Source: Halobacteriovorax sp.
Lineage (GTDB): Bacteria > Bdellovibrionota > Bacteriovoracia > Bacteriovoracales > Bacteriovoracaceae
Assembly: GCA_020048985.1 (NCBI GenBank)
Contig: JAIFLR010000048.1
Coordinates: forward strand, 1 to 64,000
Direction: 5' to 3'
Length of the DNA: 64,000 nucleotides
Part shown: piece after piece, positions 1-64,000 of the stretch
How the letters are laid out: every line of letters starts with the position of its first letter
Numbering within the stretch: the stretch's first letter is position 1
Notes under the pieces: generated by a model
What the model saw: only the letters and a program-made list of their open reading frames with translations
The model's database searches: none
What the model was told of the DNA's origin: nothing
Translations under genes and position numbers: made by a program

Positions 1-513
1 AAATATGCCACTGACCGTAAACTTGAGACGGATAAACTTTCTGAGCCGGTTTTATGGGCCAAAAATCCTGAAGACGCTAAGATGCTAGTTAAAATGTTTA
101 CTCTTGATGAACACATCAAAGTGGACTTTATCTCTGATCTCACGGCATACGATAATAAAGACGAAGAAGATGGCGAGGGCCGCTTTGTATTAGTTTATCA
201 ACTATACTCAACCGAACTTCATATTCGCGTTCGGGTGAAGTGCTTAATTGGCGAACACCAACAGGCCCAGACAATTTCTGATCTATATCCTTCGGCTAAC
301 TGGTTAGAGCGTGAAGTTTTCGATATGTACGGTATCACCTTTGCCAATCACCCGAATCTTCGACGGATTTTAATGGATGAGCGTTTCTCAGGACATCCTC
401 TCAGAAAAGAATACCCAATCAAGCAGCGTGAGCCATTTTACGACAATGTCGATTTCAACCTAGGTGCTAATCCACTTCACGTTGAAAATTCGTCGAATGA
501 AGGGAACAAGTAA
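1..513 (+). CDS. nuoC: NADH-quinone oxidoreductase subunit C (NuoC), 5' end outside window
   Basis: The frame is open from base 1, so the gene enters from the left edge; 170 codons are visible and the start is missing. NuoC is the 30 kDa peripheral-arm subunit of respiratory complex I and packs against NuoD near the quinone site. The family signature is seen in NWLEREVFDMYGI, followed by the typical C-terminal HPNLRRILMDERFSGHPLRK segment. The stop is one base before the nuoD start, so the two genes are separate but tightly coupled, unlike the fused NuoCD-like paralogue at 17088. nuoA and nuoB presumably lie just upstream, outside the window. Confidence 0.95.
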   Translation, partial: KYATDRKLETDKLSEPVLWAKNPEDAKMLVKMFTLDEHIKVDFISDLTAYDNKDEEDGEGRFVLVYQLYSTELHIRVRVKCLIGEHQQAQTISDLYPSANWLEREVFDMYGITFANHPNLRRILMDERFSGHPLRKEYPIKQREPFYDNVDFNLGANPLHVENSSNEGNK

Positions 514-514
514 T

Positions 515-1729
515 ATGTCAGTAAAAGATTTAGAAAAAGACGTACATCGTCTAAATGATTTTTATAACCCAAACGTCCTTATTAACTTGGGACCCCATCA
601 CCCAGCAATGCATGGAACTCTACGAGTGATGTGTCGTCTTAACGGTGAAACTATTGAAGATGCTTCCTGCGAGATTGGCTACCTTCACCGCGCGATTGAA
701 AAGCTAGGTGAAGATAAAACTTATCACCAGTGGATGGTTTATACTGACCGTTTAAATTACTGTTCTGCCCTTAACAATAACATTGCTTATGCGATGGCGG
801 TTGAAAATGTCATGAACATTTCTCCAACTGAGCGTTGTCAGTATATTCGTGTGATCTGTATGGAGCTTTCCCGCATCATCGATCATATCGTTTGTGTCGC
901 TGCGAACGCTCTTGATATCGGTGCGATGACAGTATTTTTCTTGCTGGTTCACTGGCGTGAAGAAGCCTACACCATGATCGAATCAATGTGTGGGATGCGT
1001 TTGACTACTACATACGCACGTATCGGTGGGATGAGCTACGATCTTCCGGATAATTTTACAGAACGTCTTTGGAAATTCTGCGAAGAAATCCCTGCTGCAA
1101 TTGATGAAGTGGAAGGTCTTTTGAATTCAAATCGAATTTTTATTGATCGCACTAAGAACGTTGGCGTTATTGATCGCAAAATAGCAATGGAGTATTCGGT
1201 AACTGGTGTGTGCTTGCGTGCAGCTGGTGTGAATCACGATCTTCGTCGCGACCGTCCTTATTATATCTATCCTGAGTTGGATTTTGATGTAGTTGTAGGT
1301 GAAAACGGAGATGTTTATGACCGTTACCTCATCCGTATGGAAGAGATGAGGCAGTCTGTAAAAATTCTTAAGCAGTGTAATGCAAAAATACCTAATGGCC
1401 CTCTATGGGTTGATGATAAACGTGTTCAGATTCCAGATAAAATGGACGTTTATACCAAGATGGAAGTTCTTATCCATCACTTCAAAATCTTCATGGAAGG
1501 GATTGATGTTCCAAAGGGTGAGGCTTTCTCATGTGTTGAAGGTCCTAATGGTGAAGTTGGGTTTTATATTGTCAGCCGCGGCGGTCCAAAGGCATGGAGA
1601 ATGCGAGTGAAATCTCCGTCTTTTATGAACTTCCAGGCCTTTGAGAAAACAGTGAAGGGTGGAAAAATTCCTGATGCGATTGCGCACTTGGGAAGTGTGA
1701 ACATCATTGCTGGTGAACTAGACCGATAA
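515..1729 (+). CDS. nuoD: NADH-quinone oxidoreductase subunit D (NuoD)
   Basis: This is the 49 kDa subunit of complex I, 404 residues, which forms the quinone-binding chamber with NuoB. The start is ATG 515, preceded by AGGGAAC; an upstream in-frame ATG at 464 lies inside nuoC and is rejected. The N-terminal LGPHHPAMHG loop is intact: H33 corresponds to the quinone-interacting His38 of Thermus Nqo4, and Y82 in DRLNYCS to its Tyr87. The C-terminal ESPNGE-type segment and LGSVNIIAGELDR end are typical. It follows nuoC by one base and precedes nuoE by 14 bases. It is the intact reference for the degenerate copy at 17088. Confidence 0.96.
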   Translation: MSVKDLEKDVHRLNDFYNPNVLINLGPHHPAMHGTLRVMCRLNGETIEDASCEIGYLHRAIEKLGEDKTYHQWMVYTDRLNYCSALNNNIAYAMAVENVMNISPTERCQYIRVICMELSRIIDHIVCVAANALDIGAMTVFFLLVHWREEAYTMIESMCGMRLTTTYARIGGMSYDLPDNFTERLWKFCEEIPAAIDEVEGLLNSNRIFIDRTKNVGVIDRKIAMEYSVTGVCLRAAGVNHDLRRDRPYYIYPELDFDVVVGENGDVYDRYLIRMEEMRQSVKILKQCNAKIPNGPLWVDDKRVQIPDKMDVYTKMEVLIHHFKIFMEGIDVPKGEAFSCVEGPNGEVGFYIVSRGGPKAWRMRVKSPSFMNFQAFEKTVKGGKIPDAIAHLGSVNIIAGELDR

Positions 1730-1743
1730 TAAGAGAGAAATAT

Positions 1744-2271
1744 ATGGCGTTATCACAACAAATTCAAAATACGATTAATGGGATCCGAGGACACTTTCCG
1801 ACGACTCAAGCTCTACTCATTCCTCTCTTGCATGAGATTCAGGAAGAGCAGGGTTGGGTTTCGATTGAATCCATGAAGTCCGCCGGAGAATTTCTGGAAC
1901 TTCCCCTCTCAAAAGTTAGAGAAGTGGCCAGTTTCTATACCATGTTTCAATTAGAGCCCATCGGCAAAGTAAACCTTCAGTTCTGTGTGAACATTAGCTG
2001 TTGGTTGAATGGTGCTGAGAAGTTAGTGGCCTGCGCTGAGAAACGTTTGGGTGTTAGCTGCGGGGAAACTACGAAAGACGGAAAATACACCATTTCTGAA
2101 GTTGAATGTTTAGCTTCATGTGGAACTGCTCCAGTCGTTCAAATTAACCAAGATTATTACGAAAATATTGATGTGCCTAAGCTGAATGAATTGCTTGATC
2201 AGGCAGAAAAAGATCTCGCAAACAATAAGCCTGTTGGTAAAAGCACTCAAGTGCCAGGAGTTTGGCCATGA
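1744..2271 (+). CDS. nuoE: NADH-quinone oxidoreductase subunit E (NuoE)
   Basis: This is the 24 kDa thioredoxin-like subunit of the NADH-dehydrogenase module, 175 residues, binding the N1a [2Fe-2S] cluster. The four cysteine ligands are visible as C-x4-C in FCVNISCWLNG and C-x3-C in VECLASCGTAP. The N-terminal helical part (FYTMF) and length are normal. Its TGA overlaps the nuoF ATG (ATGA), implying translational coupling with the FMN-binding subunit. Confidence 0.95.
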   Translation: MALSQQIQNTINGIRGHFPTTQALLIPLLHEIQEEQGWVSIESMKSAGEFLELPLSKVREVASFYTMFQLEPIGKVNLQFCVNISCWLNGAEKLVACAEKRLGVSCGETTKDGKYTISEVECLASCGTAPVVQINQDYYENIDVPKLNELLDQAEKDLANNKPVGKSTQVPGVWP

Positions 2272-3347
2272 AGACAGCCGCTGAATACGTTGAACAGGTT
2301 CTTACTAAACACGTAAATGAGCCTAATTGTCACACACTTGATTACTATGTGAAAAACGACAAAGGCTACGAAGCTCTCCGCAAAGCTCTTACTATGAAGC
2401 CAGCGGATATCGTAGATGAAGTTAAGAAATCAAATCTTCGTGGTCGTGGTGGGGCCGGATTCCCAACTGGGATGAAATGGTCATTCATGCCTGCTGATCC
2501 TAAAGATGCTAACGGTAATCCAAAACCAAAATATATGGTTTGTAATGCTGATGAAGGTGAGCCAGGGACATTTAAAGACCGTCTGATTATGACGAAAACT
2601 CCGCATAAAATGGTTGAGGGCATGATCATTGCTTGCCACGCCATTAATTCGAATAAAGGTTTTATCTATATTCGTGGAGAGTTCTATAAAGAAACTCGTA
2701 TCGTTCAAAAAGCGATTGATGAAGCGAAAGCTGCTGGTTTTCTAGGTAAAAACATTATGGGCACTGGCTATGACTGTGACCTGATTATTTATAAAGGTGC
2801 TGGTGCTTATATTTGCGGAGAGGAGACTGCTCTTCTGAACTCACTTGAAGGTAAACGTGGAGAGCCTCGTCTTAAGCCACCTTTCCCGGCCCAAGTTGGT
2901 GCCTACGGTATGCCTAGTTGTGTAAACAACGTAGAAACTTTCGCCGCTGTCCCTTACATCTTAAATGAAGGTGCTGAGAAGTACGCTTCACTTGGGATTG
3001 AGAAAGCTGGTGGAACTCGTCTTTACGGTGTGTCTGGGCATGTGAACAAGCCTGGCGTTTATGAGCTTCCAATGACGATGACTTTGAGAGAAGTGATCGA
3101 AGTCGCCGGTGGTGTTCGGACTGGTCATACAATTAAAGCTGTTATTCCTGGTGGAGCATCTTGCCCGATGCTTCGTGCAGATGAAATCGACGTCAAAATG
3201 GACTATGACTCTTTGGCAAAAGCTGGAACGATGTCAGGTTCAGGTGGCGTGATTGTTCTTGATGAGACTGTAAATATCGTTGAAGCTGTTTATGTTCTTT
3301 TAAAATTCTATGAACAAACGCATCTTGGATGGCGGTGGAACAACTGA
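2268..3347 (+). CDS. nuoF: NADH-quinone oxidoreductase subunit F (NuoF), interrupted before its Fe-S domain
   Basis: This is the 51 kDa NADH- and FMN-binding subunit. The flavin/NADH regions are intact: GRGGAGFPTGMKW, CNADEGEPGTFKDR and GAGAYICGEETALLNS. The start is ATG 2268, overlapping the nuoE stop; a TTG two codons earlier is less likely. After LLKFYE the frame runs into unrelated QTHLGWRWNN and stops at 3347. In intact NuoF this point begins the ESCGxCxPCR motif that holds the N3 [4Fe-4S] cluster. That motif is absent in all frames here, and the expected downstream part resumes in another frame at 3310. As written the gene cannot make a working NuoF, so there is either a real deletion or an assembly error. 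The rest of the operon looks healthy. Confidence 0.9.
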   Translation: MKTAAEYVEQVLTKHVNEPNCHTLDYYVKNDKGYEALRKALTMKPADIVDEVKKSNLRGRGGAGFPTGMKWSFMPADPKDANGNPKPKYMVCNADEGEPGTFKDRLIMTKTPHKMVEGMIIACHAINSNKGFIYIRGEFYKETRIVQKAIDEAKAAGFLGKNIMGTGYDCDLIIYKGAGAYICGEETALLNSLEGKRGEPRLKPPFPAQVGAYGMPSCVNNVETFAAVPYILNEGAEKYASLGIEKAGGTRLYGVSGHVNKPGVYELPMTMTLREVIEVAGGVRTGHTIKAVIPGGASCPMLRADEIDVKMDYDSLAKAGTMSGSGGVIVLDETVNIVEAVYVLLKFYEQTHLGWRWNN

Positions 3348-3546
3348 CGATCTGGATTACATCGCAAAAATTTGTGGCAATATGGCCGGGCAAACGATTT
3401 GTGCCTTTGCTGACGCTGTTACTGGTCCAGCTCTCTCATCAGTTAGAAAATTCAGATCTGAATTTGAAGACTTGATCCGAAATGGTGGCTTACACCCTAA
3501 AAAAGGTGAGGCCCATTCGCATGCTAAAGAAGGTGCCCATGTCTAA
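3310..3546 (+). pseudogene. nuoF: NuoF C-terminal fragment, displaced frame
   Basis: The translation NKRILDGGGTTDDLDYIAKI followed by CGNMAGQTICAFADAV and a KFRSEFEDLI end is the C-terminal helical-bundle part of NuoF that normally follows the N3 cysteine motif. It carries the late ligand-type cysteine (TICAFADA) but lacks the SCGxCxPCR triad. It lies in a different frame from 2268-3347 with 38 bases of overlap. The sequence TATGAACAAACGC at 3309-3321 could be the product of recombination between two ATGAA copies, one in the codons for Y-E and one in the codons for M-N. A deletion of 3n-1 bases (about 50) would give exactly this frame change. Independent translation from ATG 3310 would not restore function. 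Confidence 0.85.
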
Positions 3547-5089
3547 TACACACGAATACGAAATCAAAAAGCCTAAGGTTGATTTGAATTATTCTTCAAA
3601 TCTTAAGCCTGTTCACAGTGATCCAAATCCTGAGGCCAAACCACTACCTAAAGTGACTATCGATGGAAAGGCTTACGAGTTTAAGCCTGGCGATACTATT
3701 ATGCAGGTAGCAGAGAGATATAGAATCCACGAAGAAATTCCTAGATATTGTTACCACCCAGGAATGCCGATTGCTGGTACTTGCCGTATGTGTACAGTGG
3801 AAGTGGAAAAAGCTCCAAAGCTTATGACTTCTTGTTCAACTCCTGCTGGTGACGGCATGGTTGTTCATACACGTTCTGAGAAAGTAATGAAGTCACGCAC
3901 AGGTGTAATGGAGTTCCTTCTGACTAACCACCCACTGGATTGCCCAGTTTGTGATAAAGCAGGGGAGTGCGAGCTTCAGGATTATAACTTTGAGTACGGT
4001 CCTGCGAAGTCAAACTTTAAAGAAGAAAAGCGTGTTTACGACAACGCTACAACGAAAAAACTTTCTCCACTTGTTACCTTGAACATGAACCGTTGTGTTC
4101 ACTGTGAAAGATGCGTGCGTTTTACGGACGACATTACTAAAACCAATGATCTCGTGATGGTGAACCGTGGATGGCATAAAGAGCTTGAAACAACCACTGA
4201 AGCTGGTTTAACGAATGAGTACCAGGGTAACTTAACGGATTTTTGTCCAGTTGGTGCTTTGACTTGGAATGCCTTCCGTTTTCAAAAACGTTCTTGGTTT
4301 TTGAATCGTAAGCCTTCTCTTTGTGACGGCTGCTCTAAGGGATGCAACATTGAAGTCCATTCAGATGCGGACGTGGTTTACCGTTACGTGCCGATACATA
4401 ACGAAATGGTGAACGGCCACTGGATGTGTGATAGCGGTCGTAACTCTTATGTTTCTTATATGGATCCGTTCCGTGTAACCACTCCAATGCTTCGCCAGAA
4501 TGATAAAATGCACTCGGTATCAATTGAAGCTCTTTTGGCTTCGGTTAATGCTCAATTGAAATCAGCCTCTAGTGTTCAAATTGTTGTTGGTACAGATGCA
4601 ACTCGGGAAGAAGCAGGATTATTAAAAGAAAAAGTTCCGGCCTTAATTGGGAAGAATGTTGCAGTTTCGTACTTTAACGGTACTAACGGCGTGACTTCAC
4701 CTGAAGATGATAAAAAACTCGATCACTTACTCAAGATGAAAGATCTAACACCTAATACTCTTGGCGTAGCAGATCAAGGTCTCGCTCCACTTGCAAACGG
4801 TGAAGTAAGTGCCGATGTCGTGATCCTTTTTAGAAATGGCCGCGCTGGTGTGCCTAAAATGAAAGCTGATCAGAAACTTGTTCTTTGGGGTGTTTGGTCA
4901 CAAAAAGAAATTCAGGCGCTTCCTTCGAAAAACATATTGGGTGTGATCGCTGGTCTTGCCACAATTGAAAAAGAAGGCAGTTATAAAAACGTGGACGGTA
5001 TCGTTCAGAAGTTTCACCCGGCCATCATTCATAGAGGTGGGGCACTAAGTGCTCATCATGTGGTTGGTCTTTGGAAGTCTTTAACTTAA
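3539..5089 (+). CDS. nuoG: NADH-quinone oxidoreductase subunit G (NuoG), short form
   Basis: This is the 75 kDa iron-sulfur subunit of the complex I electron-input module. The start is ATG 3539 (MSNTHEYEIKKP), overlapping the end of the nuoF reading frame by 8 bases. Ligand sets in order: [2Fe-2S] in RYCYHPGMPIAGTCRMC and SCSTPAG; the His-Cys3 motif HPLDCPVCDKAGEC; the CVHCERC motif with a later FCPVGAL; then CDGCSKGCN for an N7-like site, completed by MCDSGR. The protein is 516 residues, much shorter than E. coli NuoG (about 900), because most of the C-terminal molybdopterin-like domain is missing. The reading frame is clean, so this looks like a natural short form. Confidence 0.94.
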   Translation: MSNTHEYEIKKPKVDLNYSSNLKPVHSDPNPEAKPLPKVTIDGKAYEFKPGDTIMQVAERYRIHEEIPRYCYHPGMPIAGTCRMCTVEVEKAPKLMTSCSTPAGDGMVVHTRSEKVMKSRTGVMEFLLTNHPLDCPVCDKAGECELQDYNFEYGPAKSNFKEEKRVYDNATTKKLSPLVTLNMNRCVHCERCVRFTDDITKTNDLVMVNRGWHKELETTTEAGLTNEYQGNLTDFCPVGALTWNAFRFQKRSWFLNRKPSLCDGCSKGCNIEVHSDADVVYRYVPIHNEMVNGHWMCDSGRNSYVSYMDPFRVTTPMLRQNDKMHSVSIEALLASVNAQLKSASSVQIVVGTDATREEAGLLKEKVPALIGKNVAVSYFNGTNGVTSPEDDKKLDHLLKMKDLTPNTLGVADQGLAPLANGEVSADVVILFRNGRAGVPKMKADQKLVLWGVWSQKEIQALPSKNILGVIAGLATIEKEGSYKNVDGIVQKFHPAIIHRGGALSAHHVVGLWKSLT

Positions 5090-5098
5090 GTTGGTGAT

Positions 5099-6193
5099 AT
5101 GGAAAATCAGTTGATTTTTGATTTAACAATGATGGTGGCAAAAATTTTAGTCATCATCGCATGTACACTGGGACTTGCCCCTTTCATCGTTTGGTTTGAA
5201 CGAAGAGGGGCTGCGTGGATGCAAAGACGCGTGGGGCCTAACCGGGTTGGACCGTTTGGACTTCTCCAATCGCTTGCCGATGTTATGAAGTTTGCATTCA
5301 AAGAAACATTTATTCCTAAAAATGCGAATAAGTTTTATTACTTTATGGCTCCAATCCTTGCTTTGATCGCTCCGATGTGTGCACTTGCAGTGATTCCATT
5401 CGGAAGTAAAATCATCGTTAATGGCCAGGAAGTTGTTCTACAAGTCGCCCAGATGGACACTGGAGTAATATTTGTTCTGGCTTTCGCAGGATTAGAGGTT
5501 TATCCGATTATTCTTGCGGGTTGGGCGAGCCGGAATAAATATTCGGTTTTGGGTGCGCTTCGTGGATCTAGTCAGATCGTTTCATATGAAATTTCTATGG
5601 GACTAGCATTACTCTCTATGCTGATTGTCTACGGTTCTTTTAATCCACACGATATGGTGAGCTGGCAGAATGGCACTTTATTTGGATTCCTTCCACGTTG
5701 GGGAGCCTTGGTTAACCCTTTCGGTGCCTTGGTTTTCTGGATTGCTACTTTTGCTGAAACAAACCGTCTACCTTTCGATTTACCAGAAGGTGAGTCTGAG
5801 CTGGTAGCTGGTTACCATGTAGAATACGGTGGAATGAGATTTGCCTCTTTCTTCATGGCAGAGTATGTGGCGATGATTATGGCTTCGGCCCTTTTAGTGA
5901 CTATGTTCTTCGGTGGCTACAACATGTTTCCTGGGATGGGGATATTAGTAGAGGTCATCGGAAATAAAATGAGTTTCGGAGAAATTGGCCTTCAAAATAC
6001 AAAAGCATTTTTTGAATTTGCGAGCTTCTTTGTCAAAGTCTCGTTTTTCATGTTTGTGATGGTTTGGATCCGCTGGACTCTTCCGAGATTTCGCTTTGAT
6101 CAATTGATGGATTTGGGATGGAAAATTCTATTCCCATTATCACTTATTAACCTAGTGCTAGTAACGATTGGCGTTTACTACTTCAATTCTTAA
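5099..6193 (+). CDS. nuoH: NADH-quinone oxidoreductase subunit H (NuoH)
   Basis: This is the membrane subunit that links the peripheral arm to the proton-pumping arm and contributes to the quinone tunnel. It has 364 residues with about eight or nine hydrophobic segments. Family hallmarks are GPNRVGPFGLLQSLAD near the N-terminus and the ETNRLPFDLPEGESELVAGY loop rich in acidic residues. The gene follows nuoG by 9 bases. Confidence 0.96.
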   Translation: MENQLIFDLTMMVAKILVIIACTLGLAPFIVWFERRGAAWMQRRVGPNRVGPFGLLQSLADVMKFAFKETFIPKNANKFYYFMAPILALIAPMCALAVIPFGSKIIVNGQEVVLQVAQMDTGVIFVLAFAGLEVYPIILAGWASRNKYSVLGALRGSSQIVSYEISMGLALLSMLIVYGSFNPHDMVSWQNGTLFGFLPRWGALVNPFGALVFWIATFAETNRLPFDLPEGESELVAGYHVEYGGMRFASFFMAEYVAMIMASALLVTMFFGGYNMFPGMGILVEVIGNKMSFGEIGLQNTKAFFEFASFFVKVSFFMFVMVWIRWTLPRFRFDQLMDLGWKILFPLSLINLVLVTIGVYYFNS

Positions 6194-6204
6194 GAGGTCC
6201 TTAA

Positions 6205-6714
6205 ATGGGAACGATTAATATTTCAAAAAAATATACGGCCAAGCAAAAGTCTTACCTCCCTGCAATTTTGATTGGGATGAAGATTACGCTGAAGCGTTTT
6301 ATTCAAGGTTTCTTTTTCAGACAGCATGACACCATCATGTACCCTGAGCAAAGACGTAAGTACTCTGACCGTTTTCGTGGAATGCACTTTATTTCAGTTG
6401 ATCCGAATAAAACAGAAAATTGCACGGCTTGTTATTTGTGTGAAACGGTCTGCCCAGCAGAATGCATTCACATCGTGGCCGACGAAAGAGAAGAAGAACT
6501 TAACCCTTACGGCGTTAAAAAAGAAAAAAAACCAGTCAGCTTTGATATCGATGCTCTTCGTTGCTGCTTTTGTGGTTTCTGTGAAGAAGCTTGTCCGAAA
6601 GATGCCATCAAACTCTCTGGTAATTACGAGCTAGCTGTTTCTTCCCGTGAAGAAGCGATCTACGATCTTGATCATTTAAAACGTAATATGAACGGCAGAC
6701 AGGAAAAACTATGA
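6205..6714 (+). CDS. nuoI: NADH-quinone oxidoreductase subunit I (NuoI)
   Basis: This is the ferredoxin-type peripheral subunit (169 residues) that holds clusters N6a and N6b and passes electrons to N2. Both CxxCxxCxxxCP motifs are complete: CTACYLCETVCP and CCFCGFCEEACP. The Lys/Arg-rich N-terminal membrane-associated helix is typical. Its stop overlaps the nuoJ start by four bases (ATGA). It is the intact counterpart of the degenerate gene at 18733. Confidence 0.96.
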   Translation: MGTINISKKYTAKQKSYLPAILIGMKITLKRFIQGFFFRQHDTIMYPEQRRKYSDRFRGMHFISVDPNKTENCTACYLCETVCPAECIHIVADEREEELNPYGVKKEKKPVSFDIDALRCCFCGFCEEACPKDAIKLSGNYELAVSSREEAIYDLDHLKRNMNGRQEKL

Positions 6715-7235
6715 GTCCAGTAATAATCATTCTTTGTGTTGTTTCAGCAGTATTGGCTTTGACCATGTTGTTTACTAAGAGCCCTATTACTTCAGCACTT
6801 TGCCTTCTGGGTGTTTTGATCATGACGGCAGCCGTTTATGGGTTGATTGGCGAGCACTTGGTCGCAACGATTCAGCTTGTGGTCTATGCCGGCGCGATTA
6901 TGGTTCTCTTTATTTTCTCTATCATGCTTTTAAATCTCACCGAAGGTGAAAACGACTTTAAGCAAAATCCCGCTGTCTTCATCGCTGGAATTGCATTGGG
7001 GTTAGCGGCTTTCGGCGCTATTGCTTACGCCATCATTCGGCATTTTGCTACTCATGCTGCTGGAAAAGAAATGGGTATTTACTCACCAGAGAAGATCGCC
7101 GAATTAGGAGGGAACTCCATCGTTCTTTCTCACGCTCTATTCTCACAATTTTATGTCTCGTTTGAAGTCATTTCACTGGCCCTGCTCGTTGCAGTTGTTG
7201 GTGCTGTCGTTCTTGCGAAGAGAAAAGTGGATTAA
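6711..7235 (+). CDS. nuoJ: NADH-quinone oxidoreductase subunit J (NuoJ)
   Basis: This is an integral membrane subunit of complex I, 174 residues, with about five transmembrane helices. The conserved VVYAGAIMVLFIFSIMLLNL segment forms the helix with the pi-bulge that is important for coupling. The C-terminal FEVISLALLVAVVGAVVLAKR is also typical. It is translationally coupled to nuoI. Confidence 0.95.
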   Translation: MSPVIIILCVVSAVLALTMLFTKSPITSALCLLGVLIMTAAVYGLIGEHLVATIQLVVYAGAIMVLFIFSIMLLNLTEGENDFKQNPAVFIAGIALGLAAFGAIAYAIIRHFATHAAGKEMGIYSPEKIAELGGNSIVLSHALFSQFYVSFEVISLALLVAVVGAVVLAKRKVD

Positions 7236-7244
7236 GGGATTATT

Positions 7245-7547
7245 ATGACAAACGAAATACTGCTTCAATTATTGTCCGCTTTCTTATTTACCATGGGCTT
7301 ACTGGTGGTTCTTCTTCGTAGAGATACAATTATGATCTTGATGGGAATTGAGCTTCTGTTAAATGCAGCGAACTTATCCCTTGTCGCTTTCTCAAAGTCA
7401 TCTCACATGATCGAGGGGCAAGTTCAGGTATTTTTCATTATCACGATTGCTGCAGCCGAATCTGCTATCGGGTTATCTATTTTAGTTAACCTCTACCGTA
7501 ACTTCGGTTCAATTAATACTCAAAGCGCAACTACTCTTAAAGGATAG
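7245..7547 (+). CDS. nuoK: NADH-quinone oxidoreductase subunit K (NuoK)
   Basis: This small antiporter-related membrane subunit has 100 residues and three helices. The conserved membrane glutamates are present in LMGIELLLNAANL and IAAAESAIGLSI. It follows nuoJ by 9 bases and precedes nuoL by 4 bases. Confidence 0.96.
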   Translation: MTNEILLQLLSAFLFTMGLLVVLLRRDTIMILMGIELLLNAANLSLVAFSKSSHMIEGQVQVFFIITIAAAESAIGLSILVNLYRNFGSINTQSATTLKG

Positions 7548-7551
7548 ACTT

Positions 7552-9468
7552 GTGGAAACTATGCATTCAGTCCTGCCTGCTCTGATTCTGATTTCTCCGC
7601 TGGTAGGATTTTTCATCAACGGCGTTGTGTTACCTCTTTCACTGAAAGGTTTTGCAAAAACCCCTGCGAATACTGCTGGTGGGGTGGCAACGGCTTTTAT
7701 TGGATTTAGTTTTATCTTGGCTTTATTTGCCTTTGCTAAACTTTCAGGTTCAACCGATCCAAATCCATCGATCCTCATTAACTGTTTTGAGTGGTTCAAT
7801 TTTGGAGGATTAAATATTCCTTTCGAACTTCGTATTGATAAGCTATCAGGTCTGTTGGTTCTTATTATCACTGGTATCGGGACGTTGATTCATCTTTATT
7901 CTATAAGTTATATGCACGAGGAAGAATGCGTCGGCCGCTACTTCTCTTACTTAAATCTTTTCTGCTTTTCCATGCTTCTATTAGTTATGGGTAATAATCT
8001 TCCGCTTCTCTTCTTTGGATGGGAAGGTGTTGGTCTGTGCTCATACTTATTGATTGGTTTCTGGTACACGGAAACTGAGAAAGCAAACGCTGGAAAAAAA
8101 GCCTTTATTGTTAACCGAATCGGAGATCTTGGTTTCCTGATCGGTATGTTCATGCTCTTCCAAGAATTAGGAACTTTGACTCTTCCAGAAATTAGCTCCC
8201 TATTGGCAAACCCAGAGGTTGTGGCAAGAATCATGCCTTCAGTGACAATGATCTGCCTTGCTCTTTTTGTAGGACCGACTCCAGTTTCTGCCTTGATCCA
8301 CGCTGCGACTATGGTAACGGCTGGTGTTTATATGATTGCTCGTTTGAGTCCTTTGTTTGAACTCTCACCTATGGCGCTTTCTGTAGTTGCCCACGTTGGT
8401 GCTATTACGGCCCTCTTTGCTGGTTCAATCGCAGTTGCTCAGACGGATATTAAAAAAGTTCTCGCCTATTCAACTGTCTCTCAACTTGGTTTCATGTTCC
8501 TGGCGTGTGGAGTAGGAGCTTACCAAACAGCTGTATTCCATTTAATGACTCACGCTTTCTTTAAGGCCCTATTGTTCCTCGGTTCAGGCTCGGTTATCCA
8601 CGCTTGTTCTGGTGAGCAAGATATGACGAAAATGGGTGCGCTTAAAAAACACCTCCCTCACACGCATCTCACAATGCTAATCGGGTCTCTTGCAATCTCA
8701 GGTATTCCATTCTTTTCAGGATTCTTCTCAAAAGATGAAATTCTTTACTCTGCGATCGCTCTTCCCGGTGGAGTGTCTTACTTATTTGTGATTGGTGTCC
8801 TTACCGCGATTCTTACGGCTTTTTATACCGGCCGTATGATGAGTCTTACTTTCTACGGACAAAAAAGATACTCACACGATGTTGAGCACCACTTGCATGA
8901 GTCACCAGCACTTATGACTTTTCCACTTTATGTCCTGGCAATCCTGGCAGCCTTAGGTGGCTTCTTAGGTGTTCCTCACTTACTTGGGGATTACTTGGGA
9001 CACATGCCTCACTACTTGTCGCACTGGCTAGATCCTGTCGTTCCCTCTAAGCATCTGCCTCTTGTGGGAGTTAAAATTGCTCTACATGAAGGTGTTGTAA
9101 TGGCGGGATCTTCAATCGTAGCCATTATTTCTTATTTTACTGGAGTTGCCCTGTTCAAGAAGCACATGTTTGTAAAAGACATTCTTGGTGCTTTTAGCCC
9201 CGTGGAAAAAATTCTTGCCAAGAAATATTACGTCGACGAACTCTATGAAGTTATCGTTGTTAACCCGATTAAGAAAATATCTCTATTCTCGGCCAACATT
9301 ATAGATAAGTTCGTGGTTGATGGGGCAGTGAACGGAATTGGTTCTAAGGTTAAAAGACTAGGAACTGGGCTTCGTTTTCTCCAGACTGGTGACATCCAGA
9401 CATATGCTTTTATGATGCTCATGGGGTTAGTTCTTGTCGTTTTATTTATTTTAAAAGTTTTGGTTTAA
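7552..9468 (+). CDS. nuoL: NADH-quinone oxidoreductase subunit L (NuoL)
   Basis: This is the distal proton-pumping antiporter-like subunit, 638 residues. It shows GWEGVGLCSYLLIGFW, the VGPTPVSALIHAATMVTAGV channel segment and the HAFFKALLFLGSGSVIH segment. A C-terminal amphipathic region precedes a final hydrophobic anchor, as expected for the lateral helix of NuoL. The best start is GTG 7552 (AAAGGATAGACTTGTG gives a good ribosome site); ATG 7561 is an alternative three codons on. Confidence 0.95.
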   Translation: METMHSVLPALILISPLVGFFINGVVLPLSLKGFAKTPANTAGGVATAFIGFSFILALFAFAKLSGSTDPNPSILINCFEWFNFGGLNIPFELRIDKLSGLLVLIITGIGTLIHLYSISYMHEEECVGRYFSYLNLFCFSMLLLVMGNNLPLLFFGWEGVGLCSYLLIGFWYTETEKANAGKKAFIVNRIGDLGFLIGMFMLFQELGTLTLPEISSLLANPEVVARIMPSVTMICLALFVGPTPVSALIHAATMVTAGVYMIARLSPLFELSPMALSVVAHVGAITALFAGSIAVAQTDIKKVLAYSTVSQLGFMFLACGVGAYQTAVFHLMTHAFFKALLFLGSGSVIHACSGEQDMTKMGALKKHLPHTHLTMLIGSLAISGIPFFSGFFSKDEILYSAIALPGGVSYLFVIGVLTAILTAFYTGRMMSLTFYGQKRYSHDVEHHLHESPALMTFPLYVLAILAALGGFLGVPHLLGDYLGHMPHYLSHWLDPVVPSKHLPLVGVKIALHEGVVMAGSSIVAIISYFTGVALFKKHMFVKDILGAFSPVEKILAKKYYVDELYEVIVVNPIKKISLFSANIIDKFVVDGAVNGIGSKVKRLGTGLRFLQTGDIQTYAFMMLMGLVLVVLFILKVLV

Positions 9469-9475
9469 GGAATAT

Positions 9476-11023
9476 ATGGAAACAACTTCATGCCTGCTTA
9501 CATGGATTATTTTTTCACCTCTGCTCTTTGCATTGCTGGCATTTTTCACCCCGTCAGCTTTTGAAGGAAAACTTCGAACACTTACACTAGTTCAGACCCT
9601 TGTTGGAGCTGTGCTAGCGACTGTTCTTTACTTCAATTTTGATGGAAATCAAGCTGGTCCGCAAATGGCGCATTTGGTGGCGTGGCTTCCGGAGTGGGGG
9701 ATTAACTATCTCGTATCGATTGATGGTATCAGCCTTCCGCTTATTATGCTGACTGCTTTCGTTTCACCTGTCGCAATTCTTGGAACTTGGCCAGCAGCGG
9801 GTGTTGAACTCAAAAAAGAAAAGTTCTTTGTTATCATGCTGATGTTTTTACAAACCGGTATGTACGGAACTTTTCTTGCATCTGACATATTCCTTTTCTA
9901 CTTTTTCTGGGAAGTTGTTCTTATCCCAATGTTCTTCTTGATTGGCGTCTGGGGTGGAAAAGAGCGCATATATGCGACCGTTAAGTTCTTTCTCTATACC
10001 ATGGTGGGATCCCTTCTCATGTTGGTTGCGATTTTCTATATGCTTAAGGTCTCTGCTGAGACAGCTGGTGTAGCGAATGGTTCTTTCTACAATCTTCAGA
10101 GTCTTCATTTCGCTTTTGATGGGTCGTCTTTTCAGACGGTATTAAGCTCTCCACAGACTTGGCTGTTCCTCGCTTTTGCTTTGGCTTTTGTGATCAAAGT
10201 TCCTATGGTCCCTTTCCATACTTGGCTCCCAGATGCACACGTTCAAGCTCCGACTGTTGGTTCTGTTTTTCTGGCTGCTGTCCTACTAAAGCTTGGTACT
10301 TATGGCCTGATGAGAATAGCTATTCCTTTCTTTCCTGAAGCAGCTTTCTACTTCAGAGAATTTTTCATTCTCATGGGTGTGATTGGTATTATATACGGAG
10401 CTTTCTGTGCTCTTGGGCAATCAGATTTAAAAAAACTCGTAGCGTACTCGTCGGTATCGCATATGGGTTACATAATGGTTGGTCTTTTTGCTTTTCAGAA
10501 AATTGCTTTTGCCGGCTCACTTTATCAGATGATCAATCACGGCATCTCTGCCGGCGGTCTTTTCTTAATCGTTGGATTCCTTTATGAGCGCCTTCATACT
10601 AGAAATCTGAATGAGTTTGGTGGTCTGGCCAAGATAGTTCCAGTTATGGCGATTGCTTTTATGATTATGACTCTTTCATCTGTCGCACTTCCAGGTTCTA
10701 ACGGTTTTGTGGGAGAGTTTCCAATTCTCCTTGGTGCTTTTCAAGTTAACCCATTTTATGTTTTGTTTGCCGGAACTGGGGTTATCCTAGGTGCCGTCTA
10801 TGCTCTTAAAGCTTACCAGTTGGTGATGCTAGGGCCTCAGACAAGATCTGATCTTGATCATTTGCACGACCTCAATGCGAAAGAAATCATCGCCATGATC
10901 ATTTTGACCATCTTTGTGTTTGGGATAGGTTTCTTTCCAAAAACATTTTTTGGGAAATCGGATGTAACTTTAGATCAATATTCAAATTCAATTATCAATA
11001 AAGTAGGACCACATGGACCTTAA
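9476..11023 (+). CDS. nuoM: NADH-quinone oxidoreductase subunit M (NuoM)
   Basis: This is an antiporter-like proton-pumping membrane subunit, 515 residues with about fourteen helices. Hallmarks are FFFWEVVLIPMFFLIGVWGG, VPMVPFHTWLPDAHVQAPT and AYSSVSHMGY. Its 3' end overlaps the start of nuoN by 11 bases. Confidence 0.95.
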   Translation: METTSCLLTWIIFSPLLFALLAFFTPSAFEGKLRTLTLVQTLVGAVLATVLYFNFDGNQAGPQMAHLVAWLPEWGINYLVSIDGISLPLIMLTAFVSPVAILGTWPAAGVELKKEKFFVIMLMFLQTGMYGTFLASDIFLFYFFWEVVLIPMFFLIGVWGGKERIYATVKFFLYTMVGSLLMLVAIFYMLKVSAETAGVANGSFYNLQSLHFAFDGSSFQTVLSSPQTWLFLAFALAFVIKVPMVPFHTWLPDAHVQAPTVGSVFLAAVLLKLGTYGLMRIAIPFFPEAAFYFREFFILMGVIGIIYGAFCALGQSDLKKLVAYSSVSHMGYIMVGLFAFQKIAFAGSLYQMINHGISAGGLFLIVGFLYERLHTRNLNEFGGLAKIVPVMAIAFMIMTLSSVALPGSNGFVGEFPILLGAFQVNPFYVLFAGTGVILGAVYALKAYQLVMLGPQTRSDLDHLHDLNAKEIIAMIILTIFVFGIGFFPKTFFGKSDVTLDQYSNSIINKVGPHGP

Positions 11024-12491
11024 TTCTGCATTTCCACTTGTTGCGCTAACACAGTCTGAAGTATTGAATCTTCTCCCTCTATTCACAATTTCTTTTGGGG
11101 CATTGTTTAGTTTACTCGCGGGAACGAATAAAACGAAGGGACGCGGATATGCTTTCATCATGGCTTTTTCTTTCATTGTTCTTGCTGTGATTCAGGGTGG
11201 GTATTTAATTTTCTCTTCCGATATCACCCTTTTAGGCGGAACACTTACATTTAGTCCTTTCACAAAAACTCTCAATTTGATGATCATGTTTTTTGCCTTA
11301 ATAGGCGTTGTTCTGACTTACGGTCAAGACCTCAAGGAGGGACTGCTATCGGAAATTTATGCTCTGATTCTTTTCGCTACTGCGGGCATGATCTTAATGG
11401 TTTCTACAACACATCTTCTTTTCATGTTTATTGCCCTGGAGATTATGTCTTTAGCTGTTTACGTCATGGTTGCGATGAGACGAAATAGTCAATTTTCGGC
11501 AGAAGCAGGACTCAAATATTTTATTTTGGGTGGTGTTGCTTCCGCTCTCTTCCTATACGGGACGTCTTTGGTTTTTGGAGCGCTAGGTTCATTTGAGCTT
11601 TCAAATCTAGAACTGGCCCTTAGATCAACTTCACAACCATCATTTATCTTTTTTGTTGGTCTTGGTCTTATTTTGGTCGCTATGCTTTTCAAAGTAGGGG
11701 CTTTCCCATTTCACGGCTGGCTACCTGACGTTTACCAAGGTGCTGCAACTAACGTTACAGCATTCATGGGCGCAGCTGTTAAATTTACTGCATTCATTGC
11801 CCTGGCCAAAATTGCTCAGAATCTGATCTTTATCGAAACAGTTCCTAACCTCAAGTGGTTCCAAGTTTTCATTTGGCTTTCAGCTGCTGCCAGCATGATT
11901 TACGGGAACTTTGTGGCGATCTCTCAGAATGAAATTAAACGTATGCTTTCGTTTTCAACGATTGCTCACACTGGTTACCTACTTCTTGGATTATATGCCA
12001 TGAACCAAAGTGAAGAGTCGGGACAGTCTTTGGTCCTTTATCTTTTCTTCTATGCGCTTTCTAATCTTGGTGCCTTTGCCATTATTTCTCTTTTTGAAGA
12101 AAAGAATCAGAAAGATCTGCATATTGAACAAATTGCTGGTCTCGGAATGAAGCACCCTGTTTTAGGTACCTTATTTACAATTTTCCTTCTTTCAATGGCC
12201 GGAATTCCGCTTACATCAGGGTTTATTGGTAAGTATGGTCTTTTTAGTTCAGCTGTAAGTGCTGGCGAAATTCCTTTGGTTATCATTGCTGTTCTGACTT
12301 CAGTTGTGTCTGTTTATTATTACCTTAGAGTCATTGTGTATCTTTTTATGAAAGAAGGCACAGAGGACACGGCCATATATCAGAAGTTAACTGGCGCCTC
12401 AGTGGCGGCTTTCTTGTCAGCGGCTGCAACCCTGCATTTTGGGTTGTTTCCAAAAACGATTATTCACTTTATTAAAATGATTGCTAAGTAA
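11013..12491 (+). CDS. nuoN: NADH-quinone oxidoreductase subunit N (NuoN)
   Basis: This is the third antiporter-like subunit, 492 residues. It carries FIALEIMSLAVYVMVA, GAFPFHGWLPDVYQGAAT and SMAGIPLTSGFIGK. It is the last recognised gene of the complex I operon, which matches the common nuoA-N order. A small uncharacterised gene follows 10 bases downstream with no visible terminator between them. Confidence 0.95.
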   Translation: MDLNSAFPLVALTQSEVLNLLPLFTISFGALFSLLAGTNKTKGRGYAFIMAFSFIVLAVIQGGYLIFSSDITLLGGTLTFSPFTKTLNLMIMFFALIGVVLTYGQDLKEGLLSEIYALILFATAGMILMVSTTHLLFMFIALEIMSLAVYVMVAMRRNSQFSAEAGLKYFILGGVASALFLYGTSLVFGALGSFELSNLELALRSTSQPSFIFFVGLGLILVAMLFKVGAFPFHGWLPDVYQGAATNVTAFMGAAVKFTAFIALAKIAQNLIFIETVPNLKWFQVFIWLSAAASMIYGNFVAISQNEIKRMLSFSTIAHTGYLLLGLYAMNQSEESGQSLVLYLFFYALSNLGAFAIISLFEEKNQKDLHIEQIAGLGMKHPVLGTLFTIFLLSMAGIPLTSGFIGKYGLFSSAVSAGEIPLVIIAVLTSVVSVYYYLRVIVYLFMKEGTEDTAIYQKLTGASVAAFLSAAATLHFGLFPKTIIHFIKMIAK

Positions 12492-12501
12492 GGACAGATC
12501 T

Positions 12502-12765
12502 ATGATTGCTAGAAAGATCACATACAAAGGTAATTTCAATACCGCAACGCTTGGGGATATTTACGATATCACCCGAAAAATTGAAATAACTGGTCAAGTG
12601 AAGGCAGAGGGATCTGGTGAAGTAGTGCTTAATCTGGAAGGGGATCCCTCGATGATTAAGCTAGTTCAGCATATGGTTGAGCACAAGGTGAAATCGGCAA
12701 TTACTGGGAAGACCGTTGAGCAGATTCCCTATCAGTACTATGTGGGACTTACTTTTCTATCGTAG
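12502..12765 (+). CDS. Small hypothetical protein after nuoN (acylphosphatase-like fold possible)
   Basis: This is an 87-residue protein with no signal peptide or membrane segment. ATG 12502 follows AAGGACAGATCT; an upstream TTG inside nuoN is less likely. The pattern of a short strand, a helix, ITGQVKAEGSGEVVLNLEG and then a helix resembles an acylphosphatase-type ferredoxin fold, but the catalytic arginine loop is not evident. It may be the last gene of the nuo transcript. Function unknown. Confidence 0.6.
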   Translation: MIARKITYKGNFNTATLGDIYDITRKIEITGQVKAEGSGEVVLNLEGDPSMIKLVQHMVEHKVKSAITGKTVEQIPYQYYVGLTFLS

Positions 12766-12880
12766 TCGTACCAGGCGGATTGATTTTGAGCAGGTCAGCG
12801 ACCTGACTGACAATTTGTTGTCTCGTGAATGGTTTAACGATAATGTTTTTAACCCCCATCTCAATTCTCGAAATTAAGTC
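12749..12880 (-). pseudogene. Response-regulator receiver domain, C-terminal remnant
   Basis: On the - strand a 43-codon open stretch reads GVKNIIVKPFTRQQIVSQVA and then DLLKI, ending at a stop at 12749-12751. KPF preceded by a hydrophobic strand and followed by an amphipathic helix is the beta5-alpha5 end of CheY-like receiver domains, with the conserved Lys. Upstream in this frame a stop (12881-12883) cuts it off, and no phosphoacceptor Asp region is present. It looks like the tail of a lost response regulator stranded between two + strand genes, overlapping the end of the 12502 gene by 17 bases. Confidence 0.6.
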
Positions 12881-12908
12881 TTAAGGACCGATTGCAGGTG
12901 AAATTGAA

Positions 12909-13769
12909 ATGATTAAAGTTCTGGTACCTTTTCAAACGATTGATGGAAAACAAAAGTCTCAGCTTGTTTACCGACTCCATGATCATTCCCTTGCCTGGCG
13001 ATGGATGACACTGGTGAAAACTTCTCAAAAATTCGGGTCCAGCTATGAAGGTCAGGAAGTTTTTTTTGGTTCAAGTATTTTCCCTCTCAATGAACTCCTG
13101 AGCACGATTGAGGAAAGTTTGGATTATATTAAAGTTCACTACCCAAGTGAGTGGGAGGAGTCCCAGTGGGACTCTATTCGGAGTAAACCATTTGCGGCCG
13201 AGCAAAACTGTTTAAATATTGCTCATGTTTTATTTGAAGAAATATTTCCTTTAGAGAAGGCGAAAGAAAATCCAGACCACTCCTCACTCTTTATCCTGAG
13301 CCGGCTTAATCGAACGATTCATAGAGTTGAGGCATTTTTATCTAAGATGAAAGGTTTTTTCATCGAGGCCAATTTAACCTTCACACTTATGGGGACAATT
13401 TCTCCTGAAGAAAATCAGTTTTTCTCTGTTGATCGAAAATGGGGTGAGCTATATTTGAGTTATTGCCACGTTGGTGAAAGCTACCTTCAAACTTTTGCTC
13501 AGAATTATCCAGCCCCCCCTGTACCTCAAACTCAACTGAGTGGCAATATCGTTCTGGCATTTCAGGAAGACGCCATTTTTGGCCAGCATCAGGAGCTTCA
13601 GGCGTGGTTAAATCACTATTATAAAAAAACGGTGAATATGAAGGAGATTCCTTTGGGAAGTGCTCCTTTGGCGACACTTGAGGGAAATTGGTCCGCAGAA
13701 ACAATTGACGTTTTTTTTCGCACTTACCCAGTGATGGGAAGCCACATTATTTTTGAAGAAGAGCGTTAG
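12909..13769 (+). CDS. Hypothetical protein, 286 aa
   Basis: This is a cytoplasmic-looking protein with no signal peptide and no clear transmembrane segment. The start is ATG 12909 after CAGGTGA. It has an even mix of charged and aromatic residues, a Glu-rich central helical part (about residues 60-150) and a C-terminal alpha/beta part. No family is recognised. The upstream 130 bases carry only the receiver-domain remnant on the other strand. Confidence 0.7.
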   Translation: MIKVLVPFQTIDGKQKSQLVYRLHDHSLAWRWMTLVKTSQKFGSSYEGQEVFFGSSIFPLNELLSTIEESLDYIKVHYPSEWEESQWDSIRSKPFAAEQNCLNIAHVLFEEIFPLEKAKENPDHSSLFILSRLNRTIHRVEAFLSKMKGFFIEANLTFTLMGTISPEENQFFSVDRKWGELYLSYCHVGESYLQTFAQNYPAPPVPQTQLSGNIVLAFQEDAIFGQHQELQAWLNHYYKKTVNMKEIPLGSAPLATLEGNWSAETIDVFFRTYPVMGSHIIFEEER

Positions 13770-13860
13770 GTCACAAAGCACATTTAGGAAATCTTTTTTT
13801 TTATTCCGATTGATTCAATTATGATTCTTTGTCTATTGGTTTGATGCCAAGGGAGCAATC
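13770..13860. other. Intergenic, 91 bases
   Basis: A+T-rich with a T-run (TCTTTTTTTTT) about 20 bases after the upstream stop but no matching stem. No further signal seen apart from the GGGAG ribosome site of the next gene. Confidence 0.3.
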
Positions 13861-15003
13861 ATGAATCTAACATCCTCTCGTCCAGGTCTGTTTGATAATT
13901 TTTTGAGTCTTGGTAAAGAAAATATAAACAAAAAGTTTCCTTTGGTTGTTGCTCTCACCTGGTTTCCACTTTTACTTCTTGCAGCGGTGGAAGGGATGGC
14001 GATAGGCCCAACAAGACAACAGTCTATGCTATTTGATTTCGTTGTTCATATTCGCTACTTGATTGCCTTGCCCTTGCTGCTTTTGGTACTGAAAGACACT
14101 GGTCAGCAGCTGAATGAGGTCCTGGATCATTTTATAAAGAGCAAAACTGTTCAGGCCACAGATCAGAAAAAGTTTGAAGATGTTCTGCTCTCCAATACAC
14201 GTTTGCAAAGCTCTGCATTTGCCTTTGCCGTGATGTTCCTCATTGCCTGCTTTGTGAGTTATTATTTTATCAATTTTAAGATTGCCGATTTTGCACCCAC
14301 ATGGAGGACATTAGGTTTTCAAGGCGATCAAACTCTATCATTGGCAGGATGGTGGTTCTATCTGGTGCTCCAGCCAATTTATACAATTATACTTCTCACG
14401 ATCATTTTCAGGTCCTATTTATGGTGGCGTATATTGTTTAAAACCTCCCGGCTGAACCTTCAACTAAGGGCAAGTCATGGGGATGGGAGAGGTGGTCTAA
14501 GTTTTCTGAGTGAATCGATTAAGGCATTTTATCTTCCCGCCTTTATGATTTCTGTCTCACTTGCCGCTGGTGCAGCTGATTTATTGACTCTGGATAATAT
14601 GAATTTTATGACTCTTAGGTTTACTGTTGGGTCAATCGCTGCGGTTCAGCTCATACTATTTGTTGGCCCCCTTTGCTTTTTTTTACCAGCGATGGTGAAA
14701 AGCAAGCGCGAGGCAATCTATCTTTATGGCACGCTTGGCAATCACCAGCTTGAGATCTACGAGGAGAAGTGGTTTAAGTTGAAGAAAACGACTGAAAAAG
14801 AGTGGCTAGAGAGCCCGGATTTTTCAAGCATTATAGATTCCACGTCAATTTCCTCGCGCGTAACTGAGATGAAGGTCGTCCCTTTCGGTCAAGGAGAAAT
14901 CGTCGGTCTTGTTGTCGCAGTTATCCTGCCTTTTATTCCGATCATGGCGCTAGGAATGTCCTGGAAAGTAATCGTGCAAAACCTTGTTAAATTTATATTT
15001 TAA
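13861..15003 (+). CDS. Multi-pass membrane protein of unknown function
   Basis: This 380-residue protein starts at ATG 13861 with a good GGGAG ribosome site. It has about six or seven hydrophobic segments: around residues 27-45, 60-78, 118-140, 160-185, 225-245, 258-280 and 345-370. The loop LRASHGDGRGGLSFL lies between helices. No enzymatic motif is recognised. It is flanked by a 91-base gap upstream and the tRNA-Leu gene downstream on the opposite strand. Confidence 0.75.
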   Translation: MNLTSSRPGLFDNFLSLGKENINKKFPLVVALTWFPLLLLAAVEGMAIGPTRQQSMLFDFVVHIRYLIALPLLLLVLKDTGQQLNEVLDHFIKSKTVQATDQKKFEDVLLSNTRLQSSAFAFAVMFLIACFVSYYFINFKIADFAPTWRTLGFQGDQTLSLAGWWFYLVLQPIYTIILLTIIFRSYLWWRILFKTSRLNLQLRASHGDGRGGLSFLSESIKAFYLPAFMISVSLAAGAADLLTLDNMNFMTLRFTVGSIAAVQLILFVGPLCFFLPAMVKSKREAIYLYGTLGNHQLEIYEEKWFKLKKTTEKEWLESPDFSSIIDSTSISSRVTEMKVVPFGQGEIVGLVVAVILPFIPIMALGMSWKVIVQNLVKFIF

Positions 15004-15098
15004 GCCCTGCGCAATAAACAGGCTGCCACTGTTCAGATTCTCGCTATACAAAGAACCCTTCAAATGTAATGATTTTAGCACGTTGGAAATTAAAAAAG

Positions 15099-15185
15099 TG
15101 GTGCCCAGGACGAGACTCGAACTCGTACGGATTATTCATCCGAGGGATTTTAAATCCCTTGTGTCTACCATTCCACCACCCAGGC
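15099..15185 (-). tRNA. tRNA-Leu (anticodon TAA)
   Basis: The reverse strand folds as a type II tRNA of 87 bases with an encoded CCA. The acceptor is GCCTGGG paired with CCTGGGC and discriminator A. The anticodon stem AGGGA/TCCCT encloses the loop TTTAAAA, giving anticodon TAA. There is a long variable arm CGGAT-GAATA-ATCCG and a T arm ACGAG-TTCGAGT-CTCGT. The long variable arm and UAA anticodon identify leucine. A T-run follows directly on the - strand. Confidence 0.95.
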
Positions 15186-15211
15186 CGTCAGAAAAGTAGA
15201 GTAATGATGTT

Positions 15212-16702
15212 ATGCTATTGAGATTATGTCAATTGAAAAGCCTGTCACTGCTGACACTTCTTGTGGTGAGCAGCTGTTCTTTTTTTCGTTCTAACAACGA
15301 ACAGGCCAAAGAATTGCTCTCTGCCATGAAGAATGAGTGGTTTGGCAATAATCCTCAGCACGCCCTCTACGATCAGCAAGGTAAACCTCAGGCCCACCAC
15401 TTCTTTGATGTGAATCCAGAACTTAGTAAAAATGATGTGAATGTAAATGCTGTTGTTATCGTGCCCGAGGGATCCGATCATAGTTACCAATTGGACCTCG
15501 TTTCAGGTCAGCGTTTTTATTCTCATTCCTATTGTCCACAAAGTGATATTTGGGGTCACTACTCGGGCTCCATAAATAAACCGATCTTTAGTATTGGAGT
15601 TATCCCACGTCTCTTAGATCAGCTAGGGGAGCCACAGAAAGTGATTATTTTTGGAGGCGCGAAAAGTTTTTCCAAGAGAGTTGATTTTCATGAGTATAGA
15701 ATTAGGTTGATAGGCGCAGTGATAGAGCAGAGCTGTCCACAGGGGAACTGCCTTGGGAAGAATAACTGGATCTCTAGAATGGTCTTCGTTGCAGTTGATC
15801 CCAATGATCCAAAATTTGAAAAGATTACCAATATTGCTGGCCTGCAAACAAAGGTTGAGTGGTCTCAAACTAAAGCAGTGATGGAAAATCTTGATGGAAG
15901 AAATGAGGGGGGGAATATAAGTTACCCCGCTATTCGTATTGGTCAGTTTATAAAACTAGACGAGGCGATGGAGTATTATAAAAAACGCTCCATCTACCTG
16001 TCGGAAAAAGAAACACAGAAGATTAAACAGGGGTGTCACGCTCTTTACGAAAAACTATGGGATGAAGTGGGAGTTGAGCGGCCGGAAGATAAAGCGGCAA
16101 AAACGGTTGAAGAATTGAATGCGAAAGTAAAGCTCAGAGCAGAACTAACCAAGAAATTGAAACCCGTTGGCTTTGCTGCTCGCTTTGAAGCCTTCTCGAA
16201 AAAATACTACTCTGAATTTACGACCTGCCAAAAATTCGTCTATTCAGGAAATATTAATCTTAATCCTGAGAAGTTTTGGTTCTTGAGTTATGCAGGGATG
16301 TTCTTCCGACTCCATAAAGATGGTTATTATTATGATTGCAAGGGGCAGTCATGGCGCAAAAACACACTTGATAATGTCGGGAAGCCTATTTATGACATTA
16401 AAACTGGTTTGATGAATTGCAGAGATGCTGATTTTGACCGCGCTATGGAATTTTTGCCCAATTTTTTGATAGGTATCAAAAACACCGAAAATATTTATTA
16501 TAAATTTGTGGATTACGATACTCGCACTTTTGGGACTCATCAAAAACTGTATTCATGGGTAAAAGTAAAATCGAGAAAGTATGACTGTTACTCAGATCCA
16601 AATCTTGAAATAAAAAAAGAAGTGAAGGTTTTTCCAGAAGACGTCAGTTGGAAAATTCGAAAAATAACAGACATTGCTGACGAACTAAAGATTATTTACT
16701 AA
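15212..16702 (+). CDS. Hypothetical lipoprotein, 496 aa
   Basis: The N-terminus LSLLTLLVVSSC is a signal peptide with a lipobox ending at Cys22, so this is a probable outer-membrane or periplasmic lipoprotein. The mature part is long, rich in aromatic and charged residues, with scattered cysteine pairs (for example CPQGNC and several C-terminal cysteines) that may form disulfides. No family is recognised. It ends directly at the ATG of the NuoB-like gene with no gap, so it may be co-transcribed with the divergent complex I trio. Confidence 0.75.
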   Translation: MLLRLCQLKSLSLLTLLVVSSCSFFRSNNEQAKELLSAMKNEWFGNNPQHALYDQQGKPQAHHFFDVNPELSKNDVNVNAVVIVPEGSDHSYQLDLVSGQRFYSHSYCPQSDIWGHYSGSINKPIFSIGVIPRLLDQLGEPQKVIIFGGAKSFSKRVDFHEYRIRLIGAVIEQSCPQGNCLGKNNWISRMVFVAVDPNDPKFEKITNIAGLQTKVEWSQTKAVMENLDGRNEGGNISYPAIRIGQFIKLDEAMEYYKKRSIYLSEKETQKIKQGCHALYEKLWDEVGVERPEDKAAKTVEELNAKVKLRAELTKKLKPVGFAARFEAFSKKYYSEFTTCQKFVYSGNINLNPEKFWFLSYAGMFFRLHKDGYYYDCKGQSWRKNTLDNVGKPIYDIKTGLMNCRDADFDRAMEFLPNFLIGIKNTENIYYKFVDYDTRTFGTHQKLYSWVKVKSRKYDCYSDPNLEIKKEVKVFPEDVSWKIRKITDIADELKIIY

Positions 16703-17095
16703 ATGAGTAAGCATAAACCTGTCCTGAAAATATTTTCTTTTGGTCACCCACTCATGACAACTGAATGGCGCTCAATACTTGGTGACAAATATTGTCACGC
16801 CTTACCGTTTGATTATGTCATTACAGATAATATGGGGGATGCATCCGTTATTGCCTGGGATGGAGTGGTCTCTCTTAAGCTTAGAAGTTTGCAGGCAGAG
16901 TTGGAAAAACAGCTCTCAAAGGGCAAGGTACTTCTGCTTCTAGGGGAGTCCCATACACTTTTCCAGGAGGGATCATTGGTAAGGATCTTTGACAATCCTG
17001 AGATCGCAACGATTCAATTAAATGGTTGGTCGGTTCTTCCTGAAGAAATTCTCTCAGCACTAGAGACCTGTTACCAAAAGATCACACATGTTTAG
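16703..17095 (+). CDS. Divergent NuoB-like protein lacking all cluster N2 cysteines
   Basis: This is a 130-residue protein. Its order of motifs matches the 20 kDa NuoB fold: FSFGHPLMTTEW (12-22) aligns with the NuoB segment TFGLACCAIEM, KVLLLLGES (75-83) with the strand before GSC, and NGWSVLPEEIL (107-117) with PGCPPRPEAL. All four N2 ligands are replaced: L17, M18, S83 and W109. Assignment is by motif alignment and by position directly before a NuoCD-like and a NuoI-like gene. It starts with no gap after the lipoprotein stop and overlaps the next gene by 8 bases. It cannot hold the N2 cluster, so a structural or non-redox role is likely. Unrecognised orphan is the alternative. Confidence 0.6.
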   Translation: MSKHKPVLKIFSFGHPLMTTEWRSILGDKYCHALPFDYVITDNMGDASVIAWDGVVSLKLRSLQAELEKQLSKGKVLLLLGESHTLFQEGSLVRIFDNPEIATIQLNGWSVLPEEILSALETCYQKITHV

Positions 17096-18722
17096 CTGGA
17101 AAGAATTTCAAAAATCGAAAACGATCCTTTCCCAGGATAGTTCTTATAAAGAGTTGGTAGGTCAGCATCACGTGACTATCAGGCCAGTTAATCTCATCCG
17201 CTGGGTAGAAATGGCCAAGGATGATTTGGGTTTTTTGACATTGGTGGAGATTGCGGGCGCTGATCTTGCTGGTGTTGATAAGAGCGAGTTTGGTTTTGAG
17301 CTAACTTATCATCTTCTGAATATGGGAAATCATCAAAGACTCAATATTCATGTGATCTTTGACCTTCAAGAAATTGTTCCGAGCATTGTTAATCTATTTT
17401 CAAACTCTGACTGGATGGAGCGTGAGCAAGGTGAAGCGCTGGGGATTAAATTCTCTCGGCCACTGAAGGCACTTCTCCTTCCCAAAAAACAAACGAAATT
17501 TCCTTTGAGGAAACTGGCAAATACTGATCACTGGCCAGTAGATGAACAGGAACCTTTACCTCAGATTAAAACTAATCCCAATAAATCAGAAGCCCCTTAT
17601 GCAGAGGAGGCTTTCGTTTGGAGAAAATATGACGTTTTTACTCCTTCAACCTTTGGGATGTTTGACTGGATGGTTTGTTACGATCCCATAAATGTAGTCG
17701 ACACAAAAATGAATATCGGGTTTCATCACCAGGGGCTGGAGAAAATTCTCGAGAAAAAAGACTGGCAACATGTTCTTCAGTTAGTAGATAAAATTCACGT
17801 TGGAGCAGCCCCCACTTATGGAATTGCGTGGGCGAAAAACCTGGAAGATCTCTTACGAATAAAATTACCGGAAAGGGCACAGGCGATCAGAATTGTGGTT
17901 CTTGAGCTGGCCCGAATAGCAGAGCACTTTACAGTCATGCATGAGTTAACATTCGCGCTTGAACTTGAAGAGCATCGCTTGCTCATAAACTGCCGAGAAA
18001 AGATATACGAGTTGATGGAGAAGTATTGTGGTCGCAGACAAGGTCTAAGCATTGCCCAAATTGGTGGTGTTAAGCAGGACCTTCCGCACGGTTGGATCAT
18101 AGAGTATCAGTCCGTTTGTGAAATCGTTTTAAAAACACTTCGCACGATTCATCGCTCGCTTGTGAGCCAGAGTAAATTCAGGGAACAATTGAATGGGGGC
18201 GCAGTCAGTGCCCAAATGGTCCTGGAGTGGGGGATCAGTGGCCCCGCCATGAGGGCGTCCGGGCTCAATTTTGATCTGCGAAAATCCCAGCCTTTCTATT
18301 TTTATCAGGATATTGATTTCGACATTCCAGTCGGGATTAATGGAACGGCTTACGACCGATACCTCATACGATATGAAGAAATCTTTCAAAGTTTTCGCAT
18401 CATTACTCAGGTGATTGATAATCTGCCTTTAGGAGAAATACTGAGTGCAGACTTTGATAAGGACTTTTTTGGACTTCAAAACTATTTAGCAAGTATGCCG
18501 ATACCACAGGCATGGCAATATACGGGGATTGAATCACCAAATGGTGAGGCTGGATTTTTGGTGATGTTTAACGAGAGTGTTAATCCCTATCGAGTAAAAA
18601 TTAAAACGCCTAGCTTGCCGCTAGTACAGGCGCTGACTCACTTTGTTTCAGGAATTCGAGAAGAGCAACTTCGGCCCTATCTGGCGAGTTTGGGTATCCG
18701 ACAATTTGAGCTTGATCGCTAG
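17088..18722 (+). CDS. Divergent NuoC-NuoD fusion (complex I / group 4 hydrogenase-related)
   Basis: This is a 544-residue protein. Residues 1-150 form a NuoC-like domain (SDWMEREQGEALGI matches the NuoC ERE signature) and 170-544 a NuoD-like domain (LELARIAEHF, YDRYLIRYEE, ESPNGEAGF, LGIRQFELDR). The sites that define quinone chemistry are lost: where NuoD has HHPxxHG this has FTPSTFG (T185, F189), and the Tyr87-equivalent is V238. NiFe-hydrogenase CxxC motifs are also absent. It lies between NuoB-like and NuoI-like genes. It is an old paralogue, not a recent copy of the nuoC/nuoD genes at 1-1729, where C and D are separate. No membrane-arm genes accompany it. Confidence 0.85.
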   Translation: MFSWKEFQKSKTILSQDSSYKELVGQHHVTIRPVNLIRWVEMAKDDLGFLTLVEIAGADLAGVDKSEFGFELTYHLLNMGNHQRLNIHVIFDLQEIVPSIVNLFSNSDWMEREQGEALGIKFSRPLKALLLPKKQTKFPLRKLANTDHWPVDEQEPLPQIKTNPNKSEAPYAEEAFVWRKYDVFTPSTFGMFDWMVCYDPINVVDTKMNIGFHHQGLEKILEKKDWQHVLQLVDKIHVGAAPTYGIAWAKNLEDLLRIKLPERAQAIRIVVLELARIAEHFTVMHELTFALELEEHRLLINCREKIYELMEKYCGRRQGLSIAQIGGVKQDLPHGWIIEYQSVCEIVLKTLRTIHRSLVSQSKFREQLNGGAVSAQMVLEWGISGPAMRASGLNFDLRKSQPFYFYQDIDFDIPVGINGTAYDRYLIRYEEIFQSFRIITQVIDNLPLGEILSADFDKDFFGLQNYLASMPIPQAWQYTGIESPNGEAGFLVMFNESVNPYRVKIKTPSLPLVQALTHFVSGIREEQLRPYLASLGIRQFELDR

Positions 18723-18732
18723 GAAATATAAG

Positions 18733-19110
18733 ATGATTTTAAACAGGAATTATTACAGTAAGATTTCGATTTGGCGGGGCTGGTGGTTTAGAAGACAAGT
18801 ACATAAACTCGTTGGGGAAAAGCTGTTTAAAGTATTTAAATTACACAAAACTGTGTGGCCCGATAAGCTTTATTTTTACTCACCGAGATTGAAACGTAAA
18901 CCTTTGTTTATAGGTTCAGCAGAAGCATTATCCCAGTGGAAAAACGCAAAATTGTGTGAGACTATATGCCCGACCCAAGCGATCGAAGTGAAGGCAGACG
19001 CCATCATAATTGATGATCGTGGATGTATAGGTTGTGGGCTTTGTGTAGAGTTTTCACCGCCAGGTTTGTTGGAAATGTCATCCGATATCCCTCTCTTACA
19101 TCGGTCTTGA
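18733..19110 (+). CDS. Divergent NuoI-like ferredoxin retaining one [4Fe-4S] site
   Basis: This is a 125-residue protein. The start is ATG 18733 after AGGAAATATAAG; upstream in-frame ATGs lie inside the NuoCD-like gene. A basic NuoI-like N-terminus is followed by two ferredoxin motifs. The second has C98, C101 and C104 but S108 in place of the fourth Cys. The first keeps C75 and C79 but has W69 and A72 in place of the first two. In 2[4Fe-4S] ferredoxins the fourth Cys of each motif serves the other cluster. So C98/C101/C104 with C79 make one complete site, while the other site is dismantled. It closes the NuoB/CD/I-like trio; the desaturase gene follows 12 bases on. Confidence 0.8.
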   Translation: MILNRNYYSKISIWRGWWFRRQVHKLVGEKLFKVFKLHKTVWPDKLYFYSPRLKRKPLFIGSAEALSQWKNAKLCETICPTQAIEVKADAIIIDDRGCIGCGLCVEFSPPGLLEMSSDIPLLHRS

Positions 19111-19122
19111 TAAGGAAAAGTC

Positions 19123-20199
19123 ATGTTTAAATTTTTTTCGATGTCTGCGATTGCTTTTTCTGGGCTTTGGTTCTTGGTGGAAAAAACTCTCGGAATGAAT
19201 GGTTTCTTGGGGCAATATGTTTCTGCACACCCTTTTATTTTTATTACCATCTACGCCCTTGTAATCTCGCACATCACAATTACTTGTATGAGTCTTTCTT
19301 ATCACCGCTACCACACGCATAAAGGTGTGATCCTGAATAAGAAACTTGATATGGTCATGCAAGTTTGGTTATGGCTCATTACTTCTTTGAATAAGGCTGA
19401 ATGGGTTTCGACTCATATCTTTCACCATGCTCACTCAGACCTTCCGAAAGACCCTCATAGTCCGGTACAAAAAGGTATCTGGCACGCATTGTTCTTGGGT
19501 GTTTTTGATTACGCTGAAGGAAAAAATCTTCCAGAAGTTGTTAAAATTCGTAAAACAATTCCAACAACTAAGTTTGAAGCCTTCATGCAAAATAACTCAC
19601 TCACTGGACCTACGATCATGACAGTTATTATGGTTGTGATGTTTGGCCCAATTTGGGGTGGGATTCTTAGTCTTACAAATTTCCTTACGTCGCCTATTTT
19701 TGCTATTGGTGGAGTCAATGCCATCGCTCATTGGTGGGGATATAGAAACCACAAAACGACTGATAACAGCCGAAATATTGGTTTCCTCTTCCCGCTTAAC
19801 TTCATTATCTGCGGCGAACTCGATCATAATAATCACCACGGTCACATGCGTTCATGTTCATTCCGTCACCGTTGGTTTGAATTTGATATCGGTTTTGTTT
19901 ATATCAAGGCCCTGAGTGCTCTTGGTTTGGCCGAGCTGAAGAATGTTTATTCCCCTGCCACTTTGAAGCAGGAACTTTCTAAAAAAATGTCTGATCTGAT
20001 TGAGAGTGATCTTCGCTTTAAGCAGCGTTGTGAAGAATTGGCCCGTGAGATGAACATCACTTACCAGGAATTCAAAGCTCGCCTCGAGGCTTATTGCCGT
20101 GGCGAAAAAGTAAAACTTGAAAGATCATGCAGAGAATTTATGAATGAGGTTATCCGTACCTTGAAGGCGAATCAGCGTCTCAATCTTCGTTACAACTAA
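19123..20199 (+). CDS. Acyl-CoA / fatty-acid desaturase (delta-9 type)
   Basis: This is a membrane di-iron desaturase of 358 residues that introduces a cis double bond into acyl chains for membrane fluidity. All three histidine boxes are present: HRYHTH, HIFHHAH and DHNNHHGH. Hydrophobic segments flank them in the usual arrangement. A charged C-terminal helical tail (from about residue 270) extends past the catalytic part. It follows the NuoI-like gene by 12 bases, raising the question of whether that ferredoxin supplies electrons. It ends tail-to-tail with the arginase/Aat frame, overlapping by 4 bases. Confidence 0.9.
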   Translation: MFKFFSMSAIAFSGLWFLVEKTLGMNGFLGQYVSAHPFIFITIYALVISHITITCMSLSYHRYHTHKGVILNKKLDMVMQVWLWLITSLNKAEWVSTHIFHHAHSDLPKDPHSPVQKGIWHALFLGVFDYAEGKNLPEVVKIRKTIPTTKFEAFMQNNSLTGPTIMTVIMVVMFGPIWGGILSLTNFLTSPIFAIGGVNAIAHWWGYRNHKTTDNSRNIGFLFPLNFIICGELDHNNHHGHMRSCSFRHRWFEFDIGFVYIKALSALGLAELKNVYSPATLKQELSKKMSDLIESDLRFKQRCEELAREMNITYQEFKARLEAYCRGEKVKLERSCREFMNEVIRTLKANQRLNLRYN

Positions 20200-20855
20200 A
20201 AGATTTCGTTTCTTTTTTTCGTCCAGTCTTTCTTTGAGAGCAATTGAAGAAATTCTGGACGGGAAATATACTTTCCACCAAATCCCTCAACAACCGCAGT
20301 GACCATCTGAGTATCAAGCCATTGGATACCCATTTTTTTAAGCCTGATGATGAGCTCGTATAGGGCAAGTTTTGAAGCATTATCCTCCTTGGTGAACATG
20401 GATTCACCTGAGATAAAATCGCCCATACAGACCCCGTAGAGGCCTGCTATAAGCTGCTCGCCGTCCCATACCTCAACTGAATAGGCGAGTCCCGCCTTGA
20501 AGAGTTTTTCATAGCCCTGAATGATGTCGGGTGTGATCCATGTGGAAGACTGATTTTTTCGATAGCTGGCCGCACACTGATTAATGACTTCGGTAAAGTT
20601 TTGATTGAAGGTTACTTTGTATTCGGACTTTTTCAGAAACTTAGAAAATGATTTTGAAAGGTGGAGATCATCCATGACAAGTATCCCGCGCGGGTCAGGA
20701 GAAAACCATGCCAGAGGATGCTCCAGCGACACGGGCCAAGGAAAAATTCCCTGACGGTAAGCTGTCACAAGGGTATCAAGCTCAAGATCGCCGCCAATGG
20801 CAACCAGGCCATCTTCGGTGGCATTCACAACCGGGGGAAATTCGATCCTTCTCAT
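20196..20855 (-). other. aat: Aat module, probable independent start
   Basis: ATG at 20855 begins MRRIEFPPV, the usual N-terminus of bacterial Aat. From here the frame encodes a normal-length 219-residue leucyl/phenylalanyl-tRNA-protein transferase with GLVAIGGDLELDTLVTAYRQ and GIFPWP. If the upstream arginase once ended at 20869, this ATG would lie 13 bases after its stop, a normal operon spacing. Confidence 0.7.
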
Positions 20856-21872
20856 TTTGAAATTGATCTCAGAAGGATTTTTGCCATGTCTCCAGCAACC
20901 GACAAGGAGCTTAGTCGAGTGCGAGAGCATCATGATGATAGCTGCGCAGTCCGTTGGGATTAAACCATCTGGTTCGGGTGTGCCTGTTGCAGCCGCGTAT
21001 CGGCTATCAAGAGCATCGATATCAAAAGTGATGTAGATTTCTTCAACACCGATCTTTTGATAATGAGATTTAATTTTTTGATAAATTTTCTCAGCACCTA
21101 ATTTATTAACTTCGCTCGCCCAATGCTGTTCAACGCCGAGACTTTTTTTCCAGTGCTTTTTATCTTTGCCGCTTGAACGTATGCCTACTTGGACTATGTG
21201 ATCAGTGCTGTGAAGGTCATCCAAAATTTGATAAGTCCACGTTCCAAAACATAGATCTATTCCCATTCTCCGGTCGAGGAGATCTGTGTGAGCATCAAAG
21301 TGCAGTAGGGCAGCCTTCTTTTTATGCTTGCGACTTGATAACCACGCTCTGACTAGGGGGTAACTCACTGAGTGGTCTCCACCTAAACCCAGAATTTTGG
21401 CATGAGGGTGCTTTTTGTAAATTTCGGCCAGAGCGAGTTCTGCAATACTTAGAGGGGAGACAGGAAGCTTGTTGTTTTTTCCATAAAGTGCCTTTCGGCA
21501 TATTTTAAGAGTTTCTTCGTTGAGGTATTTGTCATGAAGAAGGTGAGGAATGACCCTGACATCCCCTAAATCCTTAAAGCTTTTTTTGTCAGCTAATAGC
21601 TCCTGGCGAATGGCCAGTGGCCCCCAATTGGCGCCGCGGTGGATTCCCCCGCCGTTATCAGAAGGAATACCCAATACCAATGGAAGATTGGTATTCAAGT
21701 CATCGAGAGTTTTCTCCCACTTCGGTTTAGCTTTTTCGGCTGATGTCGTTCCGTAGTAGGCCTTAAGTAATTTTTCTTTTTTTTCGGCCCCGGTGTGCAC
21801 TGTAAATACACCCGAACCCGGTAGTGTTAGGAGGAGTTTTAGATTTTTCAGTTTAATTCTCCCTTGGCCCAT
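20196..21872 (-). CDS. Arginase-family ureohydrolase fused in frame to leucyl/phenylalanyl-tRNA-protein transferase
   Basis: This is a 558-codon frame. Residues about 60-325 are an arginase/agmatinase domain with the Mn ligands GGDHS (164-168), DAHTD (193-197) and DIDALD (284-289). Residues 340-558 are a complete Aat, the N-end-rule enzyme that adds Leu/Phe to N-terminal Lys/Arg. The arginase part stops abruptly at KLLVG, before the family's usual GADVVE segment and last helix. In another frame the bases just after read LLETWQKSF and a stop at 20869-20871, which looks like a natural arginase C-terminus. An out-of-frame deletion inside arginase probably joined two neighbouring genes. The arginase as written lacks about 40-60 residues. 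Confidence 0.8.
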   Translation of the reverse strand: MGQGRIKLKNLKLLLTLPGSGVFTVHTGAEKKEKLLKAYYGTTSAEKAKPKWEKTLDDLNTNLPLVLGIPSDNGGGIHRGANWGPLAIRQELLADKKSFKDLGDVRVIPHLLHDKYLNEETLKICRKALYGKNNKLPVSPLSIAELALAEIYKKHPHAKILGLGGDHSVSYPLVRAWLSSRKHKKKAALLHFDAHTDLLDRRMGIDLCFGTWTYQILDDLHSTDHIVQVGIRSSGKDKKHWKKSLGVEQHWASEVNKLGAEKIYQKIKSHYQKIGVEEIYITFDIDALDSRYAAATGTPEPDGLIPTDCAAIIMMLSHSTKLLVGCWRHGKNPSEINFKMRRIEFPPVVNATEDGLVAIGGDLELDTLVTAYRQGIFPWPVSLEHPLAWFSPDPRGILVMDDLHLSKSFSKFLKKSEYKVTFNQNFTEVINQCAASYRKNQSSTWITPDIIQGYEKLFKAGLAYSVEVWDGEQLIAGLYGVCMGDFISGESMFTKEDNASKLALYELIIRLKKMGIQWLDTQMVTAVVEGFGGKYISRPEFLQLLSKKDWTKKRNEIF

Positions 21873-21960
21873 TTATTTTGGAGCAATTCATTCGAGTATA
21901 CTGGGTTTTCATAGCTTCAAACTAGCTTAAATTGGGTTAAAAGTGTATAAGTGAAGCACT

Positions 21961-22746
21961 ATGATCACTATCAAATCGGCCCGAGAAATTGAAATCATGA
22001 AGGAGTCATGCAAATTAGCTGCAAAGACCCTCCATTATTTAGGCAAAAATCTTAAAATTGGCATGAGTACTGAAGATATTAACAAAATGTGTCATCAGTA
22101 TACAATTAACCGGAATGCTATTCCAGCGACCCTTGGTTATCATGGTTTTCCGGCTTCGCTCTGTACCTCTCGTAATGAAATTATCTGTCACGGGATTCCT
22201 TCGGCTAAAGATTTTTTAAAAGATGGAGACATCATTAATCTTGATGTCACTTCCATCGTGAAAGGTTTTCATGGCGATTGTAATGCCACATTTTTTGTTG
22301 GCAACGTGAAGCCTGAAATAAAAAAATTAGTTGAAGTGACTCATGAGTGTTTATTGGCCGGAATATCGGTATGTAGAGCTGGTGCGCACATCGGTGATAT
22401 AGGTGCAGTGATTGAAGAGATGGCCCATGACAATGGATATAGCGTGGTTCACGAGTACTGTGGACACGGCATTGGCAGAGGTTTCCACGAGGAGCCTCAG
22501 ATAACTCATTTCGGAAAACGCGGAACTGGTGTTGAGATGCGTCCGGGTATGACCTTCACTATCGAACCAATGATCAATATTGGAAAACGGCACTCAAGAG
22601 TTTTAGACGATGGTTGGACTGTTGTCACAAAGGATAAATCCTGGTCTGCTCAGTTTGAGCACACCATCCACATAACAGAATCTGGCGCGGAAATTATGAC
22701 AACCTTCTCACCTGAAGAATGGACCGCAGATGATGATAAACTTTAA
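21961..22746 (+). CDS. map: Methionine aminopeptidase, type I
   Basis: This 261-residue enzyme removes the initiator Met in the cytoplasm using two metal ions. Ligands and signature are visible: the aspartates in NLDVTSIVKGFHGDCN, the histidine in YCGHGIGRGFHEEPQ, and the glutamates in TIEPM and the C-terminal QFEHT. Length is normal for type Ia. It overlaps the start of the NifU-like gene by 17 bases, implying coupling. The 88-base gap upstream is shared with the divergent arginase/Aat frame. Confidence 0.95.
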   Translation: MITIKSAREIEIMKESCKLAAKTLHYLGKNLKIGMSTEDINKMCHQYTINRNAIPATLGYHGFPASLCTSRNEIICHGIPSAKDFLKDGDIINLDVTSIVKGFHGDCNATFFVGNVKPEIKKLVEVTHECLLAGISVCRAGAHIGDIGAVIEEMAHDNGYSVVHEYCGHGIGRGFHEEPQITHFGKRGTGVEMRPGMTFTIEPMINIGKRHSRVLDDGWTVVTKDKSWSAQFEHTIHITESGAEIMTTFSPEEWTADDDKL

Positions 22747-23542
22747 AGATTTTATTTCCGGTCTTAATCATGCCTTAACTGAAAACCCTTCAGCTCAGGT
22801 GACTTCGCAGGCTTCTGGCCAAACTCTTTATTTGAAATTTAATAATAAAGATATTCTGACTAACGCCAGTTATGCTGGGCCTGTTGATCCTTGGCTAGGC
22901 TCTATGTGCTCGATCATCATTGGTAAAACCATGAGTGAAATATCCAAACTGAGCTGGAAAAATTGGGATCAGGCTTTTGAGCATGATCAGACTTTCTGGG
23001 ACATCAAAATGGAGAAAGCAGAAGAGTTTTTCTTTGCTCCTCTTGAGTTATTGAAAGCTGCAATTGATAGCTACCGTGAAAGAGAGCATCTCTATAAAGA
23101 GCCCGAGGCGCTTATTTGTCGCTGTTTTGGCGTGAGAGAGAACGATGTTCTGGATTATATCAGGTCAACTGATGATCCGACGCCTGAGGGTCTTGCAATG
23201 GCCTCAAAGGCGGGAATGGGGTGTCGCTCATGCGTACCCCAACTCACTAAGTGGTTATCAGTTAAAATGCCCAAAAACCTGGCTCATTTTTTCAAAGAAA
23301 AATCTCGTGCCCATTGGCTGCTTGAAATCGATTATATGTTGAGTTGTTTTCCAGAGGCAGCTGATTGGAAGATGGAAGTTAAGAGTTTTCAAGGGACTCA
23401 AGTTTCTATCACTTTTGATAAGGATGTTTCGCAGGCGGAAGAGGAGCAAGTTTCAGTTCGTCTTCAGGACTTTTTGGCCGCTGGTTTGGATTCTGATTTA
23501 AGTTTCTTCTTGATTCGCGCACGACAGCGTTCGAACGCCTGA
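22730..23542 (+). CDS. NifU/IscU-like protein with a central BFD-type [2Fe-2S] domain
   Basis: This 270-residue protein has three parts. Residues about 22-75 resemble an IscU/NifU N-terminal domain (TLYLKFNNKDILTNASYAGP) but keep only one cysteine (C60), so it is unlikely to be a normal scaffold. Residues 128-175 are a bacterioferritin-associated-ferredoxin-like [2Fe-2S] domain with C130-x-C132 and C165-x2-C168 intact. Residues 190-270 form an alpha/beta domain in the place of the NifU C-terminal domain but without CxxC. It overlaps map at its 5' end (a second ATG is at 22733). It overlaps the convergent secreted-protein gene by 79 bases. Confidence 0.7.
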   Translation: MMINFKDFISGLNHALTENPSAQVTSQASGQTLYLKFNNKDILTNASYAGPVDPWLGSMCSIIIGKTMSEISKLSWKNWDQAFEHDQTFWDIKMEKAEEFFFAPLELLKAAIDSYREREHLYKEPEALICRCFGVRENDVLDYIRSTDDPTPEGLAMASKAGMGCRSCVPQLTKWLSVKMPKNLAHFFKEKSRAHWLLEIDYMLSCFPEAADWKMEVKSFQGTQVSITFDKDVSQAEEEQVSVRLQDFLAAGLDSDLSFFLIRARQRSNA

Positions 23543-24093
23543 GAGTAATTTACTAGTCCTTTAAAAATTTTGACATCGCGGCCCGCAAAAATTTTTTTCA
23601 TATCTACATCTTCCTGCAGATACTTAATATCAGTCAAAAAAGCATCTAATTGCGGTATTTCTTCTTTTAGGCATGAAGCCGAAGGGGAGAGAGTCTGAAT
23701 CTGGGTCAAAAAGTTGAGAAAAATTTCTCTCGTCGATTCAATGTAGTCATCAATCATTCCTTGAGCGACTTGTCTCTGGCTTCCCTCAATGTCATGAGGA
23801 ACATCGAATATTTCTTTGCCCATGGTGATGGAGAGTTCCAGCAGCTTCAAAGAAGGGGACGGAGTTCCCTTGCCACACATCTCTTGAAAATATTCGGCAT
23901 CCAGCTCAGCTTTCGGGATTTGAATCATTTCCGAGATCATTCGCTGGTTCAAGTCATAAAGGGGGCCGGTATCTTTTTTAAGATGAAACTTCTTCTCTTC
24001 TTCGCCCAGACACTTAATAATCTGGCGCTCATTGCGAGTCGCGAGGGCATTTAGGCTAACAAAAGTAAGAGAAAATATGACGAACCATTTCAT
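23464..24093 (-). CDS. Hypothetical secreted protein, 209 aa
   Basis: A cleavable signal peptide (MKWFVIFSLTFVSLNALA) precedes a largely helical, charged mature protein with five or six cysteines that may form disulfides. It ends with a Lys-rich tail (KSESKPAAKKS). No family is recognised. The 3' end overlaps the convergent NifU-like gene by 79 bases. Confidence 0.7.
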   Translation of the reverse strand: MKWFVIFSLTFVSLNALATRNERQIIKCLGEEEKKFHLKKDTGPLYDLNQRMISEMIQIPKAELDAEYFQEMCGKGTPSPSLKLLELSITMGKEIFDVPHDIEGSQRQVAQGMIDDYIESTREIFLNFLTQIQTLSPSASCLKEEIPQLDAFLTDIKYLQEDVDMKKIFAGRDVKIFKGLVNYSQAFERCRARIKKKLKSESKPAAKKS

Positions 24094-24132
24094 AGTTCTA
24101 GTCTACCCTTAAAAAAAGAAAAGTGCTACGAT

Positions 24133-24885
24133 ATGGCCATGAAAGAAATGTCTTTTATGGATCACCTTGAAGAGCTGCGAACCAGATTAATTAGAATTCT
24201 GATTATTCTCGTGATTTCTTTTGCCGGCTGCTACCACTTCTCATCTGAAATTTCGGAATTTCTTTTAATTCCCCTTAGAGAAGCGATTGGAACCGAGGGC
24301 AAGGTTATCTTCACAGGCCTTTTTGACAAGGTTATGGCCGAGTTTCAGATTTCTTTCTGGTCTTGCGTCTTCTTTGCCAGTCCCCTGTGGTTCAGAGAAG
24401 CTTGGCTGTTTATCAAGCCTGGTTTGTACGAGAAAGAAGTTAATGCGATCAGACCTTTTCTGGTAGTGGGCTTTTTCCTGTTTCTTTGTGGTGTGGCCTT
24501 TGGGTACTACATCGTTTTTCCGTTTACGTTTAAGACTCTGGTCACTTATGGCGTTGGAAATGTCGAAGCGATGCTGAATCTTCAGGACTACTTGTTACTT
24601 GCCTCAAAAATACTAGTCTTCCTCGGAATCCTATTCCAGCTTCCCAATGTGATGCTGATCATGGGCTTCATGGGACTCGTGACAAAATATTCATTGAGAT
24701 CCTGGAGACGATATACAGCAGTCATCTTTGCTCTGGTTGCAGCTATCGTGACCCCTACGACTGACGTGTTAAGTATGATGGTGGTTTGGGTTCCCATGAT
24801 GGTGTTGTACGAGATTGGTATTCTGGGCGTGGCATGGATTGTTCATCCATACCTCAAGCGAAAACACATGGGTGAATCAGCTTAG
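24133..24885 (+). CDS. tatC: Twin-arginine translocase subunit TatC
   Basis: This is the inner-membrane receptor of the Tat pathway, 250 residues with six transmembrane helices. The N-terminal SFMDHLEELRTRLIRI motif, FFASPLWFREAWLFIKPGLYEKE and IVTPTTDVLSMMVVWVPM are diagnostic. No tatA/B is adjacent. The alternative start at the third codon (MKEMSF) cannot be excluded. It ends tail-to-tail with the next gene, overlapping by 4 bases. Confidence 0.95.
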   Translation: MAMKEMSFMDHLEELRTRLIRILIILVISFAGCYHFSSEISEFLLIPLREAIGTEGKVIFTGLFDKVMAEFQISFWSCVFFASPLWFREAWLFIKPGLYEKEVNAIRPFLVVGFFLFLCGVAFGYYIVFPFTFKTLVTYGVGNVEAMLNLQDYLLLASKILVFLGILFQLPNVMLIMGFMGLVTKYSLRSWRRYTAVIFALVAAIVTPTTDVLSMMVVWVPMMVLYEIGILGVAWIVHPYLKRKHMGESA

Positions 24886-25250
24886 CCGACTTCTCCGCCG
24901 TCAAAATCATCGTAGGAGTCAATGTCGATTTCATAGGTGGTTTGCTCGTCCTCGCCACCATTACCTCGATCTTCTTTCTCTCCGACGTAAGAAATTCTCT
25001 CAGAGTTAAAGTTCCAATTATCAAAATCACCCGAGACTGTGAATCCGGTGAGATGTCTCTGAAAATCAAAAATTAAGGCTTCAATTTGTGGGCCGTTAAA
25101 ATCAGAACCATCACTCTTGCACAGCCACCCCGTGAGCTTGATCTCCATGCCGCAGCAAGAGTACTGACAGTAGGCCAGATCGACTCTGTGACGGTTAAGT
25201 ATGCTTCGGGCCGCCTTGTTGCTTTCCATGCGGCTGAGTTTTTTTGACAT
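24882..25250 (-). CDS. Hypothetical protein, 122 aa, acidic C-terminus
   Basis: This small soluble protein has a cluster of cysteines near residues 28-33 and 44 (YCQYSCC, WLCKSDG), a central alpha/beta part and a strongly acidic tail from about residue 90. There is no signal peptide. No family is recognised; conservation would need a search. Confidence 0.6.
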   Translation of the reverse strand: MSKKLSRMESNKAARSILNRHRVDLAYCQYSCCGMEIKLTGWLCKSDGSDFNGPQIEALIFDFQRHLTGFTVSGDFDNWNFNSERISYVGEKEDRGNGGEDEQTTYEIDIDSYDDFDGGEVG

Positions 25251-25314
25251 GCAGGAGTCCTAGTTTAGAAGAGGATCACTAGGTACTGTATCGGTATAAT
25301 CAGGTAAAACTACA

Positions 25315-25343
25315 GCCCTAATATCTTTGTCTAATATTAGGGC
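25315..25343. repeat. Perfect 10-bp inverted repeat (hairpin) between two - strand genes
   Basis: GCCCTAATAT (25315-25324) and ATATTAGGGC (25334-25343) pair perfectly around a 9-base loop. It lies 52 bases past the speB stop on the - strand, where a TTTT run begins a few bases beyond the stem. A weak rho-independent terminator for the speE-speB operon is the simplest reading; an operator for the downstream gene is possible. Confidence 0.5.
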
Positions 25344-25395
25344 CTTAGCATTCTGTAGGGGCAAAACTAAAACAACGTTTATTTAACTACTTAGA

Positions 25396-26292
25396 CTATT
25401 TGTTCATCGCCAAGGCTACTTCTCGCACGACTTTAGAGGCAAAACACGAGGAGTTGCCAGTTGAGTCCAGCATGGGAGCGAGCTCCACCACATCGGCACC
25501 GACCAGGTTTTTCTTGTTCAAGATCTTCATGATTTTGATGAAGCCATGGAAGTCTTCACCGCCGGCCTCTGGAGTGCCAGTGCCTGGAAAGAATCCTGGA
25601 TCAAAAAAATCTAAATCAAGTGTCAGATAGATTGGACGATTATCATCAATCCCTTCAAGCCACTCACAACACTCTTTAAGTGAAGTCGCGAGAGTTTTAT
25701 TTTCTTTCATCCACTGGAATTCTTCTTTCGGTCCAGAACGAATGCCGTACTGAATAAGACGATTCTTAGGTGTGAAATGATCTAGAACACGGCGGATGAT
25801 TGAAGCGTGAGAAAATTTCTCACCCAAATAACCGTCACGCAGATCAGTGTGAGCATCAAGATGAACCACGACTAAGTCTGGGTAGTGCTTAAGATAAGTC
25901 ACGATCGGGCCATAAGAAATGGAATGTTCGCCACCAATAGTGAGAAACTTGATTTCATCTTTCTTAAGATCCAGATCCTTTACCATCTCCATGAAAAAAT
26001 CATTGGTGAGGTTCCACTTAGAAGGGTAGATCGGAAGATCACCCATCGTGATGATGTTATAGTCTTGAGTATCTTTGTCTAAGTAAGGCGAGTAATCCTC
26101 AAGTCCGTAAGAAGCTTCACGAATTGCTCCCGGAGCAAAACGCGCCCCTGGACGAAAGCTAGTTGTTCCGTCGAAGGCAAACCCTAACAAGTGTGTGCTG
26201 TGAGAAAAAATCGCAGCAGCGTACTCTGTACCAATGAAGGCCTTAGCATGCTCGAGACCTTCAACTTCTTTAATCAGGCGAGGTTCTTTCAC
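25396..26292 (-). CDS. speB: Agmatinase (ureohydrolase family)
   Basis: This 298-residue metalloenzyme probably hydrolyses agmatine to putrescine and urea. The Mn-binding motifs are complete: GGEHSISYGP, DAHTDLRDG and DLDFFDP, followed by the GTGTPEAGG loop and GADVVELAP. It lies 4 bases downstream of speE in the same direction, so the pair makes putrescine and then spermidine. It is intact, unlike the second ureohydrolase at 20869-21872. Confidence 0.9.
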   Translation of the reverse strand: MKEPRLIKEVEGLEHAKAFIGTEYAAAIFSHSTHLLGFAFDGTTSFRPGARFAPGAIREASYGLEDYSPYLDKDTQDYNIITMGDLPIYPSKWNLTNDFFMEMVKDLDLKKDEIKFLTIGGEHSISYGPIVTYLKHYPDLVVVHLDAHTDLRDGYLGEKFSHASIIRRVLDHFTPKNRLIQYGIRSGPKEEFQWMKENKTLATSLKECCEWLEGIDDNRPIYLTLDLDFFDPGFFPGTGTPEAGGEDFHGFIKIMKILNKKNLVGADVVELAPMLDSTGNSSCFASKVVREVALAMNK

Positions 26293-26296
26293 TTAA

Positions 26297-27154
26297 TTAC
26301 TCCTGACCGATCATTTGTTTGTGGAAGTTTGAAATAGAAAATGTGCCTTTGTGCCAATCCATATTGTACCACTTCAACTTACGTTGAATTTCAGTCATGG
26401 CAGACATTTTATCTGGGTTAATGTCGGTAGCTTTATATTTCTTAGAAGAGAAACCAAAAGTCCAATAAACACCAGGGTAGATCAACATTGGGGCGTTGAA
26501 AGAATTAACAAATGGAAATACTTTTCTCATGTTGTTGTAGATGTTTTTGATTCCCCACTCATCAAGAAATGGATTCTCAGTTTGGTTCATCATGATACCG
26601 TCTTCAGTTAAGGCATTGTGAACATCTGTATAGAATTCATCAGTGAATAGACCTGAAGCAAAGTCTACTGGGTCAGTTGAGTCAACTACAATAATATCGT
26701 ATTCATTTTTAGCACGTTTAATGAAAGCAAAACCATCTTCCGGAAGAACGCGGACACGTTTGTCTGAAAGACCAGAAGTGCAATCAGGGAAATGAATTTT
26801 AGACACTTCAATTACGCGCTCATCAATTTCAACTAGATCAATTCTTTCAATGTCTTTGTGTTTAACGAATTCACGAACCACTCCGCCATCACCGCCACCG
26901 ATAATGAGAACTTTTTTGCAGTTGCGACTTACCATGTACGGGATATGAGAAACCACTTCGTGGTAAACGAATTCATCTTTGTCAGAAACCATCGTCTTGC
27001 CATCAAGAAGAAGGAGTTTTCCTACTGATTCAGTTTCCACCACTTCAATCTTTTGAAATTGAGACTGCTCTGAGTGAAGGTACGCTTTAACCTTAAAACC
27101 CATGGCATATGTATTGCGGAAAGACTCTTCAATCATCCAGTTTTCGACGTTCAT
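26297..27154 (-). CDS. speE: Spermidine synthase (polyamine aminopropyltransferase)
   Basis: This 285-residue enzyme transfers the aminopropyl group of decarboxylated SAM to putrescine. The binding motif GGGDGGVVREF, the acidic ribose-binding EIDERVIEVSK and the catalytic-loop DSTDPVDFASGLF are all present. It is the first gene of an operon with speB, reading away from hldD. A good AAGGAG-type site precedes its ATG (CTCCTT on the + strand). Confidence 0.95.
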   Translation of the reverse strand: MNVENWMIEESFRNTYAMGFKVKAYLHSEQSQFQKIEVVETESVGKLLLLDGKTMVSDKDEFVYHEVVSHIPYMVSRNCKKVLIIGGGDGGVVREFVKHKDIERIDLVEIDERVIEVSKIHFPDCTSGLSDKRVRVLPEDGFAFIKRAKNEYDIIVVDSTDPVDFASGLFTDEFYTDVHNALTEDGIMMNQTENPFLDEWGIKNIYNNMRKVFPFVNSFNAPMLIYPGVYWTFGFSSKKYKATDINPDKMSAMTEIQRKLKWYNMDWHKGTFSISNFHKQMIGQE

Positions 27155-27275
27155 GGTGCTCCTTATAAATTTGAGCTGTTTTTATACTAAAACTCAAAGT
27201 TTTCCAAGCCTAAGGACGCTTATGGCCAAAGAAAAAGAGGCCACTAAAACGGTCCAGCTTCTAAGTGCTTTAAAA

Positions 27276-27305
27276 TAGACTTTTGCACCGCAACTTTTCT
27301 ATCAT
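27276..27305 (+). promoter_or_regulatory. Putative sigma-70 promoter for hldD
   Basis: TAGACT (27276-27281) and TATCAT (27300-27305) are separated by 18 bases, matching sigma-70 consensus at 4 of 6 and 5 of 6 positions. They lie about 30 bases before the hldD ATG at 27335, in the divergent speE/hldD gap. Prediction from sequence only. Confidence 0.45.
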
Positions 27306-27334
27306 AGGGGGGAACAAATTCTTAAGGGAAAGTC

Positions 27335-28327
27335 ATGATTTTAGTTACTGGTGCAGCTGGATTTATCGGAAGTGTCATTGTGAAGCACTTAAATGATTTG
27401 GGACAAGAAGATATTCTTGTTTGTGACCATTTTGAGTCCGGCGATAAATGGAAAAACCTCAGAGACTTGAAATACACCGCTTTTGTCCAAGTGGAAGATC
27501 TTTTTGCACACGAGATTTGGAAAAAAGTGGGGGGCATCAAAGCCATCTATCACATGGGTGCTTGTTCAGATACCACTGAACTGAACATGGATTTTCTGTA
27601 TAAGAACAATACTGAATATTCCAATCGTCTTCTCACTCTTGCTGCAGAAAAAAATATTCCCATTGTTTACGCTTCAAGTGCTGCAACCTACGGTGCCGGA
27701 GAACAGGGCTATTTTGATGATCATGCCGGAATGCCTTCTCTCAAGCCTCTCAATAAATATGGTTATTCAAAACAACTAACAGATGAATGGATTTTAAAAC
27801 AAAAGAAAAAACCTAAGGTTTGGTTCGGTGTTAAATTCTTCAACGTCTTTGGCCCTCATGAGTACCATAAAGGGAAGATGAGCTCAGTTGTGTACCAGTC
27901 TTTTAATCAGATCAAAGACGTAGGAGAAGTTAAACTCTTTAAGTCTCACCGTCCGGATTACAAAGACGGCGAGCAGCTCAGAGACTTCGTTTACGTGAAA
28001 GATGTTGTGAAGGCGATGGTTGAACTGATAGCCGCTGGCGTGAAGAAGCCGACCATTTCTGGGATTTATAACTTAGGAACAGGCGAGGCACGCAGTTTTC
28101 ATGATCTAGTAAAGGCAACCTTCAAGTCCATGGAGAAAAAACCTAAAATTACTTTCATCGATATGCCGGGTGAACTAAGAAATCAATACCAGTATTATAC
28201 CCAAGCCGAGATGGCCAAATTCAAACGTGCACTTCCAAAATTTAAATTTATGAAGCTCGAGGACGCCGTCAGTGACTATGTCACTAAGCATTTAATGAAA
28301 GAGCCCTATATGAGAAAAGGTAAATGA
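27335..28327 (+). CDS. hldD: ADP-L-glycero-D-manno-heptose 6-epimerase
   Basis: This 330-residue SDR enzyme converts ADP-D-glycero- to ADP-L-glycero-D-manno-heptose for LPS inner core. The Rossmann TGAAGFIG motif, the HldD-type YHMGACSDTTE, ASSAATYG and the YGYSK active-site Tyr/Lys are all present, along with FFNVFGPHEYHKGKMSSV. It overlaps the FliG-like gene by 4 bases. Its presence supports a Gram-negative cell with heptose-containing LPS. Confidence 0.95.
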   Translation: MILVTGAAGFIGSVIVKHLNDLGQEDILVCDHFESGDKWKNLRDLKYTAFVQVEDLFAHEIWKKVGGIKAIYHMGACSDTTELNMDFLYKNNTEYSNRLLTLAAEKNIPIVYASSAATYGAGEQGYFDDHAGMPSLKPLNKYGYSKQLTDEWILKQKKKPKVWFGVKFFNVFGPHEYHKGKMSSVVYQSFNQIKDVGEVKLFKSHRPDYKDGEQLRDFVYVKDVVKAMVELIAAGVKKPTISGIYNLGTGEARSFHDLVKATFKSMEKKPKITFIDMPGELRNQYQYYTQAEMAKFKRALPKFKFMKLEDAVSDYVTKHLMKEPYMRKGK

Positions 28328-28758
28328 AAGGTAAAAAAATTGATGGTGTTAAACAAGCAGTAGAGATGCTCCAGGGCCTGGACCTGGCGTCCCAGCAAAC
28401 CCTTCTGGCCGACATCGCCCGCCGTGATCCCGAGATGGCGATCAAACTCAAACAACAACTCGTAACTTTTGATGATCTCCAATATTTGACCGTATCTATG
28501 ATGAAGCGCCTGCTCCAGGACGTAGAACTGGATACTTTGGGTCTTGCTCTGAGAGGCTGCAGCCGTGAAGTGTCCGATCATTTAATTGGAATGTTTTCCA
28601 GCGGCATGAAGAGAGACATTGATGATATCCTTAAAGGCAAACCTCGTCCGCTGAGTGAAGTCATGGATGCTCAGAAAAAAATCATGGATGTCGTTATGAA
28701 GCTTAGAGAGAAGGGCGAGATCATTCTTTCTAAAGATAAGTCGGAGAGGATGGTTTGA
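28324..28758 (+). CDS. Stand-alone FliG C-terminal-like domain protein
   Basis: This 144-residue protein matches the C-terminal domain of the flagellar switch protein FliG: FDDLQYLTVSMMKRLLQDVE, then LGLALRGCSREVSDHL, MFSSGMKRDIDDIL and PLSEVMDAQKKI. Full-length FliG is about 330 residues; the N-terminal and middle domains are absent and nothing upstream (hldD) supplies them. It may interact with the stator or switch, or be a FliG paralogue with another role. It overlaps hldD and pcp by 4 bases each, so it is translated in an operon with non-flagellar genes. Confidence 0.8.
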   Translation: MKGKKIDGVKQAVEMLQGLDLASQQTLLADIARRDPEMAIKLKQQLVTFDDLQYLTVSMMKRLLQDVELDTLGLALRGCSREVSDHLIGMFSSGMKRDIDDILKGKPRPLSEVMDAQKKIMDVVMKLREKGEIILSKDKSERMV

Positions 28759-29318
28759 AGCTTTTGATTTCTGGCTTCACCAATTTCAGTACTCATACTG
28801 AAAATAGCTCGCAAATCATGGCGGAGCTTCTTGGAAATACCAAGATTTCTGATATCACCATTCATCCCGTTATTCTTCCTGTCTCGTTTGCCCAAGCTTT
28901 CGAAAAACTAAAAACTGAGATTGATAGCTTTGGGCCGGACTACGTAATTTGTCTCGGGCTTGCAGGTACTCGTCAGAAAATCAGTCTTGAGAAAGTGGCG
29001 ATCAATCTCATCCATTGTGATATTCCCGATAACGAAGGCATCTTCTTAAAAGATAAGCCGATCATTGCCGGGGGGGATTCTGCCTATTTCTCAACTTTGC
29101 CCTTAAATGAAATGGTAGAACTTCAGACTCCATATCCAGTAGAGATGTCGTTAAGTGCTGGTGCCTACGTTTGTAATTACGTGATGTATCGATTGCTGGA
29201 TTATGTGAAGGATACGAAGGTTAAAGCTGGTTTTATTCACTTGCCGCACTTGAATGGGAATCATTCAAAAATTTCCATGACCCTGTTGAGCGTAATAAAT
29301 TGTTTGAAGAAAAAGTGA
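28755..29318 (+). CDS. pcp: Pyroglutamyl-peptidase I (pyrrolidone-carboxylate peptidase)
   Basis: This is a cytoplasmic cysteine peptidase that removes N-terminal pyroglutamate, 187 residues. The family pattern around the catalytic Glu is KISLEKVAIN, the catalytic Cys is in GAYVCNYVMY and the His in FIHLPHL. The start is TTG 28755, which overlaps the FliG-like stop (TTGA); no ATG gives the full N-terminal MKLLISGF strand. Confidence 0.85.
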   Translation: MKLLISGFTNFSTHTENSSQIMAELLGNTKISDITIHPVILPVSFAQAFEKLKTEIDSFGPDYVICLGLAGTRQKISLEKVAINLIHCDIPDNEGIFLKDKPIIAGGDSAYFSTLPLNEMVELQTPYPVEMSLSAGAYVCNYVMYRLLDYVKDTKVKAGFIHLPHLNGNHSKISMTLLSVINCLKKK

Positions 29319-29384
29319 AGAATACCCTCATGCATAAGTTGCGCCTCGCAAAATCTCAAGATTTCTTAATAAGTCCTTTTTAAG

Positions 29385-29414
29385 TAGACACCCATTCAAA
29401 TAGTTTCCCATCAT
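29385..29414 (+). promoter_or_regulatory. Possible sigma-70 promoter for the RCC1-Rhs genes
   Basis: TAGACA (29385-29390) and CATCAT (29409-29414) are 18 bases apart and lie 30 bases before the ATG at 29444. The layout resembles the hldD promoter candidate (TAGACT, 18 bases, TATCAT). The -10 match is only 4 of 6, so this is tentative. Confidence 0.3.
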
Positions 29415-29443
29415 GAAGTCATTCATATTTGTGAGGAATAATC

Positions 29444-31675
29444 ATGCGATGCTTTTTTGTAACGCTTACTGCAGTGCTGTTTTCTATTTCGTTAATGGCC
29501 AAAACGACAAATGTCAGAAGCTTGGATATCTCTGGTAGGTTCAACGCTTGCTCAGTGGTTGACGTTGATTCATCCATTGGAAGAGTTGCTTGCTGGGGGC
29601 AGAATCATTTCCCACTTTTTCTTGATGGATTCTCACAGAAGTCTTTTGTCCCAGTGCTACTTCCAGAATTTACCTCGGAAGTCACTCAGGTTACTGCGGG
29701 TTATGAGCATATCTGTGTACTTCTAACAACTGGTTCTGTTCAGTGCTGGGGATCAAATCAGTATGGACAACTTGGACTGGGTCACGTTGCTCCCGCATAT
29801 TCACCAATTGAAGTTCGTTTGCCAGCATTTGCCACTCAAATATTTTCTGGCACTTATAATACCTGTGCACTTCTTACAACAGGCGATCTTTATTGCTGGG
29901 GAGATAATTACCGAGGAAAATTAGGATTAGGAAATTCAAATACTGTTTTAAGAGCGACTTTAATACCCGTTTCAAATGTTTCCTCTGTTTCTATAAGTTC
30001 AGGTCACATCTGCTTATTACAATCTGGGAACATCCTTTGTGCAGGTGATAATTCCTCATTGCAGCTAGGTGTCTCAGGGATTTCTCAATCTTCAACATTT
30101 ATTCACAATGGTGTTTCAAATGCCACCCAGCTTGATGTTTCAAGAGTACATTCATGTGCCGTCATAAATACAGGTGAAGTTAAATGTTGGGGAACCGGTT
30201 CTAATGGGCAACTAGGTAATGGGGCAAATCCTACATCATCAATTCCGGTTGTAGTTGTCGGCTTAAATAATGCCACCGAAGTTGCTTCAACGGCACTCTC
30301 GACCTGCGCCAGACTGACCACTGGGGAAGTTACTTGCTGGGGAAGTAACACTCAACTTGTTCTCGGAAGCATTGGGCCAAATACAAATACTCCTAGGCTT
30401 GTATCGGGCACAGATGTAGTTAGTCACATTGAAGCTGGAGAAGTTGAAATTTGTGCCCTGTTAGTCTCTGGAGGCATTACTTGCTGGGGACGAGGAACAC
30501 AAGGGCTTTTAGGAGACGGTGGTACATCTGTTCCAAGAATGAATTCTTTAGTGGACTTTACTTTTACGCAAACATACAGATCATTTCAGGCGATTGCCCT
30601 GGGATTTGATCTTATGTTTGGTCTATTTCCAGATGGTATTGTTCGCGCCACTGGAAACAATACGAATAGGCAGCTTGGTTTCGGCGCTACGGGAGCATTT
30701 GGTCAAAACGCATCTGTCAGTTATTTCGTTGACTCTGGAGCTATAGCTCCAGCAGCACTCGTTCAGGTTGGTGGCGGTCACGCTTGCTCCACAAAAATAA
30801 ATGGTGGCATCGAATGCTGGGGGAGAAATTATGCCGGTCAGACTGGAGATCCCACGATGGTGGATCCGACTTATACTCCATTTCAAGTTTATCCTAGCGG
30901 CGTTGTTTTAAAGCTTCAAACCATGACTGATGCAAACTGCGCCCTTCTTAATAATGGAACGGTAGAATGCTGGGGCCGAAATAATAGGGGGCAGCTAGGT
31001 GACGGAGGTGTTCTTGTGTCTACAGCCGTTCCCCAGGCAGTTCCAGGCATGTCAGGTATTGTTGATCTCAACTGTGCAAAATTTAGTTCATTTTGTTGTG
31101 CAACGAAATCAACAGCAGAAAAGTTATGCTGGGGGTATAACAATGCTGGCCAGTTGGGCCATGAGCCCACAACTATTTTTGAATCTTCACCCGTCACGGT
31201 TAACTGGGGCTCGGACGCAGCTTCAATAACGATGGGATTATTCCATACATGTTATATTGATTCACAAGGTAAAGTTTTTTGTTTTGGCGGAAATTTTTAT
31301 GGAAATTTAGGAGATGGAACTTTTGTAAATAGTACATCACCTCGCCCGGTTCATTTACCTGGCCCAGCACTAGAAGTGAGAGCAGGAGCAACTCACACTT
31401 GTGCTCTCTTGCAAGATAGCCGTTTGTTTTGTTGGGGGGATAATTATTATTCAACAATTGGAATTGGTTCAGAAGCTGCTCAGGTTTTAAAACCCGTTCA
31501 AGTAATGGAAGACGTCATTCACTTCGACTTAGGAAATGTTTTTTCTTGTGCCCTAGATTCGAGCAAACTTCTTTGGTGTTGGGGGAATAATACCAAAGGA
31601 AATTTTGGAAATGGAAACAATTCAATTTTCCCTTTTCCTGTCCCTGTAAATTATAAAAAAATGTCGAATATTTAA
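29444..31675 (+). CDS. Secreted RCC1-repeat beta-propeller protein
   Basis: A signal peptide (MRCFFVTLTAVLFSISLMA) is followed by at least a dozen repeats of about 50 residues, each with a core like CALLTTGDLYCWGDNYRGKLG, the RCC1/ATS1 repeat. They would make one or two seven-bladed propellers. Most repeats carry a paired Cys before xxCWG, which could form disulfides outside the cytoplasm. It lies 9 bases upstream of the Rhs gene and is likely co-transcribed. A role in surface binding is an inference. Confidence 0.85.
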   Translation: MRCFFVTLTAVLFSISLMAKTTNVRSLDISGRFNACSVVDVDSSIGRVACWGQNHFPLFLDGFSQKSFVPVLLPEFTSEVTQVTAGYEHICVLLTTGSVQCWGSNQYGQLGLGHVAPAYSPIEVRLPAFATQIFSGTYNTCALLTTGDLYCWGDNYRGKLGLGNSNTVLRATLIPVSNVSSVSISSGHICLLQSGNILCAGDNSSLQLGVSGISQSSTFIHNGVSNATQLDVSRVHSCAVINTGEVKCWGTGSNGQLGNGANPTSSIPVVVVGLNNATEVASTALSTCARLTTGEVTCWGSNTQLVLGSIGPNTNTPRLVSGTDVVSHIEAGEVEICALLVSGGITCWGRGTQGLLGDGGTSVPRMNSLVDFTFTQTYRSFQAIALGFDLMFGLFPDGIVRATGNNTNRQLGFGATGAFGQNASVSYFVDSGAIAPAALVQVGGGHACSTKINGGIECWGRNYAGQTGDPTMVDPTYTPFQVYPSGVVLKLQTMTDANCALLNNGTVECWGRNNRGQLGDGGVLVSTAVPQAVPGMSGIVDLNCAKFSSFCCATKSTAEKLCWGYNNAGQLGHEPTTIFESSPVTVNWGSDAASITMGLFHTCYIDSQGKVFCFGGNFYGNLGDGTFVNSTSPRPVHLPGPALEVRAGATHTCALLQDSRLFCWGDNYYSTIGIGSEAAQVLKPVQVMEDVIHFDLGNVFSCALDSSKLLWCWGNNTKGNFGNGNNSIFPFPVPVNYKKMSNI

Positions 31676-31684
31676 GGATTATAT

Positions 31685-34600
31685 ATGCAAGTTGTTGTTG
31701 GCTGGTTTGCGTGGCTTTTAGCTTCTACTGGATTAATGAATGGCACTTTATGGCAGATTACGTTAACGTCGCCTCAAAATGGTGCTGTGATTTCACAAAT
31801 GCCTAATGACCAAATATCCATTATTGGGGGATTCTACCGCCCCAATAATGGTAAGCCACCCATCAGGGGATCTGTTAACTGCAATGGTGCCGCTGGAATC
31901 ATTGATTTAACTGCGAGGACTTGGACCGTTTCTGGTCTTCATCTTAATCCTGGTGCCAACGCAATCACTTGCGAATACAAAGAAAACAATGATGTTTCTC
32001 TTGCTCAAATCCAAGTCACTTATCACGGGGGAGAGACGCTTCCTCCTGTCGCGGGTTTTCAATATTCTCCGACTTCTGGTCCTTCGCCACTGCTTGTTTC
32101 TTTTGATGCATCTGAATCATATGATCCTGATGGCGGAAATGTTATTAGTTATGAGTGGACCTTTGGAGACGGAGCATCTTTAGTCACTTACTCGCCAGTT
32201 GTTGCGCACGCATATTTATCTGTCGGAACTTTTGAAGCTCAATTGCAAGTGAGAGATGATGAAGGCATTTTAAGTGACCCTATTTCATATTCAATTGAGA
32301 CATATCAACAAAATTTACCTCCAATCGCTCAAATTGCAGCAAGTCCCTCAAGTGGTTTTGCACCATTGACAGTACAGTTTGATGGCTCACAGTCCACCGA
32401 TGAAGACGGTTCAATTTCTAGATATGAATGGATTTTCCCAGGAAGCGTTGTTGTTCAAGGGAGCACAGCTCAATATGTCTTTAATGAAGCGGGTAGCTAC
32501 AATGTGACATTAACTGTCTGGGATAACAAGAACGTCCCAGATTCAGAAACATTCGCAGTCCAAGTAAATGTTGATGATGCCGGTCCTCTCTTGTCAATAT
32601 TGCCAACTAGTGGAGCCTCAGTCATTACGACGACTCCATCATTTGTTGTTTCCTATTCAGATGCTGAGAGCAGTGTTGATATTAGTACAGCCCAAGTGTG
32701 GGTCGATGGAGTTGACTTAAGCAGCAGACTTTCTGCAAGTAACTCTGAAGCGATTCTCGCTTTCAGTAGTGCTTTTCCTCTCAGTAATGGTGATCATACG
32801 ATTACTTTCGAATTGAAGGATTCCCATGGGAACCTCTCTCAACTTGAAGCTTCGTACAATATTGATGATGGAACTACTCCAATTCAGTCTGTAATAGCGG
32901 GACTTGTCACTTTACCAGACGGAGTTCCACTTGAAAATGTCATAGTCTCTATTTTAAATGGCCCTATCGGGGAAGTTGGTGGCTCTTCAGTGACTGATTC
33001 AAGCGGAAAGTTTTCACTTCCTTTTAGTACCGGTGGTAATTATTTACTCAGCTACACGTTGGATGGCTATACCACATCAATAAAAAATGTAACTACTCTT
33101 GCAGGGGCAGATGCAAGTACTGATAGTGTTTTTCTTAAGCCATTGGACGCTCAAGTCACTCCAATCGTTGCATCTAATGGTGGTGTTGCTTCTAACAGTA
33201 CAGGAACGGTGAGTATGAGTTTTCCTGCAGGAGCATTAGGAGCTGATGCTACTATTGTTTTAACTGAAGCCAAATCTGGAAAAGATCTCCCCTTCCCACT
33301 TCCAGAGCTTTCTGAGTTCACGTTTGCAGTAGACCATATTCCCGCAAATATTTCTTTCAACGAGCCTGTGACTGTGGAAGTTAATAATGACATTGGCCTC
33401 CCAGCAAATAGTGAAATTCCTTTGGGTATAACTGATTCTGCACTTGGGCAATGGGTGGACAGTGGAAGGGTAGCGAGAGTCAGTAATGACGGTGCTAAGA
33501 TAGTTTATCTGCTCGATAATTTCTCTGCTTTTGATGAAAAGTCGTTTATAAATAAAAAACTGGCGAGGGCCTCAGCCTCGGATGCAAATACTTCCACGAT
33601 ATCGAAGGATGGGTCTCAAACGACAAATCCCGTCCCCGGCGGACCAGAGAATAGTGATTGTAACCCCGCTGTTCAATGCTGTCCGACAATGTCGGGTTCG
33701 ATTATCAAAGGAACAAGTTGTAGTTTAGGGACGAGCATTTCAGTACCCACTATTTTTAGAAATGGTAAGGCTTACGATATTGTCTTTAGATACAATTCTG
33801 AGACTGTAAAACCACTAATTGCGATGAGCACAATTAATAATCAGGACCATCTTGCACTTTCAACTGCGCTAGAGGTTACTTCGAACCTCAAAGTCGGTGG
33901 AATTACATCTATCCGTGCATATGAAGGCAACTCCAATATCAAGCCATCTGTAATGAAAGATATAATTTCAGCTCTTAGACCAAATGGGGAGCTGATGAAA
34001 ACTGGGTCTTACCCAGTTGAACACGAGTTATCTGCTGCCTACGATGGAGAATATGCCACTTCTCCCTATTTTGGTGGACCGGCTATCTCGACTCTCGGAG
34101 TAAGCGCCAGACAACCAACTCTTTTAAAAGAAAAACTTGAGACTCGAGTGAATATTCAAGATCAGACACTAAGTCCCTTTGGAGCAGGTTGGATGATTGA
34201 AGGATTTGAACGCTTGCATGAAGGCTCCGATGGCGCAATCCTCTGGGAAAATGGTAAGGGATTGGCCCAAACATTTTTACCACTGGGGTCAGTTGGAACT
34301 AAGAAAACAGAGAAAATTAAGGGCGATGTTAGCGATATTTTGGTCCATGAAGGATTTATGTGGGTTTCAAGTTGTTCAGGAAACGAAGTTCGGCAAATGA
34401 CTTTAGAAGGACATCTCCACAAAACATGGTCAATTATTTGTCCTACAAGATTTGCTCCCACGAAGCGTGGGGGAGTACTGGTCGTAGTGGAGGGTGGGGA
34501 AAAGATTCTTAGGTTAAATAAAAATGGCGAAATAATTCATGCATATACTAAGAAATTTGGAGAAGCACCAATTAGAGCGATCGTAGAGGATGGAGCGCTT

Positions 34601-37600
34601 GCAGTGCATTTTTTAGCAGGAACAGACGTTAAGACTGTTTCTCCAAGGGATGGTAGTATTTTTCATTACGCTGGGTCACAAGGTTTAATTAAGACTGAAT
34701 TTCAATCACCAACGGATATTCTTGTTGATTCATATGACAACCTTGTTATTGTTGATAATGGCAGCAATAAAATCTATAAACTTTACCCGAAGACTAGAGA
34801 AGTAAGAGTGATTCTCGGTTCAAAAGTTCAAGTCGCAAAACTTAAAACACCATTTATGCCTTACCGCTTAGTCAGAGATCAAAAGCTAAAGAGGTTTTTT
34901 ATATTAGAAAACTCAGGGCAAATGTGGCATTGGCAAGGACCTGGTCATTCTCGAATTGATGCAATAAGCTTTGAATCTGGGCAAATGAAATCTGGAATTA
35001 CAAAAAATAAAAATTCGATTAGCGTCCTAGCCTACTCAATGGAAGTTGGGCCAATTGTTGCCCAAGGTTCGTCGATTTGGTGGAATAGAATCAATGAGAA
35101 AAAAGCAGTCGATTTAATATATCAATCTCCCGTTTTACATTTTGCGACTCTTACAAAAAAAACTGATGGGACGTTTGAAAGAGTCGATGTTGAAAAGAAT
35201 AAGATTATATTTAATGCCGCTGGTCTGATTACGGCACAAATAATGGCCGACGGTCAGACTACAAGCTACGTTTATTCAGAAGATAAACTGGTCCAAATTC
35301 TAACCCCTGCCGGAGATGGATTCACTTTAAGCTACAGCGGAGGCGGATATTTGGAGTCCATTACAGATGCTCAAGGTAGGACGACTGAGTTCGCAATAAA
35401 TTCGGCTGGCGACCTTGAACAAATTGTACTCCCTGATAATACGAATAAGTCATTCACATACAGTGCTGATCACTTGCTTACGAGTGAGAGTGATGAAGAG
35501 AGTAGAGCAACGCAATACATCTATAAACAAGGACGAATAATTAAAGAAATTTACCCTGGGAATAGAGAGCGCCCAATATCCCCAGCTATTTTTGCAGGGT
35601 TTGACCCGAGTAAAAATGCTGTAATGCCAAGAATCACTTTAGAGTCGCAGGTTTCAGAATTCACTACTCCTGAAGGTAGATCAACCAAAATGGAGGTTGA
35701 TGAATTTGGACAAGTCCATAGGCTATACGCAGCTGACGGCAGTTTTAAAATGTATTCCAGAAATGCCATTGGAATGCCGGAACTTGAAATTTCAAACGAG
35801 GGCAGAAAGTTAATAAGAAAGTTTGATTCGCTTGGCAGGGAGATTTCGCGTGTGGGTCATAATGGTTACACAACTACTGTTTATGATTCGACTTCCGGGA
35901 AAGTCTCAAGGATCTATGAAGCTTACGGCAGTTCAATGCAACTAACTTATAATTCTTTGGCACAGCCTATTTCAATTACCGATATTAGAGGGAATGTAAC
36001 AACGTTTTCTTATCATCCTAATGGGACTCTCGCATCTTCTACTAATGCCAAAAATGAAACCACAATTTTTGAAGTAGATACTGCTGGAAACGTTTCTGCT
36101 GTAGAAGATAATCTAGGTAACCGAACTGTCTACATCAGAGATGACGCAGGAAATATTCTAGAGTCGACTGATCCAAAAGGTCAGAAAACGACTATGACCA
36201 GAGACAATAAAGGTAGAGTTCAAACCGTAACCACACCTTTAAATGGAACAACAAGTTTTTCTTATACGCCTTCTGGGAAACTTGAATCATTAACGGACGC
36301 CAGGGGAAAAACTACAAGCTGGACCTATAACGAGCAGGATCTTGTTGCTACTGAAACTAATCCATTAGGTTTTGTTGAGCATTATTTTTATGATGGAGAC
36401 GGACTGATGATTCAGAAGACGCTTCGAAGTGGTGAAAATATATTTTATGAGTTTGATATAAATAAAAGACTCAAAAAAGTCACCTCACCAAACGATGTGA
36501 TTCATTGGTCCTATGACAAAGATGGCTTACCTCTTTCTGCCGCTGACAATGACTCTTCAATTTCTTGGGCCTATGATGGACTTGGCCGGGTTATCAAAGA
36601 GATTCAGTCAAATGCTCCGGCCCCATTAAAATTTTACTATGATCAATATAAGGGACTTTTACTAAGAAGAACTTTAGGTGCACAAATTTCTGAAGCTTTG
36701 GGTTATAATGAGGATGGAGCGATTTTATCCATGACTTATAAACACTACGGAGTTTCTGGATCGGTAAAAATGGGCCGAGATGAACTCGGTCGAAATATTT
36801 CTACCGAGTTTTCTCTCGGAGGCTCTGTTCTTCGCACTTTTGATGGAGCAGGAAGACTGACCGCCCTTGATACAAAAGATCGTTCGCAGGCGACTGTCGG
36901 AAATTTTCTCTTCGGTTACGACCCCAATTCCAATATCACAGCTATTGACCAAATGGTCGATGGACTTACTACTCCTAAAAACTACGTTTATGATTCAGAA
37001 AATCGCTTAACAGAAGCTCAGCACGGAGCGACTATTGAAACTTGGAATCTTGATCTGCTTGGCAACTGGACTGCTAACGGAAAAGTGTACAACAATGCAA
37101 ACCAGATGACTGAGGATCAAAATTATTTCTACAGCTACGATTTACGCGGAAATCTCACTCAGAAGTCCGCCAAAATAGGTCCTGAAGTGACAAATTTCTT
37201 CTGGGATTATTTCGACAAGCTCGTACAAGTTGAAACCCCAAGCAAAAGAGTTTCGTTTAAATACGATGCCACTGGCAGAAGAACTGAACGTCTATTTGAA
37301 GATCTTACGAATGCGACAACTAAAACAAGTCGCTGGACTTATCTTCAAGATGACCAGTGGACAGAAATGGATGAGCTAGGACAGGTTCTTGCGGTTACCC
37401 TTAATGGTGTATCGATTGATGAAGTTTTATCAATGACAGTTAAGGATTCAAATCAATCAAGTCCGGGGATTGCTCTTGGGCCGATCAAGGATCACTTGGG
37501 ATCAGTTTATGGTTGGGCGAATTCAAGAACGGGAGCTTTGATTCAGAAACAAAGTTATACAGCGTATGGTGAAACAACGATCTCAGATCCGTCTCCGCTA

Positions 37601-38011
37601 TTAAGTCAGTTGGGAGCAGTGAGAGGTTATACCAGCCGGGAATATGATGAGGCGTTGAAGCTTTATTACTATAGGGCGAGATATTATAATCCGGAGACGG
37701 GGAGATTTCTTACTGAGGATCCGATTGGTTTTGATGGAGGAGATTCAAATATTTATCGATATGTTCTTAGCAATTCGATAAAATTCACTGACCCCCAGGG
37801 GCAAAACGCCATCGATGATGCAGTCTGCGCAATAATGAAAAAAACAAATCCCAATGTAGAGTGTGGTTCTGCCGCAGAATCAATAGGTGATGCAGGTTGT
37901 AGAATGTTTCCTGAATGGTGTACTCCCAAAGGTGAACCGGAGCCAACCCCTACGCCTCCCGCAACGCCTCCCGCAACACCTCCCGAAAAAAACGAATGCG
38001 CGGAATTATAA
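31685..38011 (+). CDS. Large secreted PKD/Rhs-repeat protein with a variable C-terminal tip
   Basis: This is a 2108-residue protein. After a hydrophobic N-terminus come two PKD domains (about 119-205 and 212-300; YEWTFGDG, YEWIFPG), a carboxypeptidase-regulatory-like domain (about 399-480) and a ZU5-like domain (about 492-615). These are followed by an NHL-like propeller stretch (about 880-1110) and a long YD/RHS repeat array (about 1180-1930). The Rhs core is DHLGSVYGW ... RARYYNPETGRFLTEDPIGF (about 1934-2010). A tip of about 70 residues follows DPQG (about 2039-2108), with six Cys and a Pro-rich end. Rhs shells enclose C-terminal toxins; this tip is short and matches no toxin I know. A small membrane protein follows at 38020. 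Confidence 0.9.
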   Translation: MQVVVGWFAWLLASTGLMNGTLWQITLTSPQNGAVISQMPNDQISIIGGFYRPNNGKPPIRGSVNCNGAAGIIDLTARTWTVSGLHLNPGANAITCEYKENNDVSLAQIQVTYHGGETLPPVAGFQYSPTSGPSPLLVSFDASESYDPDGGNVISYEWTFGDGASLVTYSPVVAHAYLSVGTFEAQLQVRDDEGILSDPISYSIETYQQNLPPIAQIAASPSSGFAPLTVQFDGSQSTDEDGSISRYEWIFPGSVVVQGSTAQYVFNEAGSYNVTLTVWDNKNVPDSETFAVQVNVDDAGPLLSILPTSGASVITTTPSFVVSYSDAESSVDISTAQVWVDGVDLSSRLSASNSEAILAFSSAFPLSNGDHTITFELKDSHGNLSQLEASYNIDDGTTPIQSVIAGLVTLPDGVPLENVIVSILNGPIGEVGGSSVTDSSGKFSLPFSTGGNYLLSYTLDGYTTSIKNVTTLAGADASTDSVFLKPLDAQVTPIVASNGGVASNSTGTVSMSFPAGALGADATIVLTEAKSGKDLPFPLPELSEFTFAVDHIPANISFNEPVTVEVNNDIGLPANSEIPLGITDSALGQWVDSGRVARVSNDGAKIVYLLDNFSAFDEKSFINKKLARASASDANTSTISKDGSQTTNPVPGGPENSDCNPAVQCCPTMSGSIIKGTSCSLGTSISVPTIFRNGKAYDIVFRYNSETVKPLIAMSTINNQDHLALSTALEVTSNLKVGGITSIRAYEGNSNIKPSVMKDIISALRPNGELMKTGSYPVEHELSAAYDGEYATSPYFGGPAISTLGVSARQPTLLKEKLETRVNIQDQTLSPFGAGWMIEGFERLHEGSDGAILWENGKGLAQTFLPLGSVGTKKTEKIKGDVSDILVHEGFMWVSSCSGNEVRQMTLEGHLHKTWSIICPTRFAPTKRGGVLVVVEGGEKILRLNKNGEIIHAYTKKFGEAPIRAIVEDGALAVHFLAGTDVKTVSPRDGSIFHYAGSQGLIKTEFQSPTDILVDSYDNLVIVDNGSNKIYKLYPKTREVRVILGSKVQVAKLKTPFMPYRLVRDQKLKRFFILENSGQMWHWQGPGHSRIDAISFESGQMKSGITKNKNSISVLAYSMEVGPIVAQGSSIWWNRINEKKAVDLIYQSPVLHFATLTKKTDGTFERVDVEKNKIIFNAAGLITAQIMADGQTTSYVYSEDKLVQILTPAGDGFTLSYSGGGYLESITDAQGRTTEFAINSAGDLEQIVLPDNTNKSFTYSADHLLTSESDEESRATQYIYKQGRIIKEIYPGNRERPISPAIFAGFDPSKNAVMPRITLESQVSEFTTPEGRSTKMEVDEFGQVHRLYAADGSFKMYSRNAIGMPELEISNEGRKLIRKFDSLGREISRVGHNGYTTTVYDSTSGKVSRIYEAYGSSMQLTYNSLAQPISITDIRGNVTTFSYHPNGTLASSTNAKNETTIFEVDTAGNVSAVEDNLGNRTVYIRDDAGNILESTDPKGQKTTMTRDNKGRVQTVTTPLNGTTSFSYTPSGKLESLTDARGKTTSWTYNEQDLVATETNPLGFVEHYFYDGDGLMIQKTLRSGENIFYEFDINKRLKKVTSPNDVIHWSYDKDGLPLSAADNDSSISWAYDGLGRVIKEIQSNAPAPLKFYYDQYKGLLLRRTLGAQISEALGYNEDGAILSMTYKHYGVSGSVKMGRDELGRNISTEFSLGGSVLRTFDGAGRLTALDTKDRSQATVGNFLFGYDPNSNITAIDQMVDGLTTPKNYVYDSENRLTEAQHGATIETWNLDLLGNWTANGKVYNNANQMTEDQNYFYSYDLRGNLTQKSAKIGPEVTNFFWDYFDKLVQVETPSKRVSFKYDATGRRTERLFEDLTNATTKTSRWTYLQDDQWTEMDELGQVLAVTLNGVSIDEVLSMTVKDSNQSSPGIALGPIKDHLGSVYGWANSRTGALIQKQSYTAYGETTISDPSPLLSQLGAVRGYTSREYDEALKLYYYRARYYNPETGRFLTEDPIGFDGGDSNIYRYVLSNSIKFTDPQGQNAIDDAVCAIMKKTNPNVECGSAAESIGDAGCRMFPEWCTPKGEPEPTPTPPATPPATPPEKNECAEL

Positions 38012-38019
38012 GGTGTAGT

Positions 38020-38517
38020 ATGAAACAATTTATAGGTAGTGCTTCAAGAAAGTATATTTCTTTTTTTGAATCAAGAAAAATAGAAGTAAAGGTATCTTTT
38101 ATTTTATTTCTTGTTCTTTTCTTTGCACTTTTAGAAAATAATTCCCTCTCGGTTTTAATCTTTCAGACAAGGCACCTCATTGTATACAAGGGCGAATACT
38201 GTAAAAGATGTATTGAGATTTTAGGGAGTCTGTTTTTAGTAGTCAGTATCTATTCCCTGTCAAAGAAGTATCTTCAGTTTGAGAAGTTTTTTATATACTT
38301 TTTTATTCTAATAATTCCGAACCTCGTAATTTCGATAGTTTTAAATCTAGTGTTTATAACTTGTGTTGTCGTTTTGAATAATTTTTTAAACCTTAATATC
38401 CCTTTCCTTGAGCATTTATTTGAATTGTCAAAGGCTCTCATTTTTATATTCATTCTTCATTCTCAGTTTGTATTTATTTTTCAAGCAAATAAAGAAGAAA
38501 AAATATTACTGGATTAG
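38020..38517 (+). CDS. Small multi-pass membrane protein after the Rhs tip (candidate immunity protein)
   Basis: This 165-residue protein starts at ATG 38020, 8 bases after the Rhs stop. It has about four hydrophobic helices (around residues 20-38, 66-80, 90-125 and 140-158). Base composition is more A+T-rich than in neighbours. It sits where an Rhs immunity gene normally lies. No family is recognised, so the immunity role is inferred from position. Confidence 0.6.
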   Translation: MKQFIGSASRKYISFFESRKIEVKVSFILFLVLFFALLENNSLSVLIFQTRHLIVYKGEYCKRCIEILGSLFLVVSIYSLSKKYLQFEKFFIYFFILIIPNLVISIVLNLVFITCVVVLNNFLNLNIPFLEHLFELSKALIFIFILHSQFVFIFQANKEEKILLD

Positions 38518-38589
38518 AGAGTTACAGGAAGGATTCAATTGATTGAACACTTAAAAATAAGACCAGTAAATTTTACGTGCACAGCATGA

Positions 38590-38907
38590 TGTTTCGGGAG
38601 ATACCATGTCAGATATTATAATCCGGGGACGGGGAGATTTTTGAGTGAGGATCCGATAGGGTCCCATAGTGGTGATAACAATTTTTATAATTATGTTGGC
38701 AATAATCCGACAAATAATACGGATACTTCAGGAAATCTTCCGGTTCCGATTCTCTTCTGCCCAACTCTTGGCAGTTGTCCTGGTTCAATATTAAGATGCC
38801 TCGTTGGCTCGGGTATTTTTGTAGAACCTGATGAAGCTCAGAATTGGAGTGCTCAATGTGAGCAAGAAATTGAAGATAAGAAAAAACCAAAACAATGTAA
38901 TGAGTAG
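38590..38907 (+). pseudogene. Orphan Rhs core end plus alternative tip
   Basis: The open frame from 38590 has no good start; TTG 38641 is the first candidate. It encodes RYYNPGTGRFLSEDPIG, GDNNFYNYVGNNPTNNTDTSGN and then a new tip of about 57 residues with six Cys. Bases 38611-38640 match 37679-37708 of the full Rhs gene at 29 of 30 positions, and similarity decays after the core. This is the typical form of a displaced Rhs C-terminal cassette, left 3' of the active tip and able to be swapped in by recombination in the core. Confidence 0.75.
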
Positions 38908-39409
38908 CGATATTAAGCGAGCGTATATGAGAACTTTTTTTAGAATATTTAATTATCCTCTGAATTATAAAACTAGACAGGATCGAAATCCTGTCGGCCA
39001 GGTATGTGGATTCTTTTTCATCATTTTTGGTGTACCTCTACTTAACATTCTAATAAGGGCAATTTATAAATTTGCTTTGAATTCGGAATGGGGAGCGCCA
39101 AAACCCCAACTTAAGGAGATATTACTGCTCGACTTGTTTCTACTCTTTGAATTCCTCACCGCTTTATATTTTTTTTATACCTTGAAAAATAATTTTCTAG
39201 GCTTTTACATGAAGTTTTATCCTTCAATCAAATTTTCTGTATTCATTATAAGTCTTTTGTTTTTCTTGATTGTCTATTCTATGGAGACATATAGCGGCTA
39301 CTCTTCGCCCAATCCTGTTTTGTTGCTTACGGTCTTAGAAATGAGCACTTATTTTATTCTGTTCTTCCTTCCTTTAAAACAAGAGCTTGCTGATATGGCA
39401 TCTATCTAA
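38900..39409 (+). CDS. Small membrane protein paired with the orphan Rhs tip (candidate immunity protein)
   Basis: This 169-residue protein with about four transmembrane helices starts at ATG 38900, overlapping the stop of the orphan tip by 8 bases. An upstream in-frame ATG at 38831 lies within the tip. Position and topology parallel the membrane protein at 38020 after the active tip, but the sequences are not obviously similar. This suggests a second tip/immunity cassette. Confidence 0.55.
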   Translation: MSSDIKRAYMRTFFRIFNYPLNYKTRQDRNPVGQVCGFFFIIFGVPLLNILIRAIYKFALNSEWGAPKPQLKEILLLDLFLLFEFLTALYFFYTLKNNFLGFYMKFYPSIKFSVFIISLLFFLIVYSMETYSGYSSPNPVLLLTVLEMSTYFILFFLPLKQELADMASI

Positions 39410-39562
39410 TAGTGAAAGACATAAACGTTTCTACCATAGATGCTGGACTAAATTTGATAATTAGTCTTTCATTACTGAACTTCACGCGCGTGACTTTAAG
39501 TCCTGCTCGAAAAGTAATTTCATAAAGACTATTTTCTCCTTTTAATATTTGAGGAGAATAAT

Positions 39563-39706
39563 ATGACTGATGATTTTAGAATTGATGTTCCCTTTGAGAA
39601 GCGGCCACCTCGCTTAAAAGATCTCATTAACAATCTTGTGATGGGTGATGTCTGGGTAAGGGATACTCCATTTGGACCAGTGACAGACTCACTAAGAATT
39701 GCTTAA
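39563..39706 (+). CDS. Small protein, 47 aa
   Basis: The ORF MTDDFRIDVPFEKRPPRLKD... is preceded by a strong ribosome site (GAGGAG, 8 bases before ATG). It contains GDVWVRDTPFGPVTDS and no signal peptide or membrane helix. The family is unknown. It stands alone in the roughly 440-base stretch between the Rhs locus and the serine hydrolase. Confidence 0.5.
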   Translation: MTDDFRIDVPFEKRPPRLKDLINNLVMGDVWVRDTPFGPVTDSLRIA

Positions 39707-39848
39707 AAATTTGAGATGGAGCATAGGAATGTGTTACGTGCCATTAAGAAATGTGAGAAGGAATTAGTAATTCAGCTCAAATTTGAGCTGAATAAAAACA
39801 TAATAAAAAACAGGTGCTTGCGAGGTGCCAATGTTAAAGAGCACTACC
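39707..39848. other. Short intergenic stretch with a perfect palindrome
   Basis: No ORF is supported. It contains the 22-base perfect palindrome made of TTCAGCTCAAA and its complement at 39771-39792. There is no T-run on either side strong enough for a clear terminator; a dimeric repressor site is the other reading. Confidence 0.4.
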
Positions 39849-40991
39849 TTAAAGTGAACTTCTAAGCTCATCAATTAATACAGCAGTAGCGTCTTCCACT
39901 GCTTCTGCTGTTTTATCAAGTACAGGATCATTTCCTGTGAATTTTTCATCGCCACCCATATTTGTTACCACCATAAGTGCAGCCTTCATTTCAGGAACGA
40001 GCCACACTTTTGCGTAATTTGCCAGATTCGTTCCGTTATGAACAAAAGCAGTACCATTTGCCCAATCTCTCTTCACTTTGAACCAACCACCCGCAGTGTA
40101 ACTCATTTCACTAGTTGGGAAGATCGTTTGGAGTGGAATAAAACTTGCTGATTTAAGAAGGTTATCTTTACCATTCGCCCCATCCAGATGAGCTTGGAGA
40201 TATTTCGACCAATCGACAAGATTGCAATGAACTCTTCCGGCCGGACCCCATATAGGTGAGTTGTCAGTAAAAATTGGAGTAAGCGTGCCTAGTTTACTAA
40301 TGTGGGCGACAGGAGCTGAGGGCGTTGCTTCGTCAATATTTCCGAGGGGGCCAAATCCACAGCTATTCATTGATAATTTTGAAAAAATCTTATCAGTTAT
40401 AAGTTCTTCCCACGATCTTTTCGTAATCCGTTCTAATACATGAGCTGCAACTACGTAAGCCACGTTACTGTAGGAGTCTTTAGTATCTGGTTTAAATTCA
40501 GGACTTTTCAAAAGAAGGTGAGCACTAACAATGGACCGTTTCTCGATCACTCCTGGAGCTGATTCCATGGCCTGCTTTATTTCTTCGTATTGGGGTATTC
40601 CTCTAAACATTCCGGAACGATGTGAAAGTAACATGTCAAAAGTTACATCCTTGTAAGCTTCATGGATTACAAGTTCGGGAAAAAGCTCTGAAAGTGTTGC
40701 TTTCCATTTTAGCTTTCCCTCCTCAATAATTATTGCAGCAAGAGTTGCAGTCATTGATTTTGTAGCTGAACCTAGATGATATTTATCATTTATAGTGACC
40801 TTCGTATCTTTCCCAATCTCTCTCACGCCAGTTGCCCCGATCCTACTGATCGCACCATCTTTTAGTATCGCGCCACTTAAGGAAGGCAGGTTATATTGCA
40901 GTCTTATCTTTTCTAAACGTAAACTTAGTGCATCGTCTTGTGCCCATGAAGTAAATGATAATAAGAATAGTGGCAATAATAGGAATCGCAT
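39849..40991 (-). CDS. Secreted serine hydrolase, beta-lactamase class C / DD-peptidase family
   Basis: This 380-residue protein starts at ATG 40991, giving signal peptide MRFLLLPLFLLSFTSWAQ; the frame extends 20 codons further up but those cover the terminator of the gene above. The active-site S-x-x-K is in LGSATKSMTAT, the Y-x-N in YSNVAYV and the third motif in FVHNGTNLANY. Members of this family (PF00144) are esterases, peptidases or beta-lactamases; the substrate cannot be told. Confidence 0.88.
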   Translation of the reverse strand: MRFLLLPLFLLSFTSWAQDDALSLRLEKIRLQYNLPSLSGAILKDGAISRIGATGVREIGKDTKVTINDKYHLGSATKSMTATLAAIIIEEGKLKWKATLSELFPELVIHEAYKDVTFDMLLSHRSGMFRGIPQYEEIKQAMESAPGVIEKRSIVSAHLLLKSPEFKPDTKDSYSNVAYVVAAHVLERITKRSWEELITDKIFSKLSMNSCGFGPLGNIDEATPSAPVAHISKLGTLTPIFTDNSPIWGPAGRVHCNLVDWSKYLQAHLDGANGKDNLLKSASFIPLQTIFPTSEMSYTAGGWFKVKRDWANGTAFVHNGTNLANYAKVWLVPEMKAALMVVTNMGGDEKFTGNDPVLDKTAEAVEDATAVLIDELRSSL

Positions 40992-41019
40992 GTTTGGTGT
41001 TTTTTTCCCAGTGGTTGTA

Positions 41020-41047
41020 TAGAAAAAGGGGCCCCGAAGGACCCCCG
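41020..41047 (-). terminator. Rho-independent terminator for the 41055 gene
   Basis: On the - strand GGGGTCC-TTCG-GGGCCCC forms a strong stem with a TTCG loop and one G-T pair, followed by TTTTTC. It starts just after the 41055 stop codon and lies before the serine hydrolase start. Confidence 0.8.
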
Positions 41048-41054
41048 TCACGAA

Positions 41055-41669
41055 TTACTTAACTTCAATTACGTAAGAGTCATAACCAAGAATACCTTTT
41101 TTCTCAACATTGTAAGGTACTACAGTTTGCATCGGAGTGATGTCGTAAACAACATTCTCACCATCGTATGAACGCTGACGAGCTCTTACTGAAAATGTAT
41201 CTTCTTCAGTTCCACCAAGCGATGGAAGGTTTTTGAATTTGATTCTTACTTTATCAGATTCGTATCTTGTTACTGTACCGTAAGAGGCACAATAAGTTTC
41301 AGAGACTGAGCATGAACGGGCATAACGTTGAACAACCGGGATTCTCTGAGTTTCTGTTCTTAAGCACTGACCATTATGAGGGTTCTTGCGCGTACAAACT
41401 GTCCGAGTTGTGTAACCTGTAACTCTCTCATTATATCCGCACTGACTGCCTGAAGTGACAACAACGATTCTTGTTCCGTAGGCCTGGCAAACTTGTTGCG
41501 CCATTGGCACCTGAAACACGACTTCAACGACGCTTGGAGTTTCAGAAGTGCGAACAAGAATGGCTTCAGCATTATTCACGCTGATGTCTTTTGAGTTTAG
41601 AACTACTCTTTCCTGCGCAATAGCTGCAAGCGAAAGCGTAAGAGCGAGAAGGGCGATTAACTTTTTCAT
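41055..41669 (-). CDS. Secreted protein of a tandem paralogous pair, Cys-rich form
   Basis: This 204-residue protein has signal peptide MKKLIALLALTLSLAAIA. The mature protein shares RVV-NS at its start, FKNLPxLGGTEE and KGILGYDSYxIE at its end with the neighbour at 41697. It differs by an inserted region with eight or more cysteines (about residues 60-130). A periplasmic or surface role is likely; no family is recognised. Confidence 0.75.
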   Translation of the reverse strand: MKKLIALLALTLSLAAIAQERVVLNSKDISVNNAEAILVRTSETPSVVEVVFQVPMAQQVCQAYGTRIVVVTSGSQCGYNERVTGYTTRTVCTRKNPHNGQCLRTETQRIPVVQRYARSCSVSETYCASYGTVTRYESDKVRIKFKNLPSLGGTEEDTFSVRARQRSYDGENVVYDITPMQTVVPYNVEKKGILGYDSYVIEVK

Positions 41670-41696
41670 AAATGTCCTTTATAAGTAGCGGGGTTT

Positions 41697-42161
41697 TTAT
41701 TTCAATTCAATTGAGTAACTATCGTATCCAAGAATTCCTTTTGAGATGACGAAGTAGGGAAGAGTTGTCTTGATGGTACTAACTTCATAAACTACGTTCT
41801 CGCGGTCCAATCCTCTTTGGCGAGCAATGACCTTGAAAGTTTCTTCTTCTGTTCCCCCAAGTGCCGGTAGGTTTTTAAAACTAATTTTTAATCTGTCAGC
41901 TTCGTTAGTTGTTACTTGTTTTGTTTGAACGCATTTAGAAGTAGTACTTCTGCCTCTATGGACGCGAACGAACTTAGTGCATACAGTTCTGGTCATTGGC
42001 ACATTAAGATAGACAGTTACTTTGTCAGGAGTTTCGGCAGTTCTGACTAAAGTCGCTTCTGTGCCATTAACTAATGCTGTCTCACTATTCATCACAACTC
42101 TTTCTTGAGCGTATGAAGCAACTGAAAGTGTGAGTGACAAAATCGCTAAAAGTTTTTTCAT
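41697..42161 (-). CDS. Secreted protein of a tandem paralogous pair, short form
   Basis: This 154-residue protein starts at ATG 42161 (MKKLLAILSLTLSVASYAQ signal peptide); the 22 codons upstream in frame have no signal-like start. ERVVMNSETALVNG, FKNLPALGGTEEETFK and KGILGYDSYSIELK match the downstream paralogue, with a much smaller cysteine region (two Cys). The pair arose by duplication and is 27 bases apart. Confidence 0.75.
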   Translation of the reverse strand: MKKLLAILSLTLSVASYAQERVVMNSETALVNGTEATLVRTAETPDKVTVYLNVPMTRTVCTKFVRVHRGRSTTSKCVQTKQVTTNEADRLKISFKNLPALGGTEEETFKVIARQRGLDRENVVYEVSTIKTTLPYFVISKGILGYDSYSIELK

Positions 42162-42213
42162 AAGATATGTCTCCGTAGGTTCCGTAAATATTGTGTGCTG
42201 TAAGTAACTCAAG

Positions 42214-42242
42214 TTGACTTTTGACACCAGTGGTCATAGTAG
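42214..42242 (+). promoter_or_regulatory. Possible promoter ahead of the non-coding stretch
   Basis: TTGACT (42214-42219) and TAGTAG (42237-42242) are 17 bases apart. The -35 is close to consensus; the -10 is weak (3 of 6). It would start a transcript near 42249, at the beginning of the G+C-richer region. Confidence 0.3.
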
Positions 42243-42247
42243 AACTT

Positions 42248-42500
42248 ACAGGGTCTTACGCGCTTTTGGCCGGCGCAAATGGTCTTTGTGGCCCTTGGAC
42301 CGGAGTCCCAACGGCACTGTGGAAGGCCAATCTGCCCCCTGTTTGTAAGAAGTTGTTATGGCGGTTATCTGTAACTGCTTAGAAAAGGGCTGAGCGCGGA
42401 GTTGGCATGATTCATGCTCAATGTGATCCCGAGAGATGTAAGGGACCACTCAAGGATTGAGTGATCCAAAAATGACAAGCAGGACGTCACCTTTATATCT
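42248..42500 (+). ncRNA. Candidate structured RNA upstream of the DksA-type gene (strand uncertain)
   Basis: The 415-base gap 42162-42576 has no credible coding frame. Its centre is richer in G+C than the surroundings and holds several potential stems. These include CTTGGAC-CGGA-GTCCCAA near 42295-42312, GGCC pairs around it, and the long hairpin CACTCAA-GGA-TTGAGTG near 42450-42466. I could not match it to tmRNA, 6S, RNase P or 4.5S RNA. It could be an sRNA or a long 5' leader of the DksA-type gene. Confidence 0.3.
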
Positions 42501-42576
42501 CGCCACGGAAAGGCAGTCGGTATCATGGATTGAAACCGATCAACTTTAAGGACGAAACTCAATTAAGGAGAGCTTT

Positions 42577-43056
42577 ATGGAAAAGGCAACGATCGAACAA
42601 TTCAAAAAACTTTTTCTCGAGATTTTATCTGAGGAAGAAGTTTTTGAAGGAAAACTCTCTCCTACAAGTCTTGAGGGTGACGAAGTTGATATTGTATCAA
42701 CCGAAAAAGCTAACCAAATGGACTTTCGCCTTCAGGCACGTAACGCCATCTATATGAATAAAGTTCGTAAATCCCTCCAGAAGATAGAAGAGGGTACTTT
42801 TGGTGAGTGTGAGGACTGTGGAGCAGAAATCACTTATAACCGCCTTTTAGCTCGACCTACAGCGGATCTTTGTATCCATTGCAAGGAGGCCGAAGAAAAG
42901 GAAGAAAATCAGCTCGTGAACAAGAACCGCGCTTCTACTAAAATTGGTGGACGCCATCTTCCGATCGAGCACCTTGAAAAAGGTTACCAGCGCGACGAAA
43001 CATCAACATCTAATTTTCATGTAAGTCATATGGATTACCAGGACATTGTGAGCTAG
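42577..43056 (+). CDS. dksA: DksA/TraR-family zinc-finger transcription factor
   Basis: This is a 159-residue protein with an N-terminal helical part, then LQKIEEGTFGECEDCGAEI and LCIHCKEAEE, the C4 zinc-finger region of DksA (CxxC-x17-CxxC). DksA binds the RNA polymerase secondary channel and works with ppGpp. A C-terminal extension of about 50 residues follows the usual end. It has a strong AAGGAG ribosome site and a strong downstream terminator. Bacteria often carry several DksA-like proteins, so this may be a paralogue. Confidence 0.85.
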   Translation: MEKATIEQFKKLFLEILSEEEVFEGKLSPTSLEGDEVDIVSTEKANQMDFRLQARNAIYMNKVRKSLQKIEEGTFGECEDCGAEITYNRLLARPTADLCIHCKEAEEKEENQLVNKNRASTKIGGRHLPIEHLEKGYQRDETSTSNFHVSHMDYQDIVS

Positions 43057-43080
43057 GCGGATATTTAAATTGGTTAAGAG

Positions 43081-43109
43081 AGGGCCCGCAAAAGCGGGCC
43101 CTTTTTTTT
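43081..43109 (+). terminator. Rho-independent terminator after the DksA-type gene
   Basis: AGGGCCCGC-AAAA-GCGGGCCCT is a perfect 9-bp stem followed by eight T. The T-run touches the convergent htpG stop codon. Confidence 0.92.
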
Positions 43110-44985
43110 ATACGATGAATTGAGAAAGTTCCTGAACCAGAGACTGACTGCGAGAAACAAACTTCTCTTTATCTTCTGAAGACAATCCCTCAGACGATAA
43201 TGAAGCCAGATCCTGAACGTGATGGGCTATTTTTTCTGCCAATTCCTTCTTGTCGCCCTTCTCCCAAATCTTAAGTGCATTTTGGATCAGAGTGTTGGAA
43301 GGGTTAACTACCAAAGTCTTCTTGATAGGCATTGAGAAGGCCGTGTTCCCCATGGATTTTGTCATTTGCTGGAAGCGCTTCATGTTCTCGTCTACTTTGA
43401 AGTAGGCGCTTGATGACGCATTCTTAAGGTTTTTCACATCCACGTCTAATTTCATTTCTAATTCTTTGTTATCTCCAACTAGAACGTGCTTGAAAAATTC
43501 TTTGATTTTGATGTCATCACTTGTCGTCGATGCCGTCTCAAGAAGATTTTCAACTTCTGAGTCAATGGCAGCAAACTTAAACGTTTTATCATCAAGCTTG
43601 GCCATTTCAGCGTGCTGCATGAAGTGAGGATCGATATATTGATCTGTTTCAATCACCTGGATACCTTCACTTAAAAGCTGCTTACGAAGAGACTCATCAC
43701 TGAGGTTCTTTTCAAAATACACATATTTATCTTTAAGTTTCTCTTTATAGGTTTCAGGAATCGCCGTTTGGTATTCTTCAAGTGTGACTAGTTTTCCATC
43801 TGAGTTTTTGAAGAGGACATAATTTCTCATGACTTCATCAAATTTTGTGTCTTGCATACAGCCGTATTTAACAAACAGGCCAATATCTTCCCAGACTTTC
43901 TCATAACGTTCACGATCATTGTTGAAGAGTTTTTTTAGTGACTCAGCAACTTTCTTAATAATGTAGTTTGAGATTTTCTTGATATTTGGATCACCCTGAA
44001 GAGCTGACCGGGAAACGTTTAACGGGATATCTGTTGAATCTATTGCACCTTTGAGAAGTCCTAAGAAATCTGGCACCACACTCTTGATGTTATCAGAGAC
44101 AAAAACCTGTTTTGAGTAAAGCTTAATTCCATTCTCTTGAACTGGTTTATTCACGTTCACTTTAGGGAAAAACAAGACACCTTGGAGAGTGAAAGGATGA
44201 TCGACATTTAAATGGAGCCAGAAGAGGGGCTCTTGATCGGCCGGGAACATCTTGCGGTAAAAGTTTTTATAGTCCTCGTCCGTTACAGTTGTCGGGTCTT
44301 TTTTCCAGACTGGAGTTGTTTCATTGATGATTTCTTCTTTGGCCTCTTTATCACTCATATCAACGAGAGCGATTGGGTAAGGCATGAAATCACAGTAGCG
44401 AGTTAAAGTTTCACGCACTTTCCAGGCATTTAAGAAATCTTCTGAATCAGAGTTGATATAAAGTTTGATGGTCGTACCAATGTCTGTTTTGCTAGATTCG
44501 CTGAATTCGTAGTCTGTGTCACCGAGACAGGTCCATTTTGTCGCAACGGCACCTGGGGCCATGGAAAGTGACTCTACTTCAACTTTTTCAGAAACCATGA
44601 AAGCCGAATAGAAACCCAAACCGAATTTTCCAATGATTTCATCCTTGGCGGTGGTATTTCCCATGTCTTTCATTTTGACGACGAATTCTTCCGCACCAGA
44701 GAAGGCCAGCTGAGCGATGTATTTTTCAACTTCAGATTCATTCATCCCAAGGCCGTTGTCTCTAATTGTGATGGTACGGGTGGCCTTATCAACTTCAATT
44801 TTTACGGCACCGGCCGGGGTTTCATGGCCTTGCGAGCGGGCCAGAGTGGAGCGCTTAGTGATCGCGTCACAGGCGTTGGAAACCAATTCCCGGATAAAAA
44901 TATCATGCTCCGAGTAAAGCCATTTTTTAATGATAGGAAAAATGTCGTTAGTTTTGACTGAAATCGAACCTTTACGTGTGCTCAT
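43108..44985 (-). CDS. htpG: Molecular chaperone HtpG (Hsp90)
   Basis: This 625-residue ATP-dependent chaperone starts at ATG 44985 (MSTRKGSISVKT), which has GGAGG seven bases upstream; ATGs at 44997 and 45009 are less likely. N-terminal GHKL ATPase motifs are complete: ELVSNACDAITK, DNGLGM, FGLGFYSAFM and GTTIKLY. Middle-domain features (GVLFFPK, YSKQVFVSD, SRSALQGD) and the C-terminal dimerisation region are also present. Confidence 0.96.
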   Translation of the reverse strand: MSTRKGSISVKTNDIFPIIKKWLYSEHDIFIRELVSNACDAITKRSTLARSQGHETPAGAVKIEVDKATRTITIRDNGLGMNESEVEKYIAQLAFSGAEEFVVKMKDMGNTTAKDEIIGKFGLGFYSAFMVSEKVEVESLSMAPGAVATKWTCLGDTDYEFSESSKTDIGTTIKLYINSDSEDFLNAWKVRETLTRYCDFMPYPIALVDMSDKEAKEEIINETTPVWKKDPTTVTDEDYKNFYRKMFPADQEPLFWLHLNVDHPFTLQGVLFFPKVNVNKPVQENGIKLYSKQVFVSDNIKSVVPDFLGLLKGAIDSTDIPLNVSRSALQGDPNIKKISNYIIKKVAESLKKLFNNDRERYEKVWEDIGLFVKYGCMQDTKFDEVMRNYVLFKNSDGKLVTLEEYQTAIPETYKEKLKDKYVYFEKNLSDESLRKQLLSEGIQVIETDQYIDPHFMQHAEMAKLDDKTFKFAAIDSEVENLLETASTTSDDIKIKEFFKHVLVGDNKELEMKLDVDVKNLKNASSSAYFKVDENMKRFQQMTKSMGNTAFSMPIKKTLVVNPSNTLIQNALKIWEKGDKKELAEKIAHHVQDLASLSSEGLSSEDKEKFVSRSQSLVQELSQFIV

Positions 44986-45087
44986 TGGCGCCTCCATCGG
45001 TAGTGTCATTTTGTCGTCTTGTCATTTAGCGTAATAATCCACTAAAAAGATGGTATTGAAAACGTAATCGTCAAGGGTACTTAAATA

Positions 45088-45612
45088 ATGCCTAATGAAA
45101 TACTGCCGCTCTTCATTCTAACGACTGGAGGGACCATTGAAAAAATATACGACGAATTTGAAGGGTCTCTTCAAAATAAAGATACTATCGTCAAAAATAA
45201 AATCCTTCAGAAGTTAAGACTTCCTTATACCGAAATTCAGGTTGAGCAAATCATGTCCAAAGATTCTTTGGTGATGGATGACAAGGATCGTGCTTCGATT
45301 CTTGAATCTATTAAATCTTATGCTCGTTTTGGAAATCCTATCGTTGTTCTTCATGGAACAGACACTATGGATCTGACTTCTAAATTTTGTTTTGAAAATT
45401 TTAAAGATATTTCTGTACCTGTCGTATTCACTGGCGCCATGAAACCACTTGGCTTTGATGACTCTGATGCCGCCCAGAACGTGATCGAAGCGATCTTTGC
45501 TGCTAGAATCTTGAAGCCAGGCTTCTATGTTACTTTTCATGGAAAACTTTTTACCGTGCCGAATGTGAAAAAAAATAAACAGCGTGGGACTTTCGAGGAG
45601 ATTGAATTATGA
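45088..45612 (+). CDS. Short asparaginase-domain protein
   Basis: This 174-residue protein holds only the N-terminal asparaginase/glutaminase domain. The catalytic threonines are in TTGGTIEKIYDE and VVLHGTDTMDLT, followed by VVFTGAMKP. Classical L-asparaginases have a second domain of about 150 residues, but compact proteins of this size ending in a VxKNxxRGxFE-type motif form a known group. So it is probably natural, not truncated. Its stop overlaps the next start (ATGA), coupling it to the nuclease gene. Confidence 0.8.
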   Translation: MPNEILPLFILTTGGTIEKIYDEFEGSLQNKDTIVKNKILQKLRLPYTEIQVEQIMSKDSLVMDDKDRASILESIKSYARFGNPIVVLHGTDTMDLTSKFCFENFKDISVPVVFTGAMKPLGFDDSDAAQNVIEAIFAARILKPGFYVTFHGKLFTVPNVKKNKQRGTFEEIEL

Positions 45613-46445
45613 AAACTTTTATTGCAGGAATAATGCTCATATCTTCAAGTGCGGTCTTTGCCTGGGGAAATACTGGCCATAGAGTCGTAGGGGAAGTTGC
45701 GACGAGATTCCTCGACATTGATGTTTTGGTTAAAGCGAATAAAATTCTCAAAGGTCAAAGTCTTGCTCGTGTTTCAACCTGGCCGGACGAAATCAAGTCT
45801 GAACCAACGACTTATCAGCATACATTTAACTGGCACTACACAACATGGCAGACTGATGATCATGACCATAGCGAAGACGAAGAAGACACTTCAACGGGTT
45901 TTCTTTTAAAATCAATTAATGAACAATTGGCAGTCCTCGGTGATCCCAATGCTTCGGATGATGAGAAGGCTTTTGCTTTAAAGTTCGTCGTACACTTGGT
46001 TGGCGATGTTCACATGCCTCTTCACGTCGGCGCCGGAACAGATCAAGGTGGGAATTTGTGTAAGGTTACTTACATGGGAAGACCCTATAATCTTCATTCT
46101 CTTTGGGATGAAGGGATGATTGATTTTACCAACCTGAGTTTTACCGAATTATCCAGATTCGTTTCAGAGGGCAGAACAGTTCAAGAAGTAAAGGCGATCA
46201 GAAAGGGCTCTGTTGTAGATTGGGCCCTTGAATCTAAAAATATTGTAGCCTCGCTTTATCCAGCGGATGTCATTCCCTCAACTGAACAGATGTCTATTCT
46301 GAATTATTGCAAAAAAGATGTGTTGCCTGAAGAAATGCCGAAATTGTCTTATGAATATGCTTACAAATTTATGCCAGTCATTGAGAGAAGATTGTATGAG
46401 GCCGGTGTTCGCCTCGCCATGCTTTTAAATCAGAATTTAAAATAG
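45609..46445 (+). CDS. Secreted S1/P1-type zinc nuclease
   Basis: This 278-residue protein has a signal peptide ending ...SSAVFA; the mature N-terminus starts WGNTGHRVVGEVA, where Trp1 and His supply Zn ligands in the family. Further ligands are seen in STWPDE, HTFNWHYTTW, FVVHLVGDVHMPLHVG and NLHSLWDEG. S1/P1 nucleases cut single-stranded DNA and RNA, so this could help use prey or environmental nucleic acid. An acidic, His-rich loop (DDHDHSEDEEDTS) is inserted near residue 80. Confidence 0.92.
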   Translation: MKTFIAGIMLISSSAVFAWGNTGHRVVGEVATRFLDIDVLVKANKILKGQSLARVSTWPDEIKSEPTTYQHTFNWHYTTWQTDDHDHSEDEEDTSTGFLLKSINEQLAVLGDPNASDDEKAFALKFVVHLVGDVHMPLHVGAGTDQGGNLCKVTYMGRPYNLHSLWDEGMIDFTNLSFTELSRFVSEGRTVQEVKAIRKGSVVDWALESKNIVASLYPADVIPSTEQMSILNYCKKDVLPEEMPKLSYEYAYKFMPVIERRLYEAGVRLAMLLNQNLK

Positions 46446-46450
46446 TTTTT

Positions 46451-47134
46451 TCATAAAGAAGGGGAGGGCCGCCCTTCTTTATTGAATTTTTCATTAATGA
46501 TGAGTGAACGATAAACGAGCTCACCCACTTCCATTCCGGCCTTGATGTCACTAGGGTAGTGGACTCCCCCTTTTACTCTACCAAAACCAATTTCCTCAGA
46601 TCTTTTTAAAAATGCTTCCGCTCGGGCAGGATACATCTGCCCGTAGACACGAGCGGTAAGTTTTGCAGCGGCTGCGTGGCCACTTGGGTAAGACAGAGAG
46701 TCAGCATGAACGTGAATGCATGGCCTGATTTTCACGGAGCGGTTGAAGGGACGCGGTCTTAGCCATTTCTTTTTCAGCGTTCTGGTAAAGTAGTTCGCTT
46801 CGTCGAATAAGCGTTTGTGAAAGCTCTCTAGACGTTGAGTTTCTTCATAGGTGAGTGGTCCATTGGGAGGACCAAAAAATGCCAGTGCTGAAGCCTTGGA
46901 CTCAAACTCATATTGCTCGCATTCACCTTGGGTTCTTCGGCTTTGCCACTCGGTAACAATCGCTAAATCCGATAAATCTTGAGCTGAATTAAAGGCCGGT
47001 GGTGGCGTGATTTCTGTGAGCGAGACCGCTGCACTATCTAAGTAATAGAGTCGAAGATGGGACTGTCGATTCCAGTAGATGACAAAAAGAATAATGAGGG
47101 CGAGAGGAATGAGAAGCCACTTCGTTTTTTTCAC
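46451..47134 (-). CDS. PAP2-superfamily phosphatase (class A acid phosphatase-like)
   Basis: This 227-residue protein has an N-terminal membrane anchor or signal (residues 5-22). The three phosphatase motifs are present: KKKWLRPRP, SYPSGHAAAA and GRVKGGVHYPSD, with the His nucleophile in the last. The active site would face the periplasm, acting on phosphomonoesters or lipid phosphates. Its start overlaps the stop of the dehydrogenase gene by 4 bases. Confidence 0.9.
   Translation of the reverse strand: MKKTKWLLIPLALIILFVIYWNRQSHLRLYYLDSAAVSLTEITPPPAFNSAQDLSDLAIVTEWQSRRTQGECEQYEFESKASALAFFGPPNGPLTYEETQRLESFHKRLFDEANYFTRTLKKKWLRPRPFNRSVKIRPCIHVHADSLSYPSGHAAAAKLTARVYGQMYPARAEAFLKRSEEIGFGRVKGGVHYPSDIKAGMEVGELVYRSLIINEKFNKEGRPSPSL
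46453..46482. terminator. 11-bp hairpin between convergent genes
   Basis: ATAAAGAAGGG (46453-46463) and CCCTTCTTTAT (46472-46482) pair perfectly around an 8-base loop. It begins 8 bases after the nuclease stop and overlaps the last codons of the PAP2 gene. A short TTTTT follows on the + strand, so it may act as the nuclease terminator. Confidence 0.5.
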
Positions 47135-48045
47135 GTCGGATTTTGCTCAAGTAACTTTTTCATCCCATCGATGGCGGCTTGGCCCATCGCCTGAATCGCC
47201 TCAACGGAGTTTCCTGCACTATGAGGTGTGCCCATAAAATTTTCCAATTCAACCATCTTCCCTTGGTAGGGTTCAGGTGAATGGGTGTCCGCAAGATATT
47301 GAAAATGAGGATTTACTTTGAGGTGATTAACCATCACATCGTGATCGACGATTCCCCCGCGACTTGTGTTCACCAATACAGAGTTAGTTTTCATTTGATT
47401 CAGAGCTTGCTGATTAATCAAATGCTTCGTCATTGGAGTGAAGGGAACGTGTAAACTCACGGCATGAGATTCAGTTAGCAGCGTTTTAAGGTCTACGAAC
47501 CTGACTTTGCCAACATGTTTAGATTCATCCAATTCATTGACTAACACTTGACAGTTAAATGGTGCCAAAAGACGGGCCAGCTCTTGACCGACGTGGCCGA
47601 AGCCAATAATACCCACCGTCTTCAAAGAAAGGTTTTGCCCACCATCTTTGTGCCAGATACTTTGTCTGAGTTTCATCGAAGTGGTGTGCATGAGATGCAT
47701 GCCCGTGAGGAGAAAACTCAGGGCGTATTCGGCAACTGCGACACGGTTGGTGCCTGGATTAAGCGCCAAATGAATAGGACTTTTCTCGAGAAAATCTAAA
47801 TCCAGGTTATCGGTTCCGACACCATACTTAGAAATTCCCTTTAACTGAGGCATTTTCCCAAGAAGATGTTGGTCAATCTTTTCTGTGCCGACAATTAACC
47901 ATTTTGCATCTTTTAAAAAAATCTCCAATGGTTCCTGCTGGTCCCAAAGCACGGGAGTGGTTCCAAGTGCTGCGAGTTGTGAGACCAGTGCGCTGGATTT
48001 ACAAAATGATTTAGAAGTAATGTGGATAAGCGTCTTATTTAACAT
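47131..48045 (-). CDS. D-isomer-specific 2-hydroxyacid dehydrogenase
   Basis: This 304-residue NAD-dependent enzyme is related to phosphoglycerate dehydrogenase. The Rossmann motif is GFGHVGQELARLL, followed by VNTSRGGIVD (substrate Arg) and the His region GTPHSAGNS. The substrate is uncertain. Gene order, with a cytidylyltransferase overlapping by 11 bases, suggests it acts on a sugar- or ulosonic-acid-type precursor of a surface glycan. Confidence 0.85.
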   Translation of the reverse strand: MLNKTLIHITSKSFCKSSALVSQLAALGTTPVLWDQQEPLEIFLKDAKWLIVGTEKIDQHLLGKMPQLKGISKYGVGTDNLDLDFLEKSPIHLALNPGTNRVAVAEYALSFLLTGMHLMHTTSMKLRQSIWHKDGGQNLSLKTVGIIGFGHVGQELARLLAPFNCQVLVNELDESKHVGKVRFVDLKTLLTESHAVSLHVPFTPMTKHLINQQALNQMKTNSVLVNTSRGGIVDHDVMVNHLKVNPHFQYLADTHSPEPYQGKMVELENFMGTPHSAGNSVEAIQAMGQAAIDGMKKLLEQNPT

Positions 48046-48751
48046 ATTTATTTACCCACCATTCAAGGACAGGGACTTGCCATTCATAATCCAGATCGCC
48101 TCCGCCTGCAGGCTGCTCTAATGGATAAATCTTTTTTCCCATCCACTTAAAGGGCGGCATGTTGTCTTTCATATTGAGTAGACTTTCTATGCGCACGATT
48201 GTTGCACCACCATCGGCAAAAAAAGTTTTCATATGGTCCTTACGGTCACACGTGATGGCGTGGCCAAAATTTTCAAACGGAATGTAGGGAACAAGAACTC
48301 CCTCTTGAAGTGTTCGAGCGCGCTCAGGAGAAAACATGCCAAGTTGGGCGACAGTAATCGCAGAATCAATTTCCGGATTATTATCGAGGTGGGAAATACC
48401 CTGCTGAATCACTTCACTTGTGACTGTCGGAGCGTTACACATGGTAATGACAATATAGCGTGTCGCTGGGAATTTTTTTTGAATTTCGAGAGCGGCCCAC
48501 TCAATTGATGATTCCAGTAGGGCCTCATTATTCAGTAATTTGGCCGGCCGAGGTAAGCTCAGGAAACATTGTCCCACTAAGGCCTGTTCAATCTCTTCAT
48601 CATCAGTGGAGATGAGGCACTTACTTATTGCGCTGCACTTTAACATCGCACTAGCAGACCACTGATAGAGAGGCCGACCCGCCAGTGGCATTTTGTTCTT
48701 ACCCGGTAAGCCCTGGCTGCCTTTTCTTCCGAACTGAATTCCGATGATCAT
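48035..48751 (-). CDS. Cytidylyltransferase (NeuA/KdsB-like, CMP-sugar synthesis)
   Basis: This 238-residue protein starts at ATG 48751. The nucleotide-binding loop is GRKGSQGLPGKNKMPLAGRP, a variant of the ARGGSKGLPGKN motif of acylneuraminate cytidylyltransferases. STDDEEIEQ and the catalytic-acid stretch follow. It would activate an acidic sugar with CTP for a surface polymer. A longer start at 48805 is possible but lacks a good ribosome site. It overlaps the dehydrogenase gene. Confidence 0.85.
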   Translation of the reverse strand: MIIGIQFGRKGSQGLPGKNKMPLAGRPLYQWSASAMLKCSAISKCLISTDDEEIEQALVGQCFLSLPRPAKLLNNEALLESSIEWAALEIQKKFPATRYIVITMCNAPTVTSEVIQQGISHLDNNPEIDSAITVAQLGMFSPERARTLQEGVLVPYIPFENFGHAITCDRKDHMKTFFADGGATIVRIESLLNMKDNMPPFKWMGKKIYPLEQPAGGGDLDYEWQVPVLEWWVNKYVK

Positions 48752-48825
48752 AGTCTTCTTTTGGTAAAAACTTATAATGTGAGTTAAACTTATCTCTATA
48801 ATCACACGTCAAAACTGAGAGTGTC

Positions 48826-49686
48826 ATGTCGAAAAAAGCAATCGTCCTGGGTGGTTCGGGTTTTATTGGAAGCGCAGTTGTGAGACTGCTGGCGGCATCC
48901 GGCTTTACGGTTGAGAATTGGGATATCTGTGAGCCCAAAGAATATAAAGAGTTATGGAAGAAAATTGATATCAGTGATGAAAGTGATTTTCAGCGACAGC
49001 TTTCTACTCAACCATCTGACTTAGTATTTCACTTGGCAGGAGTCTCTGACATGGTGAGTGCCGAGCAGGACGAGGTGAAGGCCTATGAAGTAAATGTCAT
49101 GGGGACCCTCCGTCTGGTACAGCAGCTTAATTTGAAGGCAACGACGAAGCTTATTTTTGCCAGCAGCATCTACGCTGAAGGCAGTGCAGGTGGGGCCTAT
49201 GGCAGGACAAAAAAAGCCGCCGAAGAGATAGTGAAGTCTTATAAAGGTGAGTACCAAATTCTGCGCTTCGGGTCAGTTTATGGTTTAGGCGCCCGCACCA
49301 CGAGCGGGCTGGTTGGAATCATTGCGCAGATTTTAAAAACATCAGAGTTGGCGTTTCCTGGAGATGGTAGCGAAATCAGAAATTACATCCATGTTGATGA
49401 TCTGGCAGAAATTGTTCTACAACTTGCTCAAGGTAAAGAGCGCTGGAACAAAGTGACAATGATCCAAGGTTTTGATCAGTATGACCAAAAGAGACTTTTT
49501 TCATTATTAGAAGAGATCATCCAGCGTCCCATCAAAATGACCTATTTAAACCCCGGCCAACATAATCGTTACTCGATTACACCATTGAGATTAAGTGAAC
49601 TTCCGGCCGTTGTTCGTCCAAGTACCTCGCGGGATTTTGCTTCAGCGATTCTGCAGATTATGCAGGATCTACAACAGCATGAGTAG
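48826..49686 (+). CDS. NAD-dependent epimerase/dehydratase (extended SDR)
   Basis: This 286-residue nucleotide-sugar modifying enzyme has the cofactor loop GGSGFIGSAV, the catalytic Ser in FASSIYAEG and the active-site YGRTK (Y-x3-K). The C-terminal substrate part is NYIHVDDLAE. The exact sugar is not predictable. It is transcribed divergently from the cytidylyltransferase and overlaps the next gene by 8 bases. Confidence 0.88.
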   Translation: MSKKAIVLGGSGFIGSAVVRLLAASGFTVENWDICEPKEYKELWKKIDISDESDFQRQLSTQPSDLVFHLAGVSDMVSAEQDEVKAYEVNVMGTLRLVQQLNLKATTKLIFASSIYAEGSAGGAYGRTKKAAEEIVKSYKGEYQILRFGSVYGLGARTTSGLVGIIAQILKTSELAFPGDGSEIRNYIHVDDLAEIVLQLAQGKERWNKVTMIQGFDQYDQKRLFSLLEEIIQRPIKMTYLNPGQHNRYSITPLRLSELPAVVRPSTSRDFASAILQIMQDLQQHE

Positions 49687-51010
49687 AGAACTAATCCGGA
49701 TCACAGAGATTGAAGGTGGTCTGATTGAGATCGATAGATCAGGGCAAGTTGAAAAAATAAAAAAAAACATTGATGAAAATCAGTACTGCCTATTAGTAGA
49801 TGCGTTCTTTAATCGAGAGGTAATGAAAGCGCTGACGAGCGAAGAACAAATCATCGCCAGAGGTTATCTGGCCTGGAGTTATTTCTGGCCACAAACAATC
49901 TATCAGGAATTATTCGCTAAATATCCGCTTGAGCGCTACGACTATAAGTGCCATCCGGATACGGATCTGGCCCGCTATCTAACATGGTCTCAAAACAAAG
50001 AGGCCTGGAATCCAATCCATTGGCTGATCTACTTTTTTGCCTACTTACCATTCATTCGAATTCGACTGAACTCATTTGTGGGCCCATTGTTAGTGGGGCT
50101 TTCTATCGATGACGAGCGCTGGAAAGATTTTACTCCCCTGGCTTCTTTAAAAATAGGTGGAGGCAAGTGGCGCATGAATGCTTGGTTAAGCTCGTTGCCT
50201 CTTTTGCATCCGCGAAAATATTCACTGGTGGGAGATATCACTCAAAAAGTTACTGCCCACATTAAAAATATGCAGCTCTCGGCGAGATTTTTGCAGTTGG
50301 CATTGCCTCGTGTCCAGGGAGAAATGCATTTTTGGGATGACTTTAATTACACCTATCCCCTTAGGCTGGCAGCTGGGTCCAATGGCAACCGGATCGTTGT
50401 TCATCAGCACGCTCCTTCTTTTACAAACATCCATGTGACGGGACAGATCGTTTCCAAATATAAAATGATCGATGAAGCTGAATGGTCTTGCTGGGACAAA
50501 GAATGGGCAGAACTCGCCAGCGAAATGAACTCAGGTTTAAAAGTTTCCTTCACTGAATCGAACTTACCTCATAGTGCTACTATTCCCTTCAGCAAGGAGG
50601 GGATGGTGGTTTTCCCTTGGGAAGCATTTTGTGATAACCAATTTAAAAATCCGGCTATCCGGCGTGCAATGGCCTGCGGACTTCCCGTCGCAGTAAAGTT
50701 GCGTCCAGGCTACTCGAAAGACTTACAGATGAAGAGTTTTGGACCGCTGCCAGAAAAAGACCTCACGATTGTGACTGAGTGGAACCAATTGAAAAGGGGA
50801 GTGAGGGCGATTGTGGGTGGGCAAACAGCCCTCGTCTATCAAGGCTATCGTCAAAATATTCCAACTCTGGTGATGGGATACGCTTCCCAAACCTACAAGG
50901 CGTGGCTAGATAAAAAATTGCCCTCGAAAAAATTAATTAACTGTCAGTCTGAAGAATCGCTTTTCTCAGCTCTTCAAGCACTGGCGGAAAAAGATTCTGG
51001 ACACGAGTAA
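49679..51010 (+). CDS. Hypothetical protein, possible GT-B-like glycosyltransferase
   Basis: This is a 443-residue protein from ATG 49679, 8 bases before the epimerase stop. There is no signal peptide; one hydrophobic stretch lies near residues 105-130. The C-terminal half (FPWEAFCDNQFKNPAIRRAM, then GLPVAVKLRPG and NIPTLVMGY) has the rhythm of a GT-B nucleotide-sugar domain, but no motif is decisive. It is co-transcribed with the epimerase. Its 3' end overlaps the convergent nucleotidyltransferase-like gene by 74 bases. Confidence 0.6.
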   Translation: MSRELIRITEIEGGLIEIDRSGQVEKIKKNIDENQYCLLVDAFFNREVMKALTSEEQIIARGYLAWSYFWPQTIYQELFAKYPLERYDYKCHPDTDLARYLTWSQNKEAWNPIHWLIYFFAYLPFIRIRLNSFVGPLLVGLSIDDERWKDFTPLASLKIGGGKWRMNAWLSSLPLLHPRKYSLVGDITQKVTAHIKNMQLSARFLQLALPRVQGEMHFWDDFNYTYPLRLAAGSNGNRIVVHQHAPSFTNIHVTGQIVSKYKMIDEAEWSCWDKEWAELASEMNSGLKVSFTESNLPHSATIPFSKEGMVVFPWEAFCDNQFKNPAIRRAMACGLPVAVKLRPGYSKDLQMKSFGPLPEKDLTIVTEWNQLKRGVRAIVGGQTALVYQGYRQNIPTLVMGYASQTYKAWLDKKLPSKKLINCQSEESLFSALQALAEKDSGHE

Positions 51011-52163
51011 TGTCGGGCCTTGGCATGCGAATTTCTTTCTGAAGGTCCCAAAGCGGGTGATTGGGGTAGAGTTCTTTGAATCTCGTCTGAATATCAGTAA
51101 TATTACCCATGAAAACATTGTGATTAAGTAGCAAGATCAGACCTGGAATGAGCCCGTCTACGAGGTCATTGATGCGTCCTCGAGCAAAACGGTCACGACT
51201 CATTTTCCAGACATCAGTCAATAAGAGTGTCGTCTCATAGATGACTTCTGCAACCAGCGATTTTGGCCATACTTTTGGCATCGTTGATTCAACCGTAAGA
51301 TCACTTTTAATTTTATAGCGAGGCAGATAGGCCATTTTGGGAAGGTAGCTATTAGTCAGATGTTTTTCGCAAATAATAATCGGCGCGGGGTAACTGGTGT
51401 AGTAGTTGGTTATAGGGAAACTCATCTTTGAGTAGTATTGGCTTAAGCGCTCGATGGTACTACCGCTCACTTCATCACTGGTAACCCATAGCGTGTGTTT
51501 ATCCAGATATCTCCACGGATGATAATCAATGAGGATGCATCTAGCGCCCAAACGAAAGATTTCAGAAAACTGATTCTTTTCTTCATCTGTGAAATGAATC
51601 TCTTTTAAACCTTCTAAGGAGCCACCCCAATAAGTCACTTCTTCTAATTTTGAGTTTGGTGGAAGTGATCTCAGAATATGGGCCCAATCCTCCCAAACAG
51701 ACTTACGGTCGATAGCAGACTTACGGAGTTGATGAAAATTTCTTCGGCTATTTAAAACAGTGTTTCTATCATTTAAAAGCATTCCCGCATCTGCCAATAA
51801 CGAGGTATGCAGGAAGATTCTCTGGCTTTGTTGGTCGTGGGCAAAATACTGTGGAAGAATTTTGGTCAGGATTCGCCAGGCCTTCCAGTCTTTGAGATAA
51901 AAATCTTCTATTTTCGAATGCTGTAAAAGAGAGCTGATTATTGAATGGGAGCGATTGTGTTGAATATGAATGGAAAGAAAGGGAAAACAGGCCACTAAGA
52001 AATCAAATGCAAAAAGCTTGCTTCTTTTGATATCCTTATCAAAGAAAATATTGAGATCAATGTCGCTAACGAGTGGAATGAAGTCGGAATTGTGCTTTTT
52101 AGCAAAACTCCCTCCAATTCTCACTTTTGTTGCTCCCAGAATGTTGCTAACAAGGGGAGTCAA
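50937..52163 (-). CDS. Nucleotidyltransferase-fold protein A
   Basis: The pol-beta-type motif is IGGSFAKKH followed by PLVSDIDLNIFF, that is G-S then D-x-D for metal binding. After it come about 350 residues of helical sequence of unknown type. The frame is open to 52460, but that stretch lies antisense to the ABC transporter gene and has no likely start, so TTG 52163 is proposed (408 residues). The long version (507 residues) cannot be excluded. It is a distant paralogue of the gene at 53803, and the two flank the ABC gene. The substrate is unknown; protein, sugar or tRNA-like targets are all possible. Confidence 0.65.
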   Translation of the reverse strand: MTPLVSNILGATKVRIGGSFAKKHNSDFIPLVSDIDLNIFFDKDIKRSKLFAFDFLVACFPFLSIHIQHNRSHSIISSLLQHSKIEDFYLKDWKAWRILTKILPQYFAHDQQSQRIFLHTSLLADAGMLLNDRNTVLNSRRNFHQLRKSAIDRKSVWEDWAHILRSLPPNSKLEEVTYWGGSLEGLKEIHFTDEEKNQFSEIFRLGARCILIDYHPWRYLDKHTLWVTSDEVSGSTIERLSQYYSKMSFPITNYYTSYPAPIIICEKHLTNSYLPKMAYLPRYKIKSDLTVESTMPKVWPKSLVAEVIYETTLLLTDVWKMSRDRFARGRINDLVDGLIPGLILLLNHNVFMGNITDIQTRFKELYPNHPLWDLQKEIRMPRPDITRVQNLFPPVLEELRKAILQTDS

Positions 52164-52227
52164 TAGTGAAGCGAATTGGTAGCAATGTTTGTAGAAGGTA
52201 GAAAAGAGAAAGGTTGGTGAATTGTCG

Positions 52228-53841
52228 ATGAGCCAGAATCTAAATTTTGATAAAGATTTGCGATATAAGAAAACCGACCTAATAAAAAGCCTGCGCGGCT
52301 TTGTTACTTGGCTGAGCTTACTGCCATCAGCAATTAAAAAGCTGTTCGTTGCAACTTGCTTCGTTGGATTGATAGCTTTTTCTGTCGAGGTCTTTTTCAT
52401 TCGCTTTCTCAATGCTCTGATGGCCGACATTGGTCTCATCCCGGGTGAGACGGTTGTCATGGCGATAAAAGTAACTGTGCCTATTCTAATCCTACTCGCT
52501 ATTATGCGATTAGGGGTAGGGGTATTTAGATTTTTTCTTTCCGGAAAGCTGGCCCAGACTTGGACTCATCTACAGCGAGAATCCTTAGTTCGGCGTGCCG
52601 CTCAGACCAAGAATCCGATCACTGCAGATGAAATTCAAAAATACAGCTACCACGCAGAAAGCGGCGGCCAATTTTTTATTACTCTCAGCTTACTCTTTTT
52701 TAATATCGTCTCTGCCCTGGCCACCGCTCTCTATTGTGTGTGGCTTTCACCCAAATTAAGTCTTGTTGTCATTGGCGTTGCCCTCTTATTTGTTTTACCG
52801 GCGGTGACTGCCCTTAAAATCCTCAAGAAAGGTGTGAATAGCGTTTTTTCCAGTAAACAAATTATGGACCGCTACTATGTTTCTATGATTGAAAATAGCT
52901 ATGTCTTGGGAGCAGTTGATTCCAATAAAATTCTTGATAAAAACATAGAGGAATCGAAAAACTTCGCCAGGGGAATGGTTAAGATCGATCTGATTAAGGG
53001 TATTAAGAGGAATTTTCCCGAACTCGTGGGCATCTGTATCGTGATTATCCTTATCACCAATTATCGCCAGTTCACTGATGTCAGTGTAACCCAGTTGACC
53101 ACCATGGTTTATCTCCTGGTTAGATTATCTCAATATTTAGGAAATGCCTTGTATGCTCTTGGACAATCTCAACTGCTTCATAAATCCATTGAAATAAATA
53201 ATCAGATAGAATTATTTGAAACACCTAAAGTATCTAACGTAGAAAAAAAAGAAATTGAGAAAGTAAAAGTTGAAATTGATTGGAACAAAGGCGAACACTT
53301 CTCTTTTGAATCCCCAGATCTCGTGCATCTGATAGGAGCCCCGGGATCAGGGAAAACAACTTTACTGAGACACTTGTTGGGTTCTCGGCACGGTGAAAAT
53401 TGCCAGATCAATGTCAATGGAGAAGACTCCGGTTGCTATGTGAATCAGATGGCCTATGTGGGGACTTCCCCCTTTGTTTACCCTGGCAGTATGTTGGAGA
53501 ATGTTTTTGTTTTCAGTGACCCAACAAACCAACCGAATGACAGATACAGAAAAATTATTCAAGAAACTTTTCCCGACATCGGAGTAGAAGCTTTTCTCAA
53601 AATGCTTCCCTCGCAACTCTCAACAGGACAGCTGCAGCGGTTGTCATTTTTGCAGTTATTAGTCTCAAAACGAAAAATTCTCATGTTGGATGAGGCGTTT
53701 GCCTCTCTTGGACCACAAGAAAGCGAGCTTATTCAAAAGTTAAGGTACGAATGCCCGAATTCTCTCATCATTTATGTCTCTCATAATATGACTGCTGGAG
53801 TATTAGGGGAGAAGGTTGTTGAGTTGCATCGCTTGTCTTAA
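52228..53841 (+). CDS. ABC half-transporter (fused membrane and ATPase domains)
   Basis: This is a 537-residue protein. Residues about 30-330 form an exporter-type membrane domain (up to six helices) and 350-537 the ATPase. It shows Walker A GAPGSGKTTL, signature LSTGQLQR, Walker B KILMLDEAF and the H-loop SHN. The signature is the LSGGQ variant LSTGQ. It would work as a dimer to export a lipid, peptide or glycan precursor. ATG 52228 is preferred over TTG 52222. It is flanked on both sides by oppositely oriented nucleotidyltransferase-like genes, overlapping the right one by 39 bases. Confidence 0.88.
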   Translation: MSQNLNFDKDLRYKKTDLIKSLRGFVTWLSLLPSAIKKLFVATCFVGLIAFSVEVFFIRFLNALMADIGLIPGETVVMAIKVTVPILILLAIMRLGVGVFRFFLSGKLAQTWTHLQRESLVRRAAQTKNPITADEIQKYSYHAESGGQFFITLSLLFFNIVSALATALYCVWLSPKLSLVVIGVALLFVLPAVTALKILKKGVNSVFSSKQIMDRYYVSMIENSYVLGAVDSNKILDKNIEESKNFARGMVKIDLIKGIKRNFPELVGICIVIILITNYRQFTDVSVTQLTTMVYLLVRLSQYLGNALYALGQSQLLHKSIEINNQIELFETPKVSNVEKKEIEKVKVEIDWNKGEHFSFESPDLVHLIGAPGSGKTTLLRHLLGSRHGENCQINVNGEDSGCYVNQMAYVGTSPFVYPGSMLENVFVFSDPTNQPNDRYRKIIQETFPDIGVEAFLKMLPSQLSTGQLQRLSFLQLLVSKRKILMLDEAFASLGPQESELIQKLRYECPNSLIIYVSHNMTAGVLGEKVVELHRLS

Positions 53842-54939
53842 GAGGTTTTCGGCCAGAATGAAATGATCCTGGATAATCTTATCATTTAGAATTTTTTCTT
53901 TCTTCTCTGCGAGTTTGGTCTGATTCATCATTTGGTTAAGAAGTGGCAGACGAGAGTAAATGCAATCCTCCAATCTTTTGTAGCTGGCCGGGTCGATCTC
54001 GTATAGATAAGGATTATCGTAAAATATGACGACCGTCTCTAGAGTCCATTGAAGAATGGCGAGTTTCGGAATTGTCGGAGAGTCGAACTTGATAGAAGTC
54101 AATCCAACTTTTGGCAAGAAGGCGTAGAGATCAGGATGACCTTCAGGGAATGGAGTGATTTTCGCTGGCCGCGAGAAGTAATCCCGCAATTCATTCGCAT
54201 TCTTAAACTGGATAGGAATAAATTTGAGATGTTCTTCACTCACCGTGTGAAATTCTTCGGCCTGATCCAAATATTGGTTAACTTTTGGCATATTCTGGAT
54301 GATTTGGAATTTAAGAAAGTAATTCTCCCAAAATATTCTCTCACAAGATTTGGCAGATAACCTGGTCCATACACTTAGGCTTTCTTCTGTGGTGATGTTT
54401 TTTGCCAATTGCTCGAGACCTAGGTCTTTGGCCAATTCCATCCACCGGTCTTTTTGTTTTGCGCTGGGAAGATAGATGAAGTTTTTTGTGCTTCTGGCAT
54501 GTTCTGGATAGCGATTGATGATTTCCCGCAAACACAGCCATAAGTTTCGTCGTTTGGAGATGAGTTTATTATTCATCCAAGGAGAGTCATGGTGATAATA
54601 AATACCGGCCTGATAACAAAGTTGATCGAGCTCAGGGCTAGTAAATTTAGCCGTTATATCAATTCGAGTAAATTTATTCAGATAGAAGAATTGTTTCTTT
54701 ATCTTCTTTTGATTTTCGGTAAGAGTTTTTCCAATCACTTTTAGATCGATATCACTTACAAATGGTATCCATGCCTTCGTGTGAAATGAGCCCTCAATGA
54801 TGTATTTCCCATCAAAGAAGCGTGAAGCAAAATATTTTACATAAATACTAATCAGTGATCGTATCAAGAATCTTACGTGAGAAATCTGAAGCAGAACTCT
54901 CACAAAATGTTTTATTCGGACAATGGGGTTAAGGCTCAT
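53803..54939 (-). CDS. Nucleotidyltransferase-fold protein B
   Basis: This is a 378-residue protein. The motif IEGSFHTKAWIPFVSDIDLKV matches the pol-beta nucleotidyltransferase GS...DxD pattern and the same region of protein A at 50937 (GSF...IPLVSDIDLN). FTRIDITAK may supply the third acidic residue. The rest is helical with no known domain. The start overlaps the stop of the GT-C gene by one base (TGATG), so it is translated with it. Confidence 0.75.
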   Translation of the reverse strand: MSLNPIVRIKHFVRVLLQISHVRFLIRSLISIYVKYFASRFFDGKYIIEGSFHTKAWIPFVSDIDLKVIGKTLTENQKKIKKQFFYLNKFTRIDITAKFTSPELDQLCYQAGIYYHHDSPWMNNKLISKRRNLWLCLREIINRYPEHARSTKNFIYLPSAKQKDRWMELAKDLGLEQLAKNITTEESLSVWTRLSAKSCERIFWENYFLKFQIIQNMPKVNQYLDQAEEFHTVSEEHLKFIPIQFKNANELRDYFSRPAKITPFPEGHPDLYAFLPKVGLTSIKFDSPTIPKLAILQWTLETVVIFYDNPYLYEIDPASYKRLEDCIYSRLPLLNQMMNQTKLAEKKEKILNDKIIQDHFILAENLLRQAMQLNNLLP

Positions 54940-56387
54940 CAGAATGACCAGCCTATTTGTGGAATCGTATTGATCTCTTTCAAGTAGCTCTCAGCTGACT
55001 GGCCTAAGACCAATAAACGGTAGTTCTTGAAATAGATGATTCCGCCATATTCTGGATTTAATAGTGATAGGCCACCGAAAACTTCTGGGCAGAAGTTTTC
55101 CTGATAAATGACCAAGTTTGGTGGTGTCATCTCTTTAAGCAGAGAATCAAAGCTCTTTAAACAAGCCTCTTCGTTTTTTAACTCTACACCGCAGCGGCCA
55201 TATCTTTTTATATAAGGCTTGAACCATTGATTGTTGTACCAGTAAGAACTGACTTTATTTTCACAACGCTCGCCTTGTCCTTGCATCGCTGTGTAAATAA
55301 ATGGCTCCCGGACCTCAGACCAAGTATCACTATACATAAGAGGCAATGAGCTCACCTGTATGGTAAAGAAAACTCCAAAAATTACCAACTGGCCTCTGCG
55401 AGGCAGATTATTTAGAAAAAGAAAATAAATGACAGGAACAAACCACAAAAAGTAACGAGGAAGTATGTAGGAGTATGGACCCATGGACCGATAGAGGATG
55501 GCCAAGAAAAATAAGGTCATGGACATAACAAATAGAGAATTTAACTTCAGTCTTTCCTTTGAGGAAAAAATCTTCGCGGCCAGAACTACAACCCAGAGAC
55601 GGATCAAATTCATACGTTTGGAAAATATTATGAAAATAACCTCTCTCAAAGACTCCGAAATAGAGGTTTTTACATTCCAGAATACATTTTGCGATAAGAC
55701 GAGGGATTTGAAAGAAAGATTGTAGCCAACCCAAGGTATGATTAATAGCAAGTGCGCCAATCCTAACCACAGAAAAGCTTGCCATGCTTTTGTGTCTTTC
55801 TTCATTAAAAGTTGAAAGAAGATGACTGCGGAAAAAATGATACAGAAAACCCAAGCCAGATAGTGAGTATAAAAACACAAGGTCAGGAGTGTGATGATGA
55901 GGGCACCATTTTTCTTTGAGGGGGTCTCCCGCCAATTCAAGATTTGCAGCCAGGTCGCTAAACAAAAGAGGGAAGCCAGGCTATAGGGCTCCACCATTCT
56001 GGTTATTTCCAGGAGAGGTGAGCTGAAAATCAAGAGGAGGGAGAATAGCCACCATGGGAAATTAAGAATTCTTCTATACCAGAATGGTAAAATCGCCATA
56101 ATGGAAAAAAATAGTACAGACAAAAAGCGTGTAGCGGACTCTTCTTCTCCGACCAGATTAACCCAGCCTTTAAGCACGAAAAAAAAGAGAGGAGGATGAA
56201 AAGCCCAATTTCGACAAAATTCCAGAAGCTTCGGGAGGGGCATGGCCTGTTGATACAGCAAAGCTAGTTCGTCATTATGGTAAGAATCTTTTCCTAGTTC
56301 ATAGGCCGCAACGTAGAGACCGAGGGCCACGATAAAAAATACCGCCAGACGGGTGATCATTTTATTTCGTCCGGTGAAACTTTCCAT
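54939..56387 (-). CDS. GT-C family membrane glycosyltransferase (PMT/ArnT-like)
   Basis: This 482-residue protein has about ten hydrophobic helices. The first periplasmic loop has SYHNDELALLY with the acidic residues typical of GT-C enzymes, then FHPPLFFFVLKGW and EEESATRFLSVLFF as in the ArnT/PMT (GT39/GT83) group. A soluble C-terminal part (from about residue 350) has several cysteines. It would use a polyprenyl-phosphate sugar to modify lipid A, glycan or protein in the periplasm. It is the first gene of a unit with protein B. Confidence 0.8.
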   Translation of the reverse strand: MESFTGRNKMITRLAVFFIVALGLYVAAYELGKDSYHNDELALLYQQAMPLPKLLEFCRNWAFHPPLFFFVLKGWVNLVGEEESATRFLSVLFFSIMAILPFWYRRILNFPWWLFSLLLIFSSPLLEITRMVEPYSLASLFCLATWLQILNWRETPSKKNGALIITLLTLCFYTHYLAWVFCIIFSAVIFFQLLMKKDTKAWQAFLWLGLAHLLLIIPWVGYNLSFKSLVLSQNVFWNVKTSISESLREVIFIIFSKRMNLIRLWVVVLAAKIFSSKERLKLNSLFVMSMTLFFLAILYRSMGPYSYILPRYFLWFVPVIYFLFLNNLPRRGQLVIFGVFFTIQVSSLPLMYSDTWSEVREPFIYTAMQGQGERCENKVSSYWYNNQWFKPYIKRYGRCGVELKNEEACLKSFDSLLKEMTPPNLVIYQENFCPEVFGGLSLLNPEYGGIIYFKNYRLLVLGQSAESYLKEINTIPQIGWSF

Positions 56388-56507
56388 CCAAAAATAATCA
56401 CACGCTTTTGCCCCTTTAGCCTAGGGAGATTTCAAATCTTGGGTCTTGAGCCCCGAATTGTGGCCACTTTTGAACACCGAAGTAAATTTATCGGCTTTTC
56501 TAAGCCC

Positions 56508-56557
56508 CAGAAATGACATTTCAAGCAGCATATAACTGCTTAATATCGTCATTTCTG
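56508..56557 (+). promoter_or_regulatory. Nested hairpin upstream of the Cys-rich lipoprotein gene
   Basis: The outer stem CAGAAATGAC (56508-56517) with GTCATTTCTG (56548-56557) is a perfect 10 bp. It encloses an inner stem AAGCAG/CTGCTT with loop CATATAA and a short internal loop. It lies about 65 bases before the ATG at 56622. As DNA it could be an operator; as RNA, a leader structure. It has no T-run directly after it, so it is not a standard terminator. Confidence 0.5.
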
Positions 56558-56621
56558 AGTGATAATAGCTTTAAGAATTTTAAGGGAAATGTCCGATATA
56601 ACCTTTAGAGGATCAAGGATT

Positions 56622-58571
56622 ATGGTCTATTCGAGTTTAGGGAAGAAATCTATCAGCAGTATATTAGCGATGGCGTTTGCCATCTCTGGTTGTATGCCGT
56701 CAGATGTTCCTTCAACCCGCCAAGGCTTTAATGCCACTCCTATCGGGGAAAGCACAACTGGTGCTGGCGCAGGTGCTACAACCACTGGCACTGGAAGCGG
56801 AGAAACATCTCTTCCACCCAAAGTAGAAATCAGACATTTAATTGAACCAAATCTTTCGACGGATCCTACCTACACCTCAGGAACTGGGTATGCGGGTGGG
56901 GGAAGTTACGTTAGAAAACTCACACTTCCTAAAAATTTCCAAGGTCGTTTGTATCTGGCCGGGATTAATATTGGAAGTTTGGCCGACAGGCACGTTAAAG
57001 TGCGGTTTAAATTTGGAGTTGGCAGAGATGCGATAACCATTCCTGGTGTTGTTTCTTCTGCTCCTGGTATCACTCCACAAACTAATATTCATGTTCTAGT
57101 GATGGATATGCGCTCGGAGCCTTTCCGCAACATACGTCTGACTTACGATCTTTTTGATTATAACGAATATGATTCAACTCAAACTCCAGTGCAGGATAAC
57201 CGGGATTCGGGACTCTATTGCCGTGGTTTAAGAGTTGAAGATGATCCGACTTTCACAGGTGTGGGGCAGTGTGATGGTCTTCAGCCGGATGAGGAATGCC
57301 TTTATTCTTATGCCAAAGTCATGGACCAAGGGTTGGTCAAATCGGTTGTGAGCGGATCGTCGACCGTGCTCGTTCCTTCCATTCCTACTTTACCGCAGGT
57401 TAAAAGTGTATCTGGAAACGCTTATTATCAAGATTCCATGGCCCAGCATTTGAAAAAAACGCTGGCAGATAATACCAACGGTCCTTTGAAATTCAGTGAA
57501 GCAGCAGTTCCTCTTAATGCCACTGATGCCATCGATCTAAGTTTCCTTTTGACTCCTACTCCTTACACCATCGATTGGGCAGCTAAGGTTATTAATCTTG
57601 CTACTTATCACTACCGTGGCCCTTACCGTTTAATAAATAAAGCCGAGTGGCATTTTAAATTTTCTGATCCTGTTGGTGTCAAACGGCTGTTCTCCAGTAG
57701 TCGTCCCTACACTGGGCCGGCGGTTGCTGTTCCGGATAACAATACCGTTTATTACGGGTCTTACCTTTTCCCATTAGCGACTCAATTAGACTTAGCGGCC
57801 AATGTGGCACACTTGAGTTCAAGTGTTTGGACTGATCCGCGATCTGAAACAACACTTGCTGTTCCAGGGAAAACGCTTTGGATGGATGGCTCAAATGCCC
57901 GCGCCCAGAGTAAAAATTCTGACCTTGAGCACATCGGCTCTTGTAACGTTTCAGCTTCCATCGAAATCATTGCAAAAGACGACAACGCTAACGAATACGT
58001 GATCGCCCTTTCTGAGGATGTTAAGCTGCAGTTGGTTCGCCCAATTCAGCATTACACTGATACAGGAAATGATGTTCTTTACTCTAACTTTAAAACTTGT
58101 GCTTCCAACGCCTCATGCGGTGGGAACGAATGTTGTTTCAACAACCGTTGTTGGGATCAGACGCTGGTTTCTCAATGTTATGATTCATCCAGTACACAAG
58201 GTAACAGACAGGTTGGTGAGAGTTGTTTGACTGATCTGGAGTGCAGCAGTATGTGTTGTAACCGCAGTTCAGGTTTATGTTCACCCCATAACACCATCCT
58301 TAATCCCGCTGTTCTTTGTAGTAAACCGATCGGGGATTTTTGTATCGCTAAAGAGTGGTGCCAGAAAACTCCGGTAGTAAGATGCTTGATCGTCAATACC
58401 GGTACCAATGCCCTGGGAGAGGTGACTTGCCGGCAACAGTGCTACACCACTAGTGAGTACGGAGAATGTAAGTCTGGAGTTTGCATCGCTCCATTTCAGG
58501 AAAGTATTCCAACTTTTGATCCAAATGCCGACGGCGCCTGTGATGCAGCCGTTCCTGCGCCTAACTTTTAA
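56622..58571 (+). CDS. Cys-rich lipoprotein, 649 aa
   Basis: ATG 56622 has a GAGGATCAAGG ribosome site and gives signal peptide ...AMAFAISGC with the lipidated Cys23; upstream in-frame starts lie in the leader. A Thr/Gly-rich linker follows the lipobox (about residues 40-65), then a beta-rich body. The C-terminal 170 residues hold about 20 cysteines in spaced CC/C patterns (GGNECCFNNRCW, SSMCCNRSSGLC), like Dickkopf-type disulfide modules. A surface or adhesion role is inferred. Confidence 0.75.
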   Translation: MVYSSLGKKSISSILAMAFAISGCMPSDVPSTRQGFNATPIGESTTGAGAGATTTGTGSGETSLPPKVEIRHLIEPNLSTDPTYTSGTGYAGGGSYVRKLTLPKNFQGRLYLAGINIGSLADRHVKVRFKFGVGRDAITIPGVVSSAPGITPQTNIHVLVMDMRSEPFRNIRLTYDLFDYNEYDSTQTPVQDNRDSGLYCRGLRVEDDPTFTGVGQCDGLQPDEECLYSYAKVMDQGLVKSVVSGSSTVLVPSIPTLPQVKSVSGNAYYQDSMAQHLKKTLADNTNGPLKFSEAAVPLNATDAIDLSFLLTPTPYTIDWAAKVINLATYHYRGPYRLINKAEWHFKFSDPVGVKRLFSSSRPYTGPAVAVPDNNTVYYGSYLFPLATQLDLAANVAHLSSSVWTDPRSETTLAVPGKTLWMDGSNARAQSKNSDLEHIGSCNVSASIEIIAKDDNANEYVIALSEDVKLQLVRPIQHYTDTGNDVLYSNFKTCASNASCGGNECCFNNRCWDQTLVSQCYDSSSTQGNRQVGESCLTDLECSSMCCNRSSGLCSPHNTILNPAVLCSKPIGDFCIAKEWCQKTPVVRCLIVNTGTNALGEVTCRQQCYTTSEYGECKSGVCIAPFQESIPTFDPNADGACDAAVPAPNF

Positions 58572-58627
58572 TCATTGATCCACGCCTTCAAGCTAGGGCA
58601 TAATAGGAGCTCCAGGAGAGTGCCTTT

Positions 58628-59056
58628 ATGTCTTTACCAACGTCACAAGATTGTATTCTTGACCATATTGCGATTGCTGTAAAAAGCATCTCATCCACTC
58701 AGAAGATCTATGAGGACATGGGGATGATCTTCTCGGGCGTTATTGAAGAAGTAAAAGAGCAGAAAGTTTTAACAGCATTTGCTCAGATCGATGAGAATGC
58801 TCATATTGAATTACTTGAACCGACCTCATCAGAATCCACCATTCATAAATTTATTGAAGCAAAGGGTGAGGGCATTCATCATCTGTGTTTTAAAGTTTTG
58901 GATGTTAAAAAGAAAACCGATGAGCTTACCCAAAAAGGGTATAAATTTATTTATCCTGAACCCAAAATTGGCGCTGGTGGGTGCTTAGTGAATTTCATGC
59001 ATCCTAAATCCACAGGTGGCGTTTTAATTGAGATTTCACAAAGGCCCGTGACATGA
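58628..59056 (+). CDS. mce: Methylmalonyl-CoA epimerase
   Basis: This 142-residue VOC-fold enzyme interconverts (R)- and (S)-methylmalonyl-CoA in propionate metabolism. Metal ligands lie in DHIAIAV, GEGIHHLCF and VLIEISQ, and LLEPTSSES matches the family. Methylmalonyl-CoA mutase genes are not in the window. It overlaps the rhomboid-like gene by 4 bases (ATGA). Confidence 0.9.
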   Translation: MSLPTSQDCILDHIAIAVKSISSTQKIYEDMGMIFSGVIEEVKEQKVLTAFAQIDENAHIELLEPTSSESTIHKFIEAKGEGIHHLCFKVLDVKKKTDELTQKGYKFIYPEPKIGAGGCLVNFMHPKSTGGVLIEISQRPVT

Positions 59057-59772
59057 ATCAACATCAGTTCAGCGCACCAGAATTAACCAAAACGAATAAA
59101 ATCCTTCTCATTGCTTCTGGAACTTGTTTTATCCTCTTTTCTCTATTGAAAGCGGTCGGAGCCTTTAATCTCGTTTCACTGCTAGGCCTTTCGGCTTCTG
59201 GTCTCATGAGCGGTTTTGTTTTTCAGCTTATTTCGTATCCACTGATAGAAGTTAATCTGATGGGTTTTATTTTTAATTCACTGGTGGTCTGGTTTATTGG
59301 ATCGGAATTGGAAAAGCAGTGGGGAAGCAAAGTTTATTTGAGATTCCTCCTGATCAATATTATTGGCGTCGGAATTATATATGCTTTGGTTAATTTGCTT
59401 TTTTTCTATGGAACTCCTGTCTACTCGGCACCTATCCATGGAATGACCGGAATTAACTTTGCGATGCTGATTGCCTATTCTCTTTTGTACCCTGATCGAC
59501 AAATGTCACTCATGATGATTTTTCCTATGCGTGCCCGAACCTTTTGTTGGATTCTGGCCGGGATTGAAGCCTATATGGCGGTCTTCTCTGGCCTGTCGTC
59601 GGCCTGGGCGCATTTACTGGCGATGGGGATCAGTTACTTGATTATCCGATTTCAGACCCAGCCCCTGATTAGAAAGGCCCTGAATGCCAGTTTCGAGAAA
59701 AAGAAGCGTAGCAAAAGCCATCTCTATGTCGTTAAAGACGAGGATCAGAAGCCGCCCAAGTTTTGGCAGTAA
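59053..59772 (+). CDS. Rhomboid-family membrane protein, probably not a protease
   Basis: This 239-residue protein has about six helices. The rhomboid layout is seen: GSELEKQWGS after helix 2, IHGMTGINFA in the place of the catalytic GxSG, and AHLLAMGISYL with the helix-6 His. The catalytic Ser is replaced by Thr132 (G-M-T-G), while His187 remains. A Thr nucleophile is not known to work in rhomboids, so an inactive rhomboid or derlin-like role is likely. The C-terminal tail is basic and soluble. Confidence 0.75.
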   Translation: MNQHQFSAPELTKTNKILLIASGTCFILFSLLKAVGAFNLVSLLGLSASGLMSGFVFQLISYPLIEVNLMGFIFNSLVVWFIGSELEKQWGSKVYLRFLLINIIGVGIIYALVNLLFFYGTPVYSAPIHGMTGINFAMLIAYSLLYPDRQMSLMMIFPMRARTFCWILAGIEAYMAVFSGLSSAWAHLLAMGISYLIIRFQTQPLIRKALNASFEKKKRSKSHLYVVKDEDQKPPKFWQ

Positions 59773-59855
59773 GCGTTATTGTAAGGAATTCTGAGGAGTT
59801 CTTGCTTAAGTCTCTGCGCGGTGGTACAAAAAGTTTCGTTTAAAAGTGAGGACTT

Positions 59856-60029
59856 ATGAAATTAAGATTAGCTCTTGAAGAAAAACTTATGGATGCTCGC
59901 CTTCGTGACCGCCTTCTAGCTGAAGGAAAGATCTCTAAGGAAGAAGTAAAAAAATATCTGGATTCTCTTGCTGATGAAACTAAGAATGCAGTTCCTCTAG
60001 ATCATGAAGAAGTAAAAAATCTTCAGTAG
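59856..60029 (+). CDS. Small charged protein, 57 aa
   Basis: ATG 59856 has a GTGAGG ribosome site. The product (LRLALEEKLMDARLRDRL...KISKEEVKKYLDSLADET) is predicted helical and highly charged with no Cys. The stop is two bases before the convergent fliL stop. The coding-like composition and strong ribosome site support it as real. Function unknown. Confidence 0.65.
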   Translation: MKLRLALEEKLMDARLRDRLLAEGKISKEEVKKYLDSLADETKNAVPLDHEEVKNLQ

Positions 60030-60031
60030 TC

Positions 60032-60493
60032 TTACTGTACGATAAATCCAGAAAAATAGATTTGTTTCACAACAGGTTCACCCAGTTTGGCGTTAACCTG
60101 TTTTTTTATTTTATTTTCCAACAAGATTTTCCCCGACAACGTATCTAGATCATCCGGTGAAAGATGCGAAGCGATCTCAATCAGAACATCCTTAAAAATG
60201 TATTCGCTGGCCTTGATTAGGGCCGCTTGATCATCGTGAAAGGGAAGAATATTCATCTCTACATCAAGGTAGCGAAGTCTAGTTCCCCTTGAATGCAAAT
60301 TAACCACAAATTTCTTCATCGGAACACTCTTCACTTGAGACTGCTCAACCGCACTATTTTTGAGGCTTTCGGCTTCTGCGACTTGATCAGTAGGCTTGGG
60401 TTTTAGAATGTTGTGAGAGTAATAAACCAGACCAGCGCCGGCCACGACCACTACAAGATTGATGATAAGAAGTATCTTTTGAACTGAACCCAT
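60032..60493 (-). CDS. fliL: Flagellar basal-body protein FliL
   Basis: This 153-residue protein has a single N-terminal membrane helix (about residues 6-25) and a periplasmic domain with KKFVVNLHSRGTRLRYLDVEM and the C-terminal VKQIYFSGFIVQ, both typical of FliL. FliL surrounds the MotAB stator and supports motor torque. No other flagellar genes adjoin it, so it is isolated from the main flagellar operons. Confidence 0.85.
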   Translation of the reverse strand: MGSVQKILLIINLVVVVAGAGLVYYSHNILKPKPTDQVAEAESLKNSAVEQSQVKSVPMKKFVVNLHSRGTRLRYLDVEMNILPFHDDQAALIKASEYIFKDVLIEIASHLSPDDLDTLSGKILLENKIKKQVNAKLGEPVVKQIYFSGFIVQ

Positions 60494-60536
60494 AATTAAT
60501 CATAGCATGGAGCTGGAATAACGCAATCGCTTGAAA

Positions 60537-60558
60537 CGAAAAGGGGCCCGAAGGCCCC
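60537..60558 (-). terminator. Rho-independent terminator after ald
   Basis: On the - strand GGGGCC-TTCG-GGCCCC is followed by TTTTCG, 10 bases after the ald stop. The stem and TTCG loop closely match the terminator at 41020-41047. Confidence 0.8.
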
Positions 60559-60567
60559 TATAAATTC

Positions 60568-61686
60568 TTAAAGGTATTTATCAAGTTGTAGTGGAGTAAA
60601 TGGCAGATCAAGATCCTTGGCCACTTGCTCATAGACGAGTTTGCCTTTGTAGATGTTCACACCAACACGTAGGGGCTTGTCCTTGATGATGGCACGGTCT
60701 ACACCGTTTGCAGCAATCATGCGGGCATATTTAAGTGTGACGTTCGTTAGTGCAAATGTTGATGTTCTTGCAACAGCACCTGGCATGTTGGCCACGCAGT
60801 AGTGAACAACGCCATCGATAACAAAAGTCGGATTTTCGTGAGTCGTTGCCTTACACGTTTCAATACATCCGCCTTGGTCAACAGCGATATCTACAACCAC
60901 TGATCCCTTTTGCATTCTAGAAATCATGTCACGAGTTACAAGCTTAGGCGCCTTAGCACCAGGAACTAGTACTGCACCAATCACTAGATCTGACTGAAGG
61001 ACACATTCTTCGATATTATGTGAGTTTGAGAAAACAGTGTTCACTTTGTTTTCGAAAAGTTGATCAAGTTCAGCTAAACGTTTAGTCGAAAGATCAATCA
61101 GAGTCACATCGGCTCCCATTCCTACTGCCATTTGAGCGGCGTTAGTTCCAGCGATACCACAACCAATAATGGTCACCTTGGCACGACGAACACCCGGCAC
61201 GCCTCCAAGAAGAATTCCTTTCCCGCCCTTATCGAGTTGCAGGTAAGTAGCACCAACCTGAACTGACATACGTCCTGCCACTTCTGACATAGGAACGAGA
61301 AGTGGAAGAGAGTTATCTTCAAGCTGAATAGTTTCGTAAGCGATACAAGTGGCGCCTGACTTCATCAAACCTTCAGTCTGAGGTTTATCGGCAGCTAAAT
61401 GCAAATACGTATAAAGAATATGGTGAGGTTTAAGCAAAGCGATCTCATTGGCCTGGGGCTCTTTAACTTTGATGATCATTTCACCAGCTGCAAAAGCATC
61501 TTCAAGTGTTGCAACTATTTTAGCACCTGCTTTAATGTATTCTTCATCAGTGATACCAATGCCCATACCAGCATTATGTTGAACGAAAACTTCATGACCA
61601 TCTAGAACCAGTTGTCGCGCGCCACTTGGAACAAGTCCAACACGGTTTTCGTTGTTTTTAATTTCTTTAGGAACAGCAATCTTCAT
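60568..61686 (-). CDS. ald: Alanine dehydrogenase
   Basis: This 372-residue NAD enzyme interconverts L-alanine and pyruvate plus ammonia. The start is ATG 61686 (MKIAVPKEIKNNENRVG), the conserved N-terminus; the 31 codons further upstream are not family-like. IKVKEPQ with the catalytic Lys, ATCIAYETIQ, VAGRMSVQVGA and the NAD loop GCGIAGTNAAQMAVGMGADV are present, ending with PGAVARTSTFALTN. Confidence 0.95.
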   Translation of the reverse strand: MKIAVPKEIKNNENRVGLVPSGARQLVLDGHEVFVQHNAGMGIGITDEEYIKAGAKIVATLEDAFAAGEMIIKVKEPQANEIALLKPHHILYTYLHLAADKPQTEGLMKSGATCIAYETIQLEDNSLPLLVPMSEVAGRMSVQVGATYLQLDKGGKGILLGGVPGVRRAKVTIIGCGIAGTNAAQMAVGMGADVTLIDLSTKRLAELDQLFENKVNTVFSNSHNIEECVLQSDLVIGAVLVPGAKAPKLVTRDMISRMQKGSVVVDIAVDQGGCIETCKATTHENPTFVIDGVVHYCVANMPGAVARTSTFALTNVTLKYARMIAANGVDRAIIKDKPLRVGVNIYKGKLVYEQVAKDLDLPFTPLQLDKYL

Positions 61687-61753
61687 AGAAACTCCCTGCA
61701 TGAGCAATTTTTTAGAGTGTAATAATTTTAGGTATTTTACCTGTTTTCTAATA

Positions 61754-62563
61754 TTAAGAATACAGGAAGCTCTGGCCATCTATAGCAGGAAAGACATTCC
61801 TATTGCCCTGCTTCCGCAGCAGATTAGTCAGTTCAAGATAATCCATTTCATGACCTAGATGGGTCAAAAGAGCTATCTTAGGCGCAATTTGTTCAATGTA
61901 TTTAAGTGCTAATTCAAGATGCAGGTGAGTCTGGTGAGGCTTATACCTGAGGCAATCTATCACAAGGATTTCAAGCTTAGCGTCACGGAAGCGTTCTAAA
62001 ACGGTTTCGGGTATTTCCCTGCAGTCGATGATGTAGCCTAGTTTTTGGTGAATAAAACACAGGGATTCTCCGTGCCCATGAGGCAGGGCCTGAAAATTAA
62101 AATTTTCGGCCGCCACGAGATTGGGGCCGGGAAGAATGGGGTGCAAATCCAAAAGTGGGATACCACCACCAATGACGGGCCTTTCTGCAAACACCTTTTC
62201 CCTCTGAAAAATGTAAGGAAACTTGGTTGTCAGCGAGTCAAGAGCGTGGACATCTGCAAACACCGGCAGCGCCTCGGAAGTTTGGAAACTAAAAGGGCGT
62301 AAATCATCTACGCCATGGGTGTGATCTGCATGGTCGTGCGTAATAATCACAGCATCAAGTTTTGTTGTTTGCGTTCGAAGTAACTGAGCCCTTAGATCGG
62401 GTGATGCATCAATCAAAATCGTTTTGTGCTGATCCGTTTCAAGGAGTGCAGCCGTTCTCAGGCGTTTATTCCTTGGATCGTTTGATTTGCAAACACTACA
62501 GTTACACCCTAAAATAGGAACACCCGTACTGGTACCTGAACCCAAAATCGTTATTTTGTTCAT
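61754..62563 (-). CDS. MBL-fold metal-dependent hydrolase, PhnP-like
   Basis: This is a 269-residue protein from ATG 62563 (MNKITILGSGTSTGVP). Zn motifs are THDHADHTHG and the later HGHGES and LTHLGHE; the N-terminal GCNCSVC is the structural Zn-binding Cys cluster seen in PhnP-type phosphodiesterases. No phn genes are near, so the substrate is open (cyclic phosphate or a lipoate/octanoate-related ester). It is divergent from the M16 peptidase gene with only 16 bases between starts. Confidence 0.85.
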   Translation of the reverse strand: MNKITILGSGTSTGVPILGCNCSVCKSNDPRNKRLRTAALLETDQHKTILIDASPDLRAQLLRTQTTKLDAVIITHDHADHTHGVDDLRPFSFQTSEALPVFADVHALDSLTTKFPYIFQREKVFAERPVIGGGIPLLDLHPILPGPNLVAAENFNFQALPHGHGESLCFIHQKLGYIIDCREIPETVLERFRDAKLEILVIDCLRYKPHQTHLHLELALKYIEQIAPKIALLTHLGHEMDYLELTNLLRKQGNRNVFPAIDGQSFLYS

Positions 62564-62579
62564 CAATGAGGATGTTACT

Positions 62580-63926
62580 ATGAAATTCTGGTTAGTGCTA
62601 TTCGCCCTGCTCATGGGCTGCTCTTCTGTGACAGAAAAGAAGACTTTATCCGAAAATATCCACATCGATGTTGAGGAATTAAAACTCGATAATGGCCTGA
62701 CTGCCTTAATCGTGAGAAATCCCAAGCTTCCCATCTTTTCGCTCCAGCTTTTTTATAAAGTTGGCGGAAAGAATGAAGTCCCAGGGATTACGGGAGCAAG
62801 TCACTTTTTAGAGCACATGATGTTCAAAGGTGCCAAAAAGTATGGCAAGAGTACTATGGACTTCATTATTGAAGGAAGTGGAGGATCAACCAACGCTTAT
62901 ACGACCAACGATCAGACGGTTTATTATGAGAATCTTCCGTCCACTCAACTGGAAAAAATCCTAGACATTGAATCGGACAGAATGGAGAACCTTTTGCTCG
63001 ATGAAGATGACTTTAATAAAGAGAGAGAAGTCGTTCTAGAAGAAAGAAAAATGCGTTACGAGAATTCTCCGCGCGGTCAGCTTTACCTTGAAATGATGCA
63101 AACTCTTTATAAAGGAACTCCATACGGGCGTTCAGTCATTGGAGACATCCCTGATCTTAAGTCAGTTAGTCGTGAACAGATTTTTAAATACTTTAAACGT
63201 TTCTACGCTCCTAATAACGCTACTCTGATTCTGGTAGGAGATGTTGATATTTCCGAGGCTAAATCAATTATCAAAGAGAAGTTTGGAAAAATTTCTTCGT
63301 CCCCATCAGTTGAGGAAGCCCACAAAGAATTAAAAGAAGAAGACTTTGCTCCTAAGTGGACAATTCATCAGACTCTGGCCAAAAAAGGGGAGTCTCCGAA
63401 CCCTCTTTTCATGTTGGCCTTCCCGACTTACAAGGCAGGACATCCTAAAGGATATTCGTTAGATGTCCTCTCTTCGATTATTGGTTCAGGGAAAAGCGCT
63501 TCACTTATTAATCAGTATATTTTAATTGAAAAACCGATTGCGACTTCCATGTATTCGGCCCACCAGTCTCTGGAAAAATCAGGGTTCTTTTTTGTCGGAG
63601 GAGAACTTGTCAGAGGGGTGAAGTTACCGGAGTTTCGAGAGGACTTAATTAAACGCTTGGGCGGCTTTTGTGATTCAGAAATTACGGAAAGAAATATTCA
63701 GAAAGTTAAAAATAATTACCTGACAGGCCTTTATGGTGGACTAGATACGAATGCGGGTCTTGGCTCATTTTTAGGGGAAAGACAGCTCATTTTTAATGAC
63801 TGGCGCTTTTATAAAAAGGAACTTGATATGTATGAGGGGGTCACTGTGAATGACGTCAAAGCCGTTTGCAAAGAAGCTTTCTCGAAGCCCAGTGTTTTTG
63901 TCTCTGTTTGGAATATGCATAAGTGA
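62580..63926 (+). CDS. M16-family zinc peptidase, lipoprotein
   Basis: This is a 448-residue protein. Signal peptide MKFWLVLFALLMGC carries a lipobox with Cys14. The inverted zinc motif HFLEH (HxxEH) is in GASHFLEHMMFKG and the distal Glu in KEREVVLEERKMRYE, so the active half is present. Length matches one M16 half-barrel; such enzymes often pair with a second subunit, and an exported protein begins 8 bases after this gene. A periplasmic peptidase is likely. Confidence 0.9.
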   Translation: MKFWLVLFALLMGCSSVTEKKTLSENIHIDVEELKLDNGLTALIVRNPKLPIFSLQLFYKVGGKNEVPGITGASHFLEHMMFKGAKKYGKSTMDFIIEGSGGSTNAYTTNDQTVYYENLPSTQLEKILDIESDRMENLLLDEDDFNKEREVVLEERKMRYENSPRGQLYLEMMQTLYKGTPYGRSVIGDIPDLKSVSREQIFKYFKRFYAPNNATLILVGDVDISEAKSIIKEKFGKISSSPSVEEAHKELKEEDFAPKWTIHQTLAKKGESPNPLFMLAFPTYKAGHPKGYSLDVLSSIIGSGKSASLINQYILIEKPIATSMYSAHQSLEKSGFFFVGGELVRGVKLPEFREDLIKRLGGFCDSEITERNIQKVKNNYLTGLYGGLDTNAGLGSFLGERQLIFNDWRFYKKELDMYEGVTVNDVKAVCKEAFSKPSVFVSVWNMHK

Positions 63927-63934
63927 GAATAACC

Positions 63935-64000
63935 ATGAAAAAAATAATTACTATTTCGCTTCTATCTTTATTATCAACAGCTGCTATGGGCGCTTCATTT
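63935..64000 (+). CDS. Exported protein, 3' end outside window (possible M16 partner)
   Basis: ATG 63935 starts MKKIITISLLSLLSTAAMGA, a clear signal peptide, then runs off the right edge after 22 codons. Tandem M16 genes commonly follow each other as active and inactive subunits, so the partner subunit is the best guess, but only the signal peptide is visible. Confidence 0.6.
   Translation, partial: MKKIITISLLSLLSTAAMGASF

Follow-up and report, generated by a model that had tools for sequence, protein, structure and literature searches.

A NuoB-, NuoCD- and NuoI-like trio without N2 or quinone-site residues in Halobacteriovorax, a remnant of a complex I peripheral arm

Respiratory complex I is usually viewed as all-or-nothing. 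Fused 30 + 49 kDa subunits with NuoB-like and ferredoxin-like partners also occur in the group 4 [NiFe] hydrogenases, such as formate hydrogenlyase (HycE/HycG/HycF), and in Ehr. An 11-subunit complex I-like enzyme, found for example in Desulfitobacterium hafniense, lacks NuoEFG (PMC11238625). In general, enzymes of this 11-subunit type keep the Fe-S clusters, the quinone site and the membrane arm. A set such as the one analysed here was not described in the literature covered, which consisted of titles and abstract openings and left subscription journals mostly outside reach. The set lies in a window of 64 kb, the first part of a 69-kb contig from a Halobacteriovorax genome of 3.25 Mb, with the following features:

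82..12491, + strand: canonical nuoC-nuoN operon, a separate complex I lineage in the tree
15212..16702, + strand: lipoprotein with signal peptide and lipobox Cys22, an exported family-I inorganic-pyrophosphatase (PPase) homologue with a C-terminal extension
16703..17095, + strand: NuoB-like protein (B-like), 130 aa, all four N2 Cys replaced, N-terminal part shortened
17088..18722, + strand: NuoCD-like fusion (CD-like), 544 aa, 30 kDa + 49 kDa domains, the His, Tyr and Asp of the quinone site substituted
18733..19110, + strand: NuoI-like protein (I-like), 125 aa, one [4Fe-4S] site kept (C4, C5-C7), the other gone
19123..20199, + strand: DesA-family desaturase, part of the gene string but optional, as four trio genomes have no orthologue
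20196..21872, - strand: arginase-family + Aat reading frame, a conserved right-hand synteny landmark

All three ORFs of the trio are present with intact frames. The gaps from the lipoprotein gene through B-like, CD-like and I-like to the desaturase gene are 0, -8, 10 and 12 nt on the + strand, CD-like overlapping B-like by 8 nt, and because of this tight spacing the string looks like one operon. The most likely start of I-like is the ATG at 18733, versus the TTG at 18643 in the ORF list. The canonical nuo operon, whose nuoA and nuoB genes presumably sit past the contig edge, ends 4.2 kb upstream of the trio.

On its own, the B-like protein has no match in Pfam or NCBIfam. A profile of 19 B-like proteins of the genus aligned with the NuoB profile over 124 columns (hhalign E 1.5e-9, probability 96), and the top six matches of the genus profile in the PDB were all NuoB/NdhK (best E 3.3e-4, sixth 0.016), so that both searches bear out the NuoB-like identity which the initial annotation had proposed for 16703-17095. 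The fold model, built from 5 sequences only, has a pLDDT of 63; with this model, Foldseek ranked NuoB chains along with other alpha/beta folds as best matches, the first row being another alpha/beta protein, and gave no match with E < 0.001. The alignment reveals that the N-terminal region of NuoB is missing and that the N2 ligand columns of the window protein read L, M, gap and W. As had been claimed, all four N2 cysteines are replaced: none is present in any of the 20 aligned sequences of the genus, the window included and five further same-genus B matches being left out of the alignment.

The CD-like protein matches the Pfam families Complex1_49kDa (4.9e-57) and Complex1_30kDa (3.6e-17), and the best PDB match of a 12-member profile is E. 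coli NuoCD (1e-111). In the window protein, Phe, Val and Ala stand at the quinone-site His, Tyr and Asp of NuoD; the alignment agrees exactly with the earlier reading of Thr185/Phe189 and Val238 in place of the quinone-site His and Tyr, and places Ala in the Asp column besides. An identity as group 4 [NiFe] hydrogenase was rejected, since the translation contains no CxxC and the match to NiFeSe_Hases (E 0.014) is below the family cut-off and far weaker than that to NuoD. In the I-like protein, C4 and C5-C7 of the ferredoxin pattern are present and C1, C2 and C8 are missing, which leaves a single complete [4Fe-4S] ligand set, at what we take to be the N6b position in complex I numbering; one of two clusters is thus gone, as first proposed. 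C4 and C5-C7 are kept in all 18 aligned genus sequences and additionally in genomes G003 and G012.

The lipoprotein gene directly precedes the trio. Its product aligned with the PPase profile over 136 columns (hhalign E 1.6e-8; control profiles of NuoH and NuoM gave probabilities of at most 0.3) and, over 315 columns, with exported paralogues of PPase in which the D-G-D-P-x-D motif is conserved (E 1.6e-20). Only two PDB sequence profiles were matched, both of them PPases (E 0.063 and 0.91), and Pfam PF00719 was reached by two of 16 family members, the window member not among them (best E 0.0085). The fold model is poor (pLDDT 47, 5 sequences only), and 49 of the 50 Foldseek matches listed for it are titled PPase and one acid anhydride hydrolase, with TM scores of 0.14-0.18 by query length. 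The position of the catalytic D-x-D-x-x-D motif reads L-G-E-P-Q-K in the window protein, and 22 of the 26 charged or Tyr columns that are invariant in 8 PPases are changed. None of the 16 members has an intact Asp triad, one keeping a single Asp of the three, and the triad is also gone in the lipoproteins that stand beside intact six-gene arms (G039, G055). Eight further Cys are invariant in the 16 aligned members. A match to Pesticin-immunity (Pim), below cut-off and found for one of the 16 members, was discarded. The +2 residue is Ser, which under the +2 rule suggests sorting to the outer membrane. Since the lipoprotein is predicted to be exported, contact with the cytoplasmic trio is unlikely.

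Within the genus, B-like is found in 24 of the 25 other genomes (absent from G019), full-length CD-like in 23 (absent from G019 and from G008, where a short contig ends close to the B gene) and the lipoprotein in 23 (absent from G019 and G021). CD-like identity drops to 42% across the genus, and there are no internal stops in 25/25 B and 24/24 full-length CD matches, window included. The closest pair of genomes, G003 and G012, gave dN/dS values of 0.075 for B, 0.079 for CD, 0.185 for I, 0.091 for the lipoprotein and 0.029 for metAP; these figures come from one close pair with a dS of 0.16-0.30, and the I-like value covers 109 codons, the start of the G012 gene lying in unreadable bases. In most other pairs dS is saturated or nearly so, and rows in which wrong ORFs had been compared were ignored (arginase/Aat frame with L085 and L088; NuoM and NuoL of the window and L070). 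The B-like, CD-like, I-like and lipoprotein genes are under purifying selection. The trio had been described as a maintained module with intact frames, and this description stands for the genus: the listed B and full-length CD genes are not frameshifted remnants, and the association of lipoprotein and trio is conserved.

The same locus occurs in other genera of the family, with the lipoprotein gene on the left and the arginase/Aat frame and metAP on the right. In G039 and G055, the lipoprotein gene is followed by B-CD-E-F-G-I, and these longer arms possess all the catalytic residues that were checked. The same six genes are found on a short contig of G020 (C103, locus L064), and a part of them in G052 (L105), where B is cut by the short contig and only the last two N2 Cys are visible. 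L064 may be contamination: its six-gene arm is intact, and G020 carries the trio as well. Other families of the phylum possess B-CD-E-F-G-I without this lipoprotein. Reduced loci range from G030, where E, F and G are present in diverged form, through B-CD-F-G in G051, B-CD-G-I in G053, B-CD-I in many genomes and the degenerate trio, to a lone CD remnant (G037, G040, G044, G049) or the lipoprotein without any arm (G031, G043, G054). The quinone set H, H, Y, D is complete in 4/4 six-gene loci of the family (3/3 without L064) and in 14/14 aligned loci of other families; it is complete in 0/22 reduced loci outside the window's genus, 0/4 further CD remnants and 0/20 loci of the genus, and is already gone in G030 despite its diverged E, F and G. 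Of the 22 reduced loci outside the genus, 12 retain all four N2 Cys, two retain part of them and eight none. The I protein of G046 and G059 has the zinc-ribbon-like pattern CxxC...CxxC, and in D1_Bin_38 the stretch downstream of CD showed no ferredoxin motif.

A scan of the collection with the CD profile returned at least 80 loci, mostly ordinary NuoCD/NuoD of other groups. In the CD tree, which was built without four degenerate CD remnants and the split G003 row, the intact six-gene arms adjoin the outgroups and the reduced arms sit on lengthening branches, the deep backbone being weak; this arrangement is most simply read as an ancestral six-gene arm. Judged by branch lengths, CD-like evolves faster than canonical NuoD. 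N2 losses require six label changes under parsimony on this tree, which has several very long branches, and the well-supported branches force one. A supported branch has canonical and quartet NuoD on the same side. An origin of the trio by duplication of the canonical nuo operon next to it was rejected, because the tree groups the trio with the lipoprotein-linked arms of the family.

A membrane arm to match the six-gene arm is encoded elsewhere in the genome. G039 contains two A-H-J-K-L-M-N sets in tandem, apart from its peripheral arm, and the same tandem sets are present in G055 and G052, the second set being cut within L by the contig end. Set 1 goes with a quartet qB-qC-qD-qI, all eleven genes forming one string in G053, which leaves set 2 as the natural partner for the six-gene arm. 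In the window genome, the separate quartet and the set-1 membrane genes are the counterpart of the 11-subunit enzyme. The charged residues of set 2 are kept in G039, but elsewhere this set decays in step with its peripheral arm. In G045, the quinone His of CD and the channel Lys of set-2 NuoL are both gone, and set-2 NuoM of G057 has Glu replaced by Lys and Lys by Glu at key positions; we take these residues to serve the pump function. In G030, G041, G058, G035 and G037, seven reduced-size membrane ORFs in matching order lie between set-1 nuoN and a TPR gene. The degenerate string reaches the end of the stretch read in G048 and G059, five of the genes are kept in G029, and the strings of G046, G032, G027 and G050 were read in part only. 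The profile match of degenerate NuoH is clear (E 1.1e-6, probability 83); J (E 0.0017, probability 6) and A (E 0.0049, probability 3) match their namesakes best, though weakly, and K, L, M and N, whose profile matches are not significant, owe their assignment to gene order and intermediates.

In a record titled Halobacteriovorax marinus, a seven-gene string is made up of A, H, J, K and L, which are 52, 39, 48, 57 and 28% identical to those of G027, and of two more membrane ORFs without match; the trio in this record has all N2 and NuoI Cys, and its quinone site is gone. In the window's genus, set-1 nuoN is directly followed by the TPR gene and set 2 is absent there in 15/15 loci read, including that of the trio-less G019; a search with the degenerate NuoH of G029, run without a positive control, found nothing in 25 genomes of the genus. 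G031, which has the lipoprotein and no arm, also lacks set 2. It is well supported that the trio is what remains of a peripheral arm, that of an ancestral NADH complex I encoded in split operons, with lipoprotein-B-CD-E-F-G-I at one locus and A-H-J-K-L-M-N elsewhere, and that its membrane arm was lost in the window's genus. The NADH module (E/F/G), quinone chemistry and pumping seem to have been lost first and the Fe-S wire (N2, N6a) later, perhaps several times. The losses had been called coordinated, but across the family they are stepwise, N2 being complete in 12/22 loci where the quinone set is complete in 0/22. Likewise, the statement that no antiporter or NADH-module genes accompany the trio holds for 16703-19110, and no E, F or G is found at the trio locus of the window; it does not hold more widely, as the nuoC-nuoN operon lies upstream and relatives possess E, F and G at the locus and a matching membrane arm elsewhere.

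The best overall explanation, to which we give a probability of roughly 0.4, is that the complex I peripheral-arm remnant now acts as a soluble, non-respiratory B-CD-I redox scaffold. B, CD and I are predicted to form a soluble cytoplasmic heterotrimer via the old subunit interfaces. The complex would be unable to reduce quinone or to accept electrons directly from NADH, and the I-like subunit would hold one predicted [4Fe-4S] cluster on the B-CD scaffold, which might serve as a redox sensor or as an electron holder or carrier that acts on a partner protein rather than as a respiratory enzyme. This proposal is derived from intact, co-retained subunits under selection, from the single conserved [4Fe-4S] ligand set and from survival without membrane arm, desaturase and perhaps canonical nuo operon, which together point to a self-contained soluble scaffold; a single redox centre on such a scaffold suggests a sensor or electron-holding role. 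G003, G004, G009, G010 and G012, all incomplete genomes, have one NuoH each, and since trio genomes occur both with and without a second NuoH, the canonical operon is probably optional and the trio probably occurs with or without it. The loss or replacement of cluster ligands in sister lineages (G046, G059, D1_Bin_38), however, argues against the scaffold, and the I-like cluster may be structural only. As G019 has no trio and some genera retain only the lipoprotein or a CD remnant, its function is dispensable.

Alternatively, the non-catalytic B-CD-I arm might be a decoy or assembly factor, which docks on a working membrane arm, either canonical or of the 11-subunit type-1 enzyme, so as to block, cap or chaperone it. 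Set-1 membrane genes are indeed present at the set-1 loci read in the family. It would also fit that the trio is found regardless of a second NuoH, and so probably regardless of canonical nuo, the genomes concerned being incomplete. The quinone-site segment, however, which faces NuoH in complex I, is degenerate, and the N-terminal region of B-like is missing. In favour of docking, the NuoB/CD/I architecture is kept, including the NuoC domain, which is reported to govern complex I assembly in E. coli (PMC7050243). Taken together, a docking role seems unlikely.

A complex I that is redundant and slowly eroding, with residual function only and heading to loss, is kept alive as a reading by the graded series down to lone CD remnants (G037, G040, G044, G049) and lipoprotein-only genomes (G031, G043, G054), and the faster evolution of CD-like compared to canonical NuoD points in the same direction. 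It is nevertheless improbable in view of the dN/dS values of 0.08-0.19 in the one close pair, the lack of internal stops in 25/25 B and 24/24 full-length CD genes, window included, and the retention of the trio across a genus with CD identities down to 42%. The initial annotation had set maintenance against decay; purifying selection and the origin from the connecting module of complex I speak for maintenance, but long-term erosion is also part of the history, since only a CD remnant or the lipoprotein is left elsewhere.

The desaturase matches NCBIfam NF049918 with an E-value of 6.2e-63, below the curated cut-off. It adjoins the trio in 16/20 genus loci read and in G029, G034 and D1_Bin_38, and no such desaturase was seen alongside other B-CD-I loci outside the genus. 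G003, G004, G010 and G012 keep the trio and have only desaturase paralogues that are 23-26% identical. An obligate partnership was rejected on account of these four genomes, and the desaturase, previously put forward as a possible partner, is not a necessary one. DesA-type desaturases need an electron donor, and the I-like ferredoxin on its scaffold shares a gene string with the desaturase at a gap of 12 nt and is its neighbour in most genus loci, but a dedicated donor role is very doubtful, as the four genomes without an orthologue keep trio and Fe-S ligands, the desaturase was not seen beside the other extra-genus B-CD-I loci and the string has no flavoprotein to charge the cluster.

Beyond the soluble redox scaffold proposed for the window's genus, the chances appear about even that Bacteriovoracales possess a "pseudo-complex I", composed of the trio and, in many genera, a seven-gene membrane arm, in which the residues that serve NADH oxidation, quinone reduction and ion pumping are gone and which is kept for a non-bioenergetic job; the window's genus would then have its minimal soluble form, with one [4Fe-4S] cluster and encoded with a pseudo-pyrophosphatase lipoprotein. 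Several genera, as well as the H. marinus record, have a degenerate two-armed set, and the window's genus has kept the trio and the lipoprotein. The selection that still maintains the trio suggests that a part of respiratory complex I has been reused for another purpose. If a two-armed pseudo-complex I with a non-bioenergetic job exists, it would be something beyond a complex I variant. The family offers a natural series of graded steps. It leads from a 13-subunit enzyme that is apparently intact, via arms with Fe-S ligands but no quinone and pump residues, to arms without N2, and shows one order in which complex I can be taken apart with its proteins persisting. The relatives of the trio are natural quinone-site and N2 mutants in full protein context. 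They raise the directly testable question of which role a complex I scaffold has once bioenergetics is gone, and the two-armed form is present in the record of H. marinus, a member of a predator genus kept in culture.

Compared to known systems, the trio shares with the peripheral arm of complex I (NDH-1) the NuoB, NuoCD and NuoI subunits, the order B-CD-(EFG)-I, the domain fusion and near-full-length homology; unlike that arm, it has no N2, quinone-site residues or E/F/G, one instead of two NuoI cluster sites and no membrane arm found in the genus. Group 4 hydrogenases, with which the direct comparison was made, differ in that CD-like is far closer to NuoD, lacks the CxxC nickel ligands and comes without membrane subunits here. 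The lipoprotein resembles family I inorganic pyrophosphatase in profile homology (136 columns) and a low-confidence fold match, but is exported, has a long extension and has lost the catalytic residues. The 11-subunit enzyme of Desulfitobacterium hafniense likewise has B, C, D and I without an NADH module (PMC11238625). The trio is without the membrane arm of the 11-subunit form. By its sequences, the trio is neither a catalytic complex I nor a group 4 hydrogenase, yet it is unmistakably derived from complex I.

Besides the trio, the genome that carries the window encodes a separate NuoB-NuoC-NuoD-NuoI quartet (locus L031, G000:C38, 9537-12279), in which both the cysteines and the quinone site are complete. 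Its probable membrane genes, set 1 of the two membrane-arm gene sets, are located on a different contig (locus L136), and together with the quartet they probably form an 11-subunit complex I that is encoded in two places. In the family genomes in which the end of the membrane-arm string was read, the string closes with a gene for a TPR protein, which still occupies this position where set 2 has been lost; the protein at L136 (353-3526) consists of 1057 amino acids and has one predicted transmembrane helix.

The canonical NuoL of the window (7552-9468) lacks around 20 residues near position 8272. The missing segment, which is present in the relative G017, includes the conserved GKSAQ...WLPDAM stretch with the channel lysine. 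Since the gap is in frame, the residues may truly have been deleted, or else the assembly has collapsed here.

In two NuoI-like proteins (L061, 9938-10249; L062, 8298-8609), the ferredoxin motifs are replaced by a zinc-ribbon-like CxxC...CxxC pattern. In G085 (locus L116), a genome of another family of the same phylum, an intact six-gene arm is directly followed by a short second set consisting of a B-like gene, an ORF of 116 amino acids, a D-like and an I-like gene.

To the right of the trio, the arginase-family and Aat genes are joined in a single frame of 558 amino acids (20196-21872), either because the genes have fused or through an error in the sequence; most relatives read have two separate ORFs of around 360 and 220 amino acids, respectively. 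Just upstream of the lipoprotein gene, a tRNA-Leu (TAA anticodon) is located on the minus strand (15099-15185). Three exported inorganic-pyrophosphatase proteins (L262, 1278-2393; L263, 1-821; L264, 899-1993) are paralogues of this lipoprotein; they possess a C-terminal extension as well as the D-G-D-P-x-D motif.
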